Shown here: one piece after another, positions 1 through 64,000 of the stretch | How the letters are laid out: every line of letters begins with the position of its first letter | Position numbering within the stretch: the first letter of the stretch is position 1 | Source of the DNA: Verrucomicrobiota bacterium | GTDB lineage: Bacteria > Verrucomicrobiota > Verrucomicrobiia > Opitutales > Puniceicoccaceae | DNA length: 64,000 nt | Reading direction: 5' to 3' | Assembly: GCA_038744685.1 (NCBI GenBank) | Contig: JBCDMB010000001.1 | Location: 62,001 to 126,000, forward strand | The notes under the pieces: model-generated | What the model saw: the letters and a program-made list of their open reading frames with translations, nothing else | Databases searched by the model: none | What the model was told of the DNA's origin: nothing | Position numbers and translations under genes: made by a program

Positions 1-1094
1 TTTTTCTCTATTATTCAATGGTCTTGATGCATACGGAAAGGACCCCGACCCCGGACACGGAACCGCAATCCGTCTACGACGACTACGATATCCATAAGAA
101 GGGGAACGGAAACAATGTCGGCGATGATCCAAGCTTCTATCCGGAGATGCTCCATTACGCGGATAAAATGGTCGGCAATCTTCTGGATAAACTCGAAGAG
201 ACTGGTCTCACCGAACGTACAATTGTGATTCTGATGGGGGATAACGGAACTCGTCCCGAGTACTTCTTTCATTGGTCGAACGGGAAAGTCAGGCAGGCCT
301 TTAAAGGCAAGCATATCGAAGGGGGTATTCAGGTGCCGTTATTGATACGCGCTCCTGGGAAAATTCCTTCAGGTTCGGTTTATGACGGGATGGTTTACGT
401 GACGGATATCCTGCCGATGCTCGGAGACGCGACAGGCATTGAGATTCCAAACGAAGAAGACCTTGATGGGGTTAGTTTCTGGACTCAACTTACCGGCACG
501 GACGACACTGAACACCGCGATCATATCGTCACGTGGTATCGAAAGAATGGCGACTTTATCGAATATGCCTTCGATAAACGGTATAAACGTTATGCTCCGA
601 ATGAAGTGTATCCGGAGGGACGCTTTTTCGATTACGGCGAGGATCCTTTGGAGAAAGCAGGCGAACCCGTCAGGAAGAAGATCCCAAACCGATGGAACCG
701 TTGGCGGTATGCGGGACTAGACTTGAATAATCTTACTCCTGAACACCAAAAAGCGTATGATCGTCTGGGGAAGGTGTTGGATGAGTTTACGTATATCCCT
801 GTTGGAGATTTGCGCGTGATCAAGAGCGAGGCGCCCTTGCGGGTCGGACACACGCAACAGCTTCGTTGTGAGATTTATCCCTCCAACGCCACTCGTAACA
901 ATGTGATCTGGCAGAGTAGTCATCCCGAGATAGCCAGCATCGATAAATTCGGTATTCTGGAAGCGCATCAACCCGGTCAGACGACGATCAGTGCCTACTC
1001 TTGGGACGATGCAAATCCGGTAGCGAGTGGAGGTGGGTTTGAATTTGAAACGACGGGGATCCAAAGCTCGGTAGAGATTGGAATTGTTGAGTAG
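1..1094 (+). CDS. Sulfatase, 3' part, with bacterial Ig-like tail (5' end outside window)
   Basis: C-terminal part of a type I (formylglycine) sulfatase. The frame is open to the left edge: codons from base 3 read [10 protein letters not shown], which lines up with [10 protein letters not shown] in the complete paralogue at 35158-36894, so the ATG at base 18 is internal. Visible sulfatase features are the PTPDTEP stretch, the late metal-site motif MGDNGT and the C-terminal RFFDYGEDP segment. The last ~95 residues (LRVIKSEAPLRVGHTQQL to the end) form a Big2-type immunoglobulin-like domain with the WQSSHPEIASIDKFG signature. The catalytic Cys and signal peptide lie outside the window. It is followed in the same direction by two more sulfatases. 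Substrate cannot be read from sequence; a sulfated algal polysaccharide is inferred from context. Confidence 0.93.
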   Translation, partial: FLYYSMVLMHTERTPTPDTEPQSVYDDYDIHKKGNGNNVGDDPSFYPEMLHYADKMVGNLLDKLEETGLTERTIVILMGDNGTRPEYFFHWSNGKVRQAFKGKHIEGGIQVPLLIRAPGKIPSGSVYDGMVYVTDILPMLGDATGIEIPNEEDLDGVSFWTQLTGTDDTEHRDHIVTWYRKNGDFIEYAFDKRYKRYAPNEVYPEGRFFDYGEDPLEKAGEPVRKKIPNRWNRWRYAGLDLNNLTPEHQKAYDRLGKVLDEFTYIPVGDLRVIKSEAPLRVGHTQQLRCEIYPSNATRNNVIWQSSHPEIASIDKFGILEAHQPGQTTISAYSWDDANPVASGGGFEFETTGIQSSVEIGIVE

Positions 1095-1154
1095 GACTTG
1101 CACATATTTACCAAATAATACATGAAATAGGACCAGGCCCCACGAAGTTACCCC

Positions 1155-3035
1155 ATGAAGAACATTTATTTTTGCCTAGTTTCCGTTTTATCTGCCGCCT
1201 TTACCGGATTGGGAGATACCAAACCGAACATTCTTTGGATTACGACAGACGATCAGCGTCCGGACTCCCTGCAGTGTTTTAATCGTGCTGTCTACGGCAC
1301 TGACGAGAGTCCTCTTGGCTACGTGGAATCGCCCGAGATTGATAAGCTGGCTGCGGAGGGAGTTCTCTTCACCCGCGCGATTGTCAATGCGCCTGCCTGC
1401 GGGCCATCGCGTGGCTCTATGCATAGCGGTCGGTACCCGTTTCGTAACGGACATTATGGTTTTGAAATGAGCCATCAGCAGGCGGACTTCGTGGAACCGA
1501 TTGTCCACCAGTCGATTCGCGACTACGGCTACAGCACAGGAGCCTTTGGTAAGATGGATTCTTACATCTATACGGTTCCAAAAGAATTCAACACGGATGG
1601 CATGTTCGGCGCCAAGGTTCATTTCAAGCACGACTTACAGAGTAACGGGCTCGGTGATATTTACTCTCATGTGCACGGGGAGAACATTGACGGCGTGTGG
1701 ACCGTTGTTGGAAACCGAGAGAAGGTGATGTATCCCGATGGAACGACGAGGATATACTTTACCAATCGCTGGGGCGAGGACCTCCGGCCAGAGGACATTG
1801 CTGAGATTGAGCAAACCAATCGAGAGTTCGATCTGCTTCGCGCCTACCCTAAAGGTTTCTACTCCAAGGCGCTGATCTACGGCGGGGAGAATCCTCAGGC
1901 CGAGGACGGAACGATCGATTTTCACATCGCCCGTGAATTTATGGACTATCTGGATAATGCCGATCAGACCTACACGACTGGTTGGGGGGCTGAGATGGAG
2001 GGTGTTCCCTCTGACAGGCCGACTATGATCGAGGTAGGCTTGCGTCTACCGCACACACCGGTGCTGCCACCAAAGTCCTATCGGGATCGTTTCGCGGAAA
2101 AAGTTTACAGAGTGCCTGAGTTCACCGACGAGGAGAAAGCGAAGCTGCCTCCGCAGTTAAAGGCCGTAACGCGGAACATGAAAGTCGTTGCAAACTCACC
2201 TGAAGAGATCTCCGCAGGGCTTGCCTACACGGAAGAGGAGATGCAGCAGGCGATTCAGGACTACTATGCCTTTTGTGCCTATGGAGACACCCTCATCGGT
2301 GCTATGGTTCAAAAGTTCAAAGAATACAGCGAAGAGAACGGACAGGATTACCTGATCATTTACACCGTTGGGGATCATGGGTGGCATCTTGGGGAGCAAG
2401 GTATAGCCACCAAGTTTACCCCGTGGCGTGAGTCGATCCACAATGCTGCAATTGTTGTTTCCTCGGATAAGGAGAAGTTCCCTCCGGGTATGGTTTACGA
2501 TGGTCTCGTCGAGTACGTGGATTTCATGCCGACTATCCTCGCGGCCGGCGGGGCGGATATTCATGATCCGAAATACAGCTATCTTGATGGTCAGGACCTC
2601 GCTGAGGTCATCTCCGGAGAAGCTCCGAAGCGCGAATACGCTCTGGGCGAGATGAACCTGATTTACGGTCCGCGCGCCTATATGCGCTCCAAGGACTGGG
2701 GATTCTCCATGCGGACGCGGCCGTTCAACAATTGGGTCAAAAAGGATCAATTGGACAGCAATATAAATTGGGCTCTCGAAGTACCGGTTGAGAAGGCAGA
2801 GCTTGCGCTTTACGACCTGCGGGTTGACCCGCTTGAGCGAAATAACGTTGCTAATGATCCTGAGTATAAGGAGCTCGCCGCGTGGTTTCGCAATAAGCTC
2901 GGCAACATCGTGCTCGGTGACCGTCGAATCGAGGCGGACTGGGACTACGCCAATGAATACCGGCTCCACACTTTCGCCGAAGGCTCGGATGACAAGAAAC
3001 TCGATATACCGCCAGCTCTGATTCCGAAGATCTAA
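1155..3035 (+). CDS. Secreted sulfatase, iduronate-2-sulfatase-like
   Basis: Cys-type sulfatase of 626 residues that would hydrolyse sulfate esters after conversion of Cys82 to formylglycine. A signal peptide covers about residues 1-21. Metal-binding Asp residues lie in TTDDQRPD (about 30-37), the activation motif is CGPSR at 82-86, and a second metal site sits in GDHGWHLGEQG. The GDHGW form and the long C-terminal domain resemble iduronate-2-sulfatase/choline-sulfatase-type members. It is the same family as the partial sulfatase at the right edge (62704-64000): both share DYYAFCAYGD, VVSSDKE and the closing GxxDKxL segment. It starts 60 bp after the preceding sulfatase and is followed by a third one 24 bp later, so one transcript is likely. 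Exact substrate unknown. Confidence 0.93.
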   Translation: MKNIYFCLVSVLSAAFTGLGDTKPNILWITTDDQRPDSLQCFNRAVYGTDESPLGYVESPEIDKLAAEGVLFTRAIVNAPACGPSRGSMHSGRYPFRNGHYGFEMSHQQADFVEPIVHQSIRDYGYSTGAFGKMDSYIYTVPKEFNTDGMFGAKVHFKHDLQSNGLGDIYSHVHGENIDGVWTVVGNREKVMYPDGTTRIYFTNRWGEDLRPEDIAEIEQTNREFDLLRAYPKGFYSKALIYGGENPQAEDGTIDFHIAREFMDYLDNADQTYTTGWGAEMEGVPSDRPTMIEVGLRLPHTPVLPPKSYRDRFAEKVYRVPEFTDEEKAKLPPQLKAVTRNMKVVANSPEEISAGLAYTEEEMQQAIQDYYAFCAYGDTLIGAMVQKFKEYSEENGQDYLIIYTVGDHGWHLGEQGIATKFTPWRESIHNAAIVVSSDKEKFPPGMVYDGLVEYVDFMPTILAAGGADIHDPKYSYLDGQDLAEVISGEAPKREYALGEMNLIYGPRAYMRSKDWGFSMRTRPFNNWVKKDQLDSNINWALEVPVEKAELALYDLRVDPLERNNVANDPEYKELAAWFRNKLGNIVLGDRRIEADWDYANEYRLHTFAEGSDDKKLDIPPALIPKI

Positions 3036-3059
3036 AACGAAGAGACCAACTCTCCCGCA

Positions 3060-4502
3060 ATGAATCTACTGTCAAACCGTATCCCACTTCCCTTGGTAAC
3101 CATAGCGGGTTTAACCTTGTTGGTCGCTGGATTTTCTTCGTTCGGAGAAGAATCCAGTGAACGACCGAACATCGTTGTAATCATGGTTGATGACATGGGC
3201 TTTGCGGACATGGGCGCGAATGGGAGCACGGACATCCTCACCCCGAATCTGGATCGCTTTGCGAGAACCGGAATCAACTTTCAATCCGGTTACGTAACCC
3301 ATTCCTTTTGCGGACCATCACGGGCAGGTTTCTTTTCCGGACGCTACCAACAGCGATTCGGACACGAGATGAATCCGGCCATGGATGTCTACAACCAGAA
3401 TCTTGGTCTGGACCCGAACGAGAAAACTTTCGTGAAGCGTCTGCAAGAAGCGGGCTACTACACAGGAGGCATCGGTAAGTGGCATCTTGGTGGAAGCTCG
3501 GAGCATTACCCGCTGCATCGCGGCTTCGACTACTATTACGGATTTTTGGAAGGAGGTCACGACTACTTCGAAATCGATCTGTCGACTCGCGAGGGATACA
3601 AAAACGCCTTGATCCGTAACGACATGCCCGCGATTTTTGAAGGCTACCTGACCGATGCGCTCAGCGAGGATGCGGTGGAATTCATCAACCGGAATGCAAA
3701 TACTGATGTGCCCTTTTTCCTCTACGTTGGATATAACGCGCCCCATGGACCGCTCCAGGCCACCAAGGAAGATCTCGCCAAACATGCGCACATCGAGGAC
3801 AGCCAGCGGCGTATCTACGCAGCGATGGTCTATTCTATGGACCGGGGGGTGGGGCAGATATTAGACGCGCTTGAAGATAATGGTATCCGTGAGAACACTC
3901 TTGTGGTCTTCTTCAGCGACAACGGAGGTCCTCAGCCGGTGAGCTGGAGCGAATGGTTCGATAATGGTTCCGACAATGGCCCCTTGCGTGGCGGGAAATC
4001 GGATGTCTACGAAGGTGGTGAGCGTGTCGTGATGATGGCGAGTTGGCCGGGAACGCTTCGCGAGGACGTCACCTACTATCGTCCTGTAATTTCGCTCGAT
4101 TGGGCACGGACAGCTGTTGATCTTGCAGGGGCGGATGCTGAGTTGGGAATGGGAATGGAAGGTGTCGACTTGATTCCCTTTTTAACCGGCGAAAAAAACG
4201 GGGATCCGCATCAGGCATTGTTTTGGCGCCAATGGAATGGCCGTGAGTGGGCTGTGCGTTCCGGCGATATGAAGTTGGTCGGCTCGTTTGATGATCCCAG
4301 CCGAATGGAACTCTTTGATCTGGCAAGTGACATCGGTGAGGAAGAAAATCTTGCGCAAACCCGGCCTGAAACTGTGGAGCGCCTGCGTAAGCTCTACAAT
4401 CAATGGAATGCTGACAACATCCCATCGACCTTCCCAAACACTCCCGAGTATCTGAAACTTCGGGATGCTTTCCACATCGAGAGCACTGGTGGGTCAAAGT
4501 GA
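3060..4502 (+). CDS. Secreted sulfatase, arylsulfatase A-like
   Basis: Complete Cys-type sulfatase of 480 residues. The N-terminus (about 1-30) is a hydrophobic signal peptide. Residues seen: metal ligands in VDDMGFAD (Asp44, Asp45), activation motif CGPSR with Cys84, GKWHLGG with Lys140 and His142, and SDNGG with Asp287 and Asn288. It is more compact than the preceding sulfatase and belongs to a different subgroup, which suggests that the two remove different sulfate groups. The gap to the preceding gene is 24 bp, so co-transcription is likely. Formylglycine maturation needs a separate enzyme that is not in this window. Confidence 0.93.
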   Translation: MNLLSNRIPLPLVTIAGLTLLVAGFSSFGEESSERPNIVVIMVDDMGFADMGANGSTDILTPNLDRFARTGINFQSGYVTHSFCGPSRAGFFSGRYQQRFGHEMNPAMDVYNQNLGLDPNEKTFVKRLQEAGYYTGGIGKWHLGGSSEHYPLHRGFDYYYGFLEGGHDYFEIDLSTREGYKNALIRNDMPAIFEGYLTDALSEDAVEFINRNANTDVPFFLYVGYNAPHGPLQATKEDLAKHAHIEDSQRRIYAAMVYSMDRGVGQILDALEDNGIRENTLVVFFSDNGGPQPVSWSEWFDNGSDNGPLRGGKSDVYEGGERVVMMASWPGTLREDVTYYRPVISLDWARTAVDLAGADAELGMGMEGVDLIPFLTGEKNGDPHQALFWRQWNGREWAVRSGDMKLVGSFDDPSRMELFDLASDIGEEENLAQTRPETVERLRKLYNQWNADNIPSTFPNTPEYLKLRDAFHIESTGGSK

Positions 4503-4552
4503 GTTCATTTCCCGGTTGAGTAGACCGTAGCCCGGTTTATCCACATTGAGTT

Positions 4553-5758
4553 ATGAATGCATTGATCGTTGGAACGGGCGAATACAGCACTGGATATGTT
4601 GGCGGGGGAGCCAGCCAATCCGATAACGGGGCGGGGGTGGTTGCCTTGAGCCTATTTCATCAGCGTGCCTTGGGTAAGGTCGAGCGGGTTCTAATGGCTG
4701 GAACGAATGGATCAAAGTTTCCCGGTATTCGGGAGCACCTCGACCGAATTCTTGGACAGCGCTATCGGAACCTAAGCACCGAGTTCGAGAGTTTCCCAGC
4801 CGATGATTGCGAGCGGGATCCGAAAGCTTATCTCGGTGCAATGGATCAACTCTCTCCGGGTGACTGCGTTTTCATCTTCACGCCAGACGACCTGCACTTC
4901 GAAATTGGTAGGGCAGCAATTGAGCGCGGCCTGCATGCTCTCATCGCTAAACCTATCGTTCAGACTACGGCTGATCATAGACAATTGATCACGGCCGGTG
5001 ATGCGAAGGGCGTCCTTGTAGTAATGGAGGTCCACAAGCGATGGGACCCGATCTACGTCGATGCCCGCGATAAAATCCGTGAGCTTGGCGATTTCAGTTT
5101 TTTCAACGCCTACATGAGTCAGCCCAAATCGCAGCTAGAGACCTTTCGCGCATGGGCCGGAAAGTCGAGCGACATCAGCTACTACCTAAATGCCCATCAC
5201 ATCGATTTCCACAATTGGGCGATCGGTCATCGCGCTAAGCCTGTGGCGGTCACTGCCCATGGAGCGACTGGTGTGGCGCACGGGAAATGTATTCAAACCG
5301 AGGATACAATCACACTGGCTACGACTTGGAAAAATATCGAGAGCGGCAATCTGGGAACCGCCTTGTATACGTCTTCCTGGATCGCGCCGAAGAGCGATGT
5401 TCACTCGCAGCAGCGCTTCCACTACATGGGGCACGAGGGAGAGATACAGGTCGATCAGGCACATCGCGGTTACCAAATGGCGACCGATGCCGATGGCTAC
5501 AGTTCGCCGAATCCACTCTTCATGAAATACCGCCCCAGTGCCGATGGAGACTTCGTCGGACACACCGGCTATGGTTATCTCAGTATTGAAGCTTTCGTCG
5601 AGGCAGCGAGTTCAGTGAATGTCGGTGAAAGTAAGATCACTGACTGGGACAGCAGACTTGCAACTGCCCGCCAAACACTAGCCGTTACGGCAATCCTCGA
5701 GGCTGGCCGCCGCAGCCTGGATTCGGGTAGCGCAATTGTCCGAATCGAGGATTCATGA
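4553..5758 (+). CDS. Gfo/Idh/MocA family oxidoreductase, cytoplasmic
   Basis: NAD(P)-dependent sugar dehydrogenase-like protein of 401 residues. The Rossmann motif IVGTGE starts at residue 5, directly after the start, so there is no signal peptide and the enzyme should be cytoplasmic, unlike the other oxidoreductases here. The usual EKP motif of the family is AKP (132-134), and a conserved HHIDFHNW segment lies near residue 216. It follows the sulfatases by 50 bp and precedes the GH50 gene by 53 bp, so it is probably in the same operon and acts on an imported sugar derived from the same polysaccharide. The start at 4553 puts the nucleotide-binding motif at its usual place. Substrate unknown. 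Confidence 0.88.
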   Translation: MNALIVGTGEYSTGYVGGGASQSDNGAGVVALSLFHQRALGKVERVLMAGTNGSKFPGIREHLDRILGQRYRNLSTEFESFPADDCERDPKAYLGAMDQLSPGDCVFIFTPDDLHFEIGRAAIERGLHALIAKPIVQTTADHRQLITAGDAKGVLVVMEVHKRWDPIYVDARDKIRELGDFSFFNAYMSQPKSQLETFRAWAGKSSDISYYLNAHHIDFHNWAIGHRAKPVAVTAHGATGVAHGKCIQTEDTITLATTWKNIESGNLGTALYTSSWIAPKSDVHSQQRFHYMGHEGEIQVDQAHRGYQMATDADGYSSPNPLFMKYRPSADGDFVGHTGYGYLSIEAFVEAASSVNVGESKITDWDSRLATARQTLAVTAILEAGRRSLDSGSAIVRIEDS

Positions 5759-5811
5759 AAGCTTACTGAAGTGCCCTTTAGCAAATTCTAGTGCTCTAGG
5801 CCCCTGTTCGA

Positions 5812-8025
5812 ATGTTTGTCCCACTACTCATTACCCTCCGAATCATTCTCGCGATGGTTCCACTGGCAGCTTTTTCGCTGCATGCATCGACTGTATCGCT
5901 TTTTGATTTCGAGGACGCGAAAATACCTTCGGACGCCGAAGTTCAGGGCGTCGAGTTGGAGTTGACAAGAGGGCAGGGCGTCTCGTTGGGAAAGCAGGCT
6001 CTCCTGGTGAACTACCCCAATGAATCACTTTTCAAGAAGGTCTTTTTTGAAACGGAGGAATCTTGGGGTGTGGAGGCATTCGACGCCAGTTCGCTCGCGC
6101 TCGAGATCACCAACCTATCGGAAGACTCGACCCAGTTGTGGATCACTTTGCAGGACGCGAGCCAGAGCGTGACCGGACACATCAATATCGCAGCAGGCTC
6201 GGGTGGGACCTACTACATCGATCTGGATGGCCCGATCCAGAAACTCAACCTTGGGATGACGGGTTGGCCACCCCGTCAGGCACCAGAGGTTGGCGAGAAC
6301 GCGATTCCGTTCCAATATGCATGGGGTGCACGGCAGATAGACGTGAGCACGCTCCAACACATTGGTCTTTACATGAAGGGCAATCTGACGGAGCGGACGC
6401 TCGTCATCGACAACATCCGAATTGTTCCGAACGACAATGGCGACACGGCGGTGTTGAAGGGGTTGGTGAACAAGTATGGTAAGGCCTCACGTCTAAACTG
6501 GCCGACTAAGGTTCACTCCGATGAAGACCTGTTGGCTTACGGAGAAGTGGAGGGGAAAGAATTGGCACAGCCTCGGGCATTCGAGGGGCGTTCCCAGTTT
6601 GGTGGCTGGGCTGATGGCCCGCGTCTTGAAGCAACCGGTTACTTCCGGGTGGAGAAACACGACGGCAAATGGACGCTTATCGATCCAGAGGGTTACTTGT
6701 TCTTCGCAGTAGGGATCGCGAATACGCGTTTCTCCAACACCTACACAGTCACAGGAGTCGACTATGAGTCCCCCCAGGAAAGGAAAGACGAGTTCATCGC
6801 CTCAGATCTACGGCGTGAGCTATTCGAATGGCTTCCGGCGAAAGACGATCCACTTGCCGACCATTATTCCTATGCGGGTTCGATTCATACCGGAGCTCTT
6901 GAGAGGGGACAGACCTTTAGCTTCTATACCGCGAATCTGGAGCGGAAATATGGTGACGATTACGTAGAGAAATGGGTCGACGTCACGCTGAGTCGGATGC
7001 AGAGCTGGGGCTTCACCTGTCTGGGAAATTGGATTGATGACCGGTTTATCGGAAACGGCCGAGTGCCCTATTTTGCCCACGTTTGGATTCGTGGAAATCA
7101 CAAACGAGTCTCGACGGGCAACGACTACTGGGGCCCTATTCATGATCCTTTTGACCCAGAGTTCGTGGAGAGCGTGAGGGAATCCGTCACCGCGGTGACG
7201 GATAAGGTGAAGAACGATCCCTGGTGTATCGGTGTCTTCGCGGATAACGAGATTAGCTGGGGCAATCTCTACGGAGACCTCAACCGGTTTGGCATCGTCA
7301 TCAACACACTAGGACGACCGGTTTCGGAGTCGCCAGCCAAGATGGCATTCGTCGAAATCTTGCGAGCGAAATATGGGTCTATTGATTCATTGAATGATGC
7401 GTGGCAGGCGGACGTGGGGAGTTGGGAGTCGTTTGAGGACGGCTTCTCGCATGAGGGGGCGCTCGAAGGCTCGCGGCTAGAGGATTTTAGTATGCTTTCC
7501 GAAGATCTGGCATCTCAGTATTTCAAGACCGTGCGCGCCGCCGTGAAGGCCGAGATGCCGAATCATCTCTATCTCGGAGCCCGCTTTGCGGACTGGGGGA
7601 TGACACCGGAGGCGGTTCAGGCAGCGGCAAGACATACGGATATCGTGAGCTACAACATGTATACGGAAGGACTTCCCGGGCATTTCGAAGAGTGGCTCGC
7701 GGAGTTGGATCGCCCAAGCATTCTCGGAGAGTTTCATTTTGGCTCGATCGATCGGGGTATGTTTCACGGAGGGATTTGCACGGCGGCGAACCAAGTCGAA
7801 CGCGGAGTGAAGTATACCAATTACGTGCGGTCGGTTTTGGAGAGTCCCTATTTCGTAGGTACACATTGGTTTCAGTACGTTGATTCACCGACGACCGGTC
7901 GCGCCATCGATGGCGAGAATTACAACAGCGGTTTTGTCAGTGTAACCGACACTCCCTATCCCGATTTGATAAACGCTGCCCGCGAGCTCCACGAGGAGCT
8001 TTATGAAATTCGGTTTGGCAATTGA
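5812..8025 (+). CDS. GH50 family beta-agarase-like glycoside hydrolase
   Basis: Secreted glycosidase of 737 residues. A signal peptide (about 1-26) leads into a carbohydrate-binding-like beta-sandwich (about 27-210), then a TIM barrel. The barrel carries FADNEISWG, with Glu480 as the likely acid/base, and GEFHFGSIDRGMFHGG, with Glu640 as the likely nucleophile; the latter is a hallmark of GH50. The layout of a CBM-like domain plus barrel and the length match known GH50 exo-beta-agarases. GH50 enzymes release neoagaro-oligosaccharides from agarose; activity here is inferred from family. It lies downstream of three sulfatases and a sugar oxidoreductase. Its last 25 bp overlap the 3' end of the opposing AraC gene. 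Confidence 0.86.
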   Translation: MFVPLLITLRIILAMVPLAAFSLHASTVSLFDFEDAKIPSDAEVQGVELELTRGQGVSLGKQALLVNYPNESLFKKVFFETEESWGVEAFDASSLALEITNLSEDSTQLWITLQDASQSVTGHINIAAGSGGTYYIDLDGPIQKLNLGMTGWPPRQAPEVGENAIPFQYAWGARQIDVSTLQHIGLYMKGNLTERTLVIDNIRIVPNDNGDTAVLKGLVNKYGKASRLNWPTKVHSDEDLLAYGEVEGKELAQPRAFEGRSQFGGWADGPRLEATGYFRVEKHDGKWTLIDPEGYLFFAVGIANTRFSNTYTVTGVDYESPQERKDEFIASDLRRELFEWLPAKDDPLADHYSYAGSIHTGALERGQTFSFYTANLERKYGDDYVEKWVDVTLSRMQSWGFTCLGNWIDDRFIGNGRVPYFAHVWIRGNHKRVSTGNDYWGPIHDPFDPEFVESVRESVTAVTDKVKNDPWCIGVFADNEISWGNLYGDLNRFGIVINTLGRPVSESPAKMAFVEILRAKYGSIDSLNDAWQADVGSWESFEDGFSHEGALEGSRLEDFSMLSEDLASQYFKTVRAAVKAEMPNHLYLGARFADWGMTPEAVQAAARHTDIVSYNMYTEGLPGHFEEWLAELDRPSILGEFHFGSIDRGMFHGGICTAANQVERGVKYTNYVRSVLESPYFVGTHWFQYVDSPTTGRAIDGENYNSGFVSVTDTPYPDLINAARELHEELYEIRFGN

Positions 8026-8921
8026 ATTTCGGTTCTTCTCGAGTGCCCGACAGTACTACCGAGGCTTTTTCGAAAGGCTTTTGGTGTGCAGCCGTGCTGG
8101 GCTTTGAATCGACGGGAAAAGTAGTTTGGGTCTTTGTAGCCGCAGGCCCATGCAACTTCGGATATTGCAAGGCGATCCTGAGAGAGTAGGCGGCGGGCCT
8201 GAGCCATTCGGAGATTGGTGAGGTATTGGATCGCGGTTTGGCCTACTTCTGCCGAAAAGCGTGCCGAAAGGCTGTCGGCGTTGCAGCGGAGCCGTTTTGC
8301 TGCCTCCTGGAGTGTCAGGTTCTCTGAGCGCATTTCAGCAAAGAAGAGGTCCATGCACTGCGTTACCAATGGCGAGTACTCGCTATCTGATTCAGACGTA
8401 TCCTGCTCGATAATATCCAGAACGAGGCCGAGATAGGAGCAAAGTAAATGCTGCTCAAGGTCGCGATTTCCGCGATGCGCGCATGCCCCTTGTGTGAGTA
8501 GCTCGGCTAGGAGTTCCGAATTTCCGCAGGTGTAGGATTTTAATGGATAGCCCCAGGGTCGGGCTCCGTCAGAGCCTTCCATTTTAAGTGCGACAAAGCG
8601 CTCAGTGTGGTGAACGATCACGAAGGCGGAGAAGTGGTTGCCGCGGACGACTTCTTGGTGAGGGGTAGCTGCAGGCATGATGCAGAGTTCGCCCGGGCCC
8701 AAGTTAAATCTATCATCCCCGCAGGTGAAGCAGTTGTAGCCCACCTGCTGGAAAAAGATTTCAGAAAAGGGATGGTAGGGTGCATCAGTCACCATACTGA
8801 GCCTCTTTTGCTGCATCGGGGCATGAATGGGTGGCAGTTGCTTATTTCGGGTCAACTGCCTGAGAATACCCTTCAACTGATTTAAAGCTGAATCTGAGCG
8901 CTCTTTTTCAGTCGTCCTCAC
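8001..8921 (-). CDS. AraC family transcriptional regulator
   Basis: DNA-binding regulator of 306 residues with an N-terminal cupin-like sensing domain (about 60-130, including LGPGELCIMPAATPHQ) and two C-terminal helix-turn-helix motifs, LTLQEAAKRLRC and ISEVAWACGYKDPNYFSRRF, the second being a standard AraC signature. It converges on the GH50 gene with a 25-bp 3' overlap and is divergent from the oxidoreductase at 9018, with 96 bp between the starts. It probably senses a sugar released by the neighbouring enzymes and controls one or both sides. The start used is GTG at 8921; an ATG about 35 codons further in is a possible alternative, because the first residues are charged and not obviously part of the domain. 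Confidence 0.88.
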   Translation of the reverse strand: MRTTEKERSDSALNQLKGILRQLTRNKQLPPIHAPMQQKRLSMVTDAPYHPFSEIFFQQVGYNCFTCGDDRFNLGPGELCIMPAATPHQEVVRGNHFSAFVIVHHTERFVALKMEGSDGARPWGYPLKSYTCGNSELLAELLTQGACAHRGNRDLEQHLLCSYLGLVLDIIEQDTSESDSEYSPLVTQCMDLFFAEMRSENLTLQEAAKRLRCNADSLSARFSAEVGQTAIQYLTNLRMAQARRLLSQDRLAISEVAWACGYKDPNYFSRRFKAQHGCTPKAFRKSLGSTVGHSRRTEIQLPNRIS

Positions 8922-9017
8922 TTATATAAGAAATGTGCTATTTTGAAGAAATTATTCAGCTTAAAAACCTTGGTGCTGTTACGTCGTTTAGTATTCTCCG
9001 AGTCGAAATAACTTACG

Positions 9018-10352
9018 ATGAGCTTTTCCAGGCGCGATTTTCTTATAGCGGGGGGCCTTGCCTCGATCGGCGCCTTCGCAATCGGTAAACCCGGTGGCTC
9101 GGCCAATTCAAAGTTGAACATCGCTTTGATCGGAATTGGTGGCGTTGCCAAGTGGACAAATCCGTGGGCGAGAGAACACAATGTTGTTGCGCTGTGTGAT
9201 GTCGATCTCGAGAGAGCTGCTCCTGAGCGTAAACTCTTTCCAAGCAGTGTGCCTTTCTTTCTCGACTTTCGTGTATTGCTCGACAAAATGCATAAGGAAG
9301 TCGATGGCGTCGTTATCACGTCTCCGGATCACACGCATTTCCCGGCTTCGATGGCGGCGATGGAGCGCGGCATTCACGTGTTCGTGCAGAAACCGGCAAC
9401 TCACGATATCTGGCAATGCCGCACCCTCCATAAGGCTGCGATGCACTATGGTGTGGTCACACAGATGGGGAACCAAGGCCGTGTGACGGAGGGAATTCGC
9501 CTTGCAAAGGAATGGTATGACGCGGGAGTCCTGGGCGAGGTTGAGGAGGTGATCGCATGGACGAATCGCAAGTCGAGCGCGATCTATCATTCCGATCCGA
9601 TTCACCGGGTTGCTACGGAAACGATACCGGACTCGCTGGACTGGGACCTGTGGTTGGGGCCGGCTGATTTCCGGCACTACTCACGATACTATGCTCCCGG
9701 AAACTGGCGGTGGCACTTTCATTTTGGTTCCGGTGCTCTTGGCGACATCGGGTGTCATACCCTGGATACAGCTATCTACGGGTTGGGGCTTGGGATGCCC
9801 ACGAAAATTGATGTCGATTTCCAGGGTGGTAGCGAAAAGCCAAGTTCATTGGTCACTTATCATTTTCCAGCGCGCGGTGAAAAGCCTCCGGTTAAAGTGA
9901 AATGGTATGAAGGGCTTTCGAAGCCGCCGGTTGATTACCTGCCGGAACCGAAGCCGGGTAAAGAAAGCGACGGCGGGCTGCTCATGCTTGGATCGAAGCA
10001 GAAGTTCTACCATTTTGATATGCGACCCAACAATGTGAAGTTGTTGATGTCTCGGGAAGAGTGGCGAGAGTTCCGTAAGACGTTGCCGGAACGGACGATC
10101 CCCCGGGTTAAGGGTTCGATCCACGGGGATTGGGGCCGTGGAATCACTGACGGTATCACTCCGTGTTCGAATTTTGAGGAGTCTACCGTGCTAACGGAGA
10201 TGATACTCCTCGGGGTTGTTGCCCAGCGCGCAGGTCACAGCATCGGCTGGGACGTTGAGAACATGCGCGTGCCGGGCCATCCCGAGCTGGATTCAATCAT
10301 CAAGCAGCCGGTTCGTAGGGGCTGGAGCTACGGTGAGCGCCTCTGGACCTGA
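9018..10352 (+). CDS. Tat-exported Gfo/Idh/MocA family oxidoreductase
   Basis: Oxidoreductase of 444 residues. The N-terminus has a twin-arginine signal (SRRDFLIAGG) followed by a hydrophobic stretch, so export in folded, cofactor-loaded form is expected. The Rossmann segment is LIGIGGVAKW, the mid-domain motif is SPDHTHFP, and the catalytic-lysine motif is QKPATH in place of EKP. It belongs to the DHTHF clade also represented at 37114 and 57196. It is divergent from the AraC gene with 96 bp between them. Likely role is oxidation of a sugar or glycoside outside the cytoplasm; substrate unknown. Confidence 0.9.
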   Translation: MSFSRRDFLIAGGLASIGAFAIGKPGGSANSKLNIALIGIGGVAKWTNPWAREHNVVALCDVDLERAAPERKLFPSSVPFFLDFRVLLDKMHKEVDGVVITSPDHTHFPASMAAMERGIHVFVQKPATHDIWQCRTLHKAAMHYGVVTQMGNQGRVTEGIRLAKEWYDAGVLGEVEEVIAWTNRKSSAIYHSDPIHRVATETIPDSLDWDLWLGPADFRHYSRYYAPGNWRWHFHFGSGALGDIGCHTLDTAIYGLGLGMPTKIDVDFQGGSEKPSSLVTYHFPARGEKPPVKVKWYEGLSKPPVDYLPEPKPGKESDGGLLMLGSKQKFYHFDMRPNNVKLLMSREEWREFRKTLPERTIPRVKGSIHGDWGRGITDGITPCSNFEESTVLTEMILLGVVAQRAGHSIGWDVENMRVPGHPELDSIIKQPVRRGWSYGERLWT

Positions 10353-10397
10353 GGCTGGGTTGGCGGACTCTGGCTCCTTTCGGTTTCCCTCTCGAAG

Positions 10398-11693
10398 CTA
10401 GTTCGACTCAGATTTCTTCAGTAGACTAAACTCATGCAAGCTAAACGAATAGGCACTGCCGGCAGGGACAGTCTCTTTGACATAGTCGGGATTGTTACGG
10501 TTGTTGCCGTTCATGTAGTTGGCAGAGTAGGAGAGCCACATCGTCATTCCGTCATCTGAAGTAAATTTGCTTGGGATGTTCAGAAAGTATGCTTGAGGGC
10601 CGAAATCACTCATGTAAGCAACGATGGACCAAGGGCCTGTTAAACTGTCAGACTCCAAGACATAACTGTCATATTCTCTTCGACTGGTTGTAACCATGTG
10701 TCCGTCGGTGATGCACATGAAGTATTTCCTGAGACTTGGATTATAAGTCATGGTGACGATGCCGCAGTGGTTGTTCCATTCAAAGATCGGTTTGATCTTT
10801 TTGAAGTCTTTCGTCCAGATGGCGATTCCATCGGAGTCGTGGCCTGCGAAGAACTCATACTTGGAAGCATCATTCATGTTTTCAATCGAGGGGAGGACAC
10901 GGGTCATATAGACCGCATCGCCGGTTACCCAGGAATTGTTGGCTTTGCGCGGACTTGCGTCAGGGAACTCTGAACCATGCCCGACCAGATACGCTTTGCC
11001 GTCAGGCGAGTGCTCCATGTTCTGGCCAAAATCGACGAAGTGCGGTGCCCCCATTTTGACGAAAGGACCTTCCTTCCCGAGCTCTAGATCCAACTCACTG
11101 CGTTTCGGCTCGGCGAACAGTCCTGCGTCCGTTGTATGTGGAGATAGATTCCAGGTCTTTCCGTTGTCCTCAGACCAGTGGAATCCTGCGAAATGGCCAA
11201 GCACATACCAGCCGTAGTCCTTCTTGATCTCCTCGTTCACCTGATCGATTCCGTAAGAACCGTAATACCAAACGCCGTCGTAATGGAGGCTACCGCACGG
11301 ATACCTTCCTTGAAATGGTAAAGCGGATACGGTCAAAATTCCTACATCTGTGATCGTGAGATTGAGCGGGTCATCGCCTTCGATAGTTGCATAGCCGGTC
11401 TTTGCATCTTTTCCATCTCCGGACCAAACAAACTTCATATCCGGTCCAATGGTTCCGTCGGTCCAAGGCGAATACAGTTTGCCATCTGCAGCCCACGTTG
11501 GATACCAAGTATCAGCCCTCGTGTAGTTGGCGTATCGCCCCGTAAATTCAACGCCTCTGAACTCAGCTGAAGGAGCTGGTGGAGCAGTATATTGGACGGA
11601 ATCACCCTTACCATGGAATAGCCAAGGAGTAGTTGCTAAAGAGTGATGATTTAGGACGCCCAAAAAGGTGAACAGTATTAGTTTATTAGGCAT
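10398..11693 (-). CDS. Secreted DUF4185/GH43-superfamily-like beta-propeller protein
   Basis: Secreted protein of 431 residues. The preferred start is ATG at 11693, which gives a signal peptide (PNKLILFTFLGVLNHHSLA) and has AAAGGTGG just upstream; a longer frame to 11786 adds 31 residues without a signal-like shape. The body has repeated WY and DG motifs (SLHYDGVWYYGSYGID, FHWSEDNGKTWN, GPWSIVAYMSDFG) typical of five-bladed propellers of the DUF4185/GH43 type. It may bind or cleave a sugar, but no catalytic set can be named with confidence. It converges on the oxidoreductase at 9018-10352 with a 45-bp gap and stands alone on its strand. Confidence 0.72.
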   Translation of the reverse strand: MPNKLILFTFLGVLNHHSLATTPWLFHGKGDSVQYTAPPAPSAEFRGVEFTGRYANYTRADTWYPTWAADGKLYSPWTDGTIGPDMKFVWSGDGKDAKTGYATIEGDDPLNLTITDVGILTVSALPFQGRYPCGSLHYDGVWYYGSYGIDQVNEEIKKDYGWYVLGHFAGFHWSEDNGKTWNLSPHTTDAGLFAEPKRSELDLELGKEGPFVKMGAPHFVDFGQNMEHSPDGKAYLVGHGSEFPDASPRKANNSWVTGDAVYMTRVLPSIENMNDASKYEFFAGHDSDGIAIWTKDFKKIKPIFEWNNHCGIVTMTYNPSLRKYFMCITDGHMVTTSRREYDSYVLESDSLTGPWSIVAYMSDFGPQAYFLNIPSKFTSDDGMTMWLSYSANYMNGNNRNNPDYVKETVPAGSAYSFSLHEFSLLKKSESN

Positions 11694-11905
11694 ACCACCT
11701 TTGAAATTTAATTTCACGAGTGAATCTAGTCTAAAGGGAACGATACACAGATATACCAACTGTAGGCCTCGTATGAGGGCCGCCATGTTCCATTAGAGTA
11801 ACGATTCTCCGTGTGAATCGGAGGTCAAAATCTCATTCGCAATTGGAATACCTGACGTTTTCGCGTTCTGAAGTTCGAGATACTCCACTTGTGAGAGCCG
11901 TTATC

Positions 11906-14176
11906 CTATTCGACCCGTGCCAGTTTAGTCAGACGACCCGTTTGGCTCAAGTCTTGGACGTTCAGATTGGCGTCCGCACTATTCGCCCAGTCCGGATCGG
12001 ATCGGTAATGAAAATTCCCGTATCCAGTTACATGACTTTGCCCGGGTGCAGGCGACGTTTCATCGTGAACGTGGCCTTGGTCATGACCGTGATCACCATC
12101 TGGCTTTGCAATTTTCGCAGTTGGGTCGTAGTAGATACGCACCTCGTTGAGACCTCCGCTACCATCGTGCCTGCCATCAACCGGTTTGTGATTGGTAGTT
12201 GCATGAATGCGAATGTAGCGTGCTTTCGTGGGTGGAAACTTGAATGATTCGAAGCGGTAACTCGCTGGTTCCATCTCTTCGATACGTTGCAAGGTTCCTT
12301 TGAGCACTGGAGCGAATTCACTGCCGTCCGAAGACACTTCGATGACAAAGTCCTTAATACCGCGATCAAAATACTGCCGGTTTCGGGTGTTTTGTAAATC
12401 TATTCTGGAGACAGTGTAAGTTTGCTCCAAATCGATCGTCACCTGACCACTATCGCCTGTCTCGGCAATCCAGAAAGACCAGTCGTGCAGTGATCCGGTA
12501 TCAGCGAGACGACCGTCTGTGATGTTCTCCGGTTCGAAAACCTGACCGTTTCGAGGCGAGTTGTAATAGCTCGATGCTGTGACGGGCTTGCCGAATGCGA
12601 GGTTGATAAGGTCGCCCGAACCCGCTGCCCGTACCATCACTGGCTGCTTCTTCTCCGATTCTTCGACTGACGCGGCTTCGAATGAATCCACTTCGTTTAT
12701 TTCGATAAAATCATCGGCCACGATTTCGGTTACCGGTAGTGCGTTACGAAGCCTTTCGACCTGATTGGAACTGAGCCCGGTTTGAGTAACATACAGCTTA
12801 TCGACCTGATTGAGCTGAATTAGTTGGGACACTTCCTCCTCAGTGAGCGGCGTGTTGAACAGATTCAAACTTTCCAATTCTGGAAGTTCTGCTATCCCTG
12901 CGAGTAATTGTGCGTCTACCGTAGTACCTGAAAGGTTGAGGCGTTCAAGGTGCGGGGTCTCTTTGGTGAGTTTTTGTAAAGCGTTCGACGTCACCGCCGT
13001 GTTGGATAGATCCACGTCGATAAGGTAAGGCCCGGCCTTGATGAGTTCTTTGACAGCCTCGTCTGTGAATTGCTCGCGTGCGTTCACCGCAGAAAAGATC
13101 AGTTGCCTACCTTCCGGTCCGACGCGCATGACACTTTTCTCGGCGTATCGCTCGATATCTGCGATCAGTCTCACGAAATCAACGATGGGAAGTGCTGGAA
13201 GCTGCTCGGCTGCGACTTCGACAACCTTGTGAATGTTCTCGATTTTCATGTAGCTGAGTGCCCATTCAAAAAGAGCCTTGGGCAAGGCTTGGTCACTCAG
13301 GTATTGGTCGGGGGATGCACCTGCGAGGATCCATTGGTCGATGAACTCCAATTCCGTCTCGGTAAGTTGTGGTTTTCCTTCCGGTGGCATGCGAAGATCG
13401 TCGTCGATCGGGAGGTGGGCGTAGGTGGAGATCCTACTTGCTTCAAGATCACCCGGGACGAGTGCATTACCATTTCTTCCGCCCGCCAGCAGCGCCTCGT
13501 AGCTATCCATGAGAAGGCCGCCTCGCTTTTTCTTTCCAGTCGAGTGGCAGTCGTAGCACTTTGCTTGAAAAATTCTGTCAACGACTTCGAAGCTCGTGAG
13601 CTCCGCGACGGGTTTTACGTCCTCAATCCGCACCTCTTCAGCAAAGAGAGGCTCCAGTGGGTCTCCATGGGTGATCAAACCGCCCCGGTGTGCTGCTGCC
13701 CACAGAACGATAACACTCGCGAACAAAATGGTGCGGTAGATCGCGGATTGCGTCTTAAAAATGATCGCACCGCAAAACGTAATGATCGCCGCGACCGCGA
13801 AGCCGATGCCCCAGTTGAGGTGCTGGTCGATGAGCTCGCCACTGTAGTCTCCCTGCAGATACAACAGAAGGCCGGCAACGGCCGCGAACACGGCAAAGAC
13901 AGTTCCGAAAGCGAGTATGGGCAAGCTGCCGGGTATTATGAGGCGCTTCGTTAGCCGGCCCGCTAGTAGGTTCCATGCCTCGGCAAACGCGAGGTAAACG
14001 AAAATACCGATGGGCAGGTGAAGGAGGAGCGGATGTAAGTTTCCACCGACCTCTAGGAAGGGCGGAAGCTCATTCAGATGCGTCGATTTCGTCCAGATCG
14101 CAGCGATCAGAAGCAACAGGACGACGAGGGCACTCAGCACGAGGACTGAGTATTTCCATCGATTCTTCTTTAGCAT
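11906..14176 (-). CDS. Membrane cytochrome c protein with leucine-rich repeats and C-terminal discoidin domain
   Basis: Multidomain protein of 756 residues. Residues 9-27 and about 48-165 form roughly five membrane helices of the DUF2231 type (HPLLLHLPIGIF). Next is a Planctomycete-type cytochrome c domain with CYDCH at 207-211 and a likely axial Met in RMPPEGKP (about 262-269). LRR-like units lie at about 385-470 (LERLNLSG, LESLNLFNTPL). An F5/8 type C discoidin domain at about 524-680 (NLAFGKPVTASSYYN to GGLNEVRIYY) is followed by a His/Asp/Gly-rich tail (GDHGHDQGHVHDE). It is the last gene of the five-gene sigma-factor operon, 13 bp after DUF1501. It may anchor a haem-dependent step at the cell envelope; exact job unknown. 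Confidence 0.82.
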   Translation of the reverse strand: MLKKNRWKYSVLVLSALVVLLLLIAAIWTKSTHLNELPPFLEVGGNLHPLLLHLPIGIFVYLAFAEAWNLLAGRLTKRLIIPGSLPILAFGTVFAVFAAVAGLLLYLQGDYSGELIDQHLNWGIGFAVAAIITFCGAIIFKTQSAIYRTILFASVIVLWAAAHRGGLITHGDPLEPLFAEEVRIEDVKPVAELTSFEVVDRIFQAKCYDCHSTGKKKRGGLLMDSYEALLAGGRNGNALVPGDLEASRISTYAHLPIDDDLRMPPEGKPQLTETELEFIDQWILAGASPDQYLSDQALPKALFEWALSYMKIENIHKVVEVAAEQLPALPIVDFVRLIADIERYAEKSVMRVGPEGRQLIFSAVNAREQFTDEAVKELIKAGPYLIDVDLSNTAVTSNALQKLTKETPHLERLNLSGTTVDAQLLAGIAELPELESLNLFNTPLTEEEVSQLIQLNQVDKLYVTQTGLSSNQVERLRNALPVTEIVADDFIEINEVDSFEAASVEESEKKQPVMVRAAGSGDLINLAFGKPVTASSYYNSPRNGQVFEPENITDGRLADTGSLHDWSFWIAETGDSGQVTIDLEQTYTVSRIDLQNTRNRQYFDRGIKDFVIEVSSDGSEFAPVLKGTLQRIEEMEPASYRFESFKFPPTKARYIRIHATTNHKPVDGRHDGSGGLNEVRIYYDPTAKIAKPDGDHGHDQGHVHDETSPAPGQSHVTGYGNFHYRSDPDWANSADANLNVQDLSQTGRLTKLARVE

Positions 14177-14189
14177 GCTGAGGGTTCCT

Positions 14190-15611
<1,422 letters not shown>

Positions 15612-15613
15612 GA

Positions 15614-18613
15614 TTAGTAGCGGGTAATGGTTTCGTGAAGATTGAGGAGTGCGCGAGTCAGGCCAGTCCATGCGGCGAGCTCAGTCGTCTCTACCTGGTT
15701 TGAAGATGTAAAGTTTGCAGATGCGACGAGAGCGCTGGCTTCTTCCGGACTTTCCGAAAACCGGCTACGCTCTCGGTCGAGAAACTCCATGAGGATGTCC
15801 TGCTCCCGTGTTTTAGGGTCGCGGGTGAGCACACGCCGGTAGGCATATTCGAGGCGTGAGAGGTCGTCGCCCGGATGATCCAAGAGGATTGCGTGAGAAA
15901 GTGCGATGGCCGCTTCGACGAAGCTTGGGTCGTTCAGCTTGTTGAGGGCTTGAAGTGGTGTGTTCGATATGGGACGTGCGACCGCGCATTCGTCGCGACT
16001 TGGTGCGTCGAAGGCGATGAGCATTGGATGTAGGAAGGTGCGTTGCCAATGCATGTAGAGTCCGCGGCGATACTGATCTTCGCCTGTGCTGGTCTCGTAA
16101 GTGCGCTTTGGAAAATTGAGGTGTTGGTAGTATCCATCCGGTTGATACGGTTTGGCACTAGATCCGCCGATTCGGCGAACGAGCAGGTCCGATATGGCAA
16201 GTGCGTTGTCGCGAATATTCTCAGCCCGAAGCCGCCGTGGGCTTTGCCGTGCGATGAGTCGGTTATAGGGATCCAATTCGTCAAGCTCGGGAGTCGATCT
16301 GCTGCTTTGGCGGTAGGCTTCCGACATGAGAATCGATTTAACGAGCTGTTTCACGTCCCATCCGGACTCCATAAAATCGGAAGCGAGGAGCTCTAAAAGT
16401 TCCGGGTATACTGGATACTCGCCTTGCAAGCCAAGGTCCTCTGGAGCACTGGATATAGGGGTGCCGAAAAAGTGTCCCCAGACTCGATTTACATAGGTGC
16501 GGGCGGTAAGAGGATTGTCTCGATGCACGATCCATTCGGCAAGATCGAGTCTTGAGAGTCGCTCTCCCGGATCTGAAGCAATGGCAAAGTCGAGGAACTC
16601 GGGCGTCGCCGGAAGAACGACTGCGCCACTTTCATCTGTCCAGTCGCCCCTGGGAAGCACTCTAACCTCTCTCGGCTTGGCGCTGATCGTCGCTGGGGTA
16701 TTCCGGGTGCCGTTGAGGTAATCGTTCATCGCGCGATAAGAGTTGCGCAATTCGATTTGGTCGGGGCTGGCGGCATGCGCTTCGTAATAGATCACTCGAA
16801 GCCGTTCTAAATCGGCGTCGATGGCTTCGTTTGTCAGATACTTTTCGAGTAGTGTAACCCCTTCCTTTTTAAGGTCTCCAATGGGGACTTTTTGGCGCTT
16901 GGTTTTGAGTCGAAAGTTGCGCACATCAACTGCGTTGCCATCGATTGTGGTCTCACTTGAGACGAAGCTTATCGATTTCGGTGATTTTCCTCGATGGGTT
17001 TTAAGTGAGTCCGGGTAGATGTAGAGCTCGGTCCATGTATCGGCCTTCGGAAGGTCCGACCGGTTTATTAGTTTTCGATGCGGCTTCTTTTCGTTCACCC
17101 CATTGCCCCAATAAACAAGATACTCGGTATCTTCGAAGCTGTAGAGTATCCCGAATCCATGCTTTTCGCCTTCCGCGATTTCATTTAGCCGAACCTCAAA
17201 TTGGTAGCGGTAGCCGTTCTCGACTTTTAGAGGGGCACCAATGAAGGAGACCGCAGAATCGTTCGTCAAATCCGTCAAATAGTAGTCGGCCGGTATGCCG
17301 GCAGCGGCGGCTTTTCGTTTCTCAGTCAGCCAGTTTTCGAATTCTCTCGCAGCAGTGTCAGTTCCGGAACGAAGAGAATTCAGCCGCCTTTGGTTCTCGG
17401 CTTCGTAATGCTCAGGATTCTGCAGGAAGGTTCGATTCGGCACACGCATCGTAGGCCCGAAACGTCTCTGCTCAAAGATTTCGGGTGGTGCCAGATATTC
17501 GCTCACGTCTTTCTCCTGGTAGCTACCATCTCCTGTGTTCGCTCCTTTTTCCAATATATCGGCAAAGAAGGCGCCGAATGAATAGAAGTCTTTTGCCGTG
17601 AAGGGATCGTATTTGTGGTCGTGGCATTCGGCACACGCCAAAGTCGATCCCAACAGAGCCGTTGAAGTCGTGCGGATGCGTTCGGCCTGATACTTCTTAA
17701 TGTATTCCTTGTCCTGAATGCCGCCCTCGCTACTGATTTGATTGAGGCGGTTAAAACTCGCGGCTACGCGTTGCTGGATCGTCGCATTGGGAAGGAGATC
17801 CCCAGCTAACTGTTCGGTGACGAATTCGTCATAGGGCTTGTTAGTGTTGAAGGCATTGATCACGTAGTCGCGAAACGGTGAGGCATCCCGTGATTGGTCG
17901 CCGTGGTAGCCGACTGTATCGGCAAAACGCACCGCATCGAGCCAATCGATCGCCATGTTCTCGCCGAAGTGAGGCGAGGCGAGTAACTCATCGACTAGTG
18001 CCTCGTATGCGTTTGGTGACTGGTTGCCTAGAAACTTATTAGCCTCTTCAGGGGTTGGAGGTAACCCGATCGTGTCCAAGTAGACACGTCGAACGAGAGT
18101 TTCGGCCGGAGCTTCCTTCGAAAATCCGAGTCCCCGCCTTTTAAGTCCGCTCTTCAAAATCGCATCGATACTGTCGAGCTCAGGTCTTTCAACACGCTTA
18201 TAGGACCAATGGATTTCGTATTCTGCGCCTTGGTCTATCCAAGCGGCAAGGGTGCGGATTTGCTCCTCTGAAAGTGGCTTGTGAACCTCAGGTGGAGGCA
18301 TGATATCGAACTCATCATCCGTTGAGACTCGCTCAATTGCCAGACTCGCGCCCGCGTTGCCCGGTACAATGGCCCCTGATTCAATAGCGAGTTCACGAAT
18401 ATCGAGGCGCAGATCTGCCTTGTTGTTCTCTACATCGGGTCCATGGCAGAAGTAGCAGTGGTTCGAGAGGATAGGACGAACATCCCTATTGAAATCAATT
18501 TTCTCAGGGTCCGCTGCGGCACCGACAAAAGTCCAGATCGTCGAGCTTAGAGCCGTTAGCGACGCGTAAACCAGTACTCTGGGCGAGGTGAGCGCGCCTT
18601 TTAGGGGTGACAT
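15614..18613 (-). CDS. PSCyt1-DUF1549-DUF1553 (PSD1) domain protein
   Basis: Large exported protein of 999 residues. After a signal peptide (about 1-33) comes a Planctomycete cytochrome c domain with CYFCH at 53-57, then DUF1549, which includes a second haem-type motif CAECHDHKYDPF, a central beta-sandwich insertion around SFIGAPLKVENGYRYQFE, and a C-terminal DUF1553 domain (NPLTARTYVNRVWGHFFG, PSRDECAVARPISNTPLQAL). This combination nearly always sits beside DUF1501 in Planctomycetes and Verrucomicrobia, as here. The pair is commonly thought to work on polysaccharides or their products with electron transfer, but no reaction is established. It starts 57 bp after the anti-sigma factor gene. 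Confidence 0.92.
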   Translation of the reverse strand: MSPLKGALTSPRVLVYASLTALSSTIWTFVGAAADPEKIDFNRDVRPILSNHCYFCHGPDVENNKADLRLDIRELAIESGAIVPGNAGASLAIERVSTDDEFDIMPPPEVHKPLSEEQIRTLAAWIDQGAEYEIHWSYKRVERPELDSIDAILKSGLKRRGLGFSKEAPAETLVRRVYLDTIGLPPTPEEANKFLGNQSPNAYEALVDELLASPHFGENMAIDWLDAVRFADTVGYHGDQSRDASPFRDYVINAFNTNKPYDEFVTEQLAGDLLPNATIQQRVAASFNRLNQISSEGGIQDKEYIKKYQAERIRTTSTALLGSTLACAECHDHKYDPFTAKDFYSFGAFFADILEKGANTGDGSYQEKDVSEYLAPPEIFEQRRFGPTMRVPNRTFLQNPEHYEAENQRRLNSLRSGTDTAAREFENWLTEKRKAAAAGIPADYYLTDLTNDSAVSFIGAPLKVENGYRYQFEVRLNEIAEGEKHGFGILYSFEDTEYLVYWGNGVNEKKPHRKLINRSDLPKADTWTELYIYPDSLKTHRGKSPKSISFVSSETTIDGNAVDVRNFRLKTKRQKVPIGDLKKEGVTLLEKYLTNEAIDADLERLRVIYYEAHAASPDQIELRNSYRAMNDYLNGTRNTPATISAKPREVRVLPRGDWTDESGAVVLPATPEFLDFAIASDPGERLSRLDLAEWIVHRDNPLTARTYVNRVWGHFFGTPISSAPEDLGLQGEYPVYPELLELLASDFMESGWDVKQLVKSILMSEAYRQSSRSTPELDELDPYNRLIARQSPRRLRAENIRDNALAISDLLVRRIGGSSAKPYQPDGYYQHLNFPKRTYETSTGEDQYRRGLYMHWQRTFLHPMLIAFDAPSRDECAVARPISNTPLQALNKLNDPSFVEAAIALSHAILLDHPGDDLSRLEYAYRRVLTRDPKTREQDILMEFLDRERSRFSESPEEASALVASANFTSSNQVETTELAAWTGLTRALLNLHETITRY

Positions 18614-18670
18614 GCTTATTCATACCAAAAGCGATGCTTATGTGACAGGATTTCGGCAATTTACTGGAAA

Positions 18671-20008
18671 CTACTCGAAGACCCTGACTTCGTTGAGGCC
18701 TGCTCCTCCCATGTGGTTGTCGTTGTAGGCTGGGTAGTAGCTGAGTCCTCTGATTCTGACATAGCGAGCCGGTGTGCTCTCAAACTCGAACGATTCAAAT
18801 TTGTAATAACTCAAATCATGCCATTCGATCTGGTCCAGTGTGCCCTTTTTGACCTGTAGGAAGTCCTCTCCATCGATCGATGTTTCGATGACAAAATCTT
18901 TCATTCCCCGATTAAAATACTGGCGATTGCGAGTGTTTTGAATCTCGACCCGGGATATGTCGTAACTGTCGAGAAGGTCGATTGTCGCGATTCCCGTATC
19001 ACCATCGTTTGCTAACCAGAAAGCCCAATCCCAAGGTGAACCTGAGTCTGCAAACCGATTGTCCGTCAATCCGTCCGGGCCGAATACAGAACCAATTTTT
19101 GGGTTGTTATAATAGCTCGAAACCGTTGCAGGTTTTCCGAGAGCCAGGTTCTCGTTTCGCTTTAGATGCCCTTCGTCGTCGGCAAGGTTGAATAATCCAG
19201 AGACCCTTACCGATTCTCCATCGATCTCCGAAACCATGTCTTTAGCTTGGCTGTTTCCGAGGATCGCAAAGGCGTTTCCCTCAGTCACGCTTACGGGTGA
19301 TCTCATTTCACTTTTGTAAACTACTTCTCCCTCATAGACTTCAGCCATCACCATAGAGTCCGTAACTCCGTTCCCGATTTTGACACCGAATTTGGTGCCC
19401 ATGTCCACCAATTCCCCAAGGGGGGTGATGACCTTGAAGGTCCCCGGATCCCCTTGATGATCCACTGTGATCGTTCCGGATGAAACCTTGATGGATCCAT
19501 TGTCTTGGATCTGATAGAAGGCCGGGCCTTCGATAATTGTCTTCGTATTGCTTGGGAATTGAAGGGCGACCGCGCCACTCATGAGTAGCGTCATTTGAGT
19601 GTTTGCCCGATCTCCAACTTCAATACTCGGACCTCGGATATCCGCATCGCGGATTGCGATATACACAACCTCCAGTTCGGGGTCCTTCTTGACGAGTGAA
19701 AAGATAAACAAGCCAAAGCACATCATGGCGGCGATGCCTGCGAACCAGGTGAGGCTTCGTTCTTTGCGAACGCCTTGAGTAGGCGACGTCCGTTGTGCAA
19801 AAACCGGGGCAATAGTTTTAGTATTCCGATCCGGGTACTTTGCATGGTTGCTGAGGCTTAAGTGAACCTCAACTAGATGTTGATAGAGATCTCGATAGTC
19901 GGCGTTCTTCTCGAGCAGTTTCTCGAGCTCGGCGAACTCGCTTTCGGAAATCTCCTCGTCGAGATACTTCCAGACTAGGTTCTCAAAATGGGAGGATTGT
20001 TTGCTCAT
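18671..20008 (-). CDS. FecR-type anti-sigma factor with extracytoplasmic discoidin domain
   Basis: Single-pass membrane protein of 445 residues. Residues 1-60 form a helical cytoplasmic part with the LDEEISESEFAELEKLLE pattern typical of FecR-like anti-sigma factors of Planctomycetes and Verrucomicrobia. A single membrane helix follows at about 86-106 (SLTWFAGIAAMMCFGLFIFS), then a FecR domain at about 135-250 (TPLGELVDMGTKFGV, VYEGEV), and finally an F5/8 type C discoidin domain at about 287-445 (NLALGKPATVSSYYNNP to GAGLNEVRVFE). It lies 12 bp after the ECF sigma factor gene, so it is the probable regulator of that factor. No TonB receptor is adjacent; the discoidin domain is the obvious ligand-sensing candidate. 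Confidence 0.88.
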   Translation of the reverse strand: MSKQSSHFENLVWKYLDEEISESEFAELEKLLEKNADYRDLYQHLVEVHLSLSNHAKYPDRNTKTIAPVFAQRTSPTQGVRKERSLTWFAGIAAMMCFGLFIFSLVKKDPELEVVYIAIRDADIRGPSIEVGDRANTQMTLLMSGAVALQFPSNTKTIIEGPAFYQIQDNGSIKVSSGTITVDHQGDPGTFKVITPLGELVDMGTKFGVKIGNGVTDSMVMAEVYEGEVVYKSEMRSPVSVTEGNAFAILGNSQAKDMVSEIDGESVRVSGLFNLADDEGHLKRNENLALGKPATVSSYYNNPKIGSVFGPDGLTDNRFADSGSPWDWAFWLANDGDTGIATIDLLDSYDISRVEIQNTRNRQYFNRGMKDFVIETSIDGEDFLQVKKGTLDQIEWHDLSYYKFESFEFESTPARYVRIRGLSYYPAYNDNHMGGAGLNEVRVFE

Positions 20009-20020
20009 CGACTGTTCGGG

Positions 20021-20557
20021 TTACGTAGTTTGTAAGCGACTTTGGATACAAATTGAGAGCTTTGATCGAAGACGTCGGAGATTCTGGGATAGCGTGTTGG
20101 GGTTCAGTCCTATTTGTTTGGCGATTTCTTCAACACTATATTTTCCAGCGTAACGTTGTATGAGTGCGTTTCGTTTATCGGTGTCCATTTTTTCAAGGCA
20201 GTGGTTGAGCGCTTCCTGGAGTTGCGCCTCTGAGGTGAAGTTTGGTTCGTTGAGTGCCAACTGATCTATGAGCTCGTCACTGAACGTCAGTCGTTTCCTT
20301 TCACGCGACTGATCCCGGAAATGTGCTTTCGTTTGAAAGTAGGCGACACGGAAAGCCCACTTGAGAAAAAGGGTATTTGGATCCCAATCCATGCGCTTCT
20401 TCCAAAGTATGACGTTTGTTTCCTGTAGAACGTCTTGGGCAGCGTGATGATTACCGACCAACTTGAGAATGTAGGCGCGCAGAGGAGTCTGTGCGTCCGA
20501 AATCTCAGCGACAAAGGCTTCATCTAGAAAATCGGCTGATTTTTGATTGAACTCCAC
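20021..20557 (-). CDS. ECF RNA polymerase sigma factor (Planctomycete/Verrucomicrobia type)
   Basis: Sigma factor of 178 residues. Region 2 contains the helix [20 protein letters not shown] and [17 protein letters not shown]; region 4 contains [20 protein letters not shown] followed by [11 protein letters not shown], a helix-turn-helix for the -35 element. The start is GTG at 20557; no suitable ATG lies near the beginning of region 2. It is first in a minus-strand operon with the FecR-discoidin anti-sigma factor and three envelope proteins, so it probably directs transcription of this operon and perhaps the divergent gene at 20695. No target promoter could be assigned by eye. Confidence 0.92.
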
Positions 20558-20694
20558 CTTCGAGAATACCGGATCTGCAGGATTTATGACAAGGGAACTG
20601 AGAAATTTCCTAGGATTTGAAGCCGAAATTTTGTGCTGGAGTATTTAATCCACGAAAATACTTTTCATGTGTAAAGTAAACCCCGGAAAAAACC

Positions 20695-22209
20695 ATGCCC
20701 CATGCCATCTTACTCTGGTTGTGCGCCTTCCTGCTCTATTGTTCCCTACCGGGTATTTGGGCCGCAGAATCGCCTTGGACAGACGTCAATCGGATTGCGA
20801 TTAGTGCGGATGGCAATCCGGGCGCGGATGCGGATGATGTAGGTGCGACACCATTTACGCTGGCTGTCTTGGCGAAAGAGGGTCTCCGGAATAATCTGGT
20901 TCACTACGACTTCAATAACTTTCTGGATTACGAACGAATTGACCCAGACAGGAACCGCATGTGGAAGAGCGCAATGGGCGGTCAGACACGGTTCGGCTTT
21001 GACGAGAAGGTCTTTTTTGACGCGACGAACGATCCAGAGGGTGCAGTTGCCAATCTGACTGCAGAGATTAACCGCTCAACTGCTCGTGATCCGCTTTACA
21101 TAATTGCTGCCGGGCCAATGGAGCTGATTTTCCGCGCTCTCGAGGCCGCAAATCAGAAAGCACGTGAACACGTGGTTATCGTCTCGCACCACAACTATAA
21201 CGAGTATTTCAAACCCCGGCTTTGGCAGCGCAACTGGAATGACGTCAAAGCACTTGTGCCGGAAATCGGATACCTACGGATTAAGGATCAGAACGGTTGG
21301 AAGGGAACGGGACTCAAGGGCACAGGTAACGAAGATTTCTTCTGGTTGCGTGACCACAACGACCCGAATTTGAACTGGGTATACGAACGGATAACTGCGG
21401 GCAAACCAGATGTGTCCGACGCCGGAATGATCACTTGGCTGATCGGGATCAATGGTGAAGATGAAATGATCACGGTTGCGGAAATGGCCGAATGGTTTGG
21501 ACAGCAACGGATTGTAGTCAGGGGTGGCCAAAGCAACACTCCGCAGGCCCCGATGGGCGTTGAGCCGACAGTAGCTCCCCCGGAGACCGAGAACATTTTT
21601 CAAGAGGTCGATGGACGCATCGTGATTGAAGCCGAATCGGTTCCGCTAACAGACACATGGGTCGTCGACAGCACAGAGCCAGGTTACAGTGGGGAAGGTT
21701 ACATTCGGTGGATGCCCTCCTGGATCGGTAAGATCTCGCACCAACATGAAGGTGTTTTGATCTACAAGTTGCGTATCACGAATCCGGGCACCTACCGACT
21801 CGCGCTGAAGTCCTCTCATCGAGGAGCACCCGAGCGTGATAAGTGGAACGACTGTTGGACAGTCATGGGGTTGAATCCGGTCAGTCCTTATGGAATTACT
21901 CGCAAGACGTATCATTCAATTACCCGCGAGCAGTTCGAGGAAGGTGCTGGTTTTACCTGGGGAACCACTCACGACAACTACGGCGCGGTAGCAAGGGCCG
22001 ACGGCCATTTTTCAAAACCCGTCTATGACCTCGAGGCAGGCGATCACTACTTCTTCGTCTGTGGTCGCTCGGGAGGCTTTCGGATCGATAAGATCCACTT
22101 TTTCAAGGAAGGGGTCGACGGATTTTGCGACGACTCCGTTCCAGCGACACCTATACTCGAAACGGGGGCTACCTTGCCGCCACATCTTCGAAACGCGGTT
22201 GTTCGCTGA
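20695..22209 (+). CDS. Secreted protein with nucleoside-hydrolase-like N-domain and CBM-like C-domain
   Basis: Protein of 504 residues with a signal peptide (about 1-23). The N-terminal half begins with an Asp-rich loop (SADGNPGADADDVGATP) that resembles the calcium-binding DxDxxxDD loop of inosine-uridine nucleoside hydrolases, and continues with IIAAGPMELIFRALEA, a plausible second part of that fold. The C-terminal half (about 305-490, GRIVIEAESVPL to GGFRIDKIHFF) looks like a CBM6/GH115-tail type beta-sandwich. It is divergent from the sigma factor gene (137 bp apart) and 42 bp upstream of the GH2 gene. Function unknown; glycan binding or cleavage outside the cytoplasm is an inference. Confidence 0.75.
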   Translation: MPHAILLWLCAFLLYCSLPGIWAAESPWTDVNRIAISADGNPGADADDVGATPFTLAVLAKEGLRNNLVHYDFNNFLDYERIDPDRNRMWKSAMGGQTRFGFDEKVFFDATNDPEGAVANLTAEINRSTARDPLYIIAAGPMELIFRALEAANQKAREHVVIVSHHNYNEYFKPRLWQRNWNDVKALVPEIGYLRIKDQNGWKGTGLKGTGNEDFFWLRDHNDPNLNWVYERITAGKPDVSDAGMITWLIGINGEDEMITVAEMAEWFGQQRIVVRGGQSNTPQAPMGVEPTVAPPETENIFQEVDGRIVIEAESVPLTDTWVVDSTEPGYSGEGYIRWMPSWIGKISHQHEGVLIYKLRITNPGTYRLALKSSHRGAPERDKWNDCWTVMGLNPVSPYGITRKTYHSITREQFEEGAGFTWGTTHDNYGAVARADGHFSKPVYDLEAGDHYFFVCGRSGGFRIDKIHFFKEGVDGFCDDSVPATPILETGATLPPHLRNAVVR

Positions 22210-22251
22210 TTGATCGTCGCGGAAGGCTGAGAGTCGGAGGGGAGGACACTC

Positions 22252-23949
22252 GTGAATCCACAGGAAAGATATCCGTCGAGGCAGATTGTTTCACTCGATG
22301 GCCTGTGGGATTTCGCAAGAACGGATCCCAAGAAAGATATTGATTCGCTCGATCTACGATCGGTTCAGTTCGAGGAGACGATTAACGTTCCTGGATGCTT
22401 CGATATGCTACCCAGCTTGATTGGATGGCGAGGTGGCGTTCTCTATCGCCGAAAGATTAAGGTACCGCCGGGTGCGCGGGCTCGTCTGTGTTTCGGAGGC
22501 CTTTCGATTTGGGGCAAGGTGTTTGCCGATGGCGTTAAAGTAGGGGATCAGCGTAAACCTTACTCCACGTTTTGTTGCGATCTTCCAGTCAGTGAACGGG
22601 AGGAGAGGAGTCTCGTTGTATACGTGGATAACCGTTTCGATGGCGAGCGTTGCCCGTTGGTTCAGCCTTACCATGACTACTACCTTTACGGTGGAATCAT
22701 CCGAAGCGTCTCGCTGCAGCTTTTGCCAGAGTCTTTCGTCGAGAATATCCGGGTTTTTGCGACGGATTACGAAAGTGGACGAGTCAAGGTGACCGTTTCT
22801 GTTGCTGGAAAACGGCCGGAAAGGAATAAGATATTCTACGCCTTTGATGACGCACAAATCGAGTCGGTTGACAGCGAGATGACCGATGGAATTTTGTCTT
22901 TTGAGGCGACAGTTCCGAGATTCAAAGTCTGGTCACCTGACAGTCCAAACTTGCATACGCTTCGGCTCATTTTCGGCCCCGACGAGAGTAATGTCTCATT
23001 CGGAATTCGTAGAGTTGAGACAAAGGAAAATCAGATTGTTTTGAATGGATCGTCGATAAAGTTGCTTGGGGTGAATCGGCATGAGGCGCATCCGACCTTT
23101 GGTGCTGCGGTGCCACTCCAGCAGCAGATCGCTGACCTTCAACTCTTGAAGGACCTGGGCTGCAATTTTATTCGTGGAAGTCACTATCCGCAGGACGAGG
23201 ACTTTCTTGAGCTATGCGACCGAATGGGTTTTCTGGTCTGGGAGGAGTCTGTTGGCTGGGGCCAAACGGCAGAGCATTTTCGAAATGAAGACTACTGCAA
23301 TTTAAACTTGGCGCAGACACGGGAGATGATAGAAGGGCATTGGAACCACCCGTGCATCATTATGTGGGGTTTCCAAAATGAGTCCGAGAGTCATCTCGAT
23401 TCGGCGGACTCGCACTATAACGACCTACTCACTCTTTGCAGGGATCTGGACGATTCGCGGCTGGTCGTTTCTGCGACTAACAAAGGGATGCAGGACCGTT
23501 TCCTCGATCAGGTAGACGTCGTCTGTCTCAACCTATACCCGGGTTGGTATTCTCCGGCCGATGACTTTCGCCCGGATCGAATCGATGCAATTGTTCCAGA
23601 AATCAGAGAAATGATTCAGAAGATCCATGCACAAGGCAGAAACGATCGTCCCTTTGTCATCAGCGAAATTGGCGCCGGGGCAATCTATGGTTTCCGTGAT
23701 CCGATTTGTGGGATGTGGACCGAGGAATACCAGGCCGAATACCTCAGTCAGGTTTGCGAAGAGATCCTTGAAAATGATGACGTTGCCGGCGTTGGCCTTT
23801 GGCAGTTTTGTGATTGCCGAACTTACAATGGTTGTGAAGCGCTTAAGCGGCCTCGATCATTCAACAACAAAGGCAATCTGGATGAATACCGCCGTCCGAA
23901 ATTGGCTTACCCAGCGGTAAAACGGATTTGGAATCCAGATCCTTCTTAA
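22252..23949 (+). CDS. GH2 family glycoside hydrolase, cytoplasmic
   Basis: Glycosidase of 565 residues with the GH2 layout: jelly-roll N-domain (about 10-165, SLDGLWDF), Ig-like middle domain (about 166-255), and a TIM barrel with the GVNRHEAHP motif at about 273. Glu377 in MWGFQNESES is the likely acid/base and Glu472 in SEIGAGA the likely nucleophile. There is no signal peptide, so it should act in the cytoplasm on imported oligosaccharides. The start is GTG at 22252, supported by a strong ribosome site (GGAGGGGAGG) about 8 bp upstream. It is shorter than LacZ-type enzymes and closer in size to beta-galactosidase/beta-glucuronidase-like GH2 members. Galactosidase action on red-algal oligosaccharides is inferred from the GH50 and GH86 genes. 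Confidence 0.88.
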   Translation: MNPQERYPSRQIVSLDGLWDFARTDPKKDIDSLDLRSVQFEETINVPGCFDMLPSLIGWRGGVLYRRKIKVPPGARARLCFGGLSIWGKVFADGVKVGDQRKPYSTFCCDLPVSEREERSLVVYVDNRFDGERCPLVQPYHDYYLYGGIIRSVSLQLLPESFVENIRVFATDYESGRVKVTVSVAGKRPERNKIFYAFDDAQIESVDSEMTDGILSFEATVPRFKVWSPDSPNLHTLRLIFGPDESNVSFGIRRVETKENQIVLNGSSIKLLGVNRHEAHPTFGAAVPLQQQIADLQLLKDLGCNFIRGSHYPQDEDFLELCDRMGFLVWEESVGWGQTAEHFRNEDYCNLNLAQTREMIEGHWNHPCIIMWGFQNESESHLDSADSHYNDLLTLCRDLDDSRLVVSATNKGMQDRFLDQVDVVCLNLYPGWYSPADDFRPDRIDAIVPEIREMIQKIHAQGRNDRPFVISEIGAGAIYGFRDPICGMWTEEYQAEYLSQVCEEILENDDVAGVGLWQFCDCRTYNGCEALKRPRSFNNKGNLDEYRRPKLAYPAVKRIWNPDPS

Positions 23950-23959
23950 GGGCCCTTAA
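23946..23959. repeat. 14-bp perfect palindrome at the end of the GH2 gene
   Basis: TTAAGGGCCCTTAA overlaps the TAA stop of the GH2 gene and lies 18 bp before the next start codon. It could be a protein-binding site or chance; without a loop or T-run it is not a standard terminator. Confidence 0.4.
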
Positions 23960-23977
23960 ACCACCCACTCAATTACT

Positions 23978-25579
23978 ATGAAAGATACCCGTTTTCTCAT
24001 CTGCCTAGGTTGGCGAAGATCCTTATTCGCCATCAGCTTTCTTTTCGGATTTTCGATGCTATCCGGCGACGATCGACCAAACATTGTTTTCATCCTCGCT
24101 GACGATGTTGGGTTGGGAGACGTGAGCTTTTATCGGGAGAATTTTATGGAAAGTGAACCCGTTCTGGAGACACCTTCGATCGATCGACTGGCCGAGGGTG
24201 GTATGTGGTTTACGGATGGTCATTCCTCGACGGCCCTCTGTGCACCCACTCGGTATGCGATCATGAGTGGGAAAAACAACTACCGATCTGTCGCGCCCTG
24301 GGGTGTGTGGAACTCATTTCTCGAAGGAGCGATTGAGCCTGGGGATACCACGCTTGGAACAGTTGCCAGGGACGGGGGTTACGCTACTGGCTTTGTCGGT
24401 AAGTGGCACCTCGGATTGAATTTTGAAAAGCTGAACGGTCGCGGTTACTTCCGTGGAAACGATCGGAGTGAGAACGTAATCAATGCCGACATGACTAGGA
24501 TTGCCTACGGGGGTCCAAAGGATATGGGTTTTGACTACAGCTATGCACTCCCAACGGGTATTCAAGGGCCACTTTATTTAGCTTACGAAAATGAAGAGTG
24601 GGCGCCGTTTCACCCGGATTCCGAGATCATTGCCTACAACAGCGAGAACGCGCGCGACCCTGAGACCATAACCCAAGAGGACCTTGATGAGGTTGGCGTG
24701 GTTGGAAACATGACCATCTCAGACAAGGGTCCGGGAATGGGAGACTCTCACTGGGATTCCTCAAAAATGGGCGAAATATTGTCAACCAAGGCCGCGGACT
24801 TCATCGATGCCAACGCAGGGAAGCAGCCGTTCTTTCTCTACTACTGCAGTCCGCATCCTCATCGGCCGCATATGCCTCCGGTCGAGCTGCACGGCGAAAA
24901 GGTTCTCCGCACATTACCGTCGCGGCACCTCGAAATGATGAAGGTGCTTGATCTTGAAGTCGGACACATTGTCGAGGCGCTGGAGCGAAATGATGTCCTG
25001 GATAACACATTGATCGTTTTTTCTGCAGACAATGGCGGCCTCACTTGGAAGGTCCCAGGGACGATGGAGTCAGGTCATCGGCCGAGCGGCAGATTCCGTG
25101 GCGCGAAAAGTGCGCCGCACGAAGGTGGGCATCGAGTGCCCTTCATCGCTCACTGGCCAGACAAGATCGAACCCGGTCAACTGAACGATGAGCTCGTAGT
25201 TACCCATGACATGTTGGCCACGGTGGCGAGTATTGCGGGGACTGAGGTTGAGGACCAAGATACACTCGACTCGATGAACCTGCTCCCGATTTTAGAGGGA
25301 CAAACGGATTTCAACGGTCGTGACTTCATGCTGATGCAAGCAGGTGCTGGATTTGAAGTGATTTACCGTGAAGGACCATGGAAACTGATCATTCAAAGTA
25401 ACCATAGGCTCGATAAGTGGGAGCCAATTGCCTTGTTTAATTTGGAAACAAACCTGTCCGAGAAGGAGGGGCAGAATTACATCAACCACCCCGAGTATCG
25501 GAGGAAGGTCGAGTCAATGTTTGCAAAGTATATGGATATGCGGAAGAGCGGCGTCCGCACTGCGCCCGTCAATCGATAG
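23978..25579 (+). CDS. Secreted sulfatase
   Basis: Cys-type sulfatase of 533 residues with a signal peptide (about 1-30, preceded by a longer N-terminal region with WRR). Active-site features: ADDVGLGD with Asp42 and Asp43, activation motif CAPTR with Cys88 (Thr in place of the more common Ser, still within the CxPxR rule), GKWHLG, YCSPHPHRPH and SADNGG. It starts 28 bp after the GH2 stop and is likely co-transcribed with it. It differs from the sulfatases at 1155 and 3060, so the window holds several sulfatase subgroups, which would suit a polymer sulfated at several positions. Its 3' end faces the SSS transporter gene with a 19-bp gap. Confidence 0.93.
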   Translation: MKDTRFLICLGWRRSLFAISFLFGFSMLSGDDRPNIVFILADDVGLGDVSFYRENFMESEPVLETPSIDRLAEGGMWFTDGHSSTALCAPTRYAIMSGKNNYRSVAPWGVWNSFLEGAIEPGDTTLGTVARDGGYATGFVGKWHLGLNFEKLNGRGYFRGNDRSENVINADMTRIAYGGPKDMGFDYSYALPTGIQGPLYLAYENEEWAPFHPDSEIIAYNSENARDPETITQEDLDEVGVVGNMTISDKGPGMGDSHWDSSKMGEILSTKAADFIDANAGKQPFFLYYCSPHPHRPHMPPVELHGEKVLRTLPSRHLEMMKVLDLEVGHIVEALERNDVLDNTLIVFSADNGGLTWKVPGTMESGHRPSGRFRGAKSAPHEGGHRVPFIAHWPDKIEPGQLNDELVVTHDMLATVASIAGTEVEDQDTLDSMNLLPILEGQTDFNGRDFMLMQAGAGFEVIYREGPWKLIIQSNHRLDKWEPIALFNLETNLSEKEGQNYINHPEYRRKVESMFAKYMDMRKSGVRTAPVNR

Positions 25580-25598
25580 CCAACCCATCAAAGGGGTA

Positions 25599-27191
25599 CT
25601 AGAGAGTTTTTTTGGGAGCGGTCAGTTTTGTTACAGCAATGAAGACTACTACATTGACGACGATTCCGCAGAATCCGACGTCGAGATGGGACTTTAGGGT
25701 GCTGGTGATTTGAACAATCGATGCATCCTCTCCGAGGATTAGGGGGCTGATCCCGGGAAAGAGAAAGACGGTGAATATGCCCGCGGCTAGGCCTGACATA
25801 GCACCTGCCGCCGTACCTTTTTTCAGGAAGAGCATGTCAACCGTGATTGGGAAGAGCTGCGCCGAAAAGGCCATCGCAAGAAAGAAGAACTGCGCGATCG
25901 TCGAAAGAAATTGGGAGTCGGCTAGACTGTGCGCAATAATGGCTGAGACGATTGTTGCGATTACAATCACGGCTCGCCCAACCCAGGTGCGCTCGGACTC
26001 GGTTGAGCCCGGACGAAACGGGCGGTAAACATCACGGGTGACGATGCCCGAAAGGGCGTGAAGCGCGGAGTCGGCTGTCGACATGGAGGCTGCCATTACG
26101 GCGACCAGAACGAGCGTTACTACGAAAATGCCAAGAGAGCCGAGCATTTTAGGTAGTGTTTCACTGATCACGGCGATCACGATCTGATCGGGCCGCGAAA
26201 GACTCGCTTCTGCCACTTCAGATTCCAGCGGGAACAATACCTGACCACCGAGCCCGACGAGAAAGACACCGACGAGGAAGCAGAGCGGTAGCACAGTAGT
26301 GAAAATGATCGCAGTCTTCCGAAGTGTATCCCTACTTCTCGCCGAATAGAAACGCATCCATTGCGAGGGTTGGATAACGGAGGCTAAGGAGGCGAATAAA
26401 CAGAAGGTGAGGGCGGCCGTCGCGTTGAAGCGTTCACCGGGGGACGGCATGGTTAAATACTCTCCGTCGAGTCGTGAAACTTGTTTGAAGTAGTTGATCG
26501 GTCCATCCAGAGCATAGAAGATTGCAACTCCTGAGACCAGCATGGCAGAGAGCAGGAGAAAACCTTGAACTGTATCGGTCCACGCCACTGATCGCATGCC
26601 GCCAACCAGAACATAAAGCATCGTGATGAGCGCGAGAGCAAAAACCCCTGTGTCGTAAATGGTGATCTCTGCTCCGAAGATCTGGAATGGCTCGACCCCT
26701 TTAAATAGACCCTCGGCGAGTTCGCCGCCGGCCTTTACCTGCATGATCACGTAGGGGATTGCATAAAGTGCTCCGGTGACAACGACGAGAATGCGAAGGA
26801 TTCGTGACTCGCCGTAATGGTGCGTGATCATATCTGCAGGTGTCACGAACCCGTGCTCTTGACCGGCTGCGCGAATACGGTCACCGATCAAAAAGATGGC
26901 TGCTGCCGCGACAGGTAGGTTCAAGGCGAACATCATTGGAGCAATGCCAAAGCTGTAAACCCATCCCGGAAACGTTAAGATCGCGAAGCCCGAAAAGTAG
27001 GTCGCCATTATGGTAAATGAGGTAACTACAATACCTTGTCTACGCCCAGCTAGGTAGTAGTCGACTTCAGCGTTCTTAGCGCCTCGACTCTTTAGGAGTG
27101 AGAGCACTCCGAGCGAGAGCAGAAGAATGAGATAGCCAGCGAGGACGTAGTATGGAGTGCTTCCAAGGCTGCTGGTAGCTAAAAGCAACAT
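25599..27191 (-). CDS. Sodium:solute symporter (SSS) family transporter
   Basis: Integral membrane protein of 530 residues with about 13-14 hydrophobic helices along its whole length. The N-terminal part has the SSS motif DYYLAGRRQG; other matching segments are GFVTPADMI, YVLVGGMRSVAWTDTVQG and MAASMSTADSALHALSG. SSS carriers couple sodium to uptake of sugars, sugar acids or similar solutes. It is preceded on its strand by a gene for a 70-residue membrane protein, 42 bp upstream. In a window without SusC/SusD or ABC genes it is the only visible importer for the released sugars. Substrate unknown. Confidence 0.92.
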   Translation of the reverse strand: MLLLATSSLGSTPYYVLAGYLILLLSLGVLSLLKSRGAKNAEVDYYLAGRRQGIVVTSFTIMATYFSGFAILTFPGWVYSFGIAPMMFALNLPVAAAAIFLIGDRIRAAGQEHGFVTPADMITHHYGESRILRILVVVTGALYAIPYVIMQVKAGGELAEGLFKGVEPFQIFGAEITIYDTGVFALALITMLYVLVGGMRSVAWTDTVQGFLLLSAMLVSGVAIFYALDGPINYFKQVSRLDGEYLTMPSPGERFNATAALTFCLFASLASVIQPSQWMRFYSARSRDTLRKTAIIFTTVLPLCFLVGVFLVGLGGQVLFPLESEVAEASLSRPDQIVIAVISETLPKMLGSLGIFVVTLVLVAVMAASMSTADSALHALSGIVTRDVYRPFRPGSTESERTWVGRAVIVIATIVSAIIAHSLADSQFLSTIAQFFFLAMAFSAQLFPITVDMLFLKKGTAAGAMSGLAAGIFTVFLFPGISPLILGEDASIVQITSTLKSHLDVGFCGIVVNVVVFIAVTKLTAPKKTL

Positions 27192-27233
27192 GAATGAAAT
27201 TGGGAAGTCAGTGAAACCGCGTGCCGGGTGACA

Positions 27234-27446
27234 CTAGTTACTCTTCTCTTCTTTCCAGAGGGTAAGAGAAGCGGTGATCACGCATGCAGCCATCACGCCG
27301 AAGCATAGTAGCGCCCATAAATAGAGTGCGGGTATGCCTAGCCAGATCGCAGGATCTTCTGGACTTCCATCAATCAAAGTCGCACCGGGGCCAGGCCCCA
27401 TGAAGAGCGCGATAAAGAAGATGAGGGTCAGAGTTTTGGCTTTCAC
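27234..27446 (-). CDS. Small membrane protein, probable partner of the SSS transporter
   Basis: Protein of 70 residues with two hydrophobic segments (about 5-22 and 34-61) joined by a short polar loop (DGSPEDPAIW) and a charged end (KEEKSN). Several SSS transporters have a small two-helix protein encoded just upstream, and this one fits that pattern: same strand, 42 bp ahead. No specific family can be named. The start is GTG at 27446. Confidence 0.65.
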   Translation of the reverse strand: MKAKTLTLIFFIALFMGPGPGATLIDGSPEDPAIWLGIPALYLWALLCFGVMAACVITASLTLWKEEKSN

Positions 27447-27820
27447 AGGGGTCAGGAAATTGAAACTGGGTAGTTTTTGATGATTGAGATCAGCGAAGAA
27501 TTTGATCGCTTCAATAGAGCTAAATAACGCAACAACCCATGCAAATATCTTGATAGAGCACTTTAGATGAGGCGACCATATTTGCTAAGTTTTTGTGGTT
27601 TACTAGGCGCGTTCCGGAAGTCTCGAGCAAAAATTTTCCGTGGGTTTTATCGTTCTTAGTCCGAGTACTTTCCCCTTACTTCGTTGAAGCAAGAAGGAGT
27701 CTTTGAACCACTGAAGCCGGAGGTTACGGCAGAAAGTCCCTCAACCGAAATAAGGGGGATAACCAAAAGATATAGAGAAAAGACAGTTTAGATAGAAGAT
27801 CTTCTGTGTAGTCTTGTAGG
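27447..27820. other. Intergenic stretch between divergent genes, no gene seen
   Basis: This 374-bp stretch separates the minus-strand SSS partner from the plus-strand oxidoreductase at 27821. Only short broken frames are present and none looks like a protein. It must hold the promoters of both directions, but no clear -35/-10 pair or operator repeat could be picked out. Confidence 0.6.
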
Positions 27821-29122
27821 GTGGTACACCCTAACCGAAGAGACTTCCTGAAGTCTGCTGGCCTTGCAGTGCTTGCTTTTCCAACCGTTATCCCCTCCCG
27901 GACGTTCGGCTCCAACGCTCCTTCGAAACAGCTCACTTTGGGGATGATTGGTGTCGGCGGTCAGGGTGTGCAGGTGAACCTTTCCAACTTTCTGACGTAT
28001 GGAGACTGTCGAGTGATTGCGGTGTGCGATGCCTTTATGGATCGGGCGGATCGGGCGCGGAATATCGTCAACGAGGCTTACGGTTCGAATGACTGCAAAG
28101 CGGTGCAGGACTTCCGTGAGCTACTTGCCGACCCGGGAATTGACGCGGTCGTAATTTCAACTCCGGATCACTGGCATGTTCCTATGTCGCTTATGGCGCT
28201 TGAAGCAGGCAAGCACGTCTTCAGTGAGAAGCCCACCCACAGCATCGATGAGGGACGTCAGTTAATCAATGCCTTCGCAAATTCTGACAAGGTCTTTCAA
28301 GGTGGTATCGAAGACCGGTCCAAAATCCATTTTCACAAAATGGTCGAGTGGGTAAAGAACGGTGCGATCGGAGACTTGGAGCGGGTTGATGTAATCATGC
28401 CGAAGGGAAATGATGTCGAGTTCGACGAAATTTCTCCGGTTCCAGAAACGCTCGACTGGAATCTTTGGCAAGGCCCTGCCGAACACCGGGAGTATAGTTG
28501 GAATCGCGTAAGCGGAAGAGGTTGGCGTCAGATCGGAATCTACTCGAAAGGGGCAATCCTTGATATTGGCACCCATCTTGTGGATACGGCGCAGCTCGGC
28601 ATAAACGATCCTCATGGCGTCGCGGTTGAGGCCTCCGGCACTGGAATGATACCTGAAGGGCGGCTTTCTGACGTGCCCCTAGAGTATGATTTGATCTACC
28701 GCTACAGCAACGGAGTGGAACTGAGTGTGCGCAATGGGGAAGGTGCTGTCCGGGATCCGGCCAGTTGCTTTATTCAGTTCACCGGAAGCAAGGGCTGGAT
28801 CAAGCGTGATGGCTGGCACGGTCCGCTTGAGGCCAGTGACCGGGAGATCCTCCGGGCGCGTTACAAGCCGGAAGAAAGTAAGCACTGGCCGATTCCGAAA
28901 AGCGAGCAACGCAATTTTGTTGATTGTATCCGGTCCGGAGAACAAACCTCATACCCACCGCAAGCGCTGCATGAAATGTGTACCACCCTGCATATGGGCG
29001 TGATGGCGATTGAGCTCGGGCGAGCTTTGCAGTGGGACCCGGACGCGGAGGCCTTCATTAATGACGATGAGGCAAATAAACGCCGATTTACCCCTCCAGC
29101 CCGAAATTGGGAGAGCGTTTGA
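27821..29122 (+). CDS. Tat-exported Gfo/Idh/MocA family oxidoreductase (paired with DUF1080)
   Basis: Oxidoreductase of 433 residues with a twin-arginine signal ([17 protein letters not shown]). It has the Rossmann motif [10 protein letters not shown], the clade-specific STPDHWHVP and the catalytic EKPTHS. The start is GTG at 27821, because a TAG at 27809 in the same frame excludes longer forms and later starts would lose the Tat motif. It is 14 bp ahead of a DUF1080 gene, the pairing found in 3-keto-glycoside metabolism, where such an enzyme oxidises C3 of a glycoside. The C-terminus has the LQWDP signature also seen in the remnant near 38.7 kb. Substrate is inferred only. Confidence 0.9.
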
Positions 29123-29136
29123 ACACAAGACCTATT

Positions 29137-29931
29137 ATGATGAAGCAGTTCGCGATGGGTTCATTGATTTGTGCGATTACAGTGACCCTTGTTGCCGAAG
29201 AGGGCTTCCACGCGTTTCAAAACTATGGCTATAACGAGAATCCGTTGATCCCAGGGTCGACTTGGAAAATTCATGACAACGCGCGTCCGACGCCACCACG
29301 AGTCTCGCCAAGTCCTTATGTGAAGCAGGAAGGGAATCGGGCACCGTCCGACGCAGAGATTCTTTTTGATGGAACGTCCCTCGACAGATTTTGGACGAAT
29401 GAATGGTCGGTGAAGGAGGGTCACATCGTTGCCGGGACGGGAAGCTTAGTCTCATCGAAATCTTATGGCGATTTTCAGATGCACCTCGAGTTTCGCAGTC
29501 CCGATCCCGCCGTTGTGGATCGTCCCGGAAAGATGGGGAATAGTGGAATCTACATCATGGGGCGTTACGAGCTACAGATATTTGATTCCTATTCCTGTAA
29601 AAACTATGCGGATGGCTCCTGTGGAGCGATATATGGGCAGACTCCTCCATTGGTAAATGCATCCCGTCCGCCTGGAGAGTGGCAGACCTTCGATATCTAC
29701 TTTAACGCCCCGGTATTTGAGGGCGACGAGTTGGTCTCGCCTGCACGGATTACGGTCTTACACAATGGCGTCTTTGTCCATGTGAATACTGAGATCATCG
29801 CGCCGACTGGGCATAACAAACCGAAGGCGTATACTCCGCATGAACCCCGTAGACCATTTTTCCTCCAAGGGAGTAAGTGTCCGGTAGAGTTTCGTAACAT
29901 TTGGATTAGGGATCTTGGGAAAAAGGAGTGA
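29137..29931 (+). CDS. DUF1080 (3-keto-disaccharide hydrolase/lyase family) secreted protein
   Basis: Concanavalin-like beta-sandwich protein of 264 residues with a signal peptide (MKQFAMGSLICAITVTLVA). Family features are LFDGTSLDRFW, the GDFQMHLEFR segment, NSGIYIMGRYELQIFDS and the C-terminal [16 protein letters not shown] at 29137 or 29140 is preferred over a TTG at 29107, which would lengthen the protein ahead of the signal peptide. Family members act on 3-keto-glycosides made by Gfo/Idh/MocA oxidoreductases, as hydrolase or lyase. It follows such a gene by 14 bp. A paralogue at 50758 carries the same domain but is frameshifted, so this is the intact copy in the window. Confidence 0.9.
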   Translation: MMKQFAMGSLICAITVTLVAEEGFHAFQNYGYNENPLIPGSTWKIHDNARPTPPRVSPSPYVKQEGNRAPSDAEILFDGTSLDRFWTNEWSVKEGHIVAGTGSLVSSKSYGDFQMHLEFRSPDPAVVDRPGKMGNSGIYIMGRYELQIFDSYSCKNYADGSCGAIYGQTPPLVNASRPPGEWQTFDIYFNAPVFEGDELVSPARITVLHNGVFVHVNTEIIAPTGHNKPKAYTPHEPRRPFFLQGSKCPVEFRNIWIRDLGKKE

Positions 29932-29948
29932 CGATTGCCTGACTCATT

Positions 29949-32900
29949 TCACTCCCTTAGGAGATCGATGGTGACGAAGAGAGAATCGGTTTCCGTAGGG
30001 AGCGAGATGGTCACCAGTTCAAATTCGGCGTTTTCAGGGTAGACTTGAACTGGGCCAGTGTAGGGAGTCCAATTCGCGTTTAGATCGGTAGTGGTCTGAA
30101 CGTTGTAGGTGAGTCCGTTACCGTCATCAATGCGGCGGCGAAACTGAAACTCGATTTCAGAAGGATCGCCGGGTGTTGGAAAAACTATTCTAGGGGGTAT
30201 CCCGAAATCACCGGGGATCTTGGGGTTTCCGCCGAAGGCAAATTCAAAAATATTGAGCAAACGGTCTTTGTCGTCATCACCGAGTTCACCTTCGATGAGT
30301 TGAAAGTCTATTTCGAAACGGGCGAAGCCGAGTAGAGGAGAGGCTTGAAGTGACACGGTATCGACGATTACCCCAGTGAGGCCTGAGCTATTGGCTCCAG
30401 GATTAATCGTTTGGTAGAAGAGGTAAGCCCCGTTTCCGAGCAAGGCTTCGTATACATTGGCGGAGATTCCGGTGACGGTTCCGGTGCCGGTATCGGTACC
30501 ATCGGTAAGGTTTTGAAGGCGAACGTCGTACGTAGTTGTAGCAGCATCTGCGCCGAGAGTAAGTTCATAGTGCAAGCGTAGGTCTTCGCCCTCGTTGGGA
30601 GCATTGCTGAGCGTGCTGGTCCCGTTGATCACCGAGAAGTTGTTGAGTAGCCGATAGTTGGTGTTGCCGCCAAAGAGTTGAATGTTGACGTCCGGCTCGT
30701 CGGTTCCGGCGTTGTTACTTGTGTTTTCCGGCGTCGCGGTCGCTTTGAGCCCGGTTAGAAACGCATAAGCGAAGCCTGCAGGGCTACTGTAGTTTCCCGA
30801 GAACTCAAAGTTTATTGTGTAGCTGAAAGTGTCTCCAACTCGGAGAATGATGGGAAGGTCGAGGACAGCGATATTGGTGTTTGTAGTGGTAGCAACGGTT
30901 CCTGAACCGGCGTTGGTGACGACCCAGTCAGACTCGGCATTCCATGATTCCTGCCCGTTGAGTTCACCGTCGGCGAAGGGTGCGGTATATTCAATGACCG
31001 TCTGAGAGGAGAGATCGGGGATTTCTGCGGAGTAGGCGATCATGTTGACTCTTACTCCGTTAAGCCCCGAGCCGTTTGCAGCAAAGTTGAGGCTTTGGAA
31101 AAAGAGATAAGCACCGCTTCCAGTCAGCGCATCGAAGACGTCAGTCATGATTCCGGTGACCGTGCCCGTTCCGGAATCGGTGTCATCGGTCATGTTCTGG
31201 AGTTGAACGTTGTAGGTCGTGCTTCCAGCGGAGCTGCCAAGCGTAATGTCATAGCGGATACGGAGCTGATCACCCGGATTAGGCTCCCCCGTTAGATTGC
31301 TGATTCCGGGTATCCCGCTAAAGTTGCTGAGCAGGCGATAGGCCGCAGAGGATGAGAAGATTTGGAGGTTAGCGTCGGGTTCGTCACTCGCCGTGTTCAA
31401 GCTTGTTGCATCCGAAGTCGCTTTGAGTCCTGTAAGAAACGCATAGACGAAGTTACTCGGCGTCGTGAAGTTGCCGGTAAACTCAAAATCGACGACATAG
31501 CTAAAGGTCTCGCCTTCATTCAAGGTGATCGGGCGATTGAGGACTGCAATCTCGCCGCTTGCACTAGTCTCGGTCGAGCCATTGGAATCCGGGTCGACCG
31601 TCCAACCAGCTTCAGCGTTCCAATTCACTTGGCCGTTTAAGCCACCGCTGGTGAGCGGAGTCGTGAACTCGATGAATCGCCCAGTGATGTCAACATCTGG
31701 TCGCAGATATAGGGTGATTTCGTCGCTATCGGTGTTGGATTGACTATCCGTGGCGGTAAGGCGAAAGACATAGGCCCCAACGATGAGTGAGGATAGGTTG
31801 AGGGTTGCGGTTGTTTCGCCAGAAAGAACTGCATCGTTGGGTCCGGACACTTGTGTCCACTGGTAGGTAGAAACCGGATTCGCGCTGGTAACTTCGCTGG
31901 AGAGAGTGACGGAACTGATAGGGGTTAGATAGCTTGCGTCACGACCGACGTTTACCTCGATTGCAGGGGTCGGCGGGACGACTCCGTCACTGGAGCTGAG
32001 TTCAAGCTGGCGCCAGCGTCCACGGGCAAAGGCGAATCCATCGCCTTCTGGAATCAGGCCATTTGAATCCGTAGCCGATTCCACTGCGATGGTGTTTCCT
32101 GGTTGCAAAGGGATGCCCGTCCAGCGGTGCACGAAGGGTTGTAAGTCTCCTGTGTTATCGACCTGCGGATTCTGAAAGGTGCGAACGACGGATCCGTTAA
32201 CCAGAAGACGGTAGACACTCTCGCCGTCTTCTTCGGTAATGGTGGTGATGTCTACGTCGTAGACTCCAGGAGCACCGTTAAAGATCAGCGCAGCACGGGC
32301 GAATTTCCCGCGCTTGTCCTCATCGCTCGCATCAATGGCGAGAAAGTCGCTGGCAGAATTTGCGTTGTAAATCGTTCGACCGTCGACTGCCGGCTGGATG
32401 GTAAAGTCTGTTACTGCGTTATAGATGATGGTCGTCTCTGTAGTTTCTGGAGTGTTCTCGAAAGTTGACTGGTTGTAGGGCACGTCGTCGTGGTAAACGG
32501 TGATGCGGTCGATGGCGTGACCCGACGAGCGTCCAGCGATTTGGATTTGGTGAGCCCCGGCCTCGTAGAAGATCTTCGGGTTGTTTACAAAGCGGGCGGG
32601 TCCTCCCTGAACTTCAAAAGCGGCGTTGTAGGACCAGTTTTGTTGGCTTTGGACAAAGGCCTTTGTGAACTTCGTGACCGCGAACTGTCCGTTCCCGTCG
32701 CGTTCGTCATTAAGCAAAGGGGTTCCAGTCTCAAATTTTACATAACTGTCGTTGCCCGCGTCTGGACGTTCGACGCTCGAATATTGCTTGGTGCGCCAGC
32801 GGAAGGTGTAGTTACCTGGTTTTCGGATCTCGAAGTTGTAGATGTTGATATCGTCCACCTGATTGTCCTCTTTGGTGATCCCGCCATTGAAGGGGCCGGT

Positions 32901-34916
32901 GTATTCGATGTAGCCAGTGCCGAGACTGCCGTCCATCGTCGGGTCGGGGGAGGTATCAGTCGCGGTAAACTGCCAGCGACGAGTCGGGTCACCGTCAGCG
33001 TTTTCCGCCTCGAAGATCATGAGGCCTTCGTCGTCGACCCACTTGGTTGAAGTGGTCCCGAGTTCGGGAAGGGTTTGCGCCTTCCGAACAAGAATTGCCC
33101 AGTCTGACGTCGTGCTTGACGGTGCGTTGCCCAGCGAGCGGTTGCCACCACCGGAGATGCTTTGGACGGAGCCGGTCTGAAGGTTACCGCCGTTCCTCGG
33201 ATCGAACCAGCGAACGTCGAAAGTTCCAGAGATGCCCGTGAGATCAAGATTGGAGGTGCCGCCTTCTTCGAGATAGACGACGAAGAAATCAGTCCCGTCG
33301 GTGAGGCAGTGAGCAGTCGTGTTATCGATGAGCGAGTCGTCGTTGCTCATATTCCAGAACGGTATGTTCTGGGCGTAGAAAAAGCCGTTGATCGCGATGT
33401 CGGCATCTTCAAGGACGGCGCCAAGCTCGAGCCGATAATCCTGCATCGAAAGGTCGCGACCGCCAACGTAATACTCTACTCCGGCGCCACCGGCCATAAT
33501 GTTGCCCCAGAGAGCGTAGATGCGAGTGCCGTCTTCAGAGGCGCGAATTCCGAGATTGCCGGGACCCTGCTCGTCGTTAGCGCAGACCCAGGGTCGACCG
33601 GCGTTTGCCGATTTATCGACCCATTCCTTTGTTTCGATAAAGACGTTTTCGCTGGTCGCCGAGAGTTCAATCTGTAGGGAAACACCGGTCATTTCGGAGT
33701 CGCCGAGGTACTGGGTGTAGCGGTTGGTTTTGGCCGCTGCGGATGGTGCTGTGTGGAAGACACGGTTACTTTGCCAAGGGTCGTTGTCCTCAAAATATTG
33801 GAGCGAGCCTTCAATGACAGCTTCTCCACCCATGTTGATCTCTTCAGAGATGTTCCAGTTCAGCGCGAGGTGGTGACCGAAACGGGCAATCATTTCACGG
33901 TAGTAGAGCCGACGCTCGGGGCCGAGGGTATTTCCGCCGCTATCGTGGATTTTGCCGTTTTCGTTTTCGAAGAGTTTGAAGTGGAGATGCAGCCCTTTCT
34001 GTTCGGCGTGGTCGAAGATGATTTCCCATTGGTCCAGTTTTGAAGTGTCAAAGCGGGTGAGAGTCGAAGTGTCGGTGTAGGGAAAAGTCCGTCGGCCGTC
34101 GCCGTAGAGATTGTAAAGGAAGGTAGAGATGGAGTTGGCACCTGTTGAGGCAACGTAGTTGATCGCGCCGAGGAGTTCTGTCCCCTTTCCATTCTGCCAG
34201 GTTTGACCATCTCCACTGTAGTCCTCCTCGTGATCTTCCCAAGTCTTTATAAAACCCGCAGGCGGTCGTTCGTTGCCGAGACCGTCCTGATCGATAGGGA
34301 AGCCGTCGGTAGGCGTGTTGTCGAAGTCGACGTATTCGAGAGGGTTTTCCGGAGAGTCGGGACCAAACTTCAGGAAGTAGGTGCCACTGCCTTCGAACTG
34401 AAGGTGGTGTTTGTCGACGTAACGCAAGCGGCCTTTCGAACGCAGGTCGGGTGCCTGCGTTGGATTGATAGCCGAGATTTCGAGGCTTCCGTTGAGGCCA
34501 TCGTAGGGAGCGAGTGCTGTCCCAGGATTGGGGGAAGTGCTCGTTGCAACGTCACTTCCCTGGCGGAATGAGACCGTATAGTTCCAGGTTCCGGGATGAT
34601 TTGGCCGTAGATAAGCATGCCATTTATTCCCCGAGGTTGCACTGGAGTTAGCAGCGTCCCCGTCTGCGGCAAAAAAACCAGGAACGACATAGGATGTCCC
34701 AGACTCGGGATGACTGAAGGTGACATCAAACCGCAAATCGGTGAAAGGGTTGGTTGTGGCCTGCTCACTTGTCTGAGGACCGATCAGTTCAAGCGTAATC
34801 TTGTGCCAGACTATCGGATCCCCCTGTATATTGATTGTCTGAGAGTGAACTTGTTTTAGAGACAGCAAGCAGGTGAAAAAGAGAGCCAGCCGAAGTAGAG
34901 GGGATAAGAACTTCAT
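29949..34916 (-). CDS. Giant secreted multidomain glycosidase-like protein (DUF5060, TIM barrel, PKD, tandem repeats)
   Basis: Protein of 1655 residues with a signal peptide (about 1-25). In order: DUF5060 beta-sandwich (about 30-150), a DUF4038/GH5-like TIM barrel (about 180-530) with a likely acid/base Glu in NWNISEEINMGG, a collagen-binding-2-type domain with DVRWFDPRNGG, a CBM-like domain starting at LMIFEAENADGD, a second beta-rich domain around 860-980, a PKD domain (about 986-1075), two tandem repeats of about 220 residues, and a C-terminal segment with DDDKDRLLNIFEFAFGGNP, a calcium-binding type linker usual in Verrucomicrobia. It converges on the DUF1080 gene with a 17-bp gap. It is probably a cell-surface or released glycan-degrading enzyme; substrate not predictable. 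Confidence 0.8.
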   Translation of the reverse strand: MKFLSPLLRLALFFTCLLSLKQVHSQTINIQGDPIVWHKITLELIGPQTSEQATTNPFTDLRFDVTFSHPESGTSYVVPGFFAADGDAANSSATSGNKWHAYLRPNHPGTWNYTVSFRQGSDVATSTSPNPGTALAPYDGLNGSLEISAINPTQAPDLRSKGRLRYVDKHHLQFEGSGTYFLKFGPDSPENPLEYVDFDNTPTDGFPIDQDGLGNERPPAGFIKTWEDHEEDYSGDGQTWQNGKGTELLGAINYVASTGANSISTFLYNLYGDGRRTFPYTDTSTLTRFDTSKLDQWEIIFDHAEQKGLHLHFKLFENENGKIHDSGGNTLGPERRLYYREMIARFGHHLALNWNISEEINMGGEAVIEGSLQYFEDNDPWQSNRVFHTAPSAAAKTNRYTQYLGDSEMTGVSLQIELSATSENVFIETKEWVDKSANAGRPWVCANDEQGPGNLGIRASEDGTRIYALWGNIMAGGAGVEYYVGGRDLSMQDYRLELGAVLEDADIAINGFFYAQNIPFWNMSNDDSLIDNTTAHCLTDGTDFFVVYLEEGGTSNLDLTGISGTFDVRWFDPRNGGNLQTGSVQSISGGGNRSLGNAPSSTTSDWAILVRKAQTLPELGTTSTKWVDDEGLMIFEAENADGDPTRRWQFTATDTSPDPTMDGSLGTGYIEYTGPFNGGITKEDNQVDDINIYNFEIRKPGNYTFRWRTKQYSSVERPDAGNDSYVKFETGTPLLNDERDGNGQFAVTKFTKAFVQSQQNWSYNAAFEVQGGPARFVNNPKIFYEAGAHQIQIAGRSSGHAIDRITVYHDDVPYNQSTFENTPETTETTIIYNAVTDFTIQPAVDGRTIYNANSASDFLAIDASDEDKRGKFARAALIFNGAPGVYDVDITTITEEDGESVYRLLVNGSVVRTFQNPQVDNTGDLQPFVHRWTGIPLQPGNTIAVESATDSNGLIPEGDGFAFARGRWRQLELSSSDGVVPPTPAIEVNVGRDASYLTPISSVTLSSEVTSANPVSTYQWTQVSGPNDAVLSGETTATLNLSSLIVGAYVFRLTATDSQSNTDSDEITLYLRPDVDITGRFIEFTTPLTSGGLNGQVNWNAEAGWTVDPDSNGSTETSASGEIAVLNRPITLNEGETFSYVVDFEFTGNFTTPSNFVYAFLTGLKATSDATSLNTASDEPDANLQIFSSSAAYRLLSNFSGIPGISNLTGEPNPGDQLRIRYDITLGSSAGSTTYNVQLQNMTDDTDSGTGTVTGIMTDVFDALTGSGAYLFFQSLNFAANGSGLNGVRVNMIAYSAEIPDLSSQTVIEYTAPFADGELNGQESWNAESDWVVTNAGSGTVATTTNTNIAVLDLPIILRVGDTFSYTINFEFSGNYSSPAGFAYAFLTGLKATATPENTSNNAGTDEPDVNIQLFGGNTNYRLLNNFSVINGTSTLSNAPNEGEDLRLHYELTLGADAATTTYDVRLQNLTDGTDTGTGTVTGISANVYEALLGNGAYLFYQTINPGANSSGLTGVIVDTVSLQASPLLGFARFEIDFQLIEGELGDDDKDRLLNIFEFAFGGNPKIPGDFGIPPRIVFPTPGDPSEIEFQFRRRIDDGNGLTYNVQTTTDLNANWTPYTGPVQVYPENAEFELVTISLPTETDSLFVTIDLLRE
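30345..31680 (-). repeat. Two tandem protein-coding repeats of about 220 codons
   Basis: Within the giant protein, residues about 1079-1303 and 1304-1523 are copies of each other. Both have an IEYTAPF/IEFTTPL opening, LNGQ followed by WNAE, YAFLTGLKAT, DEPD, YRLLxNFS, a YDITLG/YELTLG segment and DxGTGTVTGI. DNA of the two copies is diverged, so the duplication is old. They are probably jelly-roll carbohydrate-binding modules. Confidence 0.8.
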
Positions 34917-35157
34917 AAGGGGTTGGGGTTAGACAGAGATTGGAGCGTCTCGAATCATACCAAATTATACAAATCAAAATTTTGGGGATCCAGTGTCAGA
35001 GTCTTGTCTGAACGCAGCTTGAATGCGACTGAATATACAGGTTCTTCGGCTATCTTATGGCTAGATTATTCAGGGTTTGGGATATGATATCCTCCGAATC
35101 TCCCTCATTTCATGATTCCACTGAAGTACGGATCTTGAGTGCCGATTCCGAAGACAG

Positions 35158-36894
35158 ATGAAACTCCTCACCCCTTTCTTTCTGGCTAGCCTGCTGGTTC
35201 ATGCTTCGGCGGGAGAAAAGATGAATGTCGTGCTCATCTTGATCGATGATTTAAGTCATTACGGCGTTTCAGCATACGGTGCTGAAAAGGTTGGCTCGGC
35301 ACATGGTCTTTTCGAGGACCTGGCTTTCGAGACTCCACAGATCGATCGTCTCGCCGAAGGAGGGATGCGCTGCGATTTTGCCTACACTTACCCACTCTGC
35401 GAACCTACACGGATCGCGTTGATGACCGGAAAGCACAATATCCGAAATTTTCATAAGCCGAAAGCACAACATGCATCGGACATCACTTTTGGAGATCTCT
35501 TTCAGAAGGCGGGCTATGAAACCTGTATTGTCGGCAAGTGGAAGCAGAGCCGTGGAACCAAAGAGATTTCGGGTAACGACTACATCTTTGAGTTTGGATG
35601 GGACGAGTTTTTCTGTTTCGACCTCACGACTGAAGGCCATCGCATGCTGCACCCGGTGGTTGTTAAGAATGGCAAACGGGTCAATACGAAGGGAATCGAT
35701 CCGGAGACCGGACGACGCTTTTATGGTCCCGATTTATTCAACCGATACGCGATCGATTTCATCGAGCGTAACCAGGACCGTCCGTTTTTTCTCTACTACT
35801 CGATGGTTCTGGTCCACGACGAACACACACCGACCCCGGATACCGAGCCAGACAGCGTTTTTGACGACTACGATAATGATTACCGTCGACATGCGAAAGC
35901 GATGCGTGGCGATCGTCCGGAATTTTTCCCGGATATGCTGGCCTACACCGACAAAATGATTGGCAAGGTCCTGGATAAGTTGGAGGAACTCGACCTGGAT
36001 GAGAACACCCTTGTCCTGGTAATGGGAGACAACGGAACCAAGGAAAGCTTTACTCATATTTTGCCGGACGGAACTGTCTTCAAGGGCGATAAAGGTTCCA
36101 ATAAAGAGGGCGGTATGCACGTTCCGCTTCTGCTAATGGCGCCGGGGACGGTTCCTGCGGGAGTCGTTTACGAAGGGCTTGTCGATGTTGTCGATATTCT
36201 GCCGACGATAGCCGAGGCAGCGGGTGTCGATTTTGCCAGTTCGGGCCCGGTTGACGGTATCAGTTTTTGGCAACAAGCAACGGGGCAGTCACGCTTTGAC
36301 CATCGTGACTACATCTATACTTGGTATAACGCGAACAACGTTTCTACCGATCCGGAGCATCAGATGACTTACGCTTTTACCAAGGACTTTAAACGGTACG
36401 GTCCGAGCTCCTTGTACCCACAAGGACGTTTCTTCGATTTACGGACCGATGTATTTGAAGAGGCGGGTGATGAAAAGAAGAAGGTGCCCAAGCGCTGGAA
36501 CAAGTGGCACTTCAGTGGTCTTGAACTGGATGAGCTGGATCGAGAGCAACGGACAGCTTACGATGAGCTCGGGAGGGTTTTGGAGAGGTACGCTTACGTT
36601 CCGGTGGATGCGCTGTCGGTTCGCCGTGTTGAGGCGTCTTTTCGCCCGGGTGCGACTCAGCAGCTCGAGGTTCGTGTTTTGCCTGCCAACGCGACCCGAC
36701 AGGGAATCATTTGGCAGTCGAGTGATCCTTCGGTGGCCTCTGTGGATAAATTTGGTATTCTGACCGCCCACAAAAGAGGAGAAGTGAGCGTCACTGCTTT
36801 TTCCTGGGACGACGCAATGCCGCTGGCCGACCCAAACTTCGATGAGTATAAAACAACAGGAATTCAAGATGGCATCCAAGTCCGAATCGAATGA
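35158..36894 (+). CDS. Secreted sulfatase with C-terminal Ig-like (Big2) domain
   Basis: Complete sulfatase of 578 residues. Signal peptide about 1-18, metal site LIDDLSHYG (Asp30, Asp31), activation motif CEPTR with Cys81, [25 protein letters not shown] and MGDNGTKES. The last ~100 residues form a Big2-type Ig-like domain ([33 protein letters not shown]). It is a clear paralogue of the cut sulfatase at the left edge, with the same unusual tail. It stands alone after a 240-bp non-coding gap and is followed by a spacer with a strong inverted repeat before the oxidoreductase at 37114. Confidence 0.94.
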
Positions 36895-36930
36895 GTTCGA
36901 CCGCAATGGCGCTTGGATAGGGACAATTTC

Positions 36931-37024
36931 ATCCAAATCGAAATCGAAGTCGGAATCGGGTCTCGTGATCCAAAGTCATGATAATCAGGTGAATAATGCC
37001 TTCGATAACGATTTCGATTTGGAT
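36931..37024. repeat. 16-bp perfect inverted repeat with degenerate 6-mer repeats
   Basis: ATCCAAATCGAAATCG at 36931-36946 is matched exactly on the other strand by CGATTTCGATTTGGAT at 37009-37024, with 62 bp between. Both arms continue into degenerate TCGAAA/GATTTC units. The stretch lies in the 219-bp spacer after the sulfatase. A 66-codon open frame across it (reading SKSKSKSES and DFDLDFESES) is a by-product of the repeat, not a gene. No T-run follows, so it is not a standard terminator. Confidence 0.75.
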
Positions 37025-37113
37025 TTCGAATCAGAATCTTAATTTAGCACCATTGGAGTTCGACCTTTTGTCACTTGGACAAGCGAGAGGAGTTGCGGAA
37101 TCCTAGATTGAAA

Positions 37114-38526
37114 ATGAAATTTTCCCGACGACAGTTCCTGATCAAGTCCGGCGCAGTAGCCGCCGCTTACTCCCTTCTGCCATCAAGGGTTCTCGGCGCG
37201 AACGAACGGGTCAACATGGCTGCGATCGGCATAGGGCATCAGGGCGGAGGGATCGCGCGAAACTTTGGTAGCAATCCAATGGTGAATATGATTGCGCTGT
37301 GCGATGTAGACGTGGATAGCGACTCGCCCGTCATCCCTGAAGAGGTTACCGACAGATACTCGAGGTATGGCTGGGCGAAGCCGAGAGGTACGCCAACTGC
37401 CTGTGCAGCTCAGTTTCCGCATGCAAAGCGTTATCGTGATTTTCGTAGGATGTTTGACGAGATGGGCGGAGAGATTGACGCGGTTTGTATTGGCACGCCA
37501 GACCACACCCATTTCGCGATCGCGATGGCGGCCATGATGAATGGTATCCACGTCTACGTGGAAAAGCCGATGGCCCGCACTTTTCAGGAGTGTGAAATCC
37601 TAATGGTGGCGGAGAAGAAGTACGGTCTGGTCACCCAGATGGGAAATCAGGGCCACTCGGGCCCGAATTACTTCCAGTTTAAAGAGTGGGTCGACCAAGG
37701 GATCATCAAGGATGTCTATCACGTTGATGCAATGATGAACAACTACCGTCGCTGGCATCCTTGGGGCGATGTGACTGGATACCCAGAGAAAGAAGCTATT
37801 CCCGGCAATCTAGATTGGTCTGTCTGGCATACGAGTGTTGCGGAGGAGCAGGCATTTAGTGGAAGGCTTCACTATGGGAACTGGCGGGGATGGCATCAGT
37901 TCGGAACGGGTGCTTTTGGTGATTGGGGTGCCCATATTTTAGATACAATCCACGAATTTCTGGAGCTTGGGTTGCCGGAGAAGGTTTCGGCGAAGCATTT
38001 GCTTGGGCGCAACGATTTCATCTTCCCGATGGAGTCGACGATCAATTTCGAGTTTCCCGAACGAAACGGCAAGCCAGCTATGGATATCGATTGGTATGAC
38101 GGTCGTAAGAATTGGTTGAAGCGTCCCGAGATTCTTAAGGAGGAAAAAGTGCTCAGTCCCGGGAAAGTCATTTACTCCAAAGACCTGGTGTTCAAGGGTC
38201 GAACCCACGGAAGTCCGCTCGAAATTATCCCCCGCGAGCAGTACTTGGAGATGCTTAAGGCAGGCGAAGTTCGCAAGGACTTTGGCAAGCACTCGAACCA
38301 TTATCAGAATTTTGTGAATGCCGTTCGTGGGATCGAGAAGACCCGTTCACCTTTCTCCGTTGCGGGGCCACTCTGCCAGATGTTTGCACTCGGGTGCATT
38401 GCCCAGCGCTTCGGAGGTGAATTTACCTTTGATCGGGAAACCAAGCAAATCACCGATAACCCGTTCGCGAACAGTTTGCTCAAAGACGATATCCGTCCCG
38501 GGTGGGAGCAGTATTACAGGATTTAG
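37114..38526 (+). CDS. Tat-exported Gfo/Idh/MocA family oxidoreductase
   Basis: Oxidoreductase of 470 residues. The ATG at 37114 is preferred over a TTG at 37075 because it places the twin-arginine signal (KFSRRQFLIKSG) at the N-terminus. Seen: [35 protein letters not shown], and a C-terminal HYQNFVNAVRG segment. It is in the DHTHF clade with the proteins at 9018 and 57196, and is slightly longer owing to an insertion after LCDVDVDSDSP. It is preceded by a sulfatase and a repeat-rich spacer and followed by a remnant of another oxidoreductase. Substrate unknown. Confidence 0.9.
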   Translation: MKFSRRQFLIKSGAVAAAYSLLPSRVLGANERVNMAAIGIGHQGGGIARNFGSNPMVNMIALCDVDVDSDSPVIPEEVTDRYSRYGWAKPRGTPTACAAQFPHAKRYRDFRRMFDEMGGEIDAVCIGTPDHTHFAIAMAAMMNGIHVYVEKPMARTFQECEILMVAEKKYGLVTQMGNQGHSGPNYFQFKEWVDQGIIKDVYHVDAMMNNYRRWHPWGDVTGYPEKEAIPGNLDWSVWHTSVAEEQAFSGRLHYGNWRGWHQFGTGAFGDWGAHILDTIHEFLELGLPEKVSAKHLLGRNDFIFPMESTINFEFPERNGKPAMDIDWYDGRKNWLKRPEILKEEKVLSPGKVIYSKDLVFKGRTHGSPLEIIPREQYLEMLKAGEVRKDFGKHSNHYQNFVNAVRGIEKTRSPFSVAGPLCQMFALGCIAQRFGGEFTFDRETKQITDNPFANSLLKDDIRPGWEQYYRI

Positions 38527-38604
38527 TCGAGAATGAATGAGGCCTTCTGTTCGTTATGCCTTCTTTCGGATAACTCTAACCGCAAAGTGCTTACTCTAAG
38601 AGGT

Positions 38605-38841
38605 CTGAAAAGCGTGCCCTCATTGACGCAGTCAGAAAGGGCACATCAGTGAAGATTGATGCAGGAATCCGGTTTTCACACGCAGGCGCAGTGCCTGATG
38701 AACCCGGCTTCTATCGCGAGCGGTGAGAAATTGAGCTGGGATCCAGAAGGGGAAAAGATCACCAACAGCCAGAGGGCTGAGGCTATTATGAAGGAGTCTT
38801 ACTATCGCCCTGAGTGGGATTTAAATGAGTTTATTTTTTAA
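38605..38841 (+). pseudogene. Remnant of the C-terminus of a Gfo/Idh/MocA oxidoreductase
   Basis: From 38656 a short frame reads GFHTQAQCLMNPASIA, then KLSWDPEGEKITN and finally YRPEWDL. This matches the C-terminal signature of the DHWHVP-type oxidoreductases here ([13 protein letters not shown] at 27821-29122, [12 protein letters not shown] at 53467-54795). Just upstream, in another frame, ALIDAVRKGTS resembles the preceding helix of the family. No N-terminal two-thirds is present, so the gene is broken; the exact 5' limit is uncertain. A hairpin (GTGCCCT to AGGGCAC) at 38614-38644 lies at its beginning. It ends 16 bp before the enolase-family gene. Confidence 0.6.
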
Positions 38842-38857
38842 ACCGAGTTATTGACAG

Positions 38858-40099
38858 ATGGATCGGAGGGATTTTAACAAGCACGGCCCAGCGGGGGTCC
38901 TTTCCATGGTACTTTGGCCAAAACCGTTTGCGGCAAAACCCGAAAATTTGATGAATAAAGCAGGAAACATCCAATCGATTGAAGCCTTCCCGATGGAGTA
39001 TCGGACGAAGGGTTATTTTAAGTTCTTCACGACGCCGTTGGGAGCCTCGGGCCGTCCGGCAGTCATGATAAAAATGACCACGGACACTGGTCTGGTGGGC
39101 TGGGGCCAGTCTGTTCCGATCTCAACGTGGAGCTACGAGACACTCGAAACCTCGGTCATTGCGCTACGGAATTACTACGTTCCGTCGCTGATTGGACATC
39201 CCGTCGAAGACATCAGTGGTGCACACAGAATCATGGATAAGGCGATTCGTCCCGGCCTGACGACCGGGATGCCGATCACTCGCGCGGGTATTGATTTCGC
39301 GCTGTTTGACATCATCGGTAAGTCTAGGGACCAATCCGTAGTCGAAATCCTCGGTGGCAAAGCTGGTGGTGCTCTCGATTTGAGTTGGACGGTGAACGTT
39401 CGTTCGCTCGATGATGTGGAGAAGTCGGTCGATGAAGGGATGCGGCTAGGGTACAAAGACTTTAACGTGAAAGTCGCGCCTGATCCGGAATACGATGTTC
39501 AAGTTGTTAAACGGGTGCGTGCTGCTGCGCCGGATGCCTTCCTGTGGTGCGATGCTAACACTGGATACGATTTGGATTCCGCGCTGACAGCAGCACCGCA
39601 GTTTGCAGACTTGGGAGTGCAGGTTTTCGAATCACCGATGCCTCCGAGTCGGTTCCGGGATTATCAAACCCTCGCGAAACAGGGTGCGATTGATATCTAC
39701 ATGGACGAGGGTGTGATTAGCCCCGATGTGTTGGAAGAGTTTATTCATCTCAGAATGCTAAACGGTTTAGCAATGAAGCCGTCTCGATGTGGCGGGCTGA
39801 CATCAAATAGTCGGATGATCGATCTTTGTTTAGAGAATGACTTGAAATGGGTCGGTAGCGGGCTTTGCGATCCAGACATATCGCTTGCCGCAAGCCTCGC
39901 ACTATACAGATCGTTTTCCCTTCCAACGGCTGCGGTGTTAAACGGCCCTCAGTTTTTGTCTGAGACTGTTTTGAAGCCAGCCTTTGAAGTCGTGGATGGT
40001 GCGATCGCACTGCCAGCGGGTCCCGGACTAGGTGTTGAAGTCGACGAGAATCGTCTGCAGGAGCTGTCACTGCGGACGGTGAAGGATTGGAAGCTTTAA
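38858..40099 (+). CDS. Enolase superfamily (mandelate racemase/muconate lactonizing) enzyme
   Basis: Protein of 413 residues with a short N-terminal extension (MDRRDFNKHG, a weak Tat-like motif), a capping domain (about 37-160) and a (beta/alpha)7-beta barrel. Metal ligands appear as Asp232 (CDANTG), Glu258 (FESPM) and Glu284 (MDEGV). On the second strand FNVKV keeps one lysine (Lys205), whereas the usual KxK has Asn203 at the first place; Lys307 in AMKPSR is the opposite lysine. Family members abstract a proton next to a carboxylate, as in sugar-acid dehydratases, racemases or cycloisomerases. With agarase-like genes nearby, a role on 3,6-anhydro-L-galactonate is possible but unproven. The next gene is an AraC regulator. 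Confidence 0.85.
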   Translation: MDRRDFNKHGPAGVLSMVLWPKPFAAKPENLMNKAGNIQSIEAFPMEYRTKGYFKFFTTPLGASGRPAVMIKMTTDTGLVGWGQSVPISTWSYETLETSVIALRNYYVPSLIGHPVEDISGAHRIMDKAIRPGLTTGMPITRAGIDFALFDIIGKSRDQSVVEILGGKAGGALDLSWTVNVRSLDDVEKSVDEGMRLGYKDFNVKVAPDPEYDVQVVKRVRAAAPDAFLWCDANTGYDLDSALTAAPQFADLGVQVFESPMPPSRFRDYQTLAKQGAIDIYMDEGVISPDVLEEFIHLRMLNGLAMKPSRCGGLTSNSRMIDLCLENDLKWVGSGLCDPDISLAASLALYRSFSLPTAAVLNGPQFLSETVLKPAFEVVDGAIALPAGPGLGVEVDENRLQELSLRTVKDWKL

Positions 40100-40271
40100 C
40101 ATTCTGAGTGGTGAATGTGAATGGTCGTAGGCGGCTTTCTTTCCGAAGAACTTCGGTGGCATAGCGAATGAAGTATCGTGATTCACAACGCTAGGCATTT
40201 CAAAGGGATTGGGAAGAGTAAGGGAAGACGATGCTTGATTTTCTTTGCGGGTTTTGTTGGTTGACGGTGCT

Positions 40272-41135
40272 ATGAATCAGGCTACTGACCGTCATATCTT
40301 TTTCCCCACTAAGGATCGGTCATATTGGCATCCAGATCGGGACTTGGGTTTGCCGTTGTCCTATCTCGCCTGGGGGCGCAGGGATTTCAGTATAGAATTC
40401 CTACCGGATTGCATGCACGAAGGATGGGTTTGCACGGTCATTGAGGAAGGTTCGCCAATCATGTCGATTCGGGGGCGGGAGGTAGAATTAGGGAAGCGAA
40501 ATTTGGTCTTTATTGGTCCGGACTGTCCCTTTGGCTGGCCGTCAATCGAGGGAAGCACGTGTCGTTTTGTGCAGTGGATGTGGAACGACCAAGGGGAGAC
40601 CAGTTTTTCTGGGCTGCCTCGGGACGAATACAGGATCTGCGATATTCCACGAGGCAAATTCAAACCTCTGCGGCAGAATCACGATCAATGCCGCAGCGAA
40701 GTCTTGAACTTTGATCATTTGACAGAACGCTTTTTGGAAGCGGCACGCGAGGTGTTTGAGATTCTGGTCGAACGCGCGATGAAAAACGAACTTGGCGAAG
40801 ACGTGACCGACGTGAGGATACGACAGGCGCAGGATTGGATGTCAAAGAATTTGGACAGCAAAGAGCCCATCGCGCGCGTCTGCGACTATTTAGACATTTC
40901 CCAATCTACGCTTCATCGCCTGTTCAAGGCGAAGTTTGGTAAGAGTGCAGCGGGGTATTTCCAACAAATCAGGATGGTGGAAGCTAAACGTCTCCTAACC
41001 GAAGAGAGAAAGTTTATTAAAGAAACAGCCTTTTCACTCGGTTATCACCACCTCAATGATTTTAGCCGCGCCTACAAAACCTTTCATGGGTGCCCCCCGA
41101 GCCAGCACCAGAGAGAGATGAAGAGCAATCCTTAG
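40272..41135 (+). CDS. AraC family transcriptional regulator
   Basis: Regulator of 287 residues if read from ATG at 40272; a TTG at 40245 would add nine residues. The N-terminal half is a cupin-like ligand domain (EGSPIMSIRGREVELGKRN, FIGPDCPFGWP). The C-terminal part has two helix-turn-helix motifs, IARVCDYLDISQSTLHRLF and ETAFSLGYHHLNDFSRAYK, with a standard AraC spacing. It follows the enolase-family gene by 172 bp on the same strand and may control that gene or the oxidoreductase upstream. Effector unknown. Confidence 0.88.
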   Translation: MNQATDRHIFFPTKDRSYWHPDRDLGLPLSYLAWGRRDFSIEFLPDCMHEGWVCTVIEEGSPIMSIRGREVELGKRNLVFIGPDCPFGWPSIEGSTCRFVQWMWNDQGETSFSGLPRDEYRICDIPRGKFKPLRQNHDQCRSEVLNFDHLTERFLEAAREVFEILVERAMKNELGEDVTDVRIRQAQDWMSKNLDSKEPIARVCDYLDISQSTLHRLFKAKFGKSAAGYFQQIRMVEAKRLLTEERKFIKETAFSLGYHHLNDFSRAYKTFHGCPPSQHQREMKSNP

Positions 41136-41305
41136 CTAAAGGATATCTTCCAAAGGTCTAGGTCCACTCAGTGCGACCGAAAAAACCAGGCGGACAGATA
41201 GCACGTTGATTCTATCGATTGGAATTGCTAGTATAAAGCAATTGAATCGAAGTTTAGTTCTCTTTTCGATGTTGGGCAGAAATCAACTTCTAGACGGATG
41301 TTAGT

Positions 41306-41328
41306 TTAATAAAACAGTTTTTTATTAA
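41306..41328. promoter_or_regulatory. 9-bp inverted repeat upstream of the PEP-CTERM gene
   Basis: TTAATAAAA at 41306-41314 and TTTTATTAA at 41320-41328 form a perfect AT-rich inverted repeat with a 5-bp centre, 58 bp before the start codon at 41386. It could be an operator, or a terminator-like hairpin for upstream transcription. Confidence 0.45.
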
Positions 41329-41385
41329 GCCCAAAACTTATCCTTCTTGAGCCAAAAACATCCCCCATAAGAACCACCCCCTCAC

Positions 41386-42159
41386 ATGAAAAGAATAACA
41401 GTATCTGCCACATCAGTTTTCTTAGCCTTCAGCCTAAGTGCCCAAATCTCAGTCGATAACTCTCAGTTTTTTACGGATTTCGATAACACATTCAGCACAC
41501 CGCAATTCACTTGGACATTCTCTGGATTTGACGCGAGCGGAAGCGACAAGCTCGTGATCGGGACTGGGGCAGAGGGTGATAATGAGGATGGTGTTGTAGT
41601 TGTGGATAGCATTACCTACAACGGCCAGAGTCTAACTTCTGCGGTCCAGCAGAACAACGGTCAACAGAACGCGAGCATATTCTATCTCGACAACCCAGGC
41701 GCGGCTGGTGACATCGTTGTCACGTTTTCGGGGAACACCTTTGGCACCAACGGTGTAGGAGTCGGCGTCCTGGCGCTCTCTGGAACCGCGGATGGAGTTG
41801 GCGCAACAGGCAGCGACCCGTCAAGGAGTGCTTCCTTCAACACCAATTTTGACAACTCTCTCGTCTTTGCCTCGTTCGTGGCGAATTCTGATAGTGGTGG
41901 ACCCCCAACTGCGGACTCACCGCTTGACGTGGCCATTGGATCCTATGCGAATACCGGATCTGCTTCGGGTATTGTAGCCTACGACGCTGACGCTGGCGCA
42001 GCCGGACCTTACACTGCAGCTTTCACCAGTGTCGGTAACCCTCTCCGTCCGGTTACTGTCGCTGCCGAATTCTACGCGATTCCAGAACCCAACGTAGCAG
42101 CTCTTGTTGCCGGAATGCTCGCTTTTAGCGCCATTGCGGTTCGGCGACGCCGCTTCTAA
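41386..42159 (+). CDS. PEP-CTERM sorting-domain surface protein
   Basis: Secreted protein of 257 residues: signal peptide (about 1-20), a beta-rich body with many Asn, Gly, Ser and Asp, and a C-terminal PEP-CTERM anchor (IPEPNVAALVAG, hydrophobic helix, then RRRRF). Such proteins are cut and handed over by an exosortase, which is not in the window. The body (SITYNGQSLTSAV, DIVVTFSGN, GVLALSGTA) resembles the body of the PEP-CTERM protein at 47862-48611. It lies alone after an AT-rich spacer. Role probably in cell surface or exopolysaccharide matrix; exact function unknown. Confidence 0.88.
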   Translation: MKRITVSATSVFLAFSLSAQISVDNSQFFTDFDNTFSTPQFTWTFSGFDASGSDKLVIGTGAEGDNEDGVVVVDSITYNGQSLTSAVQQNNGQQNASIFYLDNPGAAGDIVVTFSGNTFGTNGVGVGVLALSGTADGVGATGSDPSRSASFNTNFDNSLVFASFVANSDSGGPPTADSPLDVAIGSYANTGSASGIVAYDADAGAAGPYTAAFTSVGNPLRPVTVAAEFYAIPEPNVAALVAGMLAFSAIAVRRRRF

Positions 42160-42483
42160 TTTTGGATTGATAAAAGCCAATTACAAAGGCACTCCTGATT
42201 GATTGCAGAAAGAAACGATCTTTAAGTCTGTAAAAGGCCTCCGTATATTCCTTAGATCAATTGGTTCTCCAAAGTAGCCAATGAACCTATCACTACTCCT
42301 GACTCTCAGGTACTCCAAGGTTGCGGACTTTTCTACCTGAGTGCTATTCGATGTGCATTTTGTTATCATTGGCCTGTTTGTGCTAACTATTACGATTTGA
42401 CGAAATTGGTTGGGTGGAAAGTAGAGTGCGGACGCAGTCTTCCATGCTTTCTTTTTCCAAACCCGTTTTTTCCCTTTCGCCTA
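42160..42483. other. Intergenic stretch, no convincing gene
   Basis: This 324-bp gap follows the PEP-CTERM gene. A minus-strand frame of 62 codons (42369-42181) is open but has no recognisable motif, signal peptide or ribosome site, and I do not call it a gene. No strong terminator is visible. Confidence 0.5.
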
Positions 42484-43266
42484 ATGAGATTACTATCAGC
42501 ATCACCCCTAACACCCAAATTAAACTCCCTGTTCTGCGGTTTTCTCCTGTTTGCAGGTAGTCTGCACTCGGAGGATTTGGTCGTTGTCGTCTCTGGAGGG
42601 TTCGACGAACACGATACATTCTCTGAAATGGAATCATTTTTACGAGCAAGCCTTGGAGACGTTGCGGAGGTCAGGTCTGGCGACTTTTCAAATTTCTATT
42701 CAGAAGAAACTCAGGCAGCACTTGAAGGAGCGGATTTAGTGGTCATTGCGCGAACCTCGAAGAGTAAAGATTACGCAGATGGCGTCGGGTTGGGATACAA
42801 TACCTTAAGTATTCCGGTCGTGGTTTTGTCTTCCTACATCGCCCGGAGTGAGTCTGGACTTCTAGGATGGTATAATGGGACGGTTTCAGATTTTAGGGAG
42901 ACGACTTCGGGTTCTGAAGTCGACGTAACCGAAGCAGGGATCGAACTATTTGGTGGATCGGTTGACGAAAAGCGGGACTGGCATGAATCCCCTGGTGATA
43001 CCTTCAACGCTGCCGGATTAGGTGATCCGGGCGACGGCGAAGTTCTTGCTGAGATTGAAGGAGGAATTCTGGTCGCACGCTGGCGTAAAGGTGATGCGCC
43101 TGGTAATCCGTTTGCTGCTGGCGTAGACGTTTTCCCGGGCGAGCGGCTTTTTTTCGCTTTGGATAACGACCCTAGATCAACTTACCTCGATCAGGAAGAG
43201 TTCGTGAACTTAACTCCTGCTGGAAGAGAGGCTTTAGTAAAAGCGTTGTTAGCGATTCGCCCATAA
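42484..43266 (+). CDS. Secreted protein of unknown function, GATase/ThuA-like fold possible
   Basis: Protein of 260 residues from ATG at 42484; a TTG at 42397 would add 29 residues in front of the signal peptide. A signal peptide (about 1-29) is followed by LVVVVSGGFDEHDTF, then LEGADLVVIART and IPVVVLSSYIARS, an alternating strand/helix order like flavodoxin- or ThuA-type domains often found at the front of verrucomicrobial surface proteins. The C-terminus reads NLTPAGREALVKALLAI. There is no PEP-CTERM anchor. It lies between a PEP-CTERM gene and the Verru_Chthon gene pair. Function not assigned. Confidence 0.7.
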   Translation: MRLLSASPLTPKLNSLFCGFLLFAGSLHSEDLVVVVSGGFDEHDTFSEMESFLRASLGDVAEVRSGDFSNFYSEETQAALEGADLVVIARTSKSKDYADGVGLGYNTLSIPVVVLSSYIARSESGLLGWYNGTVSDFRETTSGSEVDVTEAGIELFGGSVDEKRDWHESPGDTFNAAGLGDPGDGEVLAEIEGGILVARWRKGDAPGNPFAAGVDVFPGERLFFALDNDPRSTYLDQEEFVNLTPAGREALVKALLAIRP

Positions 43267-43301
43267 TCGCGTGGGGGTAATAGCTGATCTTTGCTGGAAT
43301 G

Positions 43302-43958
43302 CTATTGCACAACATCAAAATATTTAACGAGCCTTACCGAGTCGCCGTTTGGGACAAATAGAATGAAATACCTTTGGTCCTCATATATCGGCCAGACGGA
43401 GGAGTAAAATTTTTTCCATTCTTCTTCCTGTCGGAAGGCTACTTTTACGAGAGCACCTCCGCCGGGCTTGGCCTTTACGGTATGCATAACTGATTTACCG
43501 GACGCAATTGGAATCGGGGCAAGGGAGTCACCGACATTGAAAACCAGATTTTCTTTGGTTGCATTAACCAACATCCAATCTGTGTTTCGGGCTGCATCCA
43601 AGTTATCGTCAATGATATTAAACATAGGGCCGTTGGCGCCCGTTAATCCTATCAAAACTCCCTGTGTAGATCCTGACGGGATAGGAATCTGAGAGTGCAA
43701 AGCAAAAGTTGTTTCGCCGCCTTCACCCGGAATCTGATGATAAAGATTCAATGCGTTTTGCACTTGAACATCGAAGGAGGAAGATAGGAAGTTCCTCGCG
43801 AATTTGAGCTCCTTAAACTCGTTTGATGAGTTTACGTAGAGTCCTTCGATAGGGTCAGGGTTGACTGCCAGTGTGCGGAACTTGTAAGGAGTGAGTTCGT
43901 CACCACGGCACAAATTGTTTAGCAACAAGGTGGCACAGATGAAAATAGCACTCCTCAT
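43302..43958 (-). CDS. Secreted hypothetical protein downstream of Verru_Chthon protein A
   Basis: Protein of 218 residues with a signal peptide (about 1-19, cleaved near CRGDEL). The body is beta-rich and has no motif I recognise. The start at 43958 (ATG) is 10 bp after the stop of the Verru_Chthon A gene, so the two are almost certainly one transcript. A shared job in the cell envelope is the most that can be said. Confidence 0.72.
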   Translation of the reverse strand: MRSAIFICATLLLNNLCRGDELTPYKFRTLAVNPDPIEGLYVNSSNEFKELKFARNFLSSSFDVQVQNALNLYHQIPGEGGETTFALHSQIPIPSGSTQGVLIGLTGANGPMFNIIDDNLDAARNTDWMLVNATKENLVFNVGDSLAPIPIASGKSVMHTVKAKPGGGALVKVAFRQEEEWKKFYSSVWPIYEDQRYFILFVPNGDSVRLVKYFDVVQ

Positions 43959-43968
43959 CAAATTCGGA

Positions 43969-46900
43969 TTAAATCTCTGTGGAATCCAACCAACGGGATG
44001 AGATCACTTTGAACTTCCGGCCGAAAGGAGTCTGAGGGTTGATGAGGTCAAGTGAAGATAAAGCGCCGCTCGTGGAGACAGGATCTGGAAGTCGTTGGAC
44101 GACTATTTCGCGCCACGCACTGGAATCGACGTTGCCTTCAAAGTTGAGCGCCTCTCCATACGTTCGAATGGTAAAGGTATCTGACCGGACTGTCATGTAA
44201 GGAGCGAGAGCTTGTAGTAGGTCTCCTTGAAGCAATTGACCCGGAAAACCGGCTCCCTGAGTGCTGTCCTCGCTTATGTTGCTGTAAAGTGCCCTGTTCG
44301 CATTGGACTCGAATTCACCGCTGATTCCATTGTTAATCGTTGCGTCCAGTGCGGCCTGTAGAATCCCAACACGCCCTTCGTCGGACACCTCGAGTTTTCG
44401 GTTGATAAACTGAGCAAACGAGAGAGCGGGGCCGCGAGCCCTAATTTCATCAACGATTGCCTGTGCCAATTCTCTCACTTCCAGTGGGCTCAGTGACCGA
44501 AAGCCAGTCCAGTAGTTCGCATCAGCATTTTCAGACCACTCGCTGCCCAATACCGACGCCACCCGTGGGAATCGAACGCCTGTGACAGGAAGGAATCCGT
44601 TCACGTTACCGTCACCGTCTACCCTTCGAACGGGCAACTCATCAGTTCCTGATAAAAACGCTTCCCACGCGTCGACCGAAGTCGAATTGACGTTAAACGC
44701 TCCATCGACCATCAGCATTCCCGCGTTTCGAAACTCGGCGCCGTTAATAGCGTCTCCCCGGCCCTCCGTATCGATGTATTGCTTATCAAACTGAAAGCCT
44801 TCCGGCTTGTAGGGGATATACCTGGGATTCGCTAGAAGTTCCGCCCCATTCAACAGGTCTTCGTAGTAACTTTCGGGCTGATCGAACTGAATTGTCGAGA
44901 AGGTGTATCCCTCGAATAGCTTTTCGTTAACGAGGTAAGACGCGTCGTAAAGTCGGAAATTATCCGGTATATTCAGAGTGGTTAACGTCCCTCCACCGAA
45001 TGTATCGCTGATGGAAGTGCTCCATTGGTCCAGAGGTATTCGAAGGTTTGAATAGGAGTTCCCTACGACATAAGCTGGTTCATAGCTGAAACGGCTTGCT
45101 CCGGCGTGTTGCAGCTGTCCGATCGACACCAAGTCTTCCCTTGGGATGTCGAACAAGATAACCCTTTGCGATCCACGAAAGGGGTCGTAGCCTCCGCCCC
45201 AATAGGAAAGCGCATCCTCTCCGACCACATCCAGGTTCGGATTGGGGTCTTCGGCTGAGTCTGAGGTAAGGAGCGTCTCTTGTGAGTAACTCGCCAAAAC
45301 ATCAAGTCCCAGTGGCGAATCCCAGCGCGGATTCCCCCAAATAGCCCGCAAATTACCGTCCACCAAAGGTCTTATACCTGTCGAGTTTTCGCGGCTGGTC
45401 CTCAGCTTCAGGCTGAAGTAGGCCTCATCAATGGATGACATCCGGCCGGGCTGGACCAGAACTCCCGGTTTCGAAACCGTGTAACTGTAGCCTGGGTCAA
45501 AGCTCGTGGAATCCGTGAAGGCAGGTGTTTCATCTCTGAAGTAGGGCTGGTAAAGGACCTGCGAAATTTCTGCATCGAGAAAATCAAGCGGGTAGGACGT
45601 CCCCGCAAATGCAGTGTCTCCTACTCCGACCGCAATGAAGGGGTAAAAGCGATTGCTGGCGTTAGGATCTAATTCAACCGTGAACTCCACTCTCATGTCG
45701 TAAACGCCTCCGTTGTCCAGGGGGGCAGTCGTGTGAGCCCGAGTAGCACTAAAATCTGAGGAAGCGGAGATATCTCCGTTGAAAATACCTGTTCCCGATG
45801 AGCCATCAACGACCTCAGTTGAATCGAGATTTCCGGAGAACCCGTAGACTTTAGTAACTCCGGGTAGAAGAAGACTTCCTCCGGAGTTTTCATAGATCTC
45901 GGTTTTTATAGTATTTCCACCAGTTCGCCCCATTCCGATCTTTCTATCCAGCACATCTCCGGGAACGCTGGGGCTAGAAGATGAACCTGGTGTGGAGAGG
46001 GAGAAGACGGGAACAGGGTATCCAGTAATTCTGAAACCTTGAGAGTTGTTTCGACCACTTAGTGGAATGACGACGTTGTACGGGTTGTACACTCCTGAGA
46101 ACAGTTGCGAATGGGTTACAGCGTAGTATTCAGGGACGGGATCTCCGGGAGCTGTCGGAGTTGGATCATCCGTCTCCGCCTGAATCCATGCATTTTGTTG
46201 TAAGAAACCGAGGACAAGCGTTATCGGACTGTGCTTGTAGTCATCCGAATTTCCCTCAAGGCCTGACCATACCTCAAAATCTCCATAGGGGTAGTCCAAG
46301 GCTCCGTCCCCTAAGTCAAGATCGTGCGGACCGTACAGGCCGCGGCGATAATCAAGTGTCCCGCTGTTTAAGAGAGGGTTCTTGGAGATTATTGTTGGTG
46401 AAAGTCTTCCTTCAGGTGAAATCGCATCTTTTAGATTGTAGTAATCCTTGAAGATGTCCCAGTGGATATATCCGTTGTTCCGCAATGAAGAAGAGTCTCC
46501 ATCTTCTAGCTTCTCTTCGTTCATCACGATGTAAGTCGAACCCCAATCTCCATTATCAAAAAACGAACGATTAAAGATGGAGTCGTCTTCAAAGGCTGCG
46601 GTTAGGTCTACCTTTAGGCCTCCATCGACGACATTTGTCAAAAGTCCAAAGCTATCCGTAGTATAGTCAAAGCGGTGGCGCCGCACGGCGGGTTCATCCA
46701 GTCCCAACAAAAGAGTATCGGTAAACCGGTTTAACTTTCCTAGGTCTTCAAGTGAACTTGGGTCCAGTTCAGTCAAACTGGATAGCTGACTGAAATCGAA
46801 TGCACCGGGGAGAACCGAACGCTGCGATGGCAGCTTTTCCGCTGGGGTGGAATTGCTCACTGCTGTATCTTCAATTTTCAATTTTGCCTTCAGACCTTCG

Positions 46901-47472
46901 TCATCGACGATCCAAGCAAACGCACCGATTTCCGATTGGTCTGTGCTAAGCAGAGGGACCCTGCCTGCTGCAATAGGATTGCCGCCGGAGATCAAGTTGA
47001 TATCTAGTGAGTTTTCAGCCCAGATAGGAACTGACCCGTCTGGGAAACCGCTCGTGAGCTGATTAGAAGTAGTTTGATTTTCGTCTATTCCGGAAACCAA
47101 CCATTTGACCGGAGCTCCGGATGAGTCGATCGCCTGCGGAATCCTCTGGTCCGAACCACTATCTGAAATCCCAATCCACCAGGAAGACGTAGCGGACGGG
47201 TTCGCTCCCACCAGCCGGTCGTCTGCGGCCCATAGGGAGGCCCGTGCCGTAATCCTCTGATCAGGGCCTGCATACCTTTGCAAATTCCCAAGTGCAATCT
47301 GAGCGCCAAAATGAGCATTCTGTTCGGCCAGCACTTTCGTTTTCGCGACTTGGCCATTTGCTGACTCTACCTGCACAAGGGTAGTCATCGATACCAAGAG
47401 GAGAACAACGAAGGACATCAAACCAAGAGCAACGACCAAAGCAAAGCCAGAAACTTTGGGATTACTTTTCAT
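43969..47472 (-). CDS. Verru_Chthon cassette protein A-like
   Basis: Protein of 1167 residues. The N-terminus is pseudopilin-like: short charged start, then GFALVVALGLMSFVVLLL as a single hydrophobic helix, and a region with AEQNAHFGAQIALGNLQRYAG, typical of protein A of the Verru_Chthon cassette, a gene set limited to Verrucomicrobia and relatives. The remainder is a long, mostly beta extracytoplasmic region. Cassette members B, C and D, shorter pilin-like proteins, usually lie beside A but are not found here; only the 218-residue secreted protein follows. The family's function is unknown; the pilin-like front suggests insertion by a type II/IV pilus-type machinery. Confidence 0.82.
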   Translation of the reverse strand: MKSNPKVSGFALVVALGLMSFVVLLLVSMTTLVQVESANGQVAKTKVLAEQNAHFGAQIALGNLQRYAGPDQRITARASLWAADDRLVGANPSATSSWWIGISDSGSDQRIPQAIDSSGAPVKWLVSGIDENQTTSNQLTSGFPDGSVPIWAENSLDINLISGGNPIAAGRVPLLSTDQSEIGAFAWIVDDEGLKAKLKIEDTAVSNSTPAEKLPSQRSVLPGAFDFSQLSSLTELDPSSLEDLGKLNRFTDTLLLGLDEPAVRRHRFDYTTDSFGLLTNVVDGGLKVDLTAAFEDDSIFNRSFFDNGDWGSTYIVMNEEKLEDGDSSSLRNNGYIHWDIFKDYYNLKDAISPEGRLSPTIISKNPLLNSGTLDYRRGLYGPHDLDLGDGALDYPYGDFEVWSGLEGNSDDYKHSPITLVLGFLQQNAWIQAETDDPTPTAPGDPVPEYYAVTHSQLFSGVYNPYNVVIPLSGRNNSQGFRITGYPVPVFSLSTPGSSSSPSVPGDVLDRKIGMGRTGGNTIKTEIYENSGGSLLLPGVTKVYGFSGNLDSTEVVDGSSGTGIFNGDISASSDFSATRAHTTAPLDNGGVYDMRVEFTVELDPNASNRFYPFIAVGVGDTAFAGTSYPLDFLDAEISQVLYQPYFRDETPAFTDSTSFDPGYSYTVSKPGVLVQPGRMSSIDEAYFSLKLRTSRENSTGIRPLVDGNLRAIWGNPRWDSPLGLDVLASYSQETLLTSDSAEDPNPNLDVVGEDALSYWGGGYDPFRGSQRVILFDIPREDLVSIGQLQHAGASRFSYEPAYVVGNSYSNLRIPLDQWSTSISDTFGGGTLTTLNIPDNFRLYDASYLVNEKLFEGYTFSTIQFDQPESYYEDLLNGAELLANPRYIPYKPEGFQFDKQYIDTEGRGDAINGAEFRNAGMLMVDGAFNVNSTSVDAWEAFLSGTDELPVRRVDGDGNVNGFLPVTGVRFPRVASVLGSEWSENADANYWTGFRSLSPLEVRELAQAIVDEIRARGPALSFAQFINRKLEVSDEGRVGILQAALDATINNGISGEFESNANRALYSNISEDSTQGAGFPGQLLQGDLLQALAPYMTVRSDTFTIRTYGEALNFEGNVDSSAWREIVVQRLPDPVSTSGALSSLDLINPQTPFGRKFKVISSRWLDSTEI

Positions 47473-47861
47473 GAGCGATACTTGCGGGTTTGCTTAAGCG
47501 GGGGGTGGCTATCGAACAACATGCTAAAAAATCGATCGCACAGATGGTACAATCACGGGGTGGTTGGAGCTCTATTTTCGAGGGGTTAAGGGCAACGAAT
47601 GAACCCAATATTCTCCTGTTTTTTCGCATCAACCAACTGCATTAGAGTAGCATTTTTATTCTAACGAAAAGTGGAGCTATCGCGGTAGAAGTTTGTGGAT
47701 TAAAACTACTGAAAATAAGGAATGAGAAATGCGTAAATTTCGTTCCCAGGAGAGGCTATGAAAGAAATCGGCGGTTTGTTTTTCTCTTGTATGAGAAGAG
47801 AAAGCCCCGCCAACTTGGATCGTTGGAGGGGCTTTGTGAGGAGAGTTCAGGAGCCCTAATT
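47473..47861. other. Intergenic stretch with a terminator, no gene seen
   Basis: A 389-bp AT-rich gap between two minus-strand genes. It holds the hairpin at 47801-47835 that probably ends the upstream PEP-CTERM transcript, and presumably the promoter of the Verru_Chthon A gene. A 69-codon minus frame (47886-47677) runs through the terminator and into the PEP-CTERM gene and is rejected. Confidence 0.6.
47801..47835 (-). terminator. Probable Rho-independent terminator of the PEP-CTERM gene
   Basis: AAAGCCCCGCCAAC (47801-47814) pairs with GTTGGAGGGGCTTT (47822-47835) around a 7-base loop, with one internal mismatch. It begins 26 bp past the end of the minus-strand PEP-CTERM gene. The run after it on the minus strand (CTCTTCTC) is pyrimidine-rich rather than a pure T-tract. 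Confidence 0.75.
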
Positions 47862-48611
47862 TTAGCGGCGACGTACTACAACCCAACCTAGCATCGTTAG
47901 ACCAGCTAGCAAAGCAAAGCTGGACGGCTCTGGAACCGGCGCAAAGCTATATGTCAAAATGGATCTTGAGGAGTTACTCGGATTTTGTCCGAAATCCCAG
48001 CTTACGTTATAAGTAGCTGCCGAGGAAACGAGAGCACTCCCTGCAACCATATCACCACCGGAGCTTCCTCCTGGCATTTGAGTTGCGTCTACAGAAGTGA
48101 TGACCGACGACGCATTCGGAGCCGGTGGAGGGGTTCCTGGATTTGCACTGGCAAAGCTGATCAAGAGAGAGTTGGGCTTTGTGGTGGTAATGCTTGCAGT
48201 CCCAGCGGGAATGTCGGACACAGAGGAAACAACACCAGCACTCAAATCCACACCAGAAAGCTCGTAAAGGTATATGCCACCCGATGTAGCGCCGGAGTCC
48301 GCAGAGACGGTGATCAGACTAGTCCCGGTGGTTTCAAAGTAAGCCATAGTTCCACGGCTCTCAGTGATTGATCCAGCCGCGGCTACCCCGCCAAACGTAA
48401 AGTTGGTAGCGGCGGAGCCATCGGAGTAGGTCATCGCCACGAGAACATTACCAACAGCAGTGGGTGTGTAGTCGATACTGATAGACCCGGCTGAGCCAGT
48501 CATTTCAGCGTAATTATCGCCCGCATCGCTTACAACGGTGATCTGTGCAGAGGTGTGGGTGAAAAAGGCTGCAAGCACTGTTGCAGATACGATTGATTTA
48601 GGGTATTTCAT
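47862..48611 (-). CDS. PEP-CTERM sorting-domain surface protein
   Basis: Protein of 249 residues: signal peptide (about 1-22), Ser/Thr/Ala-rich beta-sandwich body (NVLVAMTYSD, FTFGGVAAAGS, IYLYELSGVD), and a C-terminal anchor with VPEPSSFALLAG followed by a hydrophobic helix and VVRRR. The body is distantly like that of the PEP-CTERM protein at 41386, which suggests two members of one surface family. A clear hairpin terminator follows it. The exosortase needed for its processing must be elsewhere in the genome. Confidence 0.88.
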   Translation of the reverse strand: MKYPKSIVSATVLAAFFTHTSAQITVVSDAGDNYAEMTGSAGSISIDYTPTAVGNVLVAMTYSDGSAATNFTFGGVAAAGSITESRGTMAYFETTGTSLITVSADSGATSGGIYLYELSGVDLSAGVVSSVSDIPAGTASITTTKPNSLLISFASANPGTPPPAPNASSVITSVDATQMPGGSSGGDMVAGSALVSSAATYNVSWDFGQNPSNSSRSILTYSFAPVPEPSSFALLAGLTMLGWVVVRRR

Positions 48612-49085
48612 GTTATGTTTTGGAACGTTTAGTGATTCCTTTGCAGGGGGATTTGCGTTTTACGGTTGGTAAAGGGGCGGCACTCACTAGCTTCAGTCGC
48701 CGGTGAGACTAAAGTCTTATTTTTGGCGATTAACGAATGTATTAGCTGCGGATTTGAGGTCTAACGGGTGATATCGCTAAGTTGTGTTTTTGATGCCCTT
48801 TGCCTTGTTATTTCCGGTTCGCACTGATCCTTAGCATCTAAACATGCACAATGCCTTCTTCGATCGACTTGATAACCTCGTCTACTACTAAGTTTCCATT
48901 TAGGAAGCCGCTCCGGCCTACGGCTCCAGGTTTTTCAAGAACCTTTAACCAACCGCATCAAAGAACCAATAACAACCGCTCAGAGTTTTTATTGTTAAAG
49001 TGTCCAACTTGAGGGGACAAGTTACCTTTGAAAAAATCCCAAACGAAGAAATACAATTTCAGTTGGTTGGAATCGGATGGGACTG
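48612..49085. other. Intergenic stretch with small inverted repeats, no gene seen
   Basis: A 474-bp gap between two minus-strand genes. Small inverted repeats are visible: AGCCG (48906-48910) with CGGCT (48921-48925), and TAACAA (48970-48975) with TTGTTA (48992-48997). No frame longer than about 40 codons resembles a protein. It should contain the promoter of the PEP-CTERM gene and the end of the oxidoreductase transcript. Confidence 0.55.
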
Positions 49086-50381
49086 CTATAGCCCTCGAGT
49101 CCAGTCGCGACTCTCGCGTGCGTAATACTTGCTGTCCTGCATCCTGAAATTGTTTCTTGTAAAGGTCTCTGAGTCTGGATCCCAGTTCACGGTTGTCCCT
49201 TCTTCAAGTGCTATGTTACCTAGGTGGAGCATGTTTGCCAGATGGTGCCCTGCCTCAACTCCATAGGTGAGTTTCGAGTCCGGATCCTTGATCTTATCCA
49301 AAAAGTTTGGCCATTCTAGTTTTGGACGTGGCCAGTATTCAGGGTGCTCGCCGAGTGTCTTGTTGCGAAGGAGATTCCTGTCGCTCGCTTCCAATTTTCC
49401 GTTCCAGTCAGTGCATTGAACCCAACCTTCGGTACCTTCAAAGCGAAGTTTAATGTCGCCATTTGCGACGTTGATTGTTGCCCCGTTGGAATACTTGAAA
49501 TCCAGATCATAACCGTTGGCGGCGGTCACGTACCTATCTCTTGGAATCGTTTCCGCAGTTCCTGATATTTCCACTGGCCCGCTTTCGTCCATGCCGATAC
49601 CTACCTGCGCAGAATCACACAGGTGAGATCCCCAGTCGGCAAGGCTTCCCCCACTATAATTATAGTGCTGGCGCCAACGTTGAGGGTGACGGACACTTTG
49701 GGTAAAATCGGCTGCCGGTGCTGGTCCTAGCCACAGATTCCAATCGAGATCTTCGGGAATCGGCTCAGGAGCTTCCTGCTTCCAATGGATCGGCTTGCGG
49801 GGAAGTCCGCAATGAACGTATGTCACCTCACCAATTGCACCGGTCCGAGCCAGACCGGTTAAAAGCCAATACTTGATGAGACTGCGATCCTCAATTCCCC
49901 ATTGGAAGACCTTGTCGGATCTGTTGACGGCTTCGACTAGATCCTGCCCTTCGGTAATCGTCAGGCTCGGCTTTTCGCAGAAAACGTGCTTTCCTGCCTC
50001 AAGAGCCATCAGCGACATTGGGACATGCCAGTGATCCGGCGTGGAAATGACAACCGCATCGATGTCATCACGGGCCAGGATTTCCCGAAAATCTTGGTAA
50101 ACGTCGCAGTCTTTGTCGCCGTTTTGTTTGTCTACAATCTCCTTTGCATTTGGGAGCTTGCTCCTATCGCAGTCACAGACGGCGACGACTCTAGAAACAG
50201 GCACGGATTGAAACCCCCTAAGATTTCGACCGCTTCCCTGAAGACCCATCCCGATAAAGCCCAGGGTAATTTGGTTGGAAGGAGAGGATTGACCGAGCAG
50301 ACGGGAGGGTAGAACCTGCGGCGCTGCCAGTGCGGCTGCGGTTACAACGGAGGTGCGGGAGATAAAGTGACGACGATTCAT
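49086..50381 (-). CDS. Tat-exported Gfo/Idh/MocA family oxidoreductase
   Basis: Oxidoreductase of 431 residues from ATG at 50381; a longer frame to 50483 would add 34 residues before the Tat motif. N-terminal NRRHFISRTSVVTAAALAAP is a twin-arginine signal. Seen: [29 protein letters not shown], a Gly/Trp-rich substrate region (GSLADWGSHLCDSAQVG) and VNWDPDSETF at the C-terminus. It is closest in pattern to the protein at 27821-29122 (shared [18 protein letters not shown]). It is divergent from the DUF1080 gene at 50758, so the two probably share a control region of about 376 bp. Likely a glycoside 3-oxidase-type dehydrogenase; substrate unknown. Confidence 0.9.
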   Translation of the reverse strand: MNRRHFISRTSVVTAAALAAPQVLPSRLLGQSSPSNQITLGFIGMGLQGSGRNLRGFQSVPVSRVVAVCDCDRSKLPNAKEIVDKQNGDKDCDVYQDFREILARDDIDAVVISTPDHWHVPMSLMALEAGKHVFCEKPSLTITEGQDLVEAVNRSDKVFQWGIEDRSLIKYWLLTGLARTGAIGEVTYVHCGLPRKPIHWKQEAPEPIPEDLDWNLWLGPAPAADFTQSVRHPQRWRQHYNYSGGSLADWGSHLCDSAQVGIGMDESGPVEISGTAETIPRDRYVTAANGYDLDFKYSNGATINVANGDIKLRFEGTEGWVQCTDWNGKLEASDRNLLRNKTLGEHPEYWPRPKLEWPNFLDKIKDPDSKLTYGVEAGHHLANMLHLGNIALEEGTTVNWDPDSETFTRNNFRMQDSKYYARESRDWTRGL

Positions 50382-50757
50382 GATTCTCGAGGGAGGGAAA
50401 TTTTTTTGGGGGGTTGCAGATAAGAGGATCTTAGACGCCCTATTGTTCCCGTAAAGAAGGTTGATCAGGGCTTTAACTAGCAAGTGGCTTTAGTTCGCAT
50501 AGGAACCCGGAAGAATGACCCTGCTACCCAAGGGGTTCGGACAGTATGACCTCTGAATTTCAGATCACGTCAGATCTAGACGATATTCCGCGCAAACTGT
50601 CTTTAACCTTAGGCGGAGATAGTGAGGTTTGCTTTCGAAAGATCCGGAAGAATTAGAGGTATTGTTCAAATCGAAGTGCCCTTAATCTATCCACTGGGTA
50701 GATAATGCTACATCTAGCGATTTGAAACCCGTCTGATTGGATAAAAAGTAAGACTGT

Positions 50758-51532
50758 ATGAGATTCGCCCCCATTAGTCTTTTAGTCGCTTGTTTCGCTT
50801 CAGCCGAAGTTGGGTTTCACTCGGTCGTGGCCGACAGTAGTGAGTATGAAACGCCACTGATCCCGGGTTCTGAATACCGTGTCCACCAACATGACCGACC
50901 GCAGCCGCCGCGGGTTGTGCCGGGCGACTTTGTCTCAAGAACGGCCCCAGCGGATGCAGATATCCTGTTCGATGGTTCTTCAATGGATCAATTCGAACCG
51001 GGGGAATGGTTCATGAAAAACGGGGTCCTGATCTCAGGAAAAGGAGGCCTTTACAGCAAGAAAGCTTATGGCGACCTTCAAATGCACATCGAGTGGCGAA
51101 CGCCGAATCCGCCGCGTGGTGGGCCAAAAAGCTTGGGAAACAACGGAGTCAAACTCATGGGTCTTTACGAAATTCAGATCTTCGATTCCTACACTTGTAA
51201 AATCTACGCGGACGGATCGGCGGGCGCGGTCTACGCCCAGACTCCTCCTGCGGTGAATGCCTCCCGCAAACCCGGCGAGTGGCAGACCTTTGATATCTAT
51301 TTCACCGCGCCCGTTTTTGAAGGTGGTCAGTTAGTCAAGCCGGGTTACGTTACTGTCCTGCACAACGGCATTTTTATTTCACAACAACACGGAGATTCTC
51401 GGTAAAACCCAGTACAAAGGAGAGCAGCGCTACAAATCCCACGCCGCACGTTTGCCGTTTTACTTAGCTGGGCATGGGAACCCCGTTGAGTTCCGTAATA
51501 TTTGGGTCCGCGATTTAGATCCTGTCGAGTAG
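50758..51532 (+). pseudogene. DUF1080 (3-keto-disaccharide hydrolase/lyase family) gene with a frameshift
   Basis: The reading frame from ATG at 50758 gives a signal peptide and a DUF1080 domain ([38 protein letters not shown]) like the intact paralogue at 29137, then stops early at 51405 after [11 protein letters not shown]. One base shifted, from 51380, the frame continues [12 protein letters not shown] and ends [12 protein letters not shown] with TAG at 51530-51532, exactly where the paralogue ends. The extra base lies in the T-rich run TTTTTATTT at 51371-51379. It is either a real lesion, a programmed slip or a sequencing error. It is followed at once by a convergent AraC gene. Confidence 0.85.
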
Positions 51533-51539
51533 GGTAGCC

Positions 51540-52520
51540 TTATCTCTTACGATACTCTCTTGGTGTGCAGTTAAACTGCCTTTTAAAACAGTTGGCGAAA
51601 TACTGACTGGTATTGAAGCCGGTCGCGAAAGCGACGTCAGTGATCGGCATCTCGGGACTACACAAGAGAATGTCCCGCGCGTGGTTGAGTCGAATCCGAT
51701 TGAGCTGTTCCGCAGGGGTAGCGTTGAAAATTGTGCGGCAGGCAGAAGTGAGGTAGCTCTTCCCGACACGGCAGGCGTGCGCCATCTCGCCGACGCTCCA
51801 ACTTTCGGATGCTTTCTCAACACTGTATTCAAGGCCGTGAAAGAACTGCCGGATGGTTTGATCGAAGCCTTGCGGGTCCTTCTTGGGGTCAGTTAATCCC
51901 TCCGCGAGATAATCGGCTACCTCGACCAGAAGAGCGTTGATGTTGCTAGCGAGTTTCGCCACACAGAGCGCACTCTCGTCTTTGAGTTGCTGGCAGGTGC
52001 GCTCCATTAATGGCTTTAAGTGACCATCGGTATCGTGGAACTGGCAGTGCTGATTTTTGCGAAAAGCTCGAAGAAGTGCACGGCGTGCCTTCAGGTCCGG
52101 GCCGATCCAACTTGGGAATTCCCATACCCCATTTTGGCCTGCAGACTCCACATCGAGAATCACCCAAACAAGCTTGCAGGGACGGATTGTTGGATCACCA
52201 AGCTGATGCCGTTGCCAAGGGCGGGTCACCGTCATGTCTCCTGCGCGTAGGTTCCAATCTCCATTGTTTGTAATGAAACGGCATTCCCCGCTAAAGACAT
52301 AACAGATTTCGATACCCTCGTTACGGTGCATGGGAAGACCCCAGCTCTGAGGGCCAACAGCGTCCCAGAATCCGATAGTACGCAATCCGGGCAGCGCACC
52401 TTTCGGGATTCTTTTTCCTGGATATTGCCCTCGACTTTTTGCAACCAGATGGACTTCACCCTTCTCGACTGCTTCAGAAAGTGGAGCGCAGTTGTCAGCT
52501 TCTTTTGGAGGATAGCCCAC
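51540..52520 (-). CDS. AraC family transcriptional regulator
   Basis: Regulator of 326 residues with an N-terminal cupin-like domain (GIEICYVFSGECRFITNN, LRAGDMTVTRPWQRHQLG) and C-terminal AraC helices (VGEMAHACRVGKSYLTSAC and ITDVAFATGFNTSQYFANCF). The PWQRHQLG pattern is common in regulators of sugar-oxidation clusters of this phylum. It converges on the DUF1080 gene with a 7-bp gap and is divergent from the isomerase-like gene at 52587, with 66 bp between the starts, which makes that gene a likely target. Confidence 0.9.
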   Translation of the reverse strand: MGYPPKEADNCAPLSEAVEKGEVHLVAKSRGQYPGKRIPKGALPGLRTIGFWDAVGPQSWGLPMHRNEGIEICYVFSGECRFITNNGDWNLRAGDMTVTRPWQRHQLGDPTIRPCKLVWVILDVESAGQNGVWEFPSWIGPDLKARRALLRAFRKNQHCQFHDTDGHLKPLMERTCQQLKDESALCVAKLASNINALLVEVADYLAEGLTDPKKDPQGFDQTIRQFFHGLEYSVEKASESWSVGEMAHACRVGKSYLTSACRTIFNATPAEQLNRIRLNHARDILLCSPEMPITDVAFATGFNTSQYFANCFKRQFNCTPREYRKR

Positions 52521-52586
52521 AATGTGTAATATTCTGCATGGGCAAACCTAAACGTCAATCCCCGCGCGATATGTTATTCTAGTGTT

Positions 52587-53432
52587 ATGATAAAGATTGG
52601 CTGCTTTGCGCTGGTTAACCCGTTCAGTCCTCTGGACGCCCAATTCAAAACCATCCGTGAGATGGGTTTTGAGTATGCGGACCTGACTGATAGCCATGAC
52701 GGTGCTCTGCTGGGCAACGAGTTTGGCTTCACGGCTGCGGCGAGCTTGGATGCACATCCATCCCGTGTGCGAAAGATGGTAGAGGCGCATCAGCTTACAC
52801 TGACTGCCGTCTGTGCTCATGCGAACCTCCTTGATCCGACGGCACCGGATATTTACGGGACCACTCAGGTTATCAAGGCGATTCGTTTGGCTCGGGACCT
52901 TGGTGTGAAGCAAGTCATCACGACCGAAGGGGACCCCAAGACAGCGTTCGGCGAAAAGCTGAGTTACGAAGAGCGAATCTTCTCGATTGTTGAGAAACTA
53001 TATTGGCCGGTCCAATGGGCGGAAGAGTTGGGTATTCAGCTCCTGGTCGAGCCCCACGGAATCGTAACGGACAGTGTCGAGGCAACGACCGAACTTTTAG
53101 AACGTATCGGTAAGACGGATACAGTTGGTCTGAATTTGGATACTGGGAACCTTTGGCTCGGTGGCGGCAACAATTTTGAATACATCGAGCGTTTTGCAGA
53201 TCGGATCAAACACGTTCACTGGAAAGACCTTGAAGCGGAATGGGAACCCAAGCGTGGGGAACAGTTTGGCTGCGGAATGGGTCTGATTCCACTGGGCGAT
53301 GGCGTGATTGGTCTTCCCGAGATTGCGGCAGAACTGAAGAAGCGCGGTTTCCACGGACCGACTACCCTTGAGGTATTTGGTGAAGAAGCGGTCAAAGCCT
53401 CGGCAGAACGTTTGCAGAACTGGTTCTCGTAA
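52587..53432 (+). CDS. Sugar phosphate isomerase/epimerase-like TIM barrel (AP endonuclease 2 family)
   Basis: TIM-barrel protein of 281 residues without a signal peptide. The four metal ligands of the family are visible: Glu155 (LLVEPHG), Asp185 (LNLDTGN), His211 (KHVHWKD) and Glu262 (TLEVFG). Family members isomerise, epimerise or dehydrate ketoses and keto-sugars, using one metal ion. In the known Bacteroides 3-keto-glycoside cluster a protein of this family hydrates the 3-keto-glucal made by the DUF1080 lyase; here it lies between DUF1080 and two oxidoreductase genes, so the same role is plausible. It starts a plus-strand run with the oxidoreductase 34 bp downstream. Confidence 0.88.
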
Positions 53433-53466
53433 AAACAATATAGCTCTAAACCCAATAAGTTATCCC

Positions 53467-54795
53467 ATGAAGAAAGAACAAACCCGTAGAGAATTCCTAA
53501 AGAAATCGATCGGTGCCACTGCGCTTCTCGGTTTTCCGACAATCATCCCTTCGAGCGTGCTCGGCCAAAACGGAAATGTTGCTCCGAGCAACCGAGTCAC
53601 CATTAGTGTGGTTGGTTGCGGAAGCCGATCTCAAAGCTGTTGGGCTTACAAGAACAATCCGAAGTCGGAGATCGTTGCCGTTTGCGACCCGTTCATTGAT
53701 CGCCAAATAGAACGTGCAGCTGAATGGGATGTCGCTGACACCTACACCGATTTTCGTGAAGTGCTTGCTCGTGAAGACATTGATGGAGTGCATGTTGTGA
53801 CGCCAGACCACTGGCATGTTCCTATTTCGTTGGCTACTGCGAGGGCCGGAAAAGACGTCTATTGCGAGAAGCCGCTCGGGGTAAGTATCGAACAGGATCT
53901 CGTCGCACGTGAAATTGTGGAAAGGTATGGACGGGTTTTTCAGTACGGAACCCAGCAACGTTCCTCGGATGCGTGCCGTCTCGGCTTGGAGCTCGTTCTG
54001 AATGGTCACATAGGTGAGGTGCAGGAAGTGTTTGTTTGGGCTCCGGGAGGTGGATGGGGCGGTGACGGCACTGCTCAACCTGTGCCTGAAGGTTTCGATT
54101 ACGATCTCTGGCTTGGACCTGCGCCAGAGGCCCCCTACAGCCCCGATCGCGTTTCGTATAAAGGTGCGTGGTTTATCTATGATTATGCTATTGGCTTTAT
54201 CGCTGGATGGGGCGCTCACCCACTCGACATTCTGCAATGGTGGGCCGATCGAGAGGGACTAGGCATTCCCGTAGAATACAAGACGACCGGTAGGATTCCG
54301 ACGGATGGACTCTATGATACAGCGATCAACTGGCATATGGATGCGCGCTACCCAAACGGCACGAAGCTGACGTTTATCGATACTCGCTGGGCGCGAAAAG
54401 AGGATGCAAAGATTCCTGAAGGAATGAAGGGTGCCGTAGCGGAAATCGGTAATGGAACGTTCTTTGTGGGGAAGAACGGTTGGGTCAGTATTTCCCGTGG
54501 TGCTTTCAGAGCTTCAAGCGAGGAGTTACGCAGGAAAGCGAAGGACCCGGGACCGGTTCGCCTACCGATAAGTCGAAACCACATGGGCAATTTCGTTGAT
54601 TGTATCATTAGTCGCGAAGAACCGATTTCAGGTCTCGAGACCGGCATTAAATCTGACATCATTTCCCAGCTCGGAGACATTGGAATTCGAACAGGCGAAA
54701 CCGTTGGTTGGGATCCAGTGAAGGAAACGGTCGTCGGAAGCAGTGACGCAATGGCGATGATGCAGCGCAAGATGCGCCCACCTTGGACCTTATGA
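53467..54795 (+). CDS. Tat-exported Gfo/Idh/MocA family oxidoreductase
   Basis: Oxidoreductase of 442 residues from ATG at 53467, which puts the twin-arginine signal ([20 protein letters not shown]) at the N-terminus; a longer frame to 53368 overlaps the preceding gene. Seen: [37 protein letters not shown] and [14 protein letters not shown]. Its last four bases (ATGA) overlap the start of the DUF6807 gene, which indicates translational coupling. It is the second oxidoreductase of the 49-57 kb cluster, and the two may oxidise and re-reduce the sugar before and after cleavage. Confidence 0.92.
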
Positions 54796-55709
54796 CCAGT
54801 GTATGCACTGGGCTCTGGGCAGGTTTGCTTCTGCTAGGCATCCAGTTCCCCACTCCCTCTCCAGAGGTCGAGGTCCTTGAGAGGGAGAATTTTCTATCTC
54901 TGGTTGTAGACGGAGTGACGCTATGGACCTATCATTATGATCCAGAAGATGGAAAGCCATTCTTTCATCCTCTGGCGTCAGTTGACGGGACGATATTTAC
55001 TGCGATTCGACCAAAAGACCATCCTTGGCACAGGGGCCTGTGGTTCTCGTGGAAGTATATCGACCGTGTGAATTATTGGGAGGAAAACCGAAAGACGGGC
55101 CTTTCAGAAGGCCGCACCCGTCTCCTCTCGACTCACAATGAAGTCAACGAGGCTACGACAGTGCGTATCCTCCAGAGTCTTGAATATGCGCCGGGAGAAA
55201 TTGCGGAGAGAGTTGTAGAAGAAGTTCGAGAAATTGTGGTTTCGGCACCCGATTCGTCCGGGCTCTACACGATTGATTGGACGGCAAGATTCAAGGCTCT
55301 CGCTGAAGTTGCTCTGGACCGAACGCCCATTCCCGGAGAAGAAGGTGGAAAAGCCTATGGCGGATATGCGGGGCTATCGATCCGGATGAATCCCGGCATG
55401 AAACAAGGCGAATTCGTGAACGGATCAGGCCTCAAGGGGAGAGACGCCCACGGGCAGCCATCGAGTTGGGTTCAGTTCACTCTGCCCTCCGGCGCAGGGA
55501 TCTTGTTCATGGACCACCCTGACAATTTGAGTTCTCCATCCGCTTGGTATGTCTCCAGGATGCCGTACGTGAGTCCGGCCCTTTTGTTTGGTGAGCCTCT
55601 GTCTTTGCGGAAAGGTGAGACGTTTGTTCTGAAATATCGGATTGTAGTCAGTGCAACCGAGGTCAACGCTGGCGAGATGTTTGATGAGTGGGTATCGATT
55701 TCCCTCTAG
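54792..55709 (+). CDS. DUF6807 (PmoA-like) family protein
   Basis: Protein of 305 residues from ATG at 54792, overlapping the previous stop as ATGA. A short hydrophobic N-terminus ([15 protein letters not shown]) may be a signal peptide. The family signature [15 protein letters not shown] lies at about 80-95, together with [15 protein letters not shown] and [11 protein letters not shown]. The family is often labelled methane-oxygenase PmoA by old annotation, but no copper site is evident and the context is sugar oxidation. Such proteins are regular partners of Gfo/Idh/MocA genes in Verrucomicrobia and Planctomycetes. Function unknown; a galactose-mutarotase-like fold is possible. Confidence 0.85.
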
Positions 55710-55740
55710 AGTTTTTGTTGGTTCTTTCTGAAGGAGATTG

Positions 55741-56784
55741 ATGATGACGCTCGCACGATTCTGTATCGCCTTTGCCTTTTGCGGTTTGGCGTCTGGCGAC
55801 GAATACGAAGTCGGGAAAAAATTACCGGATGACGCAGTGATTAGCTATCCTGATTCCAATCCACTACGCGACGCTTTGGGACCGATTCCTGCGAACGCTG
55901 TTTTTGAGATGGAAGGCTACAGTTTGTGGGATCCTTCTTTGATAAAGGTTGGAGACACTTATCATCTCTTCTGTTCACGTTGGCCGAAAGCGGACGATCA
56001 CTCTTTCGATTCGGGGTGGAAGCGGAGTCACGTGATCCGTGCGACTTCTAAGAACTTGTTCGGTCCCTACGAGTTCGAAGAGGTTGTCTTACATCCATCC
56101 GATCATCCATGGGCTACGAATGGGATTCACAACCCGAAGATTATGAAGGTTGGCGATCGCTATTTGATTTACCATCTCGGTATTCCCGGTTGGTCGACCG
56201 GTTTCGCCTATGCCGATACGATAGAGGGGCCATGGGAGCCGGTTGCCGGGCCTGTCGTCAAAGCCAATAATCCAGCCTTGCTACTTCATGAAGACGGCTC
56301 CGCCTACATGGTGTCCAAACATAAGCCGAAGCCGACGCGCGATGGAAAATGGGATGCATGCATGGTCGCTCATGTGGCCGATGATGTGAATGGACCCTAC
56401 AAAAGGTTCGGCAATGGGAGGAATCTTTTACCGTATGATCTTGAATTGGAGGATCCGACCATTTGGTGGGCGAACGAGCAGTATAACGTGATTTGCACGG
56501 ATTGGGAGGGGAAGGTGACCGGAGTTCAGAAGCCTGTTGTCTATTACACCTCAAAGGATGGAATGAACTACGAGCTTTTCTCAAAGATTCCCGTCTGGAC
56601 CCAGGAAGAACCGATTCTTCTCGAGGATGGGACGGAGTTGAGCGCAAGTCGCATTGAGCGTCCGCAGGTGTACATCAATGATGAGGGTGAGTTCAGTGCA
56701 CTTTTGGTAGCCGTAGGTGTGGAGGAGCGGAGTCATGACTATATCGTCATTCGTCCGGTCGATAATTTCGTTCCTGAAAATTGA
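55741..56784 (+). CDS. Secreted GH43-superfamily-like five-bladed beta-propeller protein
   Basis: Protein of about 347 residues. The start is ATG at 55741 or 55744, after AAGGAG at 55731; a TTG at 55738 is less likely. Signal peptide about 1-20. Propeller repeats are visible as LWDPSLIKVGDTYHLFCS, IHNPKIMKVGDRYLIYH and LEDPTIWWANEQYNVI, with acidic residues where GH43/GH32 enzymes carry their catalytic acids (Asp in WDPS, Glu/Asp in EDPT). It should act outside the cytoplasm on terminal sugars, but the family number is not certain. It lies 31 bp after the DUF6807 gene on the same strand and is followed by a repeat-rich non-coding region. Confidence 0.78.
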   Translation: MMTLARFCIAFAFCGLASGDEYEVGKKLPDDAVISYPDSNPLRDALGPIPANAVFEMEGYSLWDPSLIKVGDTYHLFCSRWPKADDHSFDSGWKRSHVIRATSKNLFGPYEFEEVVLHPSDHPWATNGIHNPKIMKVGDRYLIYHLGIPGWSTGFAYADTIEGPWEPVAGPVVKANNPALLLHEDGSAYMVSKHKPKPTRDGKWDACMVAHVADDVNGPYKRFGNGRNLLPYDLELEDPTIWWANEQYNVICTDWEGKVTGVQKPVVYYTSKDGMNYELFSKIPVWTQEEPILLEDGTELSASRIERPQVYINDEGEFSALLVAVGVEERSHDYIVIRPVDNFVPEN

Positions 56785-56851
56785 AACAAGCGTTTGGGGA
56801 GATTTGGACTAGGGACTGAGTTCGGAAGGCCGGTTGCCTGTCCGAAAGATA

Positions 56852-56881
56852 GGAGTAATGGGATCGAACCCGTCTGACTCC
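56852..56881. repeat. Hairpin containing a tRNA T-loop-like core
   Basis: GGAGT and ACTCC flank GGGATCGAACCC, so the outer and inner parts both pair. The core equals the complement of a tRNA T-arm (GGGTTCGATCCC), but the 5-bp T-stem does not form properly and there is no D-arm or anticodon arm. It is called a repeat, not a tRNA. Confidence 0.6.
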
Positions 56882-56921
56882 AATCGAATACTTGTTTTGG
56901 TCCTCTCACCAAAAAACCCTA

Positions 56922-57192
56922 ATACCAAATTTAAGAATGATCGACAGTTATGGTGCAGCTCGGAATCGAAGCAGCGCAAGGCGCGGGGATCGGATGCGTA
57001 TCGAGATACGCGCCGATCCCTGCAACGCCGCGAACTTCGATTCCGGGCGCATCCCCATGGGACGGGCGTGGGATGAGCCTGAGCTGCGTTTGCCCGATTG
57101 GCACGGGTCGCAGACCCGCCTCCAATCGGGCCGCCTTGCTCAGGCTCATCCCACATCCCGCCATAGCTATCGATCCTTCTTAAATTTGGTAT
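56922..57192. mobile_element. 271-bp MITE-like element with 32-bp terminal inverted repeats
   Basis: The left end (56922-56953, starting ATACCAAATTTAAGAA) matches the complement of the right end (57161-57192) at 29 of 32 positions. TAA lies directly outside both ends if the element is taken as 56923-57191, a possible target duplication. Inside are two large palindromes: CGGAATCGAAG (56961-56971) with CTTCGATTCCG (57035-57045), and the hairpin at 57070-57152. No transposase is encoded, so it would need one in trans. The right end lies 3 bp from the ATG of the next gene. Confidence 0.75.
57070..57152. repeat. Long near-perfect hairpin inside the MITE-like element
   Basis: GGGATGAGCCTGAGC (57070-57084) pairs perfectly with 57138-57152; inside it GCCCGATTGG (57092-57101) pairs perfectly with CCAATCGGGC (57122-57131), and GGGTC with GACCC at the tip. 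Such a structure would be very stable as RNA on either strand. Confidence 0.85.
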
Positions 57193-57195
57193 AAC

Positions 57196-58554
57196 ATGAA
57201 ACGAAGAGAATTTATCAATGCTTCAGCGACAGCAGCGGCCGGAACCTTTCTACTCCCTCGTTTTTCGATCGGTCAGCCTGGTCGATCGGCAAACTCGAAA
57301 GTCAATGTCGGCTGGATCGGAGTGGGTGGTATTGGACAATACGGTCTTCGACGCAGCCTGAACGAGAACATTGTCGCCGTTTGCGATGTGGATTGGCGGG
57401 CCAACCCGAGTGGCTTTGAAAAAAGGGCTGCTCTCAAGCACGCGCAGATGGTTCCCAACGCAAAGCGGTTCAACGATTTTCGCAGAATGCTGGATCAGAT
57501 GGGAGATGAGATCGATGCGGTTGCTATTTCGACTCCGGACCATACGCACTTTGCGATGGCTATGGACGCAATGCAGCGCGGGAAGCATGTCTTTGTCCAG
57601 AAACCGCTTGCGCACAGTGTCGATCAAGTGAGGACTCTTCAGGATGCGGCCAAAGAGTACCAAGTTAAGACCGTGATGGGTAATCAAGGGCACTGTTTCG
57701 AGGGCGCGCACCGGATTGTTGAGTGGGTCAAGAAGGGTATCGTTGGAGAGGTCGAGGAAGTGCACTGCTGGACAGATCGGCCTCGTTTGCCTTGGTTCGC
57801 CTTCAGACCACTGCCTGTCGAGACCGGGCCAGTGCCCGAGGATGTCGATTGGGACCTTTGGCAGGGCCCGGTGCCGGAAACCGAATTCAGTGATGATTAC
57901 ATGCCCTTACGGTGGCGGGCTTTTTGGAAGTACGGTTGCGGAGCGCTTGGAGATATCGGTTGTCACACCTTGGATGCTCCATTCTGGGCACTGGACCTCG
58001 GCTATCCGGATAAAGTTGAAATCGCAGAAATGGATCGTTGGGAAAACACCGATTATACACCGCGAGGTGCCCATGTGATTTATCATTTCCCTTCCAAAGG
58101 TGATCGTAAGGCGGTAAGGGTCCATTGGTATGAGGGCAAGTTTCGTCCAGACAAGTTGGAGGGGATGGACGAACTTCCCAAAAATGGGATGTATATGAAA
58201 GGCAGTAAAGAAACCATTTACCACGAGAATATACGTCCGGAATCTCCTCGTCTCTGGCCTTCTGAGCGGATGAGGGAGTATCGTGACGTGCTCAAGGAAA
58301 AGACAATTCCCCGCTCTCATACGGGCGACCCGCATACAGACCTGTGGTCGGCAATTCGTGGTGAAATTGATGAGTGCGGATCCAATTTTGATTATGCTGC
58401 TCCTTTGACTGAGACGGTGTTGCTGGGGAGCATGGCGATTCGTGCAAACGAGACGATTACCTGGGATTCCGAAACGATGGAATGCTCCAGCCCACTGGCT
58501 CAGCAATGGATTAAGGAGCCTGTCCGGGCAGGATGGGAGTACAGCCTCGAATGA
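57196..58554 (+). CDS. Tat-exported Gfo/Idh/MocA family oxidoreductase
   Basis: Oxidoreductase of 452 residues. The N-terminal [20 protein letters not shown] is a twin-arginine signal. Seen: [31 protein letters not shown] (Gln in place of Glu before the catalytic Lys), [11 protein letters not shown] and [15 protein letters not shown]. It is most like the protein at 9018, which shares the RSANSK-type segment after the signal, QKP and the closing EPVRAGW/QPVRRGW. The start codon lies 3 bp after the MITE-like element, with no clear ribosome site between, so the element supplies the leader. Its stop overlaps the SGNH gene start (ATGA). Confidence 0.91.
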
Positions 58555-60083
58555 GGCCCAGGAAGATTAAGGCTCTCATCAGTGTAGCTCTTTTGGTTTT
58601 TATTTGTACCGGGTCAGTCCGTGCGGAGCTCTGGTTGCCGAGTATATTTGGCGACCGCATGGTCCTGCAGCAGGGGCAGGTGAATCCGGTTTGGGGGAAA
58701 GCGAACCCGGGCGAGCTGATTACTGTCTTAATCGACGGACAGACTCTTGAGGTTGTTGCCGATGATCGTGGTGATTGGCGTGTCCAACTAGACCCAATGA
58801 GTGCCAGCTTCGACTCGCTGACTCTGACCATTCGGGCGTCAGAAGAGAGTGTTCGTTTCGAAGACGTCTTGATTGGTGAGGTGTGGTTCTGTTCAGGGCA
58901 GTCGAATATGGGCTGGAATGTGGCGTCGTCAAAGGACGCGGATCTGGAAATGCTTACTGCGAATTATCCCTATATCCGTTTATTTCAGGTTCCCAGAAAG
59001 GGCGCCGCGGAACCGCAGATTGATTTCGAAGCCAAGTGGGTCGCTTGCTCGGAGGAGACGGTGGGCTCTTTTTCCGCGGTCGGGTATTTTTTCGGTCGAA
59101 CTCTGTTTCAGGTGCTCGATGTTCCTGTTGGTCTGGTCGATAATGCTTGGGGAGGCTCGCCAATCGAATCCTGGATTCCTCGTGATGCCCTTGATTCATC
59201 GGGCGAGTATTCGGAAATGCTGGAAGATTGGGACAGGCGTTACGCAGAGTTCTCGGATGAAGCTTTTGCTCGAGAGATTGCGGAGTTCAGTGAATGGGTG
59301 GCTTCGGGGAAACCGCCCCCGCGCCGTTGGCGTCCAACAGACATTCGAACGGGTCGGCACCGGCCCGCCAATATTTGGAATGGAATGGTGCAACCGACGG
59401 TTGGGTATGGTTTGCGTGGGGTGATTTGGTATCAAGGGGAGAGTAACCTTCGAGATCCTGAGCAGTATCAATCGTTATTTCCCCTGTTCATTAAGAGCTT
59501 GCGCGAGCGATGGGGGCAGGGTGACTTTCCGTTCTACTGGGCGCAGCTCGCCGACTTTACAGCGGAGGTTGAGCAGCCTGGCAAGAGTAACTGGGCTGAA
59601 CTTCGGGAAGCGCAGTCGATGGCTCGGTCACTACCCGGAACAGGGGAGGTCATTACCTTTGATACAGGTGAGGGGCGCGACATCCATCCCAGAGACAAAC
59701 AAACGGTCTCGGCGCGACTGGTCCGCCATGCGTTGAGGAATGAATACGGAATCGAGATCCATGAAGAAAGTCCACGCTTTGAATCGATGCGAATCGATGA
59801 CGGCGCGGCAATCATCACATTTAAGAATATGAAGTATGGTCTCTATGCTTTTGATACAAAAGAGGTGCAGGGTTTCTCGATCGCTGGAGCGGACGGTAGA
59901 TTTGTCTGGGCCAACGGCGAGATTTTAAATTGGAAAACAGTCCGGGTTTGGTCTGATGAGGTGGATGTTCCCGTTGCTGTGCGATACGGTTGGGCGAATA
60001 ACCCTGCTATCAATCTTTATGATCGGGTAGGGCTGCCAGTCGCACCGTTTCGAACCGATGGTGAAGATCCGCCTTTAGATTGA
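58551..60083 (+). CDS. Secreted sialate O-acetylesterase-like SGNH hydrolase
   Basis: Carbohydrate esterase-type protein of 510 residues from ATG at 58551, overlapping the previous stop; a start at 58533 would add six residues inside the upstream gene. Signal peptide about 1-25. Features: [22 protein letters not shown], catalytic FCSGQSNM with Ser118, [11 protein letters not shown] and [10 protein letters not shown], all typical of the SASA/DUF303 group. These enzymes remove acetyl groups from sugars; the true substrate in algal glycan degradation is open. It is translationally coupled to the oxidoreductase and overlaps the opposing GH86 gene by 9 bp at the 3' ends. Confidence 0.9.
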
Positions 60084-62438
60084 ACCGCTCACCAAGACCA
60101 CCTTTGCAGAGGTTGCGACTGCGCCTGGCTCTTCGAATGAGACCTCAATGGTGTTGCTTGTCTTGAGCAGTGCGGGATCGTAATCGAATTCGAAATAATC
60201 GAAGAAACGTTGGGCGCCTTTGCTGTAGCTCAAGTCGAGGGATTGGCTCTCCACTCCGTTTAGCGAAACAGTCACGCCTTTTTCAAAACCATTGGGGCGA
60301 TGCACCCCAATACGAACCTTGCTGCTGAGAAGGTTTTTACTAAGTTCACTCTCGTCGATGGCGACTTCAAAAGTAACCGGCTGGTCCGCTCGAATAGCCG
60401 TTTCGGGTGCGTACCATGAGGTTTCGTTGTGAATAGTGTCCAGCCTAGGAGCATCCGAAAGCGTCAGTTCGACAATCTGGGTGACATCGACGCCTGCGTC
60501 TATCGAGGATAGGTCTTCGACTGGCTCGTCGATGAAGAGCATTTCTCCCTTTTCAAAGACGGGCTTGATTCGTCTGGCGGATTCGATCTGGATCCCCTCG
60601 GGGAGAGTGGTTTCGAGATTGATTCGCGCTCTTTGGTCGAACCGGTTGTTGAGGACGACGCGAAGAACGTTTCCGTCGAGAACAGCGAAGCTATAGATTT
60701 TGCGATGGTCTTCGGTTGAGGTTACCCGCTTGCCTTTGAAGTCTTCCCACAGGTCGATAAAATAGGCGTTCTTCGTCTTGTAGTATTCGCCGTCTTCATC
60801 CCGGTGGATGAATGATTCCATCGCATGGGGATCCCAGTGCATGTAAGTGAGGAGGAAAGGTACCGTGAGGTCGAAGTCCTGGGGTCGGTCGAGGAAGTTG
60901 ACGAGCATGTTGTTGACGTTCTTCACGTGAGTCCAAAAACCGATGTCGCCGTTGGGAGCGTTCAGCGTCCCGTACTCGGTTACCAGTATAGGCACCTCGT
61001 AATCGATCTTGGTCATGTGGGCCTTGAGCATGTCGAGGGTGCATTCGAGGTTTCCCTGTGCGTATCCGTCGCGGCCGTTCCATTGATCTCCGTAGGAGTT
61101 GTTGGAGGCGATTTCGTAAAAGTGGTGGGAGTAAAAATCCATCTTACCCTTGGTCAGGTCCATGAAGCGCTGCTGGTTCTTCCAGACCCGAAAATCGTTT
61201 CGGTGTGGCTGGATCCATGCGGACGCGGGACCTCCGACCTGAACATCCGGAAACTCGGCGCGGATGCCGTCGGCCATCGCGATGTGAAAGTCAGCCAGCT
61301 TGCCCCAACTGTCGTAGCCCTCCTGCCCGTGCCACATCCATTCGGACTGGATATCACTCTCGTTTTTTACCTCCCACCAGTCGGCAGTGCGGCCGCTGTC
61401 GCGCACCTGAGCTTTGAGGTACTCGACGGCCAGCTCGGTCGCAGCATCATAGTTTTCAGGTGTTCCACGGATGTTGGGAATTCCTTCGACGTCTGGTTCC
61501 ATGAAGGAGGGCCAGTTATCAAAGCACATGGCGAAGGTCATTTCGGGATCGACCCCCTTGAAGCGCCAGAACATGCCGACGTTGCGATCAAAGAAGGACA
61601 AGTCGGCATAACCTGGGCGGTCCGGGTCTTCGGTCAGATGGTCGAGCCGATCTGCTGCGCCGTAGCGATCCTCAAGAAGGGGTCCCAGCTTCTCGATCTG
61701 ACGGCCGGGGAGAAACCCTTTTCCAACGAAGTAGGGCTCTTTCCCGGACTGGTCCATGTTTGGACTGGCGTAGTAGCGGAAGTAACGGTCCCTCTGCAGT
61801 TCGGAGATACCATGAATAGCACGGTAGGCGGTTACATCCACGTGAACGTTTACATCGATGATTGGCTTGTCCAACCCGGGTGCGATGTAGAGACTTGGGT
61901 TGAAATCGACCGCGATACCCTCCCAGTTCACAAGCAAAACTTCATCAACCGTTCCCTCGCCGATGAATTCCATCCAGTAAGGCTCGCCCTCCTTGATACT
62001 CGCCAGAGCGGCTTCGATGACGAATCCACGGTCCGATTGCTGACTGATCTTTGCCTCGCGAAAGCCGTCGGTTTTCGAGGTGAAACTCACCTGCTTTATG
62101 CCGAGCAGGCCTTCGCCTTTCACTTGAAAGGAGCGGAAGGATTGTCGGTGGCGGGCTACTTCCAGAGGAACGGGAATATCCGCCTTTCCGTCGATCTTTA
62201 GAGGCCCTGTGAAGAACGCGACAGACATGAGTCGTTCGTATTGCGCGTTTACCTGAATATCGGTGGTGCTTGGATACTTCTCCTTCACCACCTCCATGAG
62301 GTGTTGGTGGTTCTCATACGCTTCTTTTCCGGCGCTTCCAAGTTGTTCAATAACCTCCGGGCTAAGGGCTCCGTTCGCTGAGAGGAAAAATACAGTGCTC
62401 GCGAGATTTGCGATAAGTAGCTTGGGGATCGGGATCAT
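60075..62438 (-). CDS. GH86 family beta-agarase/beta-porphyranase-like enzyme
   Basis: Secreted glycosidase of 787 residues with a signal peptide (about 1-23). An N-terminal beta-sandwich (about 75-185) leads to a TIM barrel with WWEVKNESD (Glu360, likely acid/base) and ILVTEYGTL (Glu488, likely nucleophile), then C-terminal beta-domains from about 570. The barrel motifs, FYSHHFYE and the overall length fit GH86, whose members are endo-acting on agarose or porphyran. With GH50, GH2 and several sulfatases in the window, a sulfated red-algal galactan is the likely target. The family call is from motifs only. It ends 9 bp inside the SGNH gene on the other strand; a sulfatase lies upstream on the same strand. 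Confidence 0.8.
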   Translation of the reverse strand: MIPIPKLLIANLASTVFFLSANGALSPEVIEQLGSAGKEAYENHQHLMEVVKEKYPSTTDIQVNAQYERLMSVAFFTGPLKIDGKADIPVPLEVARHRQSFRSFQVKGEGLLGIKQVSFTSKTDGFREAKISQQSDRGFVIEAALASIKEGEPYWMEFIGEGTVDEVLLVNWEGIAVDFNPSLYIAPGLDKPIIDVNVHVDVTAYRAIHGISELQRDRYFRYYASPNMDQSGKEPYFVGKGFLPGRQIEKLGPLLEDRYGAADRLDHLTEDPDRPGYADLSFFDRNVGMFWRFKGVDPEMTFAMCFDNWPSFMEPDVEGIPNIRGTPENYDAATELAVEYLKAQVRDSGRTADWWEVKNESDIQSEWMWHGQEGYDSWGKLADFHIAMADGIRAEFPDVQVGGPASAWIQPHRNDFRVWKNQQRFMDLTKGKMDFYSHHFYEIASNNSYGDQWNGRDGYAQGNLECTLDMLKAHMTKIDYEVPILVTEYGTLNAPNGDIGFWTHVKNVNNMLVNFLDRPQDFDLTVPFLLTYMHWDPHAMESFIHRDEDGEYYKTKNAYFIDLWEDFKGKRVTSTEDHRKIYSFAVLDGNVLRVVLNNRFDQRARINLETTLPEGIQIESARRIKPVFEKGEMLFIDEPVEDLSSIDAGVDVTQIVELTLSDAPRLDTIHNETSWYAPETAIRADQPVTFEVAIDESELSKNLLSSKVRIGVHRPNGFEKGVTVSLNGVESQSLDLSYSKGAQRFFDYFEFDYDPALLKTSNTIEVSFEEPGAVATSAKVVLVSGSI

Positions 62439-62547
62439 CAGGTTTTCGAAGGGAATCGAATTACTCGTGTAATTATGCGGCTTTGATAGAGTCTAGGTTA
62501 CTAAAGCGAGTGGCATGAGTTTAAGGTGCAATGTGGGTGCTTCGAAC

Positions 62548-62634
62548 GTAGCATCGGTCGTGAGACTGACGGTCCAAAGTGGCAGATGAAAACCGAAGAA
62601 CTGCGCGCTCATCCGCCTTATGGCGGGATGCTAC
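62548..62634. repeat. Degenerate palindromic (REP-like) repeat
   Basis: GTAGCAT (62548-62554) and ATGCTAC (62628-62634) bracket an 87-bp stretch with an inner hairpin CCGCC-TTAT-GGCGG (62613-62626). It lies in the 265-bp spacer between the right-edge sulfatase and the GH86 gene. No second copy was found in the window. Confidence 0.45.
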
Positions 62635-62703
62635 AAAATACTCCCGACAAACGCTTGAAACAGTGACATTCAGGCTACAGAGGCAATTCCAGTTTGTTCT
62701 CAT

Positions 62704-64000
62704 TTAGAGTGAAAGCTCTTTGTCGTCTGCGCCGGGCGCAAAATTGCTACGAACGATTTCGGTCCCGCTGCCGTCCTGTTTCCAGTCTACTTCAACACGT
62801 CCGTCTCCGATTACGATATCGAGTAGTTTTTCCCTCATCGCTTCAGCGATCCGGCGATATCTCGAATCAAAGGCGACGTTGTTCAATTCTTCGGGATCCC
62901 GTTGAAGATCGTAAAGAACGGGTTCCAACTGTTTGTAGGTGGCGTTCATCGCCCAGTTCATGTTCTCCCCACCCATCCTGTTGCGGGGACGGGACTTGAT
63001 AGAGAACATGTAATCCTGCGTACGGATGGTGGCACGTGGACCCGTCACGGCGTGGCTTTCCTTGATTACGTAGTCACGGCGAATATCACCAGAAACCACC
63101 TTGGCCAAATCGAAGCCGTCGAGGTATTCGAATTCAGGGCTATCTAAGTTCCCCCCTCCGGCAGCGATGATCGTTGGAGCAAGATCGACCAGCTCAGTCA
63201 ATTCGGTGACCACCTTACCGGCGGGGAATGTCTCTTTGTCTGACGACACAACGATCACTGGAGTAAGGGCATCGGTCTTCCAAGGAGCAAACTTGTAGAT
63301 GGCACCGTGTTCGTTGAGACGCCACCCGTGGTCGCCACAGACGTAGAGAATCATCCATTCCTGCCGTTGCGATTCACTGTATTCAATAAAGGCGTCGACG
63401 GCCTCGCCGATGAGAGCGTCGCCGTAGGCGCAGAACGCGTAATAATCCTGGACCATCTGTTGCTTGTCTTCCTCGCTGTAGTGATCGGAGGCGCTGCCTC
63501 TCACCAGTTTCTGAAGCTGCGGCGGGAGTTTATCAAATTCATCCGGATCCACTTCAGGGATCTCGTATCGTTTGTTTGCAAAGCGGTCGCGGAACGACTT
63601 GGGCGGGAGGACCGGAGTGTGCGGGAAGTCATATCCGATGTAGGCCATTAGGGGTCTCGATGGATCAACTCCCGTAAAAGACTGTGATCCGATCTTCATC
63701 TTTTTATCCTGGTTTTCGAGAAAGCGAATCAGTTGCTGGTTATAGACGCCATCGCGGGTTTCACCGCAGGGCAGGGGACTGACGCCACCGATGATTTCAC
63801 CGGATCCATACGCATGATCTTTCGGCGACTTGTACTTGCGGAGGATGTCGTATTTCTCGTCGATCGTGCGGTTGTGATCTTCGAGCCCCGGGACCTCATT
63901 GAGGAACGAAGCGGTCACTTCCCAGTCACCTTCGGGCGTCATGAACCATTCACCGCGACCTGGATTGGGGACCTTGACGCCATCGACTTCGGAGATGGTT
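62704..64000 (-). CDS. Sulfatase, 3' part (5' end outside window), iduronate-2-sulfatase-like
   Basis: The frame is open to the right edge: the last 58 bases encode TISEVDGVKVPNPGRGEWF before the first Met at 63942, so the start lies outside. The visible 432 residues are the C-terminal part of a sulfatase close to the one at 1155-3035: shared features are HTPVLPPKSFRDRF, DYYAFCAYGDALIGEAV, CGDHGWRLNEHG with the late metal site, VVSSDKE and the closing APGADDKELSL. The catalytic Cys motif is not in the window. The gene is upstream of GH86 on the same strand, with a 265-bp spacer. Confidence 0.93.
   Translation of the reverse strand, partial: TISEVDGVKVPNPGRGEWFMTPEGDWEVTASFLNEVPGLEDHNRTIDEKYDILRKYKSPKDHAYGSGEIIGGVSPLPCGETRDGVYNQQLIRFLENQDKKMKIGSQSFTGVDPSRPLMAYIGYDFPHTPVLPPKSFRDRFANKRYEIPEVDPDEFDKLPPQLQKLVRGSASDHYSEEDKQQMVQDYYAFCAYGDALIGEAVDAFIEYSESQRQEWMILYVCGDHGWRLNEHGAIYKFAPWKTDALTPVIVVSSDKETFPAGKVVTELTELVDLAPTIIAAGGGNLDSPEFEYLDGFDLAKVVSGDIRRDYVIKESHAVTGPRATIRTQDYMFSIKSRPRNRMGGENMNWAMNATYKQLEPVLYDLQRDPEELNNVAFDSRYRRIAEAMREKLLDIVIGDGRVEVDWKQDGSGTEIVRSNFAPGADDKELSL

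Follow-up and report, generated by a model that had tools for sequence, protein, structure and literature searches.

FecR-type anti-sigma factors are known from the FecI-FecR-FecA system of Escherichia coli and from PupR and FoxR of Pseudomonas, in which the gene adjoins that of an ECF sigma factor (PMC7186176, PMC8144685). PupR has a CJM subdomain first and then an STN subdomain at residues 250 to 324 (PMC7186176). Self-cleavage is reported at Gly181-Thr182 of E. coli FecR (PMC8144685), a pair called nonconserved among sigma regulators in one source (PMC7186176). A second design is RsgI/SigI of Clostridium thermocellum, where RsgI combines an extracytoplasmic domain that cleaves itself with carbohydrate-binding domains that can be exchanged at the C terminus; its sensors include CBM3, CBM42, PA14, and others (PMC12203970). 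In Rhodopirellula baltica, a suggestion has been made that the ECF gene RB10049 controls the PSD1/PSC2 protein RB10051 (Studholme et al., cited in PMC2754498); it came with no description of the sensor and no mention of a discoidin anti-sigma factor. F5_F8_type_C is listed as a protein-protein domain in PSCyt proteins by He et al. 2017 (PMC5615132). A suggested link between an ECF sigma factor and PSD1 in Rhodopirellula, and F5/8 C domains in PSCyt proteins, are thus already on record. We present here a sigma/anti-sigma switch that resembles both designs, from a marine verrucomicrobial bacterium.

The window is the whole 64,000-nucleotide stretch of DNA that was analysed, and all coordinates refer to it. 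An earlier sequence-only reading had proposed an ECF sigma factor gene paired with a gene for an anti-sigma factor with FecR and discoidin domains. Profiles, fold matches, and a gap of 12 bp between the two minus-strand genes confirmed the pair. Its features are as follows.

20021..20557, minus strand: ECF sigma factor gene (178 aa, GTG start; TIGR02989, Sigma70_r2, Sigma70_r4_2)
18671..20008, minus strand: FecR-type anti-sigma factor with a C-terminal discoidin/CBM32 domain (445 aa; PF04773 and PF00754; AlphaFold2 model with fold matches)
19829..20008, minus strand: cytoplasmic anti-sigma helix bundle, residues 1 to 60 (three predicted helices; weak RsiW profile match)
19691..19753, minus strand: membrane helix, residues about 86 to 106 (predicted from hydropathy; helix 86 to 103 in the model)
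19157..19609, minus strand: FecR/CJM periplasmic beta domain, residues about 134 to 284 (fold match to PupR 6ovk and to 4m0n)
19394..19399, minus strand: Gly204-Thr205, aligned with E. coli FecR Gly181-Thr182 (invariant across the fusion alignments)
18674..19150, minus strand: discoidin/CBM32 domain, residues 287 to 445, at the predicted place of the STN subdomain (PF00754; CBM32 matches by profile and fold)

The sigma factor scored 131.6 bits against TIGR02989, the Rhodopirellula/Verrucomicrobium family (cut-off, 124.6). In the anti-sigma factor, the FecR domain scored 27.2 bits against PF04773 (cut-off, 24), and the C terminus scored 40 bits against F5_F8_type_C, PF00754 (cut-off, 28.2). The helices of the N-terminal bundle lie at residues 6 to 57, most of them predicted at pLDDT 79 to 92, and by profile the bundle weakly resembles the anti-sigma domain of RsiW (E value, 0.33). 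A single membrane helix is predicted, with a hydropathy of 1.9 to 2.2 over 19 residues. The model thus gives the protein the cytoplasmic helices and one membrane helix of FecR-type anti-sigma factors.

Structure prediction of the fusion bore out the proposed domain order. The AlphaFold2 model, built from 14 relatives, has a mean pLDDT of 73, with a poorly predicted loop at residues 300 to 320. Its FecR/CJM domain (residues 134 to 286 in the fold match) resembles the FecR-type domains of solved anti-sigma factors, PupR 6ovk (residues 111 to 251; Z score, 14.1) and 4m0n (Z score, 14.8). The following domain (about 285 to 445) matches CBM32/discoidin folds with Z scores up to 14.4 (12 to 14 for CBM32). 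The PupR match ends at PupR residue 251, and the discoidin domain comes next in the anti-sigma factor; in the model it takes up the position of STN, the PupR subdomain to which the TonB receptor binds. A hidden STN or FecR_C domain in the anti-sigma factor was considered and rejected, as neither gave a Pfam match. The sequence-only reading had put the discoidin domain outside the cell. Verrucomicrobiota have an outer membrane, so an inner-membrane protein of FecR type would place the domain in the periplasm and not outside the cell.

The aligned Gly-Thr pair suggests that the anti-sigma factor keeps this site where FecR-type proteins self-cleave; the pair is part of a motif common to the FecR domain, and cleavage here is putative. 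S2P-type and S41 proteases, which are found in most bacteria, are present in the genome.

The absence of a TonB receptor from the locus, noted earlier from the window alone, extends to its surroundings. The three TonB receptors of the genome all lie on contigs other than that of the switch, and none is linked to it. No STN domain scored above the cut-off anywhere in the genome. The genome encodes two FecR proteins, one of the sensor type; the second has no sensor domain after it and no sigma gene within the stretch read. A standing linkage of the fusion to a TonB receptor was looked for in the relatives and was never found. A similarity search found no relatives of the three receptors in the flanks of discoidin-type loci, and the nearest receptor among the matches listed lies 59 to 636 kb from the locus in the seven relatives with coordinates.

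Whole genomes and a named genome collection were searched for ECF-FecR-discoidin fusions in other Verrucomicrobiota, as the first reading had proposed. The full fusion was found at 23 loci, all in Verrucomicrobiota. Two of these (L046 and L062) are the same record, which leaves 22 distinct loci; several relatives come from metagenome assemblies that hardly differ from one another, which puts the count of independent cases below 22. Identity to the window is 51% in Rubritalea marina, 49% in a genome of the same order, and 42% in Pelagicoccus mobilis; Luteolibacter, Haloferula, and many Akkermansiaceae/Verrucomicrobiaceae genomes carry the fusion at 29 to 36%. By tblastn and profile searches, the sigma gene is directly upstream at every one of the 23 loci, overlapping by 4 bases in most. 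The next gene encodes a PSCyt1/PSCyt2/PSD1 protein at 21 of the 23 (20 of the 22 distinct), usually followed by a DUF1501 gene. The fusion is not a product of chance, since the whole architecture recurs in 22 distinct loci. The two exceptions are L041, where a FAD oxidoreductase follows the discoidin anti-sigma factor in the place of PSD1 (L041:9777-12773), and L064, where a FecR anti-sigma factor with two tandem discoidin domains and an upstream sigma gene is found on a contig that ends soon after (L064:9968-11920). The commonest neighbor family in the flanks of discoidin-type loci is DUF3500 (4 of 84 proteins).

The same arrangement is found in the window, where the switch is followed by these features.

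15614..18613, minus strand: PSCyt1-PSCyt2-PSD1 protein (999 aa, two CxxCH motifs; PF07635, PF07583, PF07587)
14190..15671, minus strand: DUF1501 protein (PF07394, 522 bits), overlapping the PSD1 gene
11906..14176, minus strand: membrane protein of 756 aa that combines a PSCyt1 heme domain and a leucine-rich stretch with a discoidin domain at its C terminus (PF07635, PF00754)
12131..12604, minus strand: second discoidin domain, within the last operon gene (55% identical to the anti-sigma discoidin domain)

PSD1 is a single gene in the genome; the structure model of an insert in its product has a mean pLDDT of 54 and is too poor for use. The last gene matches PF07635 and PF00754 above cut-off, with a weak DUF2231 match and a CYDCH motif.

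The sequence-only reading took the pair for a polysaccharide sensor. Extended to the surrounding island, this would make agar or porphyran fragments the ligand of the discoidin domain, and sulfatases, GH2, and agarase-like genes nearby would be turned on by the sigma factor. The window is indeed rich in sulfatases and encodes an Agarase_CBM protein, a porphyranase C-terminal domain, and GH2; the discoidin domain has a CBM32-type fold, and a sulfatase adjoins the operon in Pelagicoccus mobilis and L021. The conserved target speaks against this. The partners that recur are PSD1 and DUF1501, and in other genomes the operon does not lie among polysaccharide genes (sulfatases make up 2 of 84 neighboring proteins). 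The upstream motif described below is restricted to the operon across the genomes searched, and three AraC-type regulators are encoded in the island itself (8001-8921, 40245-41135, and 51540-52520), which more likely control the polysaccharide genes than the sigma factor does. We therefore regard control of these genes by the switch as unlikely. The island itself spans window positions 1-8025, 22252-25579, 29949-36894, and 60075-62438 and encodes five sulfatases and proteins with Agarase_CBM, GH2, DUF5060/PKD, and porphyranase C-terminal domains.

Control of the operon by the switch is the reading we prefer, and it is consistent with motifs upstream of the sigma and PSD1 genes. Akkermansiaceae-type loci carry a two-part motif, GWAAGATT-N12-GGTAA, at fixed spacing just before the sigma start. 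It occurs in 12 of 13 genomes with 14 matches (0 for the reversed control), 12 of them at the operon; the remaining two fall within reading frames elsewhere, and the motif is close to unique in each genome. Two further loci have the motif with one base changed, and one extra site appeared when three mismatches were allowed (three genomes). Loci of the window's own group have a different box, represented in the window as follows.

20585..20590, minus strand: putative -10 element (GTCATA box), located 33 bases upstream of the sigma start
20605..20610, minus strand: GGAAAT, possible -35 element, upstream of the putative -10 GTCATA
18641..18646, minus strand: GTCACA, a related box before the PSD1 gene (inexact and weak match to GTCATA)

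GTCATA is present in 6 of the 7 regions upstream of sigma or PSD1 in this group, at 33 to 40 bases before the start in 4 of the 6. In shuffled sequences, some hexamer reached this frequency in 0.05% of cases, GTCATA in none. An exact GTCATA lies before the PSD1 gene of Rubritalea L050 and that of L021; the PSD1 gene of the window has GTCACA alone. These motifs suggest putative promoters recognized by the sigma factor itself and a regulon that hardly extends beyond the operon. Because the genome holds one PSD1 gene and one sensor-type anti-sigma factor, the regulon is likely the switch's own operon rather than the neighboring agar/porphyran genes. About 20 relatives have this switch at the head of the same small operon, which probably reflects direct sensing and control of that operon only.

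The nature of the ligand was approached through the discoidin domain. It is related to CBM32 domains of glycan-active enzymes by profile and fold (hexosaminidase 6q63; profile E value, 1.7e-7), and its fold matches also include neuropilin and factor VIII. Discoidin domains bind protein and lipid ligands as well as sugars. The one close relative of the anti-sigma discoidin domain in the genome is that of the last operon gene, which the sequence-only reading of the pair left unmentioned. In the discoidin tree, both last-gene copies (window and Rubritalea) group with sensors of the same lineage (support, 97/96); the order within that group is unsettled, and the Rubritalea copy is on a long branch. 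The residues invariant among the sensors, W328, F330, W331, N358, T359, N361, R362, and R367 among them, are kept in both last-gene copies. Nothing else speaks as strongly for a ligand common to sensor and target as these conserved residues, and the discoidin domain of the cytochrome probably meets the same ligand as that of the anti-sigma factor.

The matching domains within the operon, together with the strict linkage to PSD1, could also fit a feedback sensor, in which the discoidin domain touches PSD1 or the cytochrome and reports assembly of a complex rather than a glycan; the placing of F5_F8_type_C among the protein-protein domains of PSCyt proteins by He et al. (PMC5615132) points the same way. 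However, a discoidin domain in the last gene was found in the window and Rubritalea marina only: the last gene of L021 lacks a matching one, and the last gene was not found at most loci. The CBM32 relatives, moreover, bind sugars. We accordingly give feedback sensing little credence. Highly doubtful is a general envelope-stress switch with the discoidin domain as a mere anchor to the cell wall or envelope. Expression of the R. baltica ECF gene RB10049 does rise under heat, cold, and salt stress (PMC2754498), but the discoidin residues conserved here, also in the second copy, suggest a specific surface, and the small motif set suggests a narrow regulon.

On balance, we favor by a modest degree a sigma/anti-sigma switch that works independently of TonB and serves the operon in which it is encoded, with a glycan-type ligand most likely. 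The helix bundle of the anti-sigma factor would bind the sigma factor and hold it at the inner membrane. The discoidin/CBM32 domain, plausibly a direct sensor, would meet a periplasmic ligand, for which a glycan or an envelope component that bears glycans is the likeliest candidate, and binding may expose the anti-sigma factor to proteolysis. The freed sigma factor would then transcribe its own operon from the putative promoters: sigma, anti-sigma, PSCyt1/PSCyt2/PSD1, DUF1501, and, in the window, also the membrane cytochrome.

The fusion belongs to a wider set of FecR proteins. Among 88 loci with FecR relatives, the sigma gene adjoins in 86 and LamG is present in 44. FecR-LamG anti-sigma factors of Planctomycetota and Verrucomicrobiota have the same sigma family and FecR part as the switch and differ in their lectin-like LamG C terminus. 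Other FecR relatives have NPCBM or PA14 domains, and L091 has another, weaker discoidin-like domain. L109, L129, L066, and L069 include FecR proteins that end in NPCBM or PA14 and two whose weak matches to GDSL-like lipases stay under the cut-off. The anti-sigma gene is followed by PSD1 at 21 of 23 discoidin-type loci versus 8 of 44 LamG-type loci (P = 6e-9, an optimistic value given relatedness and short contigs). Across the superphylum the FecR-plus-lectin design is the rule; the discoidin type forms a single branch of it, linked to PSD1. The first reading's sensor of a different make-up thus stands in part: the switch has a discoidin domain instead of a TonB receptor or STN subdomain, but the FecR-plus-lectin combination is usual in the group. 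No paper on a FecR-LamG or FecR-discoidin anti-sigma factor was found in a literature search that was thin on subscription journals.

Domain copying from sensor to target was considered as a general rule and rejected. Sharing of domains between sensor and target showed a nominal association (3/8 versus 0/21; P = 0.015), which is not evidence of copying because the LamG domains of the targets are unlike those of the adjacent FecR proteins.

The switch is real and conserved, not an isolated fusion, and is a variant of known designs; its regulation is putative. Tentatively, and at somewhat less than even confidence, we propose a TonB-independent FecR class, widespread in Planctomycetota and Verrucomicrobiota, in which the docking subdomain was repeatedly replaced by LamG, discoidin/CBM32, NPCBM, or PA14, a Gram-negative counterpart of RsgI, with the discoidin branch sensing for the PSD1/DUF1501 operon through a ligand-binding domain common to sensor and target. 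If true, FecR-type signaling can do without a TonB receptor, the sensor being a domain swapped onto the anti-sigma factor, and an RsgI-like design exists in outer-membrane bacteria. It would also give a first handle on the PSCyt/PSD1/DUF1501 operons, which have many copies in planctomycetes and an enigmatic role, and the discoidin ligand would give a clue to the target of their action. With so narrow an upstream motif, a reporter assay is simple.

Compared with known systems, the switch shares with FecR, PupR, and FoxR the predicted cytoplasmic helices, one membrane helix, the FecR/CJM beta domain, and the aligned Gly-Thr pair. Unlike them, it has no STN subdomain and no linked TonB transducer, and a discoidin/CBM32 domain follows CJM. 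Membership in the RsgI family was considered and rejected: a C-terminal carbohydrate-binding-type domain is present, and the RsgI periplasmic domain and SigI are absent. The switch is not an RsgI because its sigma factor is different, an ECF factor of TIGR02989, and so is its middle domain, of FecR type in place of the RsgI periplasmic domain. Unlike that of RsgI, its sensor domain is presumably periplasmic, in an outer-membrane bacterium.

Follow-up and report, generated by a model that had tools for sequence, protein, structure and literature searches.

A periplasmic location of the oxidoreductase BT2158 has been described before (PMC11300592), and a 3'-ketolactose hydrolase of the DUF1080 family had likewise been proposed to act in the periplasm (PMC9007349); therefore, an extracytoplasmic location of such steps is not new. 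For trehalose and maltitol, ThuAB is linked to the 3-keto derivatives (PMC7404187). Elimination and hydration are carried out by LgdB1 and LgdB2, both of which carry a sugar phosphate isomerase annotation (PMC7676230).

Gene content of the locus

The locus occupies positions 49086-55709 of the window, the whole analyzed stretch of 64,000 nucleotides, and belongs to a marine, algal-sugar-degrading Opitutales relative. The initial annotation described it as a single unit of the BT2156-BT2160 type with DUF1080 as the lyase. All the families named there, two Gfo/Idh/MocA oxidoreductases, DUF1080, a TIM barrel and an AraC regulator, were found together in the interval, and they match known 3-keto-glycoside chemistry, but the DUF1080 gene is frameshifted rather than intact. 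The gene at 54783-55709 had been included and left unnamed; it belongs to the family PF14100, DUF6807 (203.1 bits, E 8e-60; Pfam gathering score 27 passed). Comparison with relatives splits the interval into two modules, A and B, rather than a single BT2156-BT2160-type pathway; to the explanation as a whole, two adjoining sugar-oxidation modules with module B working as proposed below, we give about an even chance. The features are as follows:

49086-50483, minus strand, module A: Gfo/Idh/MocA oxidoreductase with the Tat motif RRHFI, grouping with the DUF1080-paired subfamily (27821-29122)
50758-51405, plus strand, module A: DUF1080 (PF06439, 3-keto-disaccharide hydrolase), Sec-like signal, frame broken near the 3' end
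51377-51532, plus strand, module A: C-terminal DUF1080 remnant in a different reading frame (PF06439 positions 142-187)
51540-52520, minus strand, module B: AraC-type regulator with a cupin domain, divergent from the TIM-barrel gene, with 66 bp between them
52587-53432, plus strand, module B: xylose-isomerase-like TIM barrel, cytoplasmic; E155-x-H157, D185 and H209-x-H211 invariant, E262 nearly invariant
53467-54795, plus strand, module B: Gfo/Idh/MocA oxidoreductase, Tat-type (RREFLK), DUF6807-associated subfamily
54783-55709, plus strand, module B: DUF6807 (PF14100), Sec-like N-terminus, predicted beta-supersandwich; 13 bp overlap with the oxidoreductase gene
55738-56784, plus strand: GH43-like secreted protein, 28 bp 3' of DUF6807, not found with module B in relatives
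57196-58554, plus strand: third oxidoreductase, outside the interval, the nearest BT2158 relative here
27821-29122, plus strand: oxidoreductase of the intact oxidoreductase-DUF1080 pair in the same window
29107-29931, plus strand: intact DUF1080 protein, 57% identity to the broken copy

The open reading frame of the module B oxidoreductase was called at 53368-54795 (plus strand), and the ATG at 53467 is the probable true start. A simple motif and hydrophobicity check found twin-arginine motifs in the oxidoreductases at 49086 (RRHFI) and 53467 (RREFL) and Sec-like N-termini in DUF1080 and DUF6807, while no export signal was found by this check in the TIM barrel or AraC; the earlier suggestion that part of the set is exported thus agrees with these signals. 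A single operon across the interval was ruled out by the strand layout and by gene neighborhoods in relatives. A search for DNA matches to plasmids gave none.

Module A and the two oxidoreductase subfamilies

Module A is a copy of the oxidoreductase-DUF1080 pair found intact at 27821-29931, orthologs of which are present in another genome of the order (locus L085). The broken and intact DUF1080 genes score 85.1 and 123.4 bits, respectively, against PF06439, both passing the Pfam gathering score of 26.8. Apart from the broken gene, the genome contains 14 DUF1080 domain matches. The frame of the broken gene stops at 51405, and the C-terminal part of the family runs on in another frame to about 51532; the frameshift is either an assembly error or a real lesion. 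Module A by itself is ordinary.

In the oxidoreductase tree, the protein at 49086 groups with that at 27821 and one DUF1080-paired gene, while the protein at 53467 falls within a clade of 58 (support 0.997), where 56 of the 57 other members neighbor DUF6807 and/or a TIM barrel. Neighborhoods anchored on the oxidoreductases gave the same division: DUF1080 was found in 5 of 20 loci of the 49086 type and DUF6807, TIM or ThuA in 1/20, while for the 53467 type the latter three were represented in 17 of 28 loci and DUF1080 in 0/28. The oxidoreductases at 49086 and 53467 are members of separate subfamilies, each with its own partners.

Neither of them scores as a BT2158 or BT2159 equivalog. The BT_2158 equivalog model NF058561 gave them 134 and 131 bits, over the N-terminal half only, with a cutoff of 750, and the BT_2159 equivalog model NF058563 (cutoff 650) gave 22 bits for 49086 and no match for the frame called from 53368. 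The oxidoreductase nearest to BT2158 here lies immediately outside the interval, at 57196-58554 (362 bits against NF058561, cutoff 750), and is neither that at 49086 nor that at 53467. NF058560 and NF058562, considered as possible models of BT_2156 and BT_2157, were discarded, one being unrelated and the other nonexistent.

Module B in related genomes

The module B gene set is also present in other Opitutales and beyond; Verrucomicrobiota, Planctomycetota, Bacteroidota and other phyla all contain module B, in many cases with DUF6807 and ThuA as one fusion protein. About 80 named DUF6807 loci were sampled, a set biased towards relatives of the DUF6807 at 54783-55709, and in the nearest 3 kb of DUF6807 in these loci oxidoreductases, TIM barrels and ThuA were enriched 7-15-fold. 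An oxidoreductase was found no more than 3 kb from DUF6807 in 51 of 80 loci (0.139/kb near vs 0.019/kb far; p 1e-11) and a TIM barrel near it in 25/80 (p 6e-7). ThuA was near DUF6807 in 13 loci of 80 and fused to it in 25/80, and AraC was near in 16/80, while DUF1080 was near in 3/80, with no enrichment; 17 of the 80 loci contained none of the partners within reach. ThuA is absent from the 64,000-nt window and so from this copy of module B; matches to ThuA are present elsewhere in the same genome. In relatives, therefore, the TIM barrel, the 53467-type oxidoreductase and AraC accompany DUF6807 and ThuA, at odds with the single unit with a DUF1080 lyase that had been described.

Genes for agar degradation surround the locus. 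The protein at 5812-8025, a beta-agarase relative, matches 4bq2 (E 7e-194), which we take to be GH50; that at 60075-62438 is GH86-like (E 2e-36 to the beta-agarase 8h97), and several sulfatases are present in the window. The agarolytic neighborhood noted earlier and the galactan setting are thus real, yet relatives give no link between module B and galactan: the agarase connection in their loci consists of a single GH50-like gene with 28% identity (L092) and a species named after agar (Agaribacillus, L138), which is not enough for a claim. The galactan substrate proposed with that neighborhood comes only from position in this one genome.

A single BT2156-BT2160-type pathway on galactan-derived oligosaccharides, with the lyase supplied by intact DUF1080 copies elsewhere in the genome, is distinctly unlikely. 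Every family of that route lies within 7 kb, the 14 other DUF1080 domains could provide the lyase, the GH50 and GH86 relatives share the window, and in one locus of the same phylum (L068) a BT2158-like oxidoreductase and DUF1080 come after module B. However, the local DUF1080 is broken, in relatives DUF1080 does not neighbor TIM barrels, oxidoreductases or DUF6807 genes of this type, the BT_2158 and BT_2159 scores are far under cutoff, and a GH50-like gene occurs near module B in only 1 examined locus.

The DUF6807 protein

To our knowledge, DUF6807 has no known activity. A literature search for DUF6807 and PF14100, swamped by place names containing 'Thua', returned no paper naming either, and a sequence search of solved structures found no similarity. 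The AlphaFold model (pLDDT 94) is a galactose-mutarotase-like beta-supersandwich, with VIA Z 14-17 to carbohydrate proteins of this fold, namely, GalM, GH174 fucanase, GH2 domain 5 and PL26. Polar residues D79, H80, H83, Y195, R201 and Y285 are invariant. Such a predicted fold would also fit an epimerase or a binding role.

The TIM barrel

E155-x-H157, D185 and H209-x-H211 are invariant in 26 sequences, and E262 is nearly so. With roles assigned by comparison only, these residues match four putative metal ligands and a catalytic histidine two residues after the strand-5 ligand. At the aligned E-x-H position, AsbF has E-T-H and IolE has H-H-H, while the isomerase Art22 has E-N-Y. In the beta-eliminases AtOGE and PuCGE, a metal ligand-x-catalytic His occupies the place of the E-x-H (PMC10628242). 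[E/H]-x-H is taken as a signature of dehydratases and Mn beta-eliminases, and the predicted metal site of the TIM barrel carries it. The profile matches the solved 2-hydroxy-3-keto-glucal hydratase 8ro4 (E 2e-6); by fold, VIA Z is 24.2 to this hydratase and 24-28 to 3-epimerases and isomerases. Since the latter are as close as the hydratase, the fold by itself picks no reaction.

Ordinary monosaccharide catabolism by oxidation at C1, with no 3-keto step, is fairly unlikely as an explanation of module B; here the oxidoreductase would form an aldonolactone, DUF6807 would open or mutarotate it, and the TIM barrel would isomerize or epimerize a sugar. The mutarotase-like fold of DUF6807 and the equal closeness of the TIM barrel to 3-epimerases agree with this. 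MR/MLE enolases, a family that includes many aldonate dehydratases, lie close to DUF6807 or are joined to it in three loci, which points to sugar-acid chemistry, and another is encoded at 38858-40099 of the window. The invariant dehydratase/eliminase signature, replaced by E-N-Y in Art22, argues against it, and two features would be odd for such a route: the oxidoreductase is exported by Tat, and DUF6807 is found fused to ThuA, which takes part in forming 3-keto-disaccharides.

That the TIM barrel is itself a cytoplasmic beta-eliminase of the AtOGE/PuCGE/LgdB1 type, with DUF6807 only interconverting anomers or handling the freed sugar, is very unlikely. The catalytic signature common to AtOGE and PuCGE and the precedent of LgdB1/LgdB2 for elimination plus hydration (PMC7676230) speak for it. 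The oxidoreductase, however, is exported, while an export signal is lacking in the TIM barrel, so the 3-keto-glycoside would first have to be imported, and the TIM barrel is near only 25/80 DUF6807 genes.

Proposed functioning of module B

Module B, a four-gene cassette (AraC and the TIM barrel, both cytoplasmic, the oxidoreductase and DUF6807), probably handles oxidized sugars outside the cytoplasm. 3-Keto-sugar chemistry is plausible for it, and its cleaving enzyme would not be DUF1080. The analysis establishes which genes are present, that they are conserved together, how the oxidoreductases divide into subfamilies, that the metal site is conserved and which folds are predicted, whereas we infer the reactions, oxidation at C3, the sequence of steps and the substrate. 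The Tat-exported oxidoreductase, with bound nicotinamide cofactor, would act in the periplasm and oxidize a sugar or glycoside at a ring hydroxyl, most likely that of C3; Sec-exported DUF6807, together with ThuA where present, would cleave or rearrange the oxidized sugar, the role of DUF1080 elsewhere; the product would be imported, and the cytoplasmic TIM barrel would complete processing by metal-assisted elimination or hydration.

It is possible, although not likely, that DUF6807, by itself or together with ThuA, represents an unrecognized extracytoplasmic enzyme family cleaving or rearranging oxidized (3-keto) sugars instead of DUF1080, at the center of a widespread oxidoreductase-DUF6807-TIM cassette across several bacterial phyla. 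The recurrent partners (exported Gfo/Idh/MocA oxidoreductase, ThuA fusion and metal TIM barrel) and the carbohydrate-type fold give DUF6807 its first testable role. If DUF6807 acts on 3-keto-sugars, it would join DUF1080, the TIM-barrel eliminases and GH4 as another type of enzyme that cleaves or processes them, and many of the abundant twin-arginine oxidoreductases of Verrucomicrobiota and Planctomycetota could then be given a putative function.

Comparison with known systems

Similar to BT2156-BT2160 of Bacteroides thetaiotaomicron, module B combines an exported Gfo/Idh/MocA oxidoreductase with a TIM barrel, and a DUF1080 gene adjoins it; it differs in having DUF6807 and, in relatives, ThuA in place of DUF1080, in its AraC regulator and in the low scores against the BT_2158 and BT_2159 models. 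The pairing of an oxidoreductase with ThuA in relatives of module B resembles thuAB of rhizobia and Agrobacterium, which converts trehalose and maltitol to 3-keto derivatives, but the present copy is devoid of ThuA, adds DUF6807 and the TIM barrel, and has an exported oxidoreductase. The TIM barrel is similar to AtOGE, AtHYD (8ro4) and LgdB1/LgdB2: [E/H]-x-H is reported for AtOGE, and 8ro4 is matched by profile and fold only, with 18% identity in the fold alignment, the likeness to eliminases and hydratases being by comparison only. The LacABC-DUF1080 lactose route of C. crescentus, where periplasmic oxidation is followed by a DUF1080 enzyme, is a plausible parallel for module A, although its membrane-bound dehydrogenase is of another kind. 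In its predicted fold, DUF6807 resembles the mutarotase-like supersandwich proteins GalM, GH174 fucanase, GH2 domain 5 and PL26.

Gene content of the interval

The host genome of the window comprises 3.64 Mb and is 98% complete. Open reading frames and Pfam matches define the following genes at 49086-55709:

49086-50483, minus strand: Gfo/Idh/MocA oxidoreductase
50758-51405, plus strand: DUF1080 (PF06439, 3-keto-disaccharide hydrolase)
51540-52520, minus strand: AraC
52587-53432, plus strand: TIM barrel
53467-54795, plus strand: oxidoreductase
54783-55709, plus strand: DUF6807 (PF14100)

The initial annotation, which read this interval as a BT2156-BT2160-type pathway of 3-keto-glycoside cleavage, named its families correctly but omitted DUF6807. 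A GH43-like gene starts 28 bp past the DUF6807 gene and is followed by a third oxidoreductase gene (57196-58554), which overlaps a sialate-esterase-like gene. This third oxidoreductase is the region's closest to the glycoside 3-dehydrogenase BT2158 (362 bits); its tree neighbour, in locus L068 of the phylum, is paired with DUF1080.

Two modules with separate histories

The interval is two joined modules with separate histories: the 49086 oxidoreductase with a broken DUF1080 gene, and AraC with the TIM barrel, the 53467 oxidoreductase and DUF6807. This follows from neighbour counts, an oxidoreductase tree and gene adjacency across the order. Two relatives from the order, G030 and G032, have a closely similar TIM barrel; next to it AraC, a 53467-type oxidoreductase and DUF6807 adjoin, and the 49086 oxidoreductase and DUF1080 are absent from these TIM-barrel loci. 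ThuA is fused to DUF6807 in G030 (530 aa) and is a separate gene in G032. The same partners, in many arrangements, were found across 23 further TIM-barrel loci of the phylum.

Genes were counted around 80 DUF6807 loci of named genomes, which span Verrucomicrobiota, Planctomycetota, Bacteroidota, Acidobacteriota and other groups. Counts in the nearest 3 kb versus farther away, over similar amounts of DNA, were 58 versus 9 for oxidoreductases, 25 versus 2 for TIM barrels and 13 versus 1 for ThuA, plus 25 ThuA fusions; each locus is counted as independent, an assumption that is true only in part. Neither DUF1080 (3 versus 5) nor sulfatases (15 versus 12) were concentrated near these 80 loci; a profile built on more sequences added few DUF1080 cases. 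Since this sample was drawn by DUF6807, a second was anchored on oxidoreductases. DUF6807, TIM or ThuA genes lie within ≤1.5 kb of 17 of 28 relatives of 53467, and DUF1080 of none of the 28; relatives of 49086 have a weak TIM match in 1 of 20 and DUF1080 in 5 of 20 (p 7e-5 for DUF6807/TIM/ThuA, p 0.009 for DUF1080). In a tree of 92 oxidoreductases, 53467 falls, with support, among genes that neighbour DUF6807 and/or TIM, and 49086 groups with 27821 and a DUF1080-paired gene. Within the order, matches to the 49086-type and DUF1080 genes adjoin in G098, G030 (twice) and G093.

A second, more distant oxidoreductase-DUF6807 pair lies in the same genome, ~6 kb past the window end (L016:6443-8692, G000:C1:132443-134692).

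DUF1080 copies

The frame of the DUF1080 gene at 50758 stops at 51405, and the last 46 profile positions of the family lie in another frame. The remainder is still conserved in sequence, which points to either a recent break or an assembly error. PF06439 matches number 16 in the genome: the two halves of the broken gene and 14 elsewhere, including an intact gene at 29107-29931 in the window. The intact oxidoreductase-DUF1080 pair at 27821-29931, with an ortholog pair in locus L085 (60% and 67%), is better suited to bench study of 3-keto-glycoside cleavage than 49086-55709.

Substrate and genomic setting

The TIM barrel of the second module is missing from two same-genus genomes, yet TIM barrels 78-85% identical occur in other families and classes; this patchiness suggests lateral spread of the cassette. 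Its genes, among them relatives of GH50 and GH86 and several sulfatases, mark the window as agarolytic. In relatives, by contrast, the module has GH97, GH95 or sulfatase genes next to it, or no characteristic neighbour; since its neighbours vary and the cassette is patchy, a galactan substrate, with position in the window as its sole support, is possible.

Elsewhere in the window, 29949-34916 encodes a DUF5060 protein of 1655 residues that includes a PKD domain; its 38% identical relative in Agaribacillus aureus (L138) lies near DUF6807, TIM and AraC genes. An MR/MLE enolase (38858-40099) has an AraC gene on one side and an oxidoreductase gene on the other; its candidate activities are 3,6-anhydro-galactonate cycloisomerisation and sugar-acid dehydration. 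A planctomycete-type cytochrome/DUF1501/DUF1553 block (11906-18613) lies within the galactan region.

DUF6807 and the proposed pathway

DUF6807 is the more interesting gene of the interval. A sequence search of solved structures returned none similar to it. Its AlphaFold model (pLDDT 94, 82 sequences) matches beta-supersandwich proteins (VIA Z 14-17): the C-terminal domain of GH2 beta-galactosidase, PL26 lyase, aldose 1-epimerase, GH174 fucanase and hyaluronate lyase. D79, H80, H83, Y195, R201 and Y285 are invariant in the 82 sequences, and E100 and E147 nearly so; together they look like a catalytic set.

Three module parts have precedent in 3-keto-sugar metabolism: Gfo/Idh/MocA oxidoreductases, TIM barrels and ThuA, the last in thuAB (PMC7404187). 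DUF6807 would perform, or assist, the step handled by DUF1080 elsewhere. The chemistry guessed initially is plausible, but the interval does not belong to the BT2156-BT2160 type. A C1-oxidation route instead of 3-keto chemistry is a possible alternative, with some backing from a planctomycete MR/MLE-DUF6807 fusion. The enolase-superfamily part of this fusion (L161:6678-8831) is 58% identical to 38858-40099; in loci L141 and L146, MR/MLE enolase and DUF6807 are near each other.

TIM barrel and cellular location

For the TIM barrel, E155-x-H157, D185 and H209-x-H211 are kept in 26 sequences, and E262 in nearly all. At the position of E155-x-H157, AsbF, a 3-dehydroshikimate dehydratase, has E-T-H; IolE, an inosose dehydratase (the name of TIGR04379 agrees), has H-H-H; and Art22, annotated as an isomerase, has E-N-Y. 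AtOGE and PuCGE, which catalyze beta-elimination of 3-keto-glycosides, have a metal ligand and the catalytic His in the same spacing (PMC10628242). Shared in its [E/H]-x-H form with AsbF, IolE, AtOGE and PuCGE, the residue pattern favours elimination or hydration as the putative reaction rather than epimerisation; fold comparison does not separate these.

Export was assessed by the twin-arginine motif and a crude N-terminal hydrophobicity limit. The motif was found in 45 of 55 oxidoreductases at TIM-barrel loci, and a hydrophobic N-terminus in 37 of 41 DUF6807 proteins; among the TIM ORFs, 1 of 58 has a Tat motif and 11 of 58 exceed the hydrophobicity limit. From these counts, oxidation and the DUF6807 step are probably extracytoplasmic, and the TIM barrel is probably cytoplasmic. 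Such a split is not new as such, since BT2158 has already been described as periplasmic (PMC11300592).
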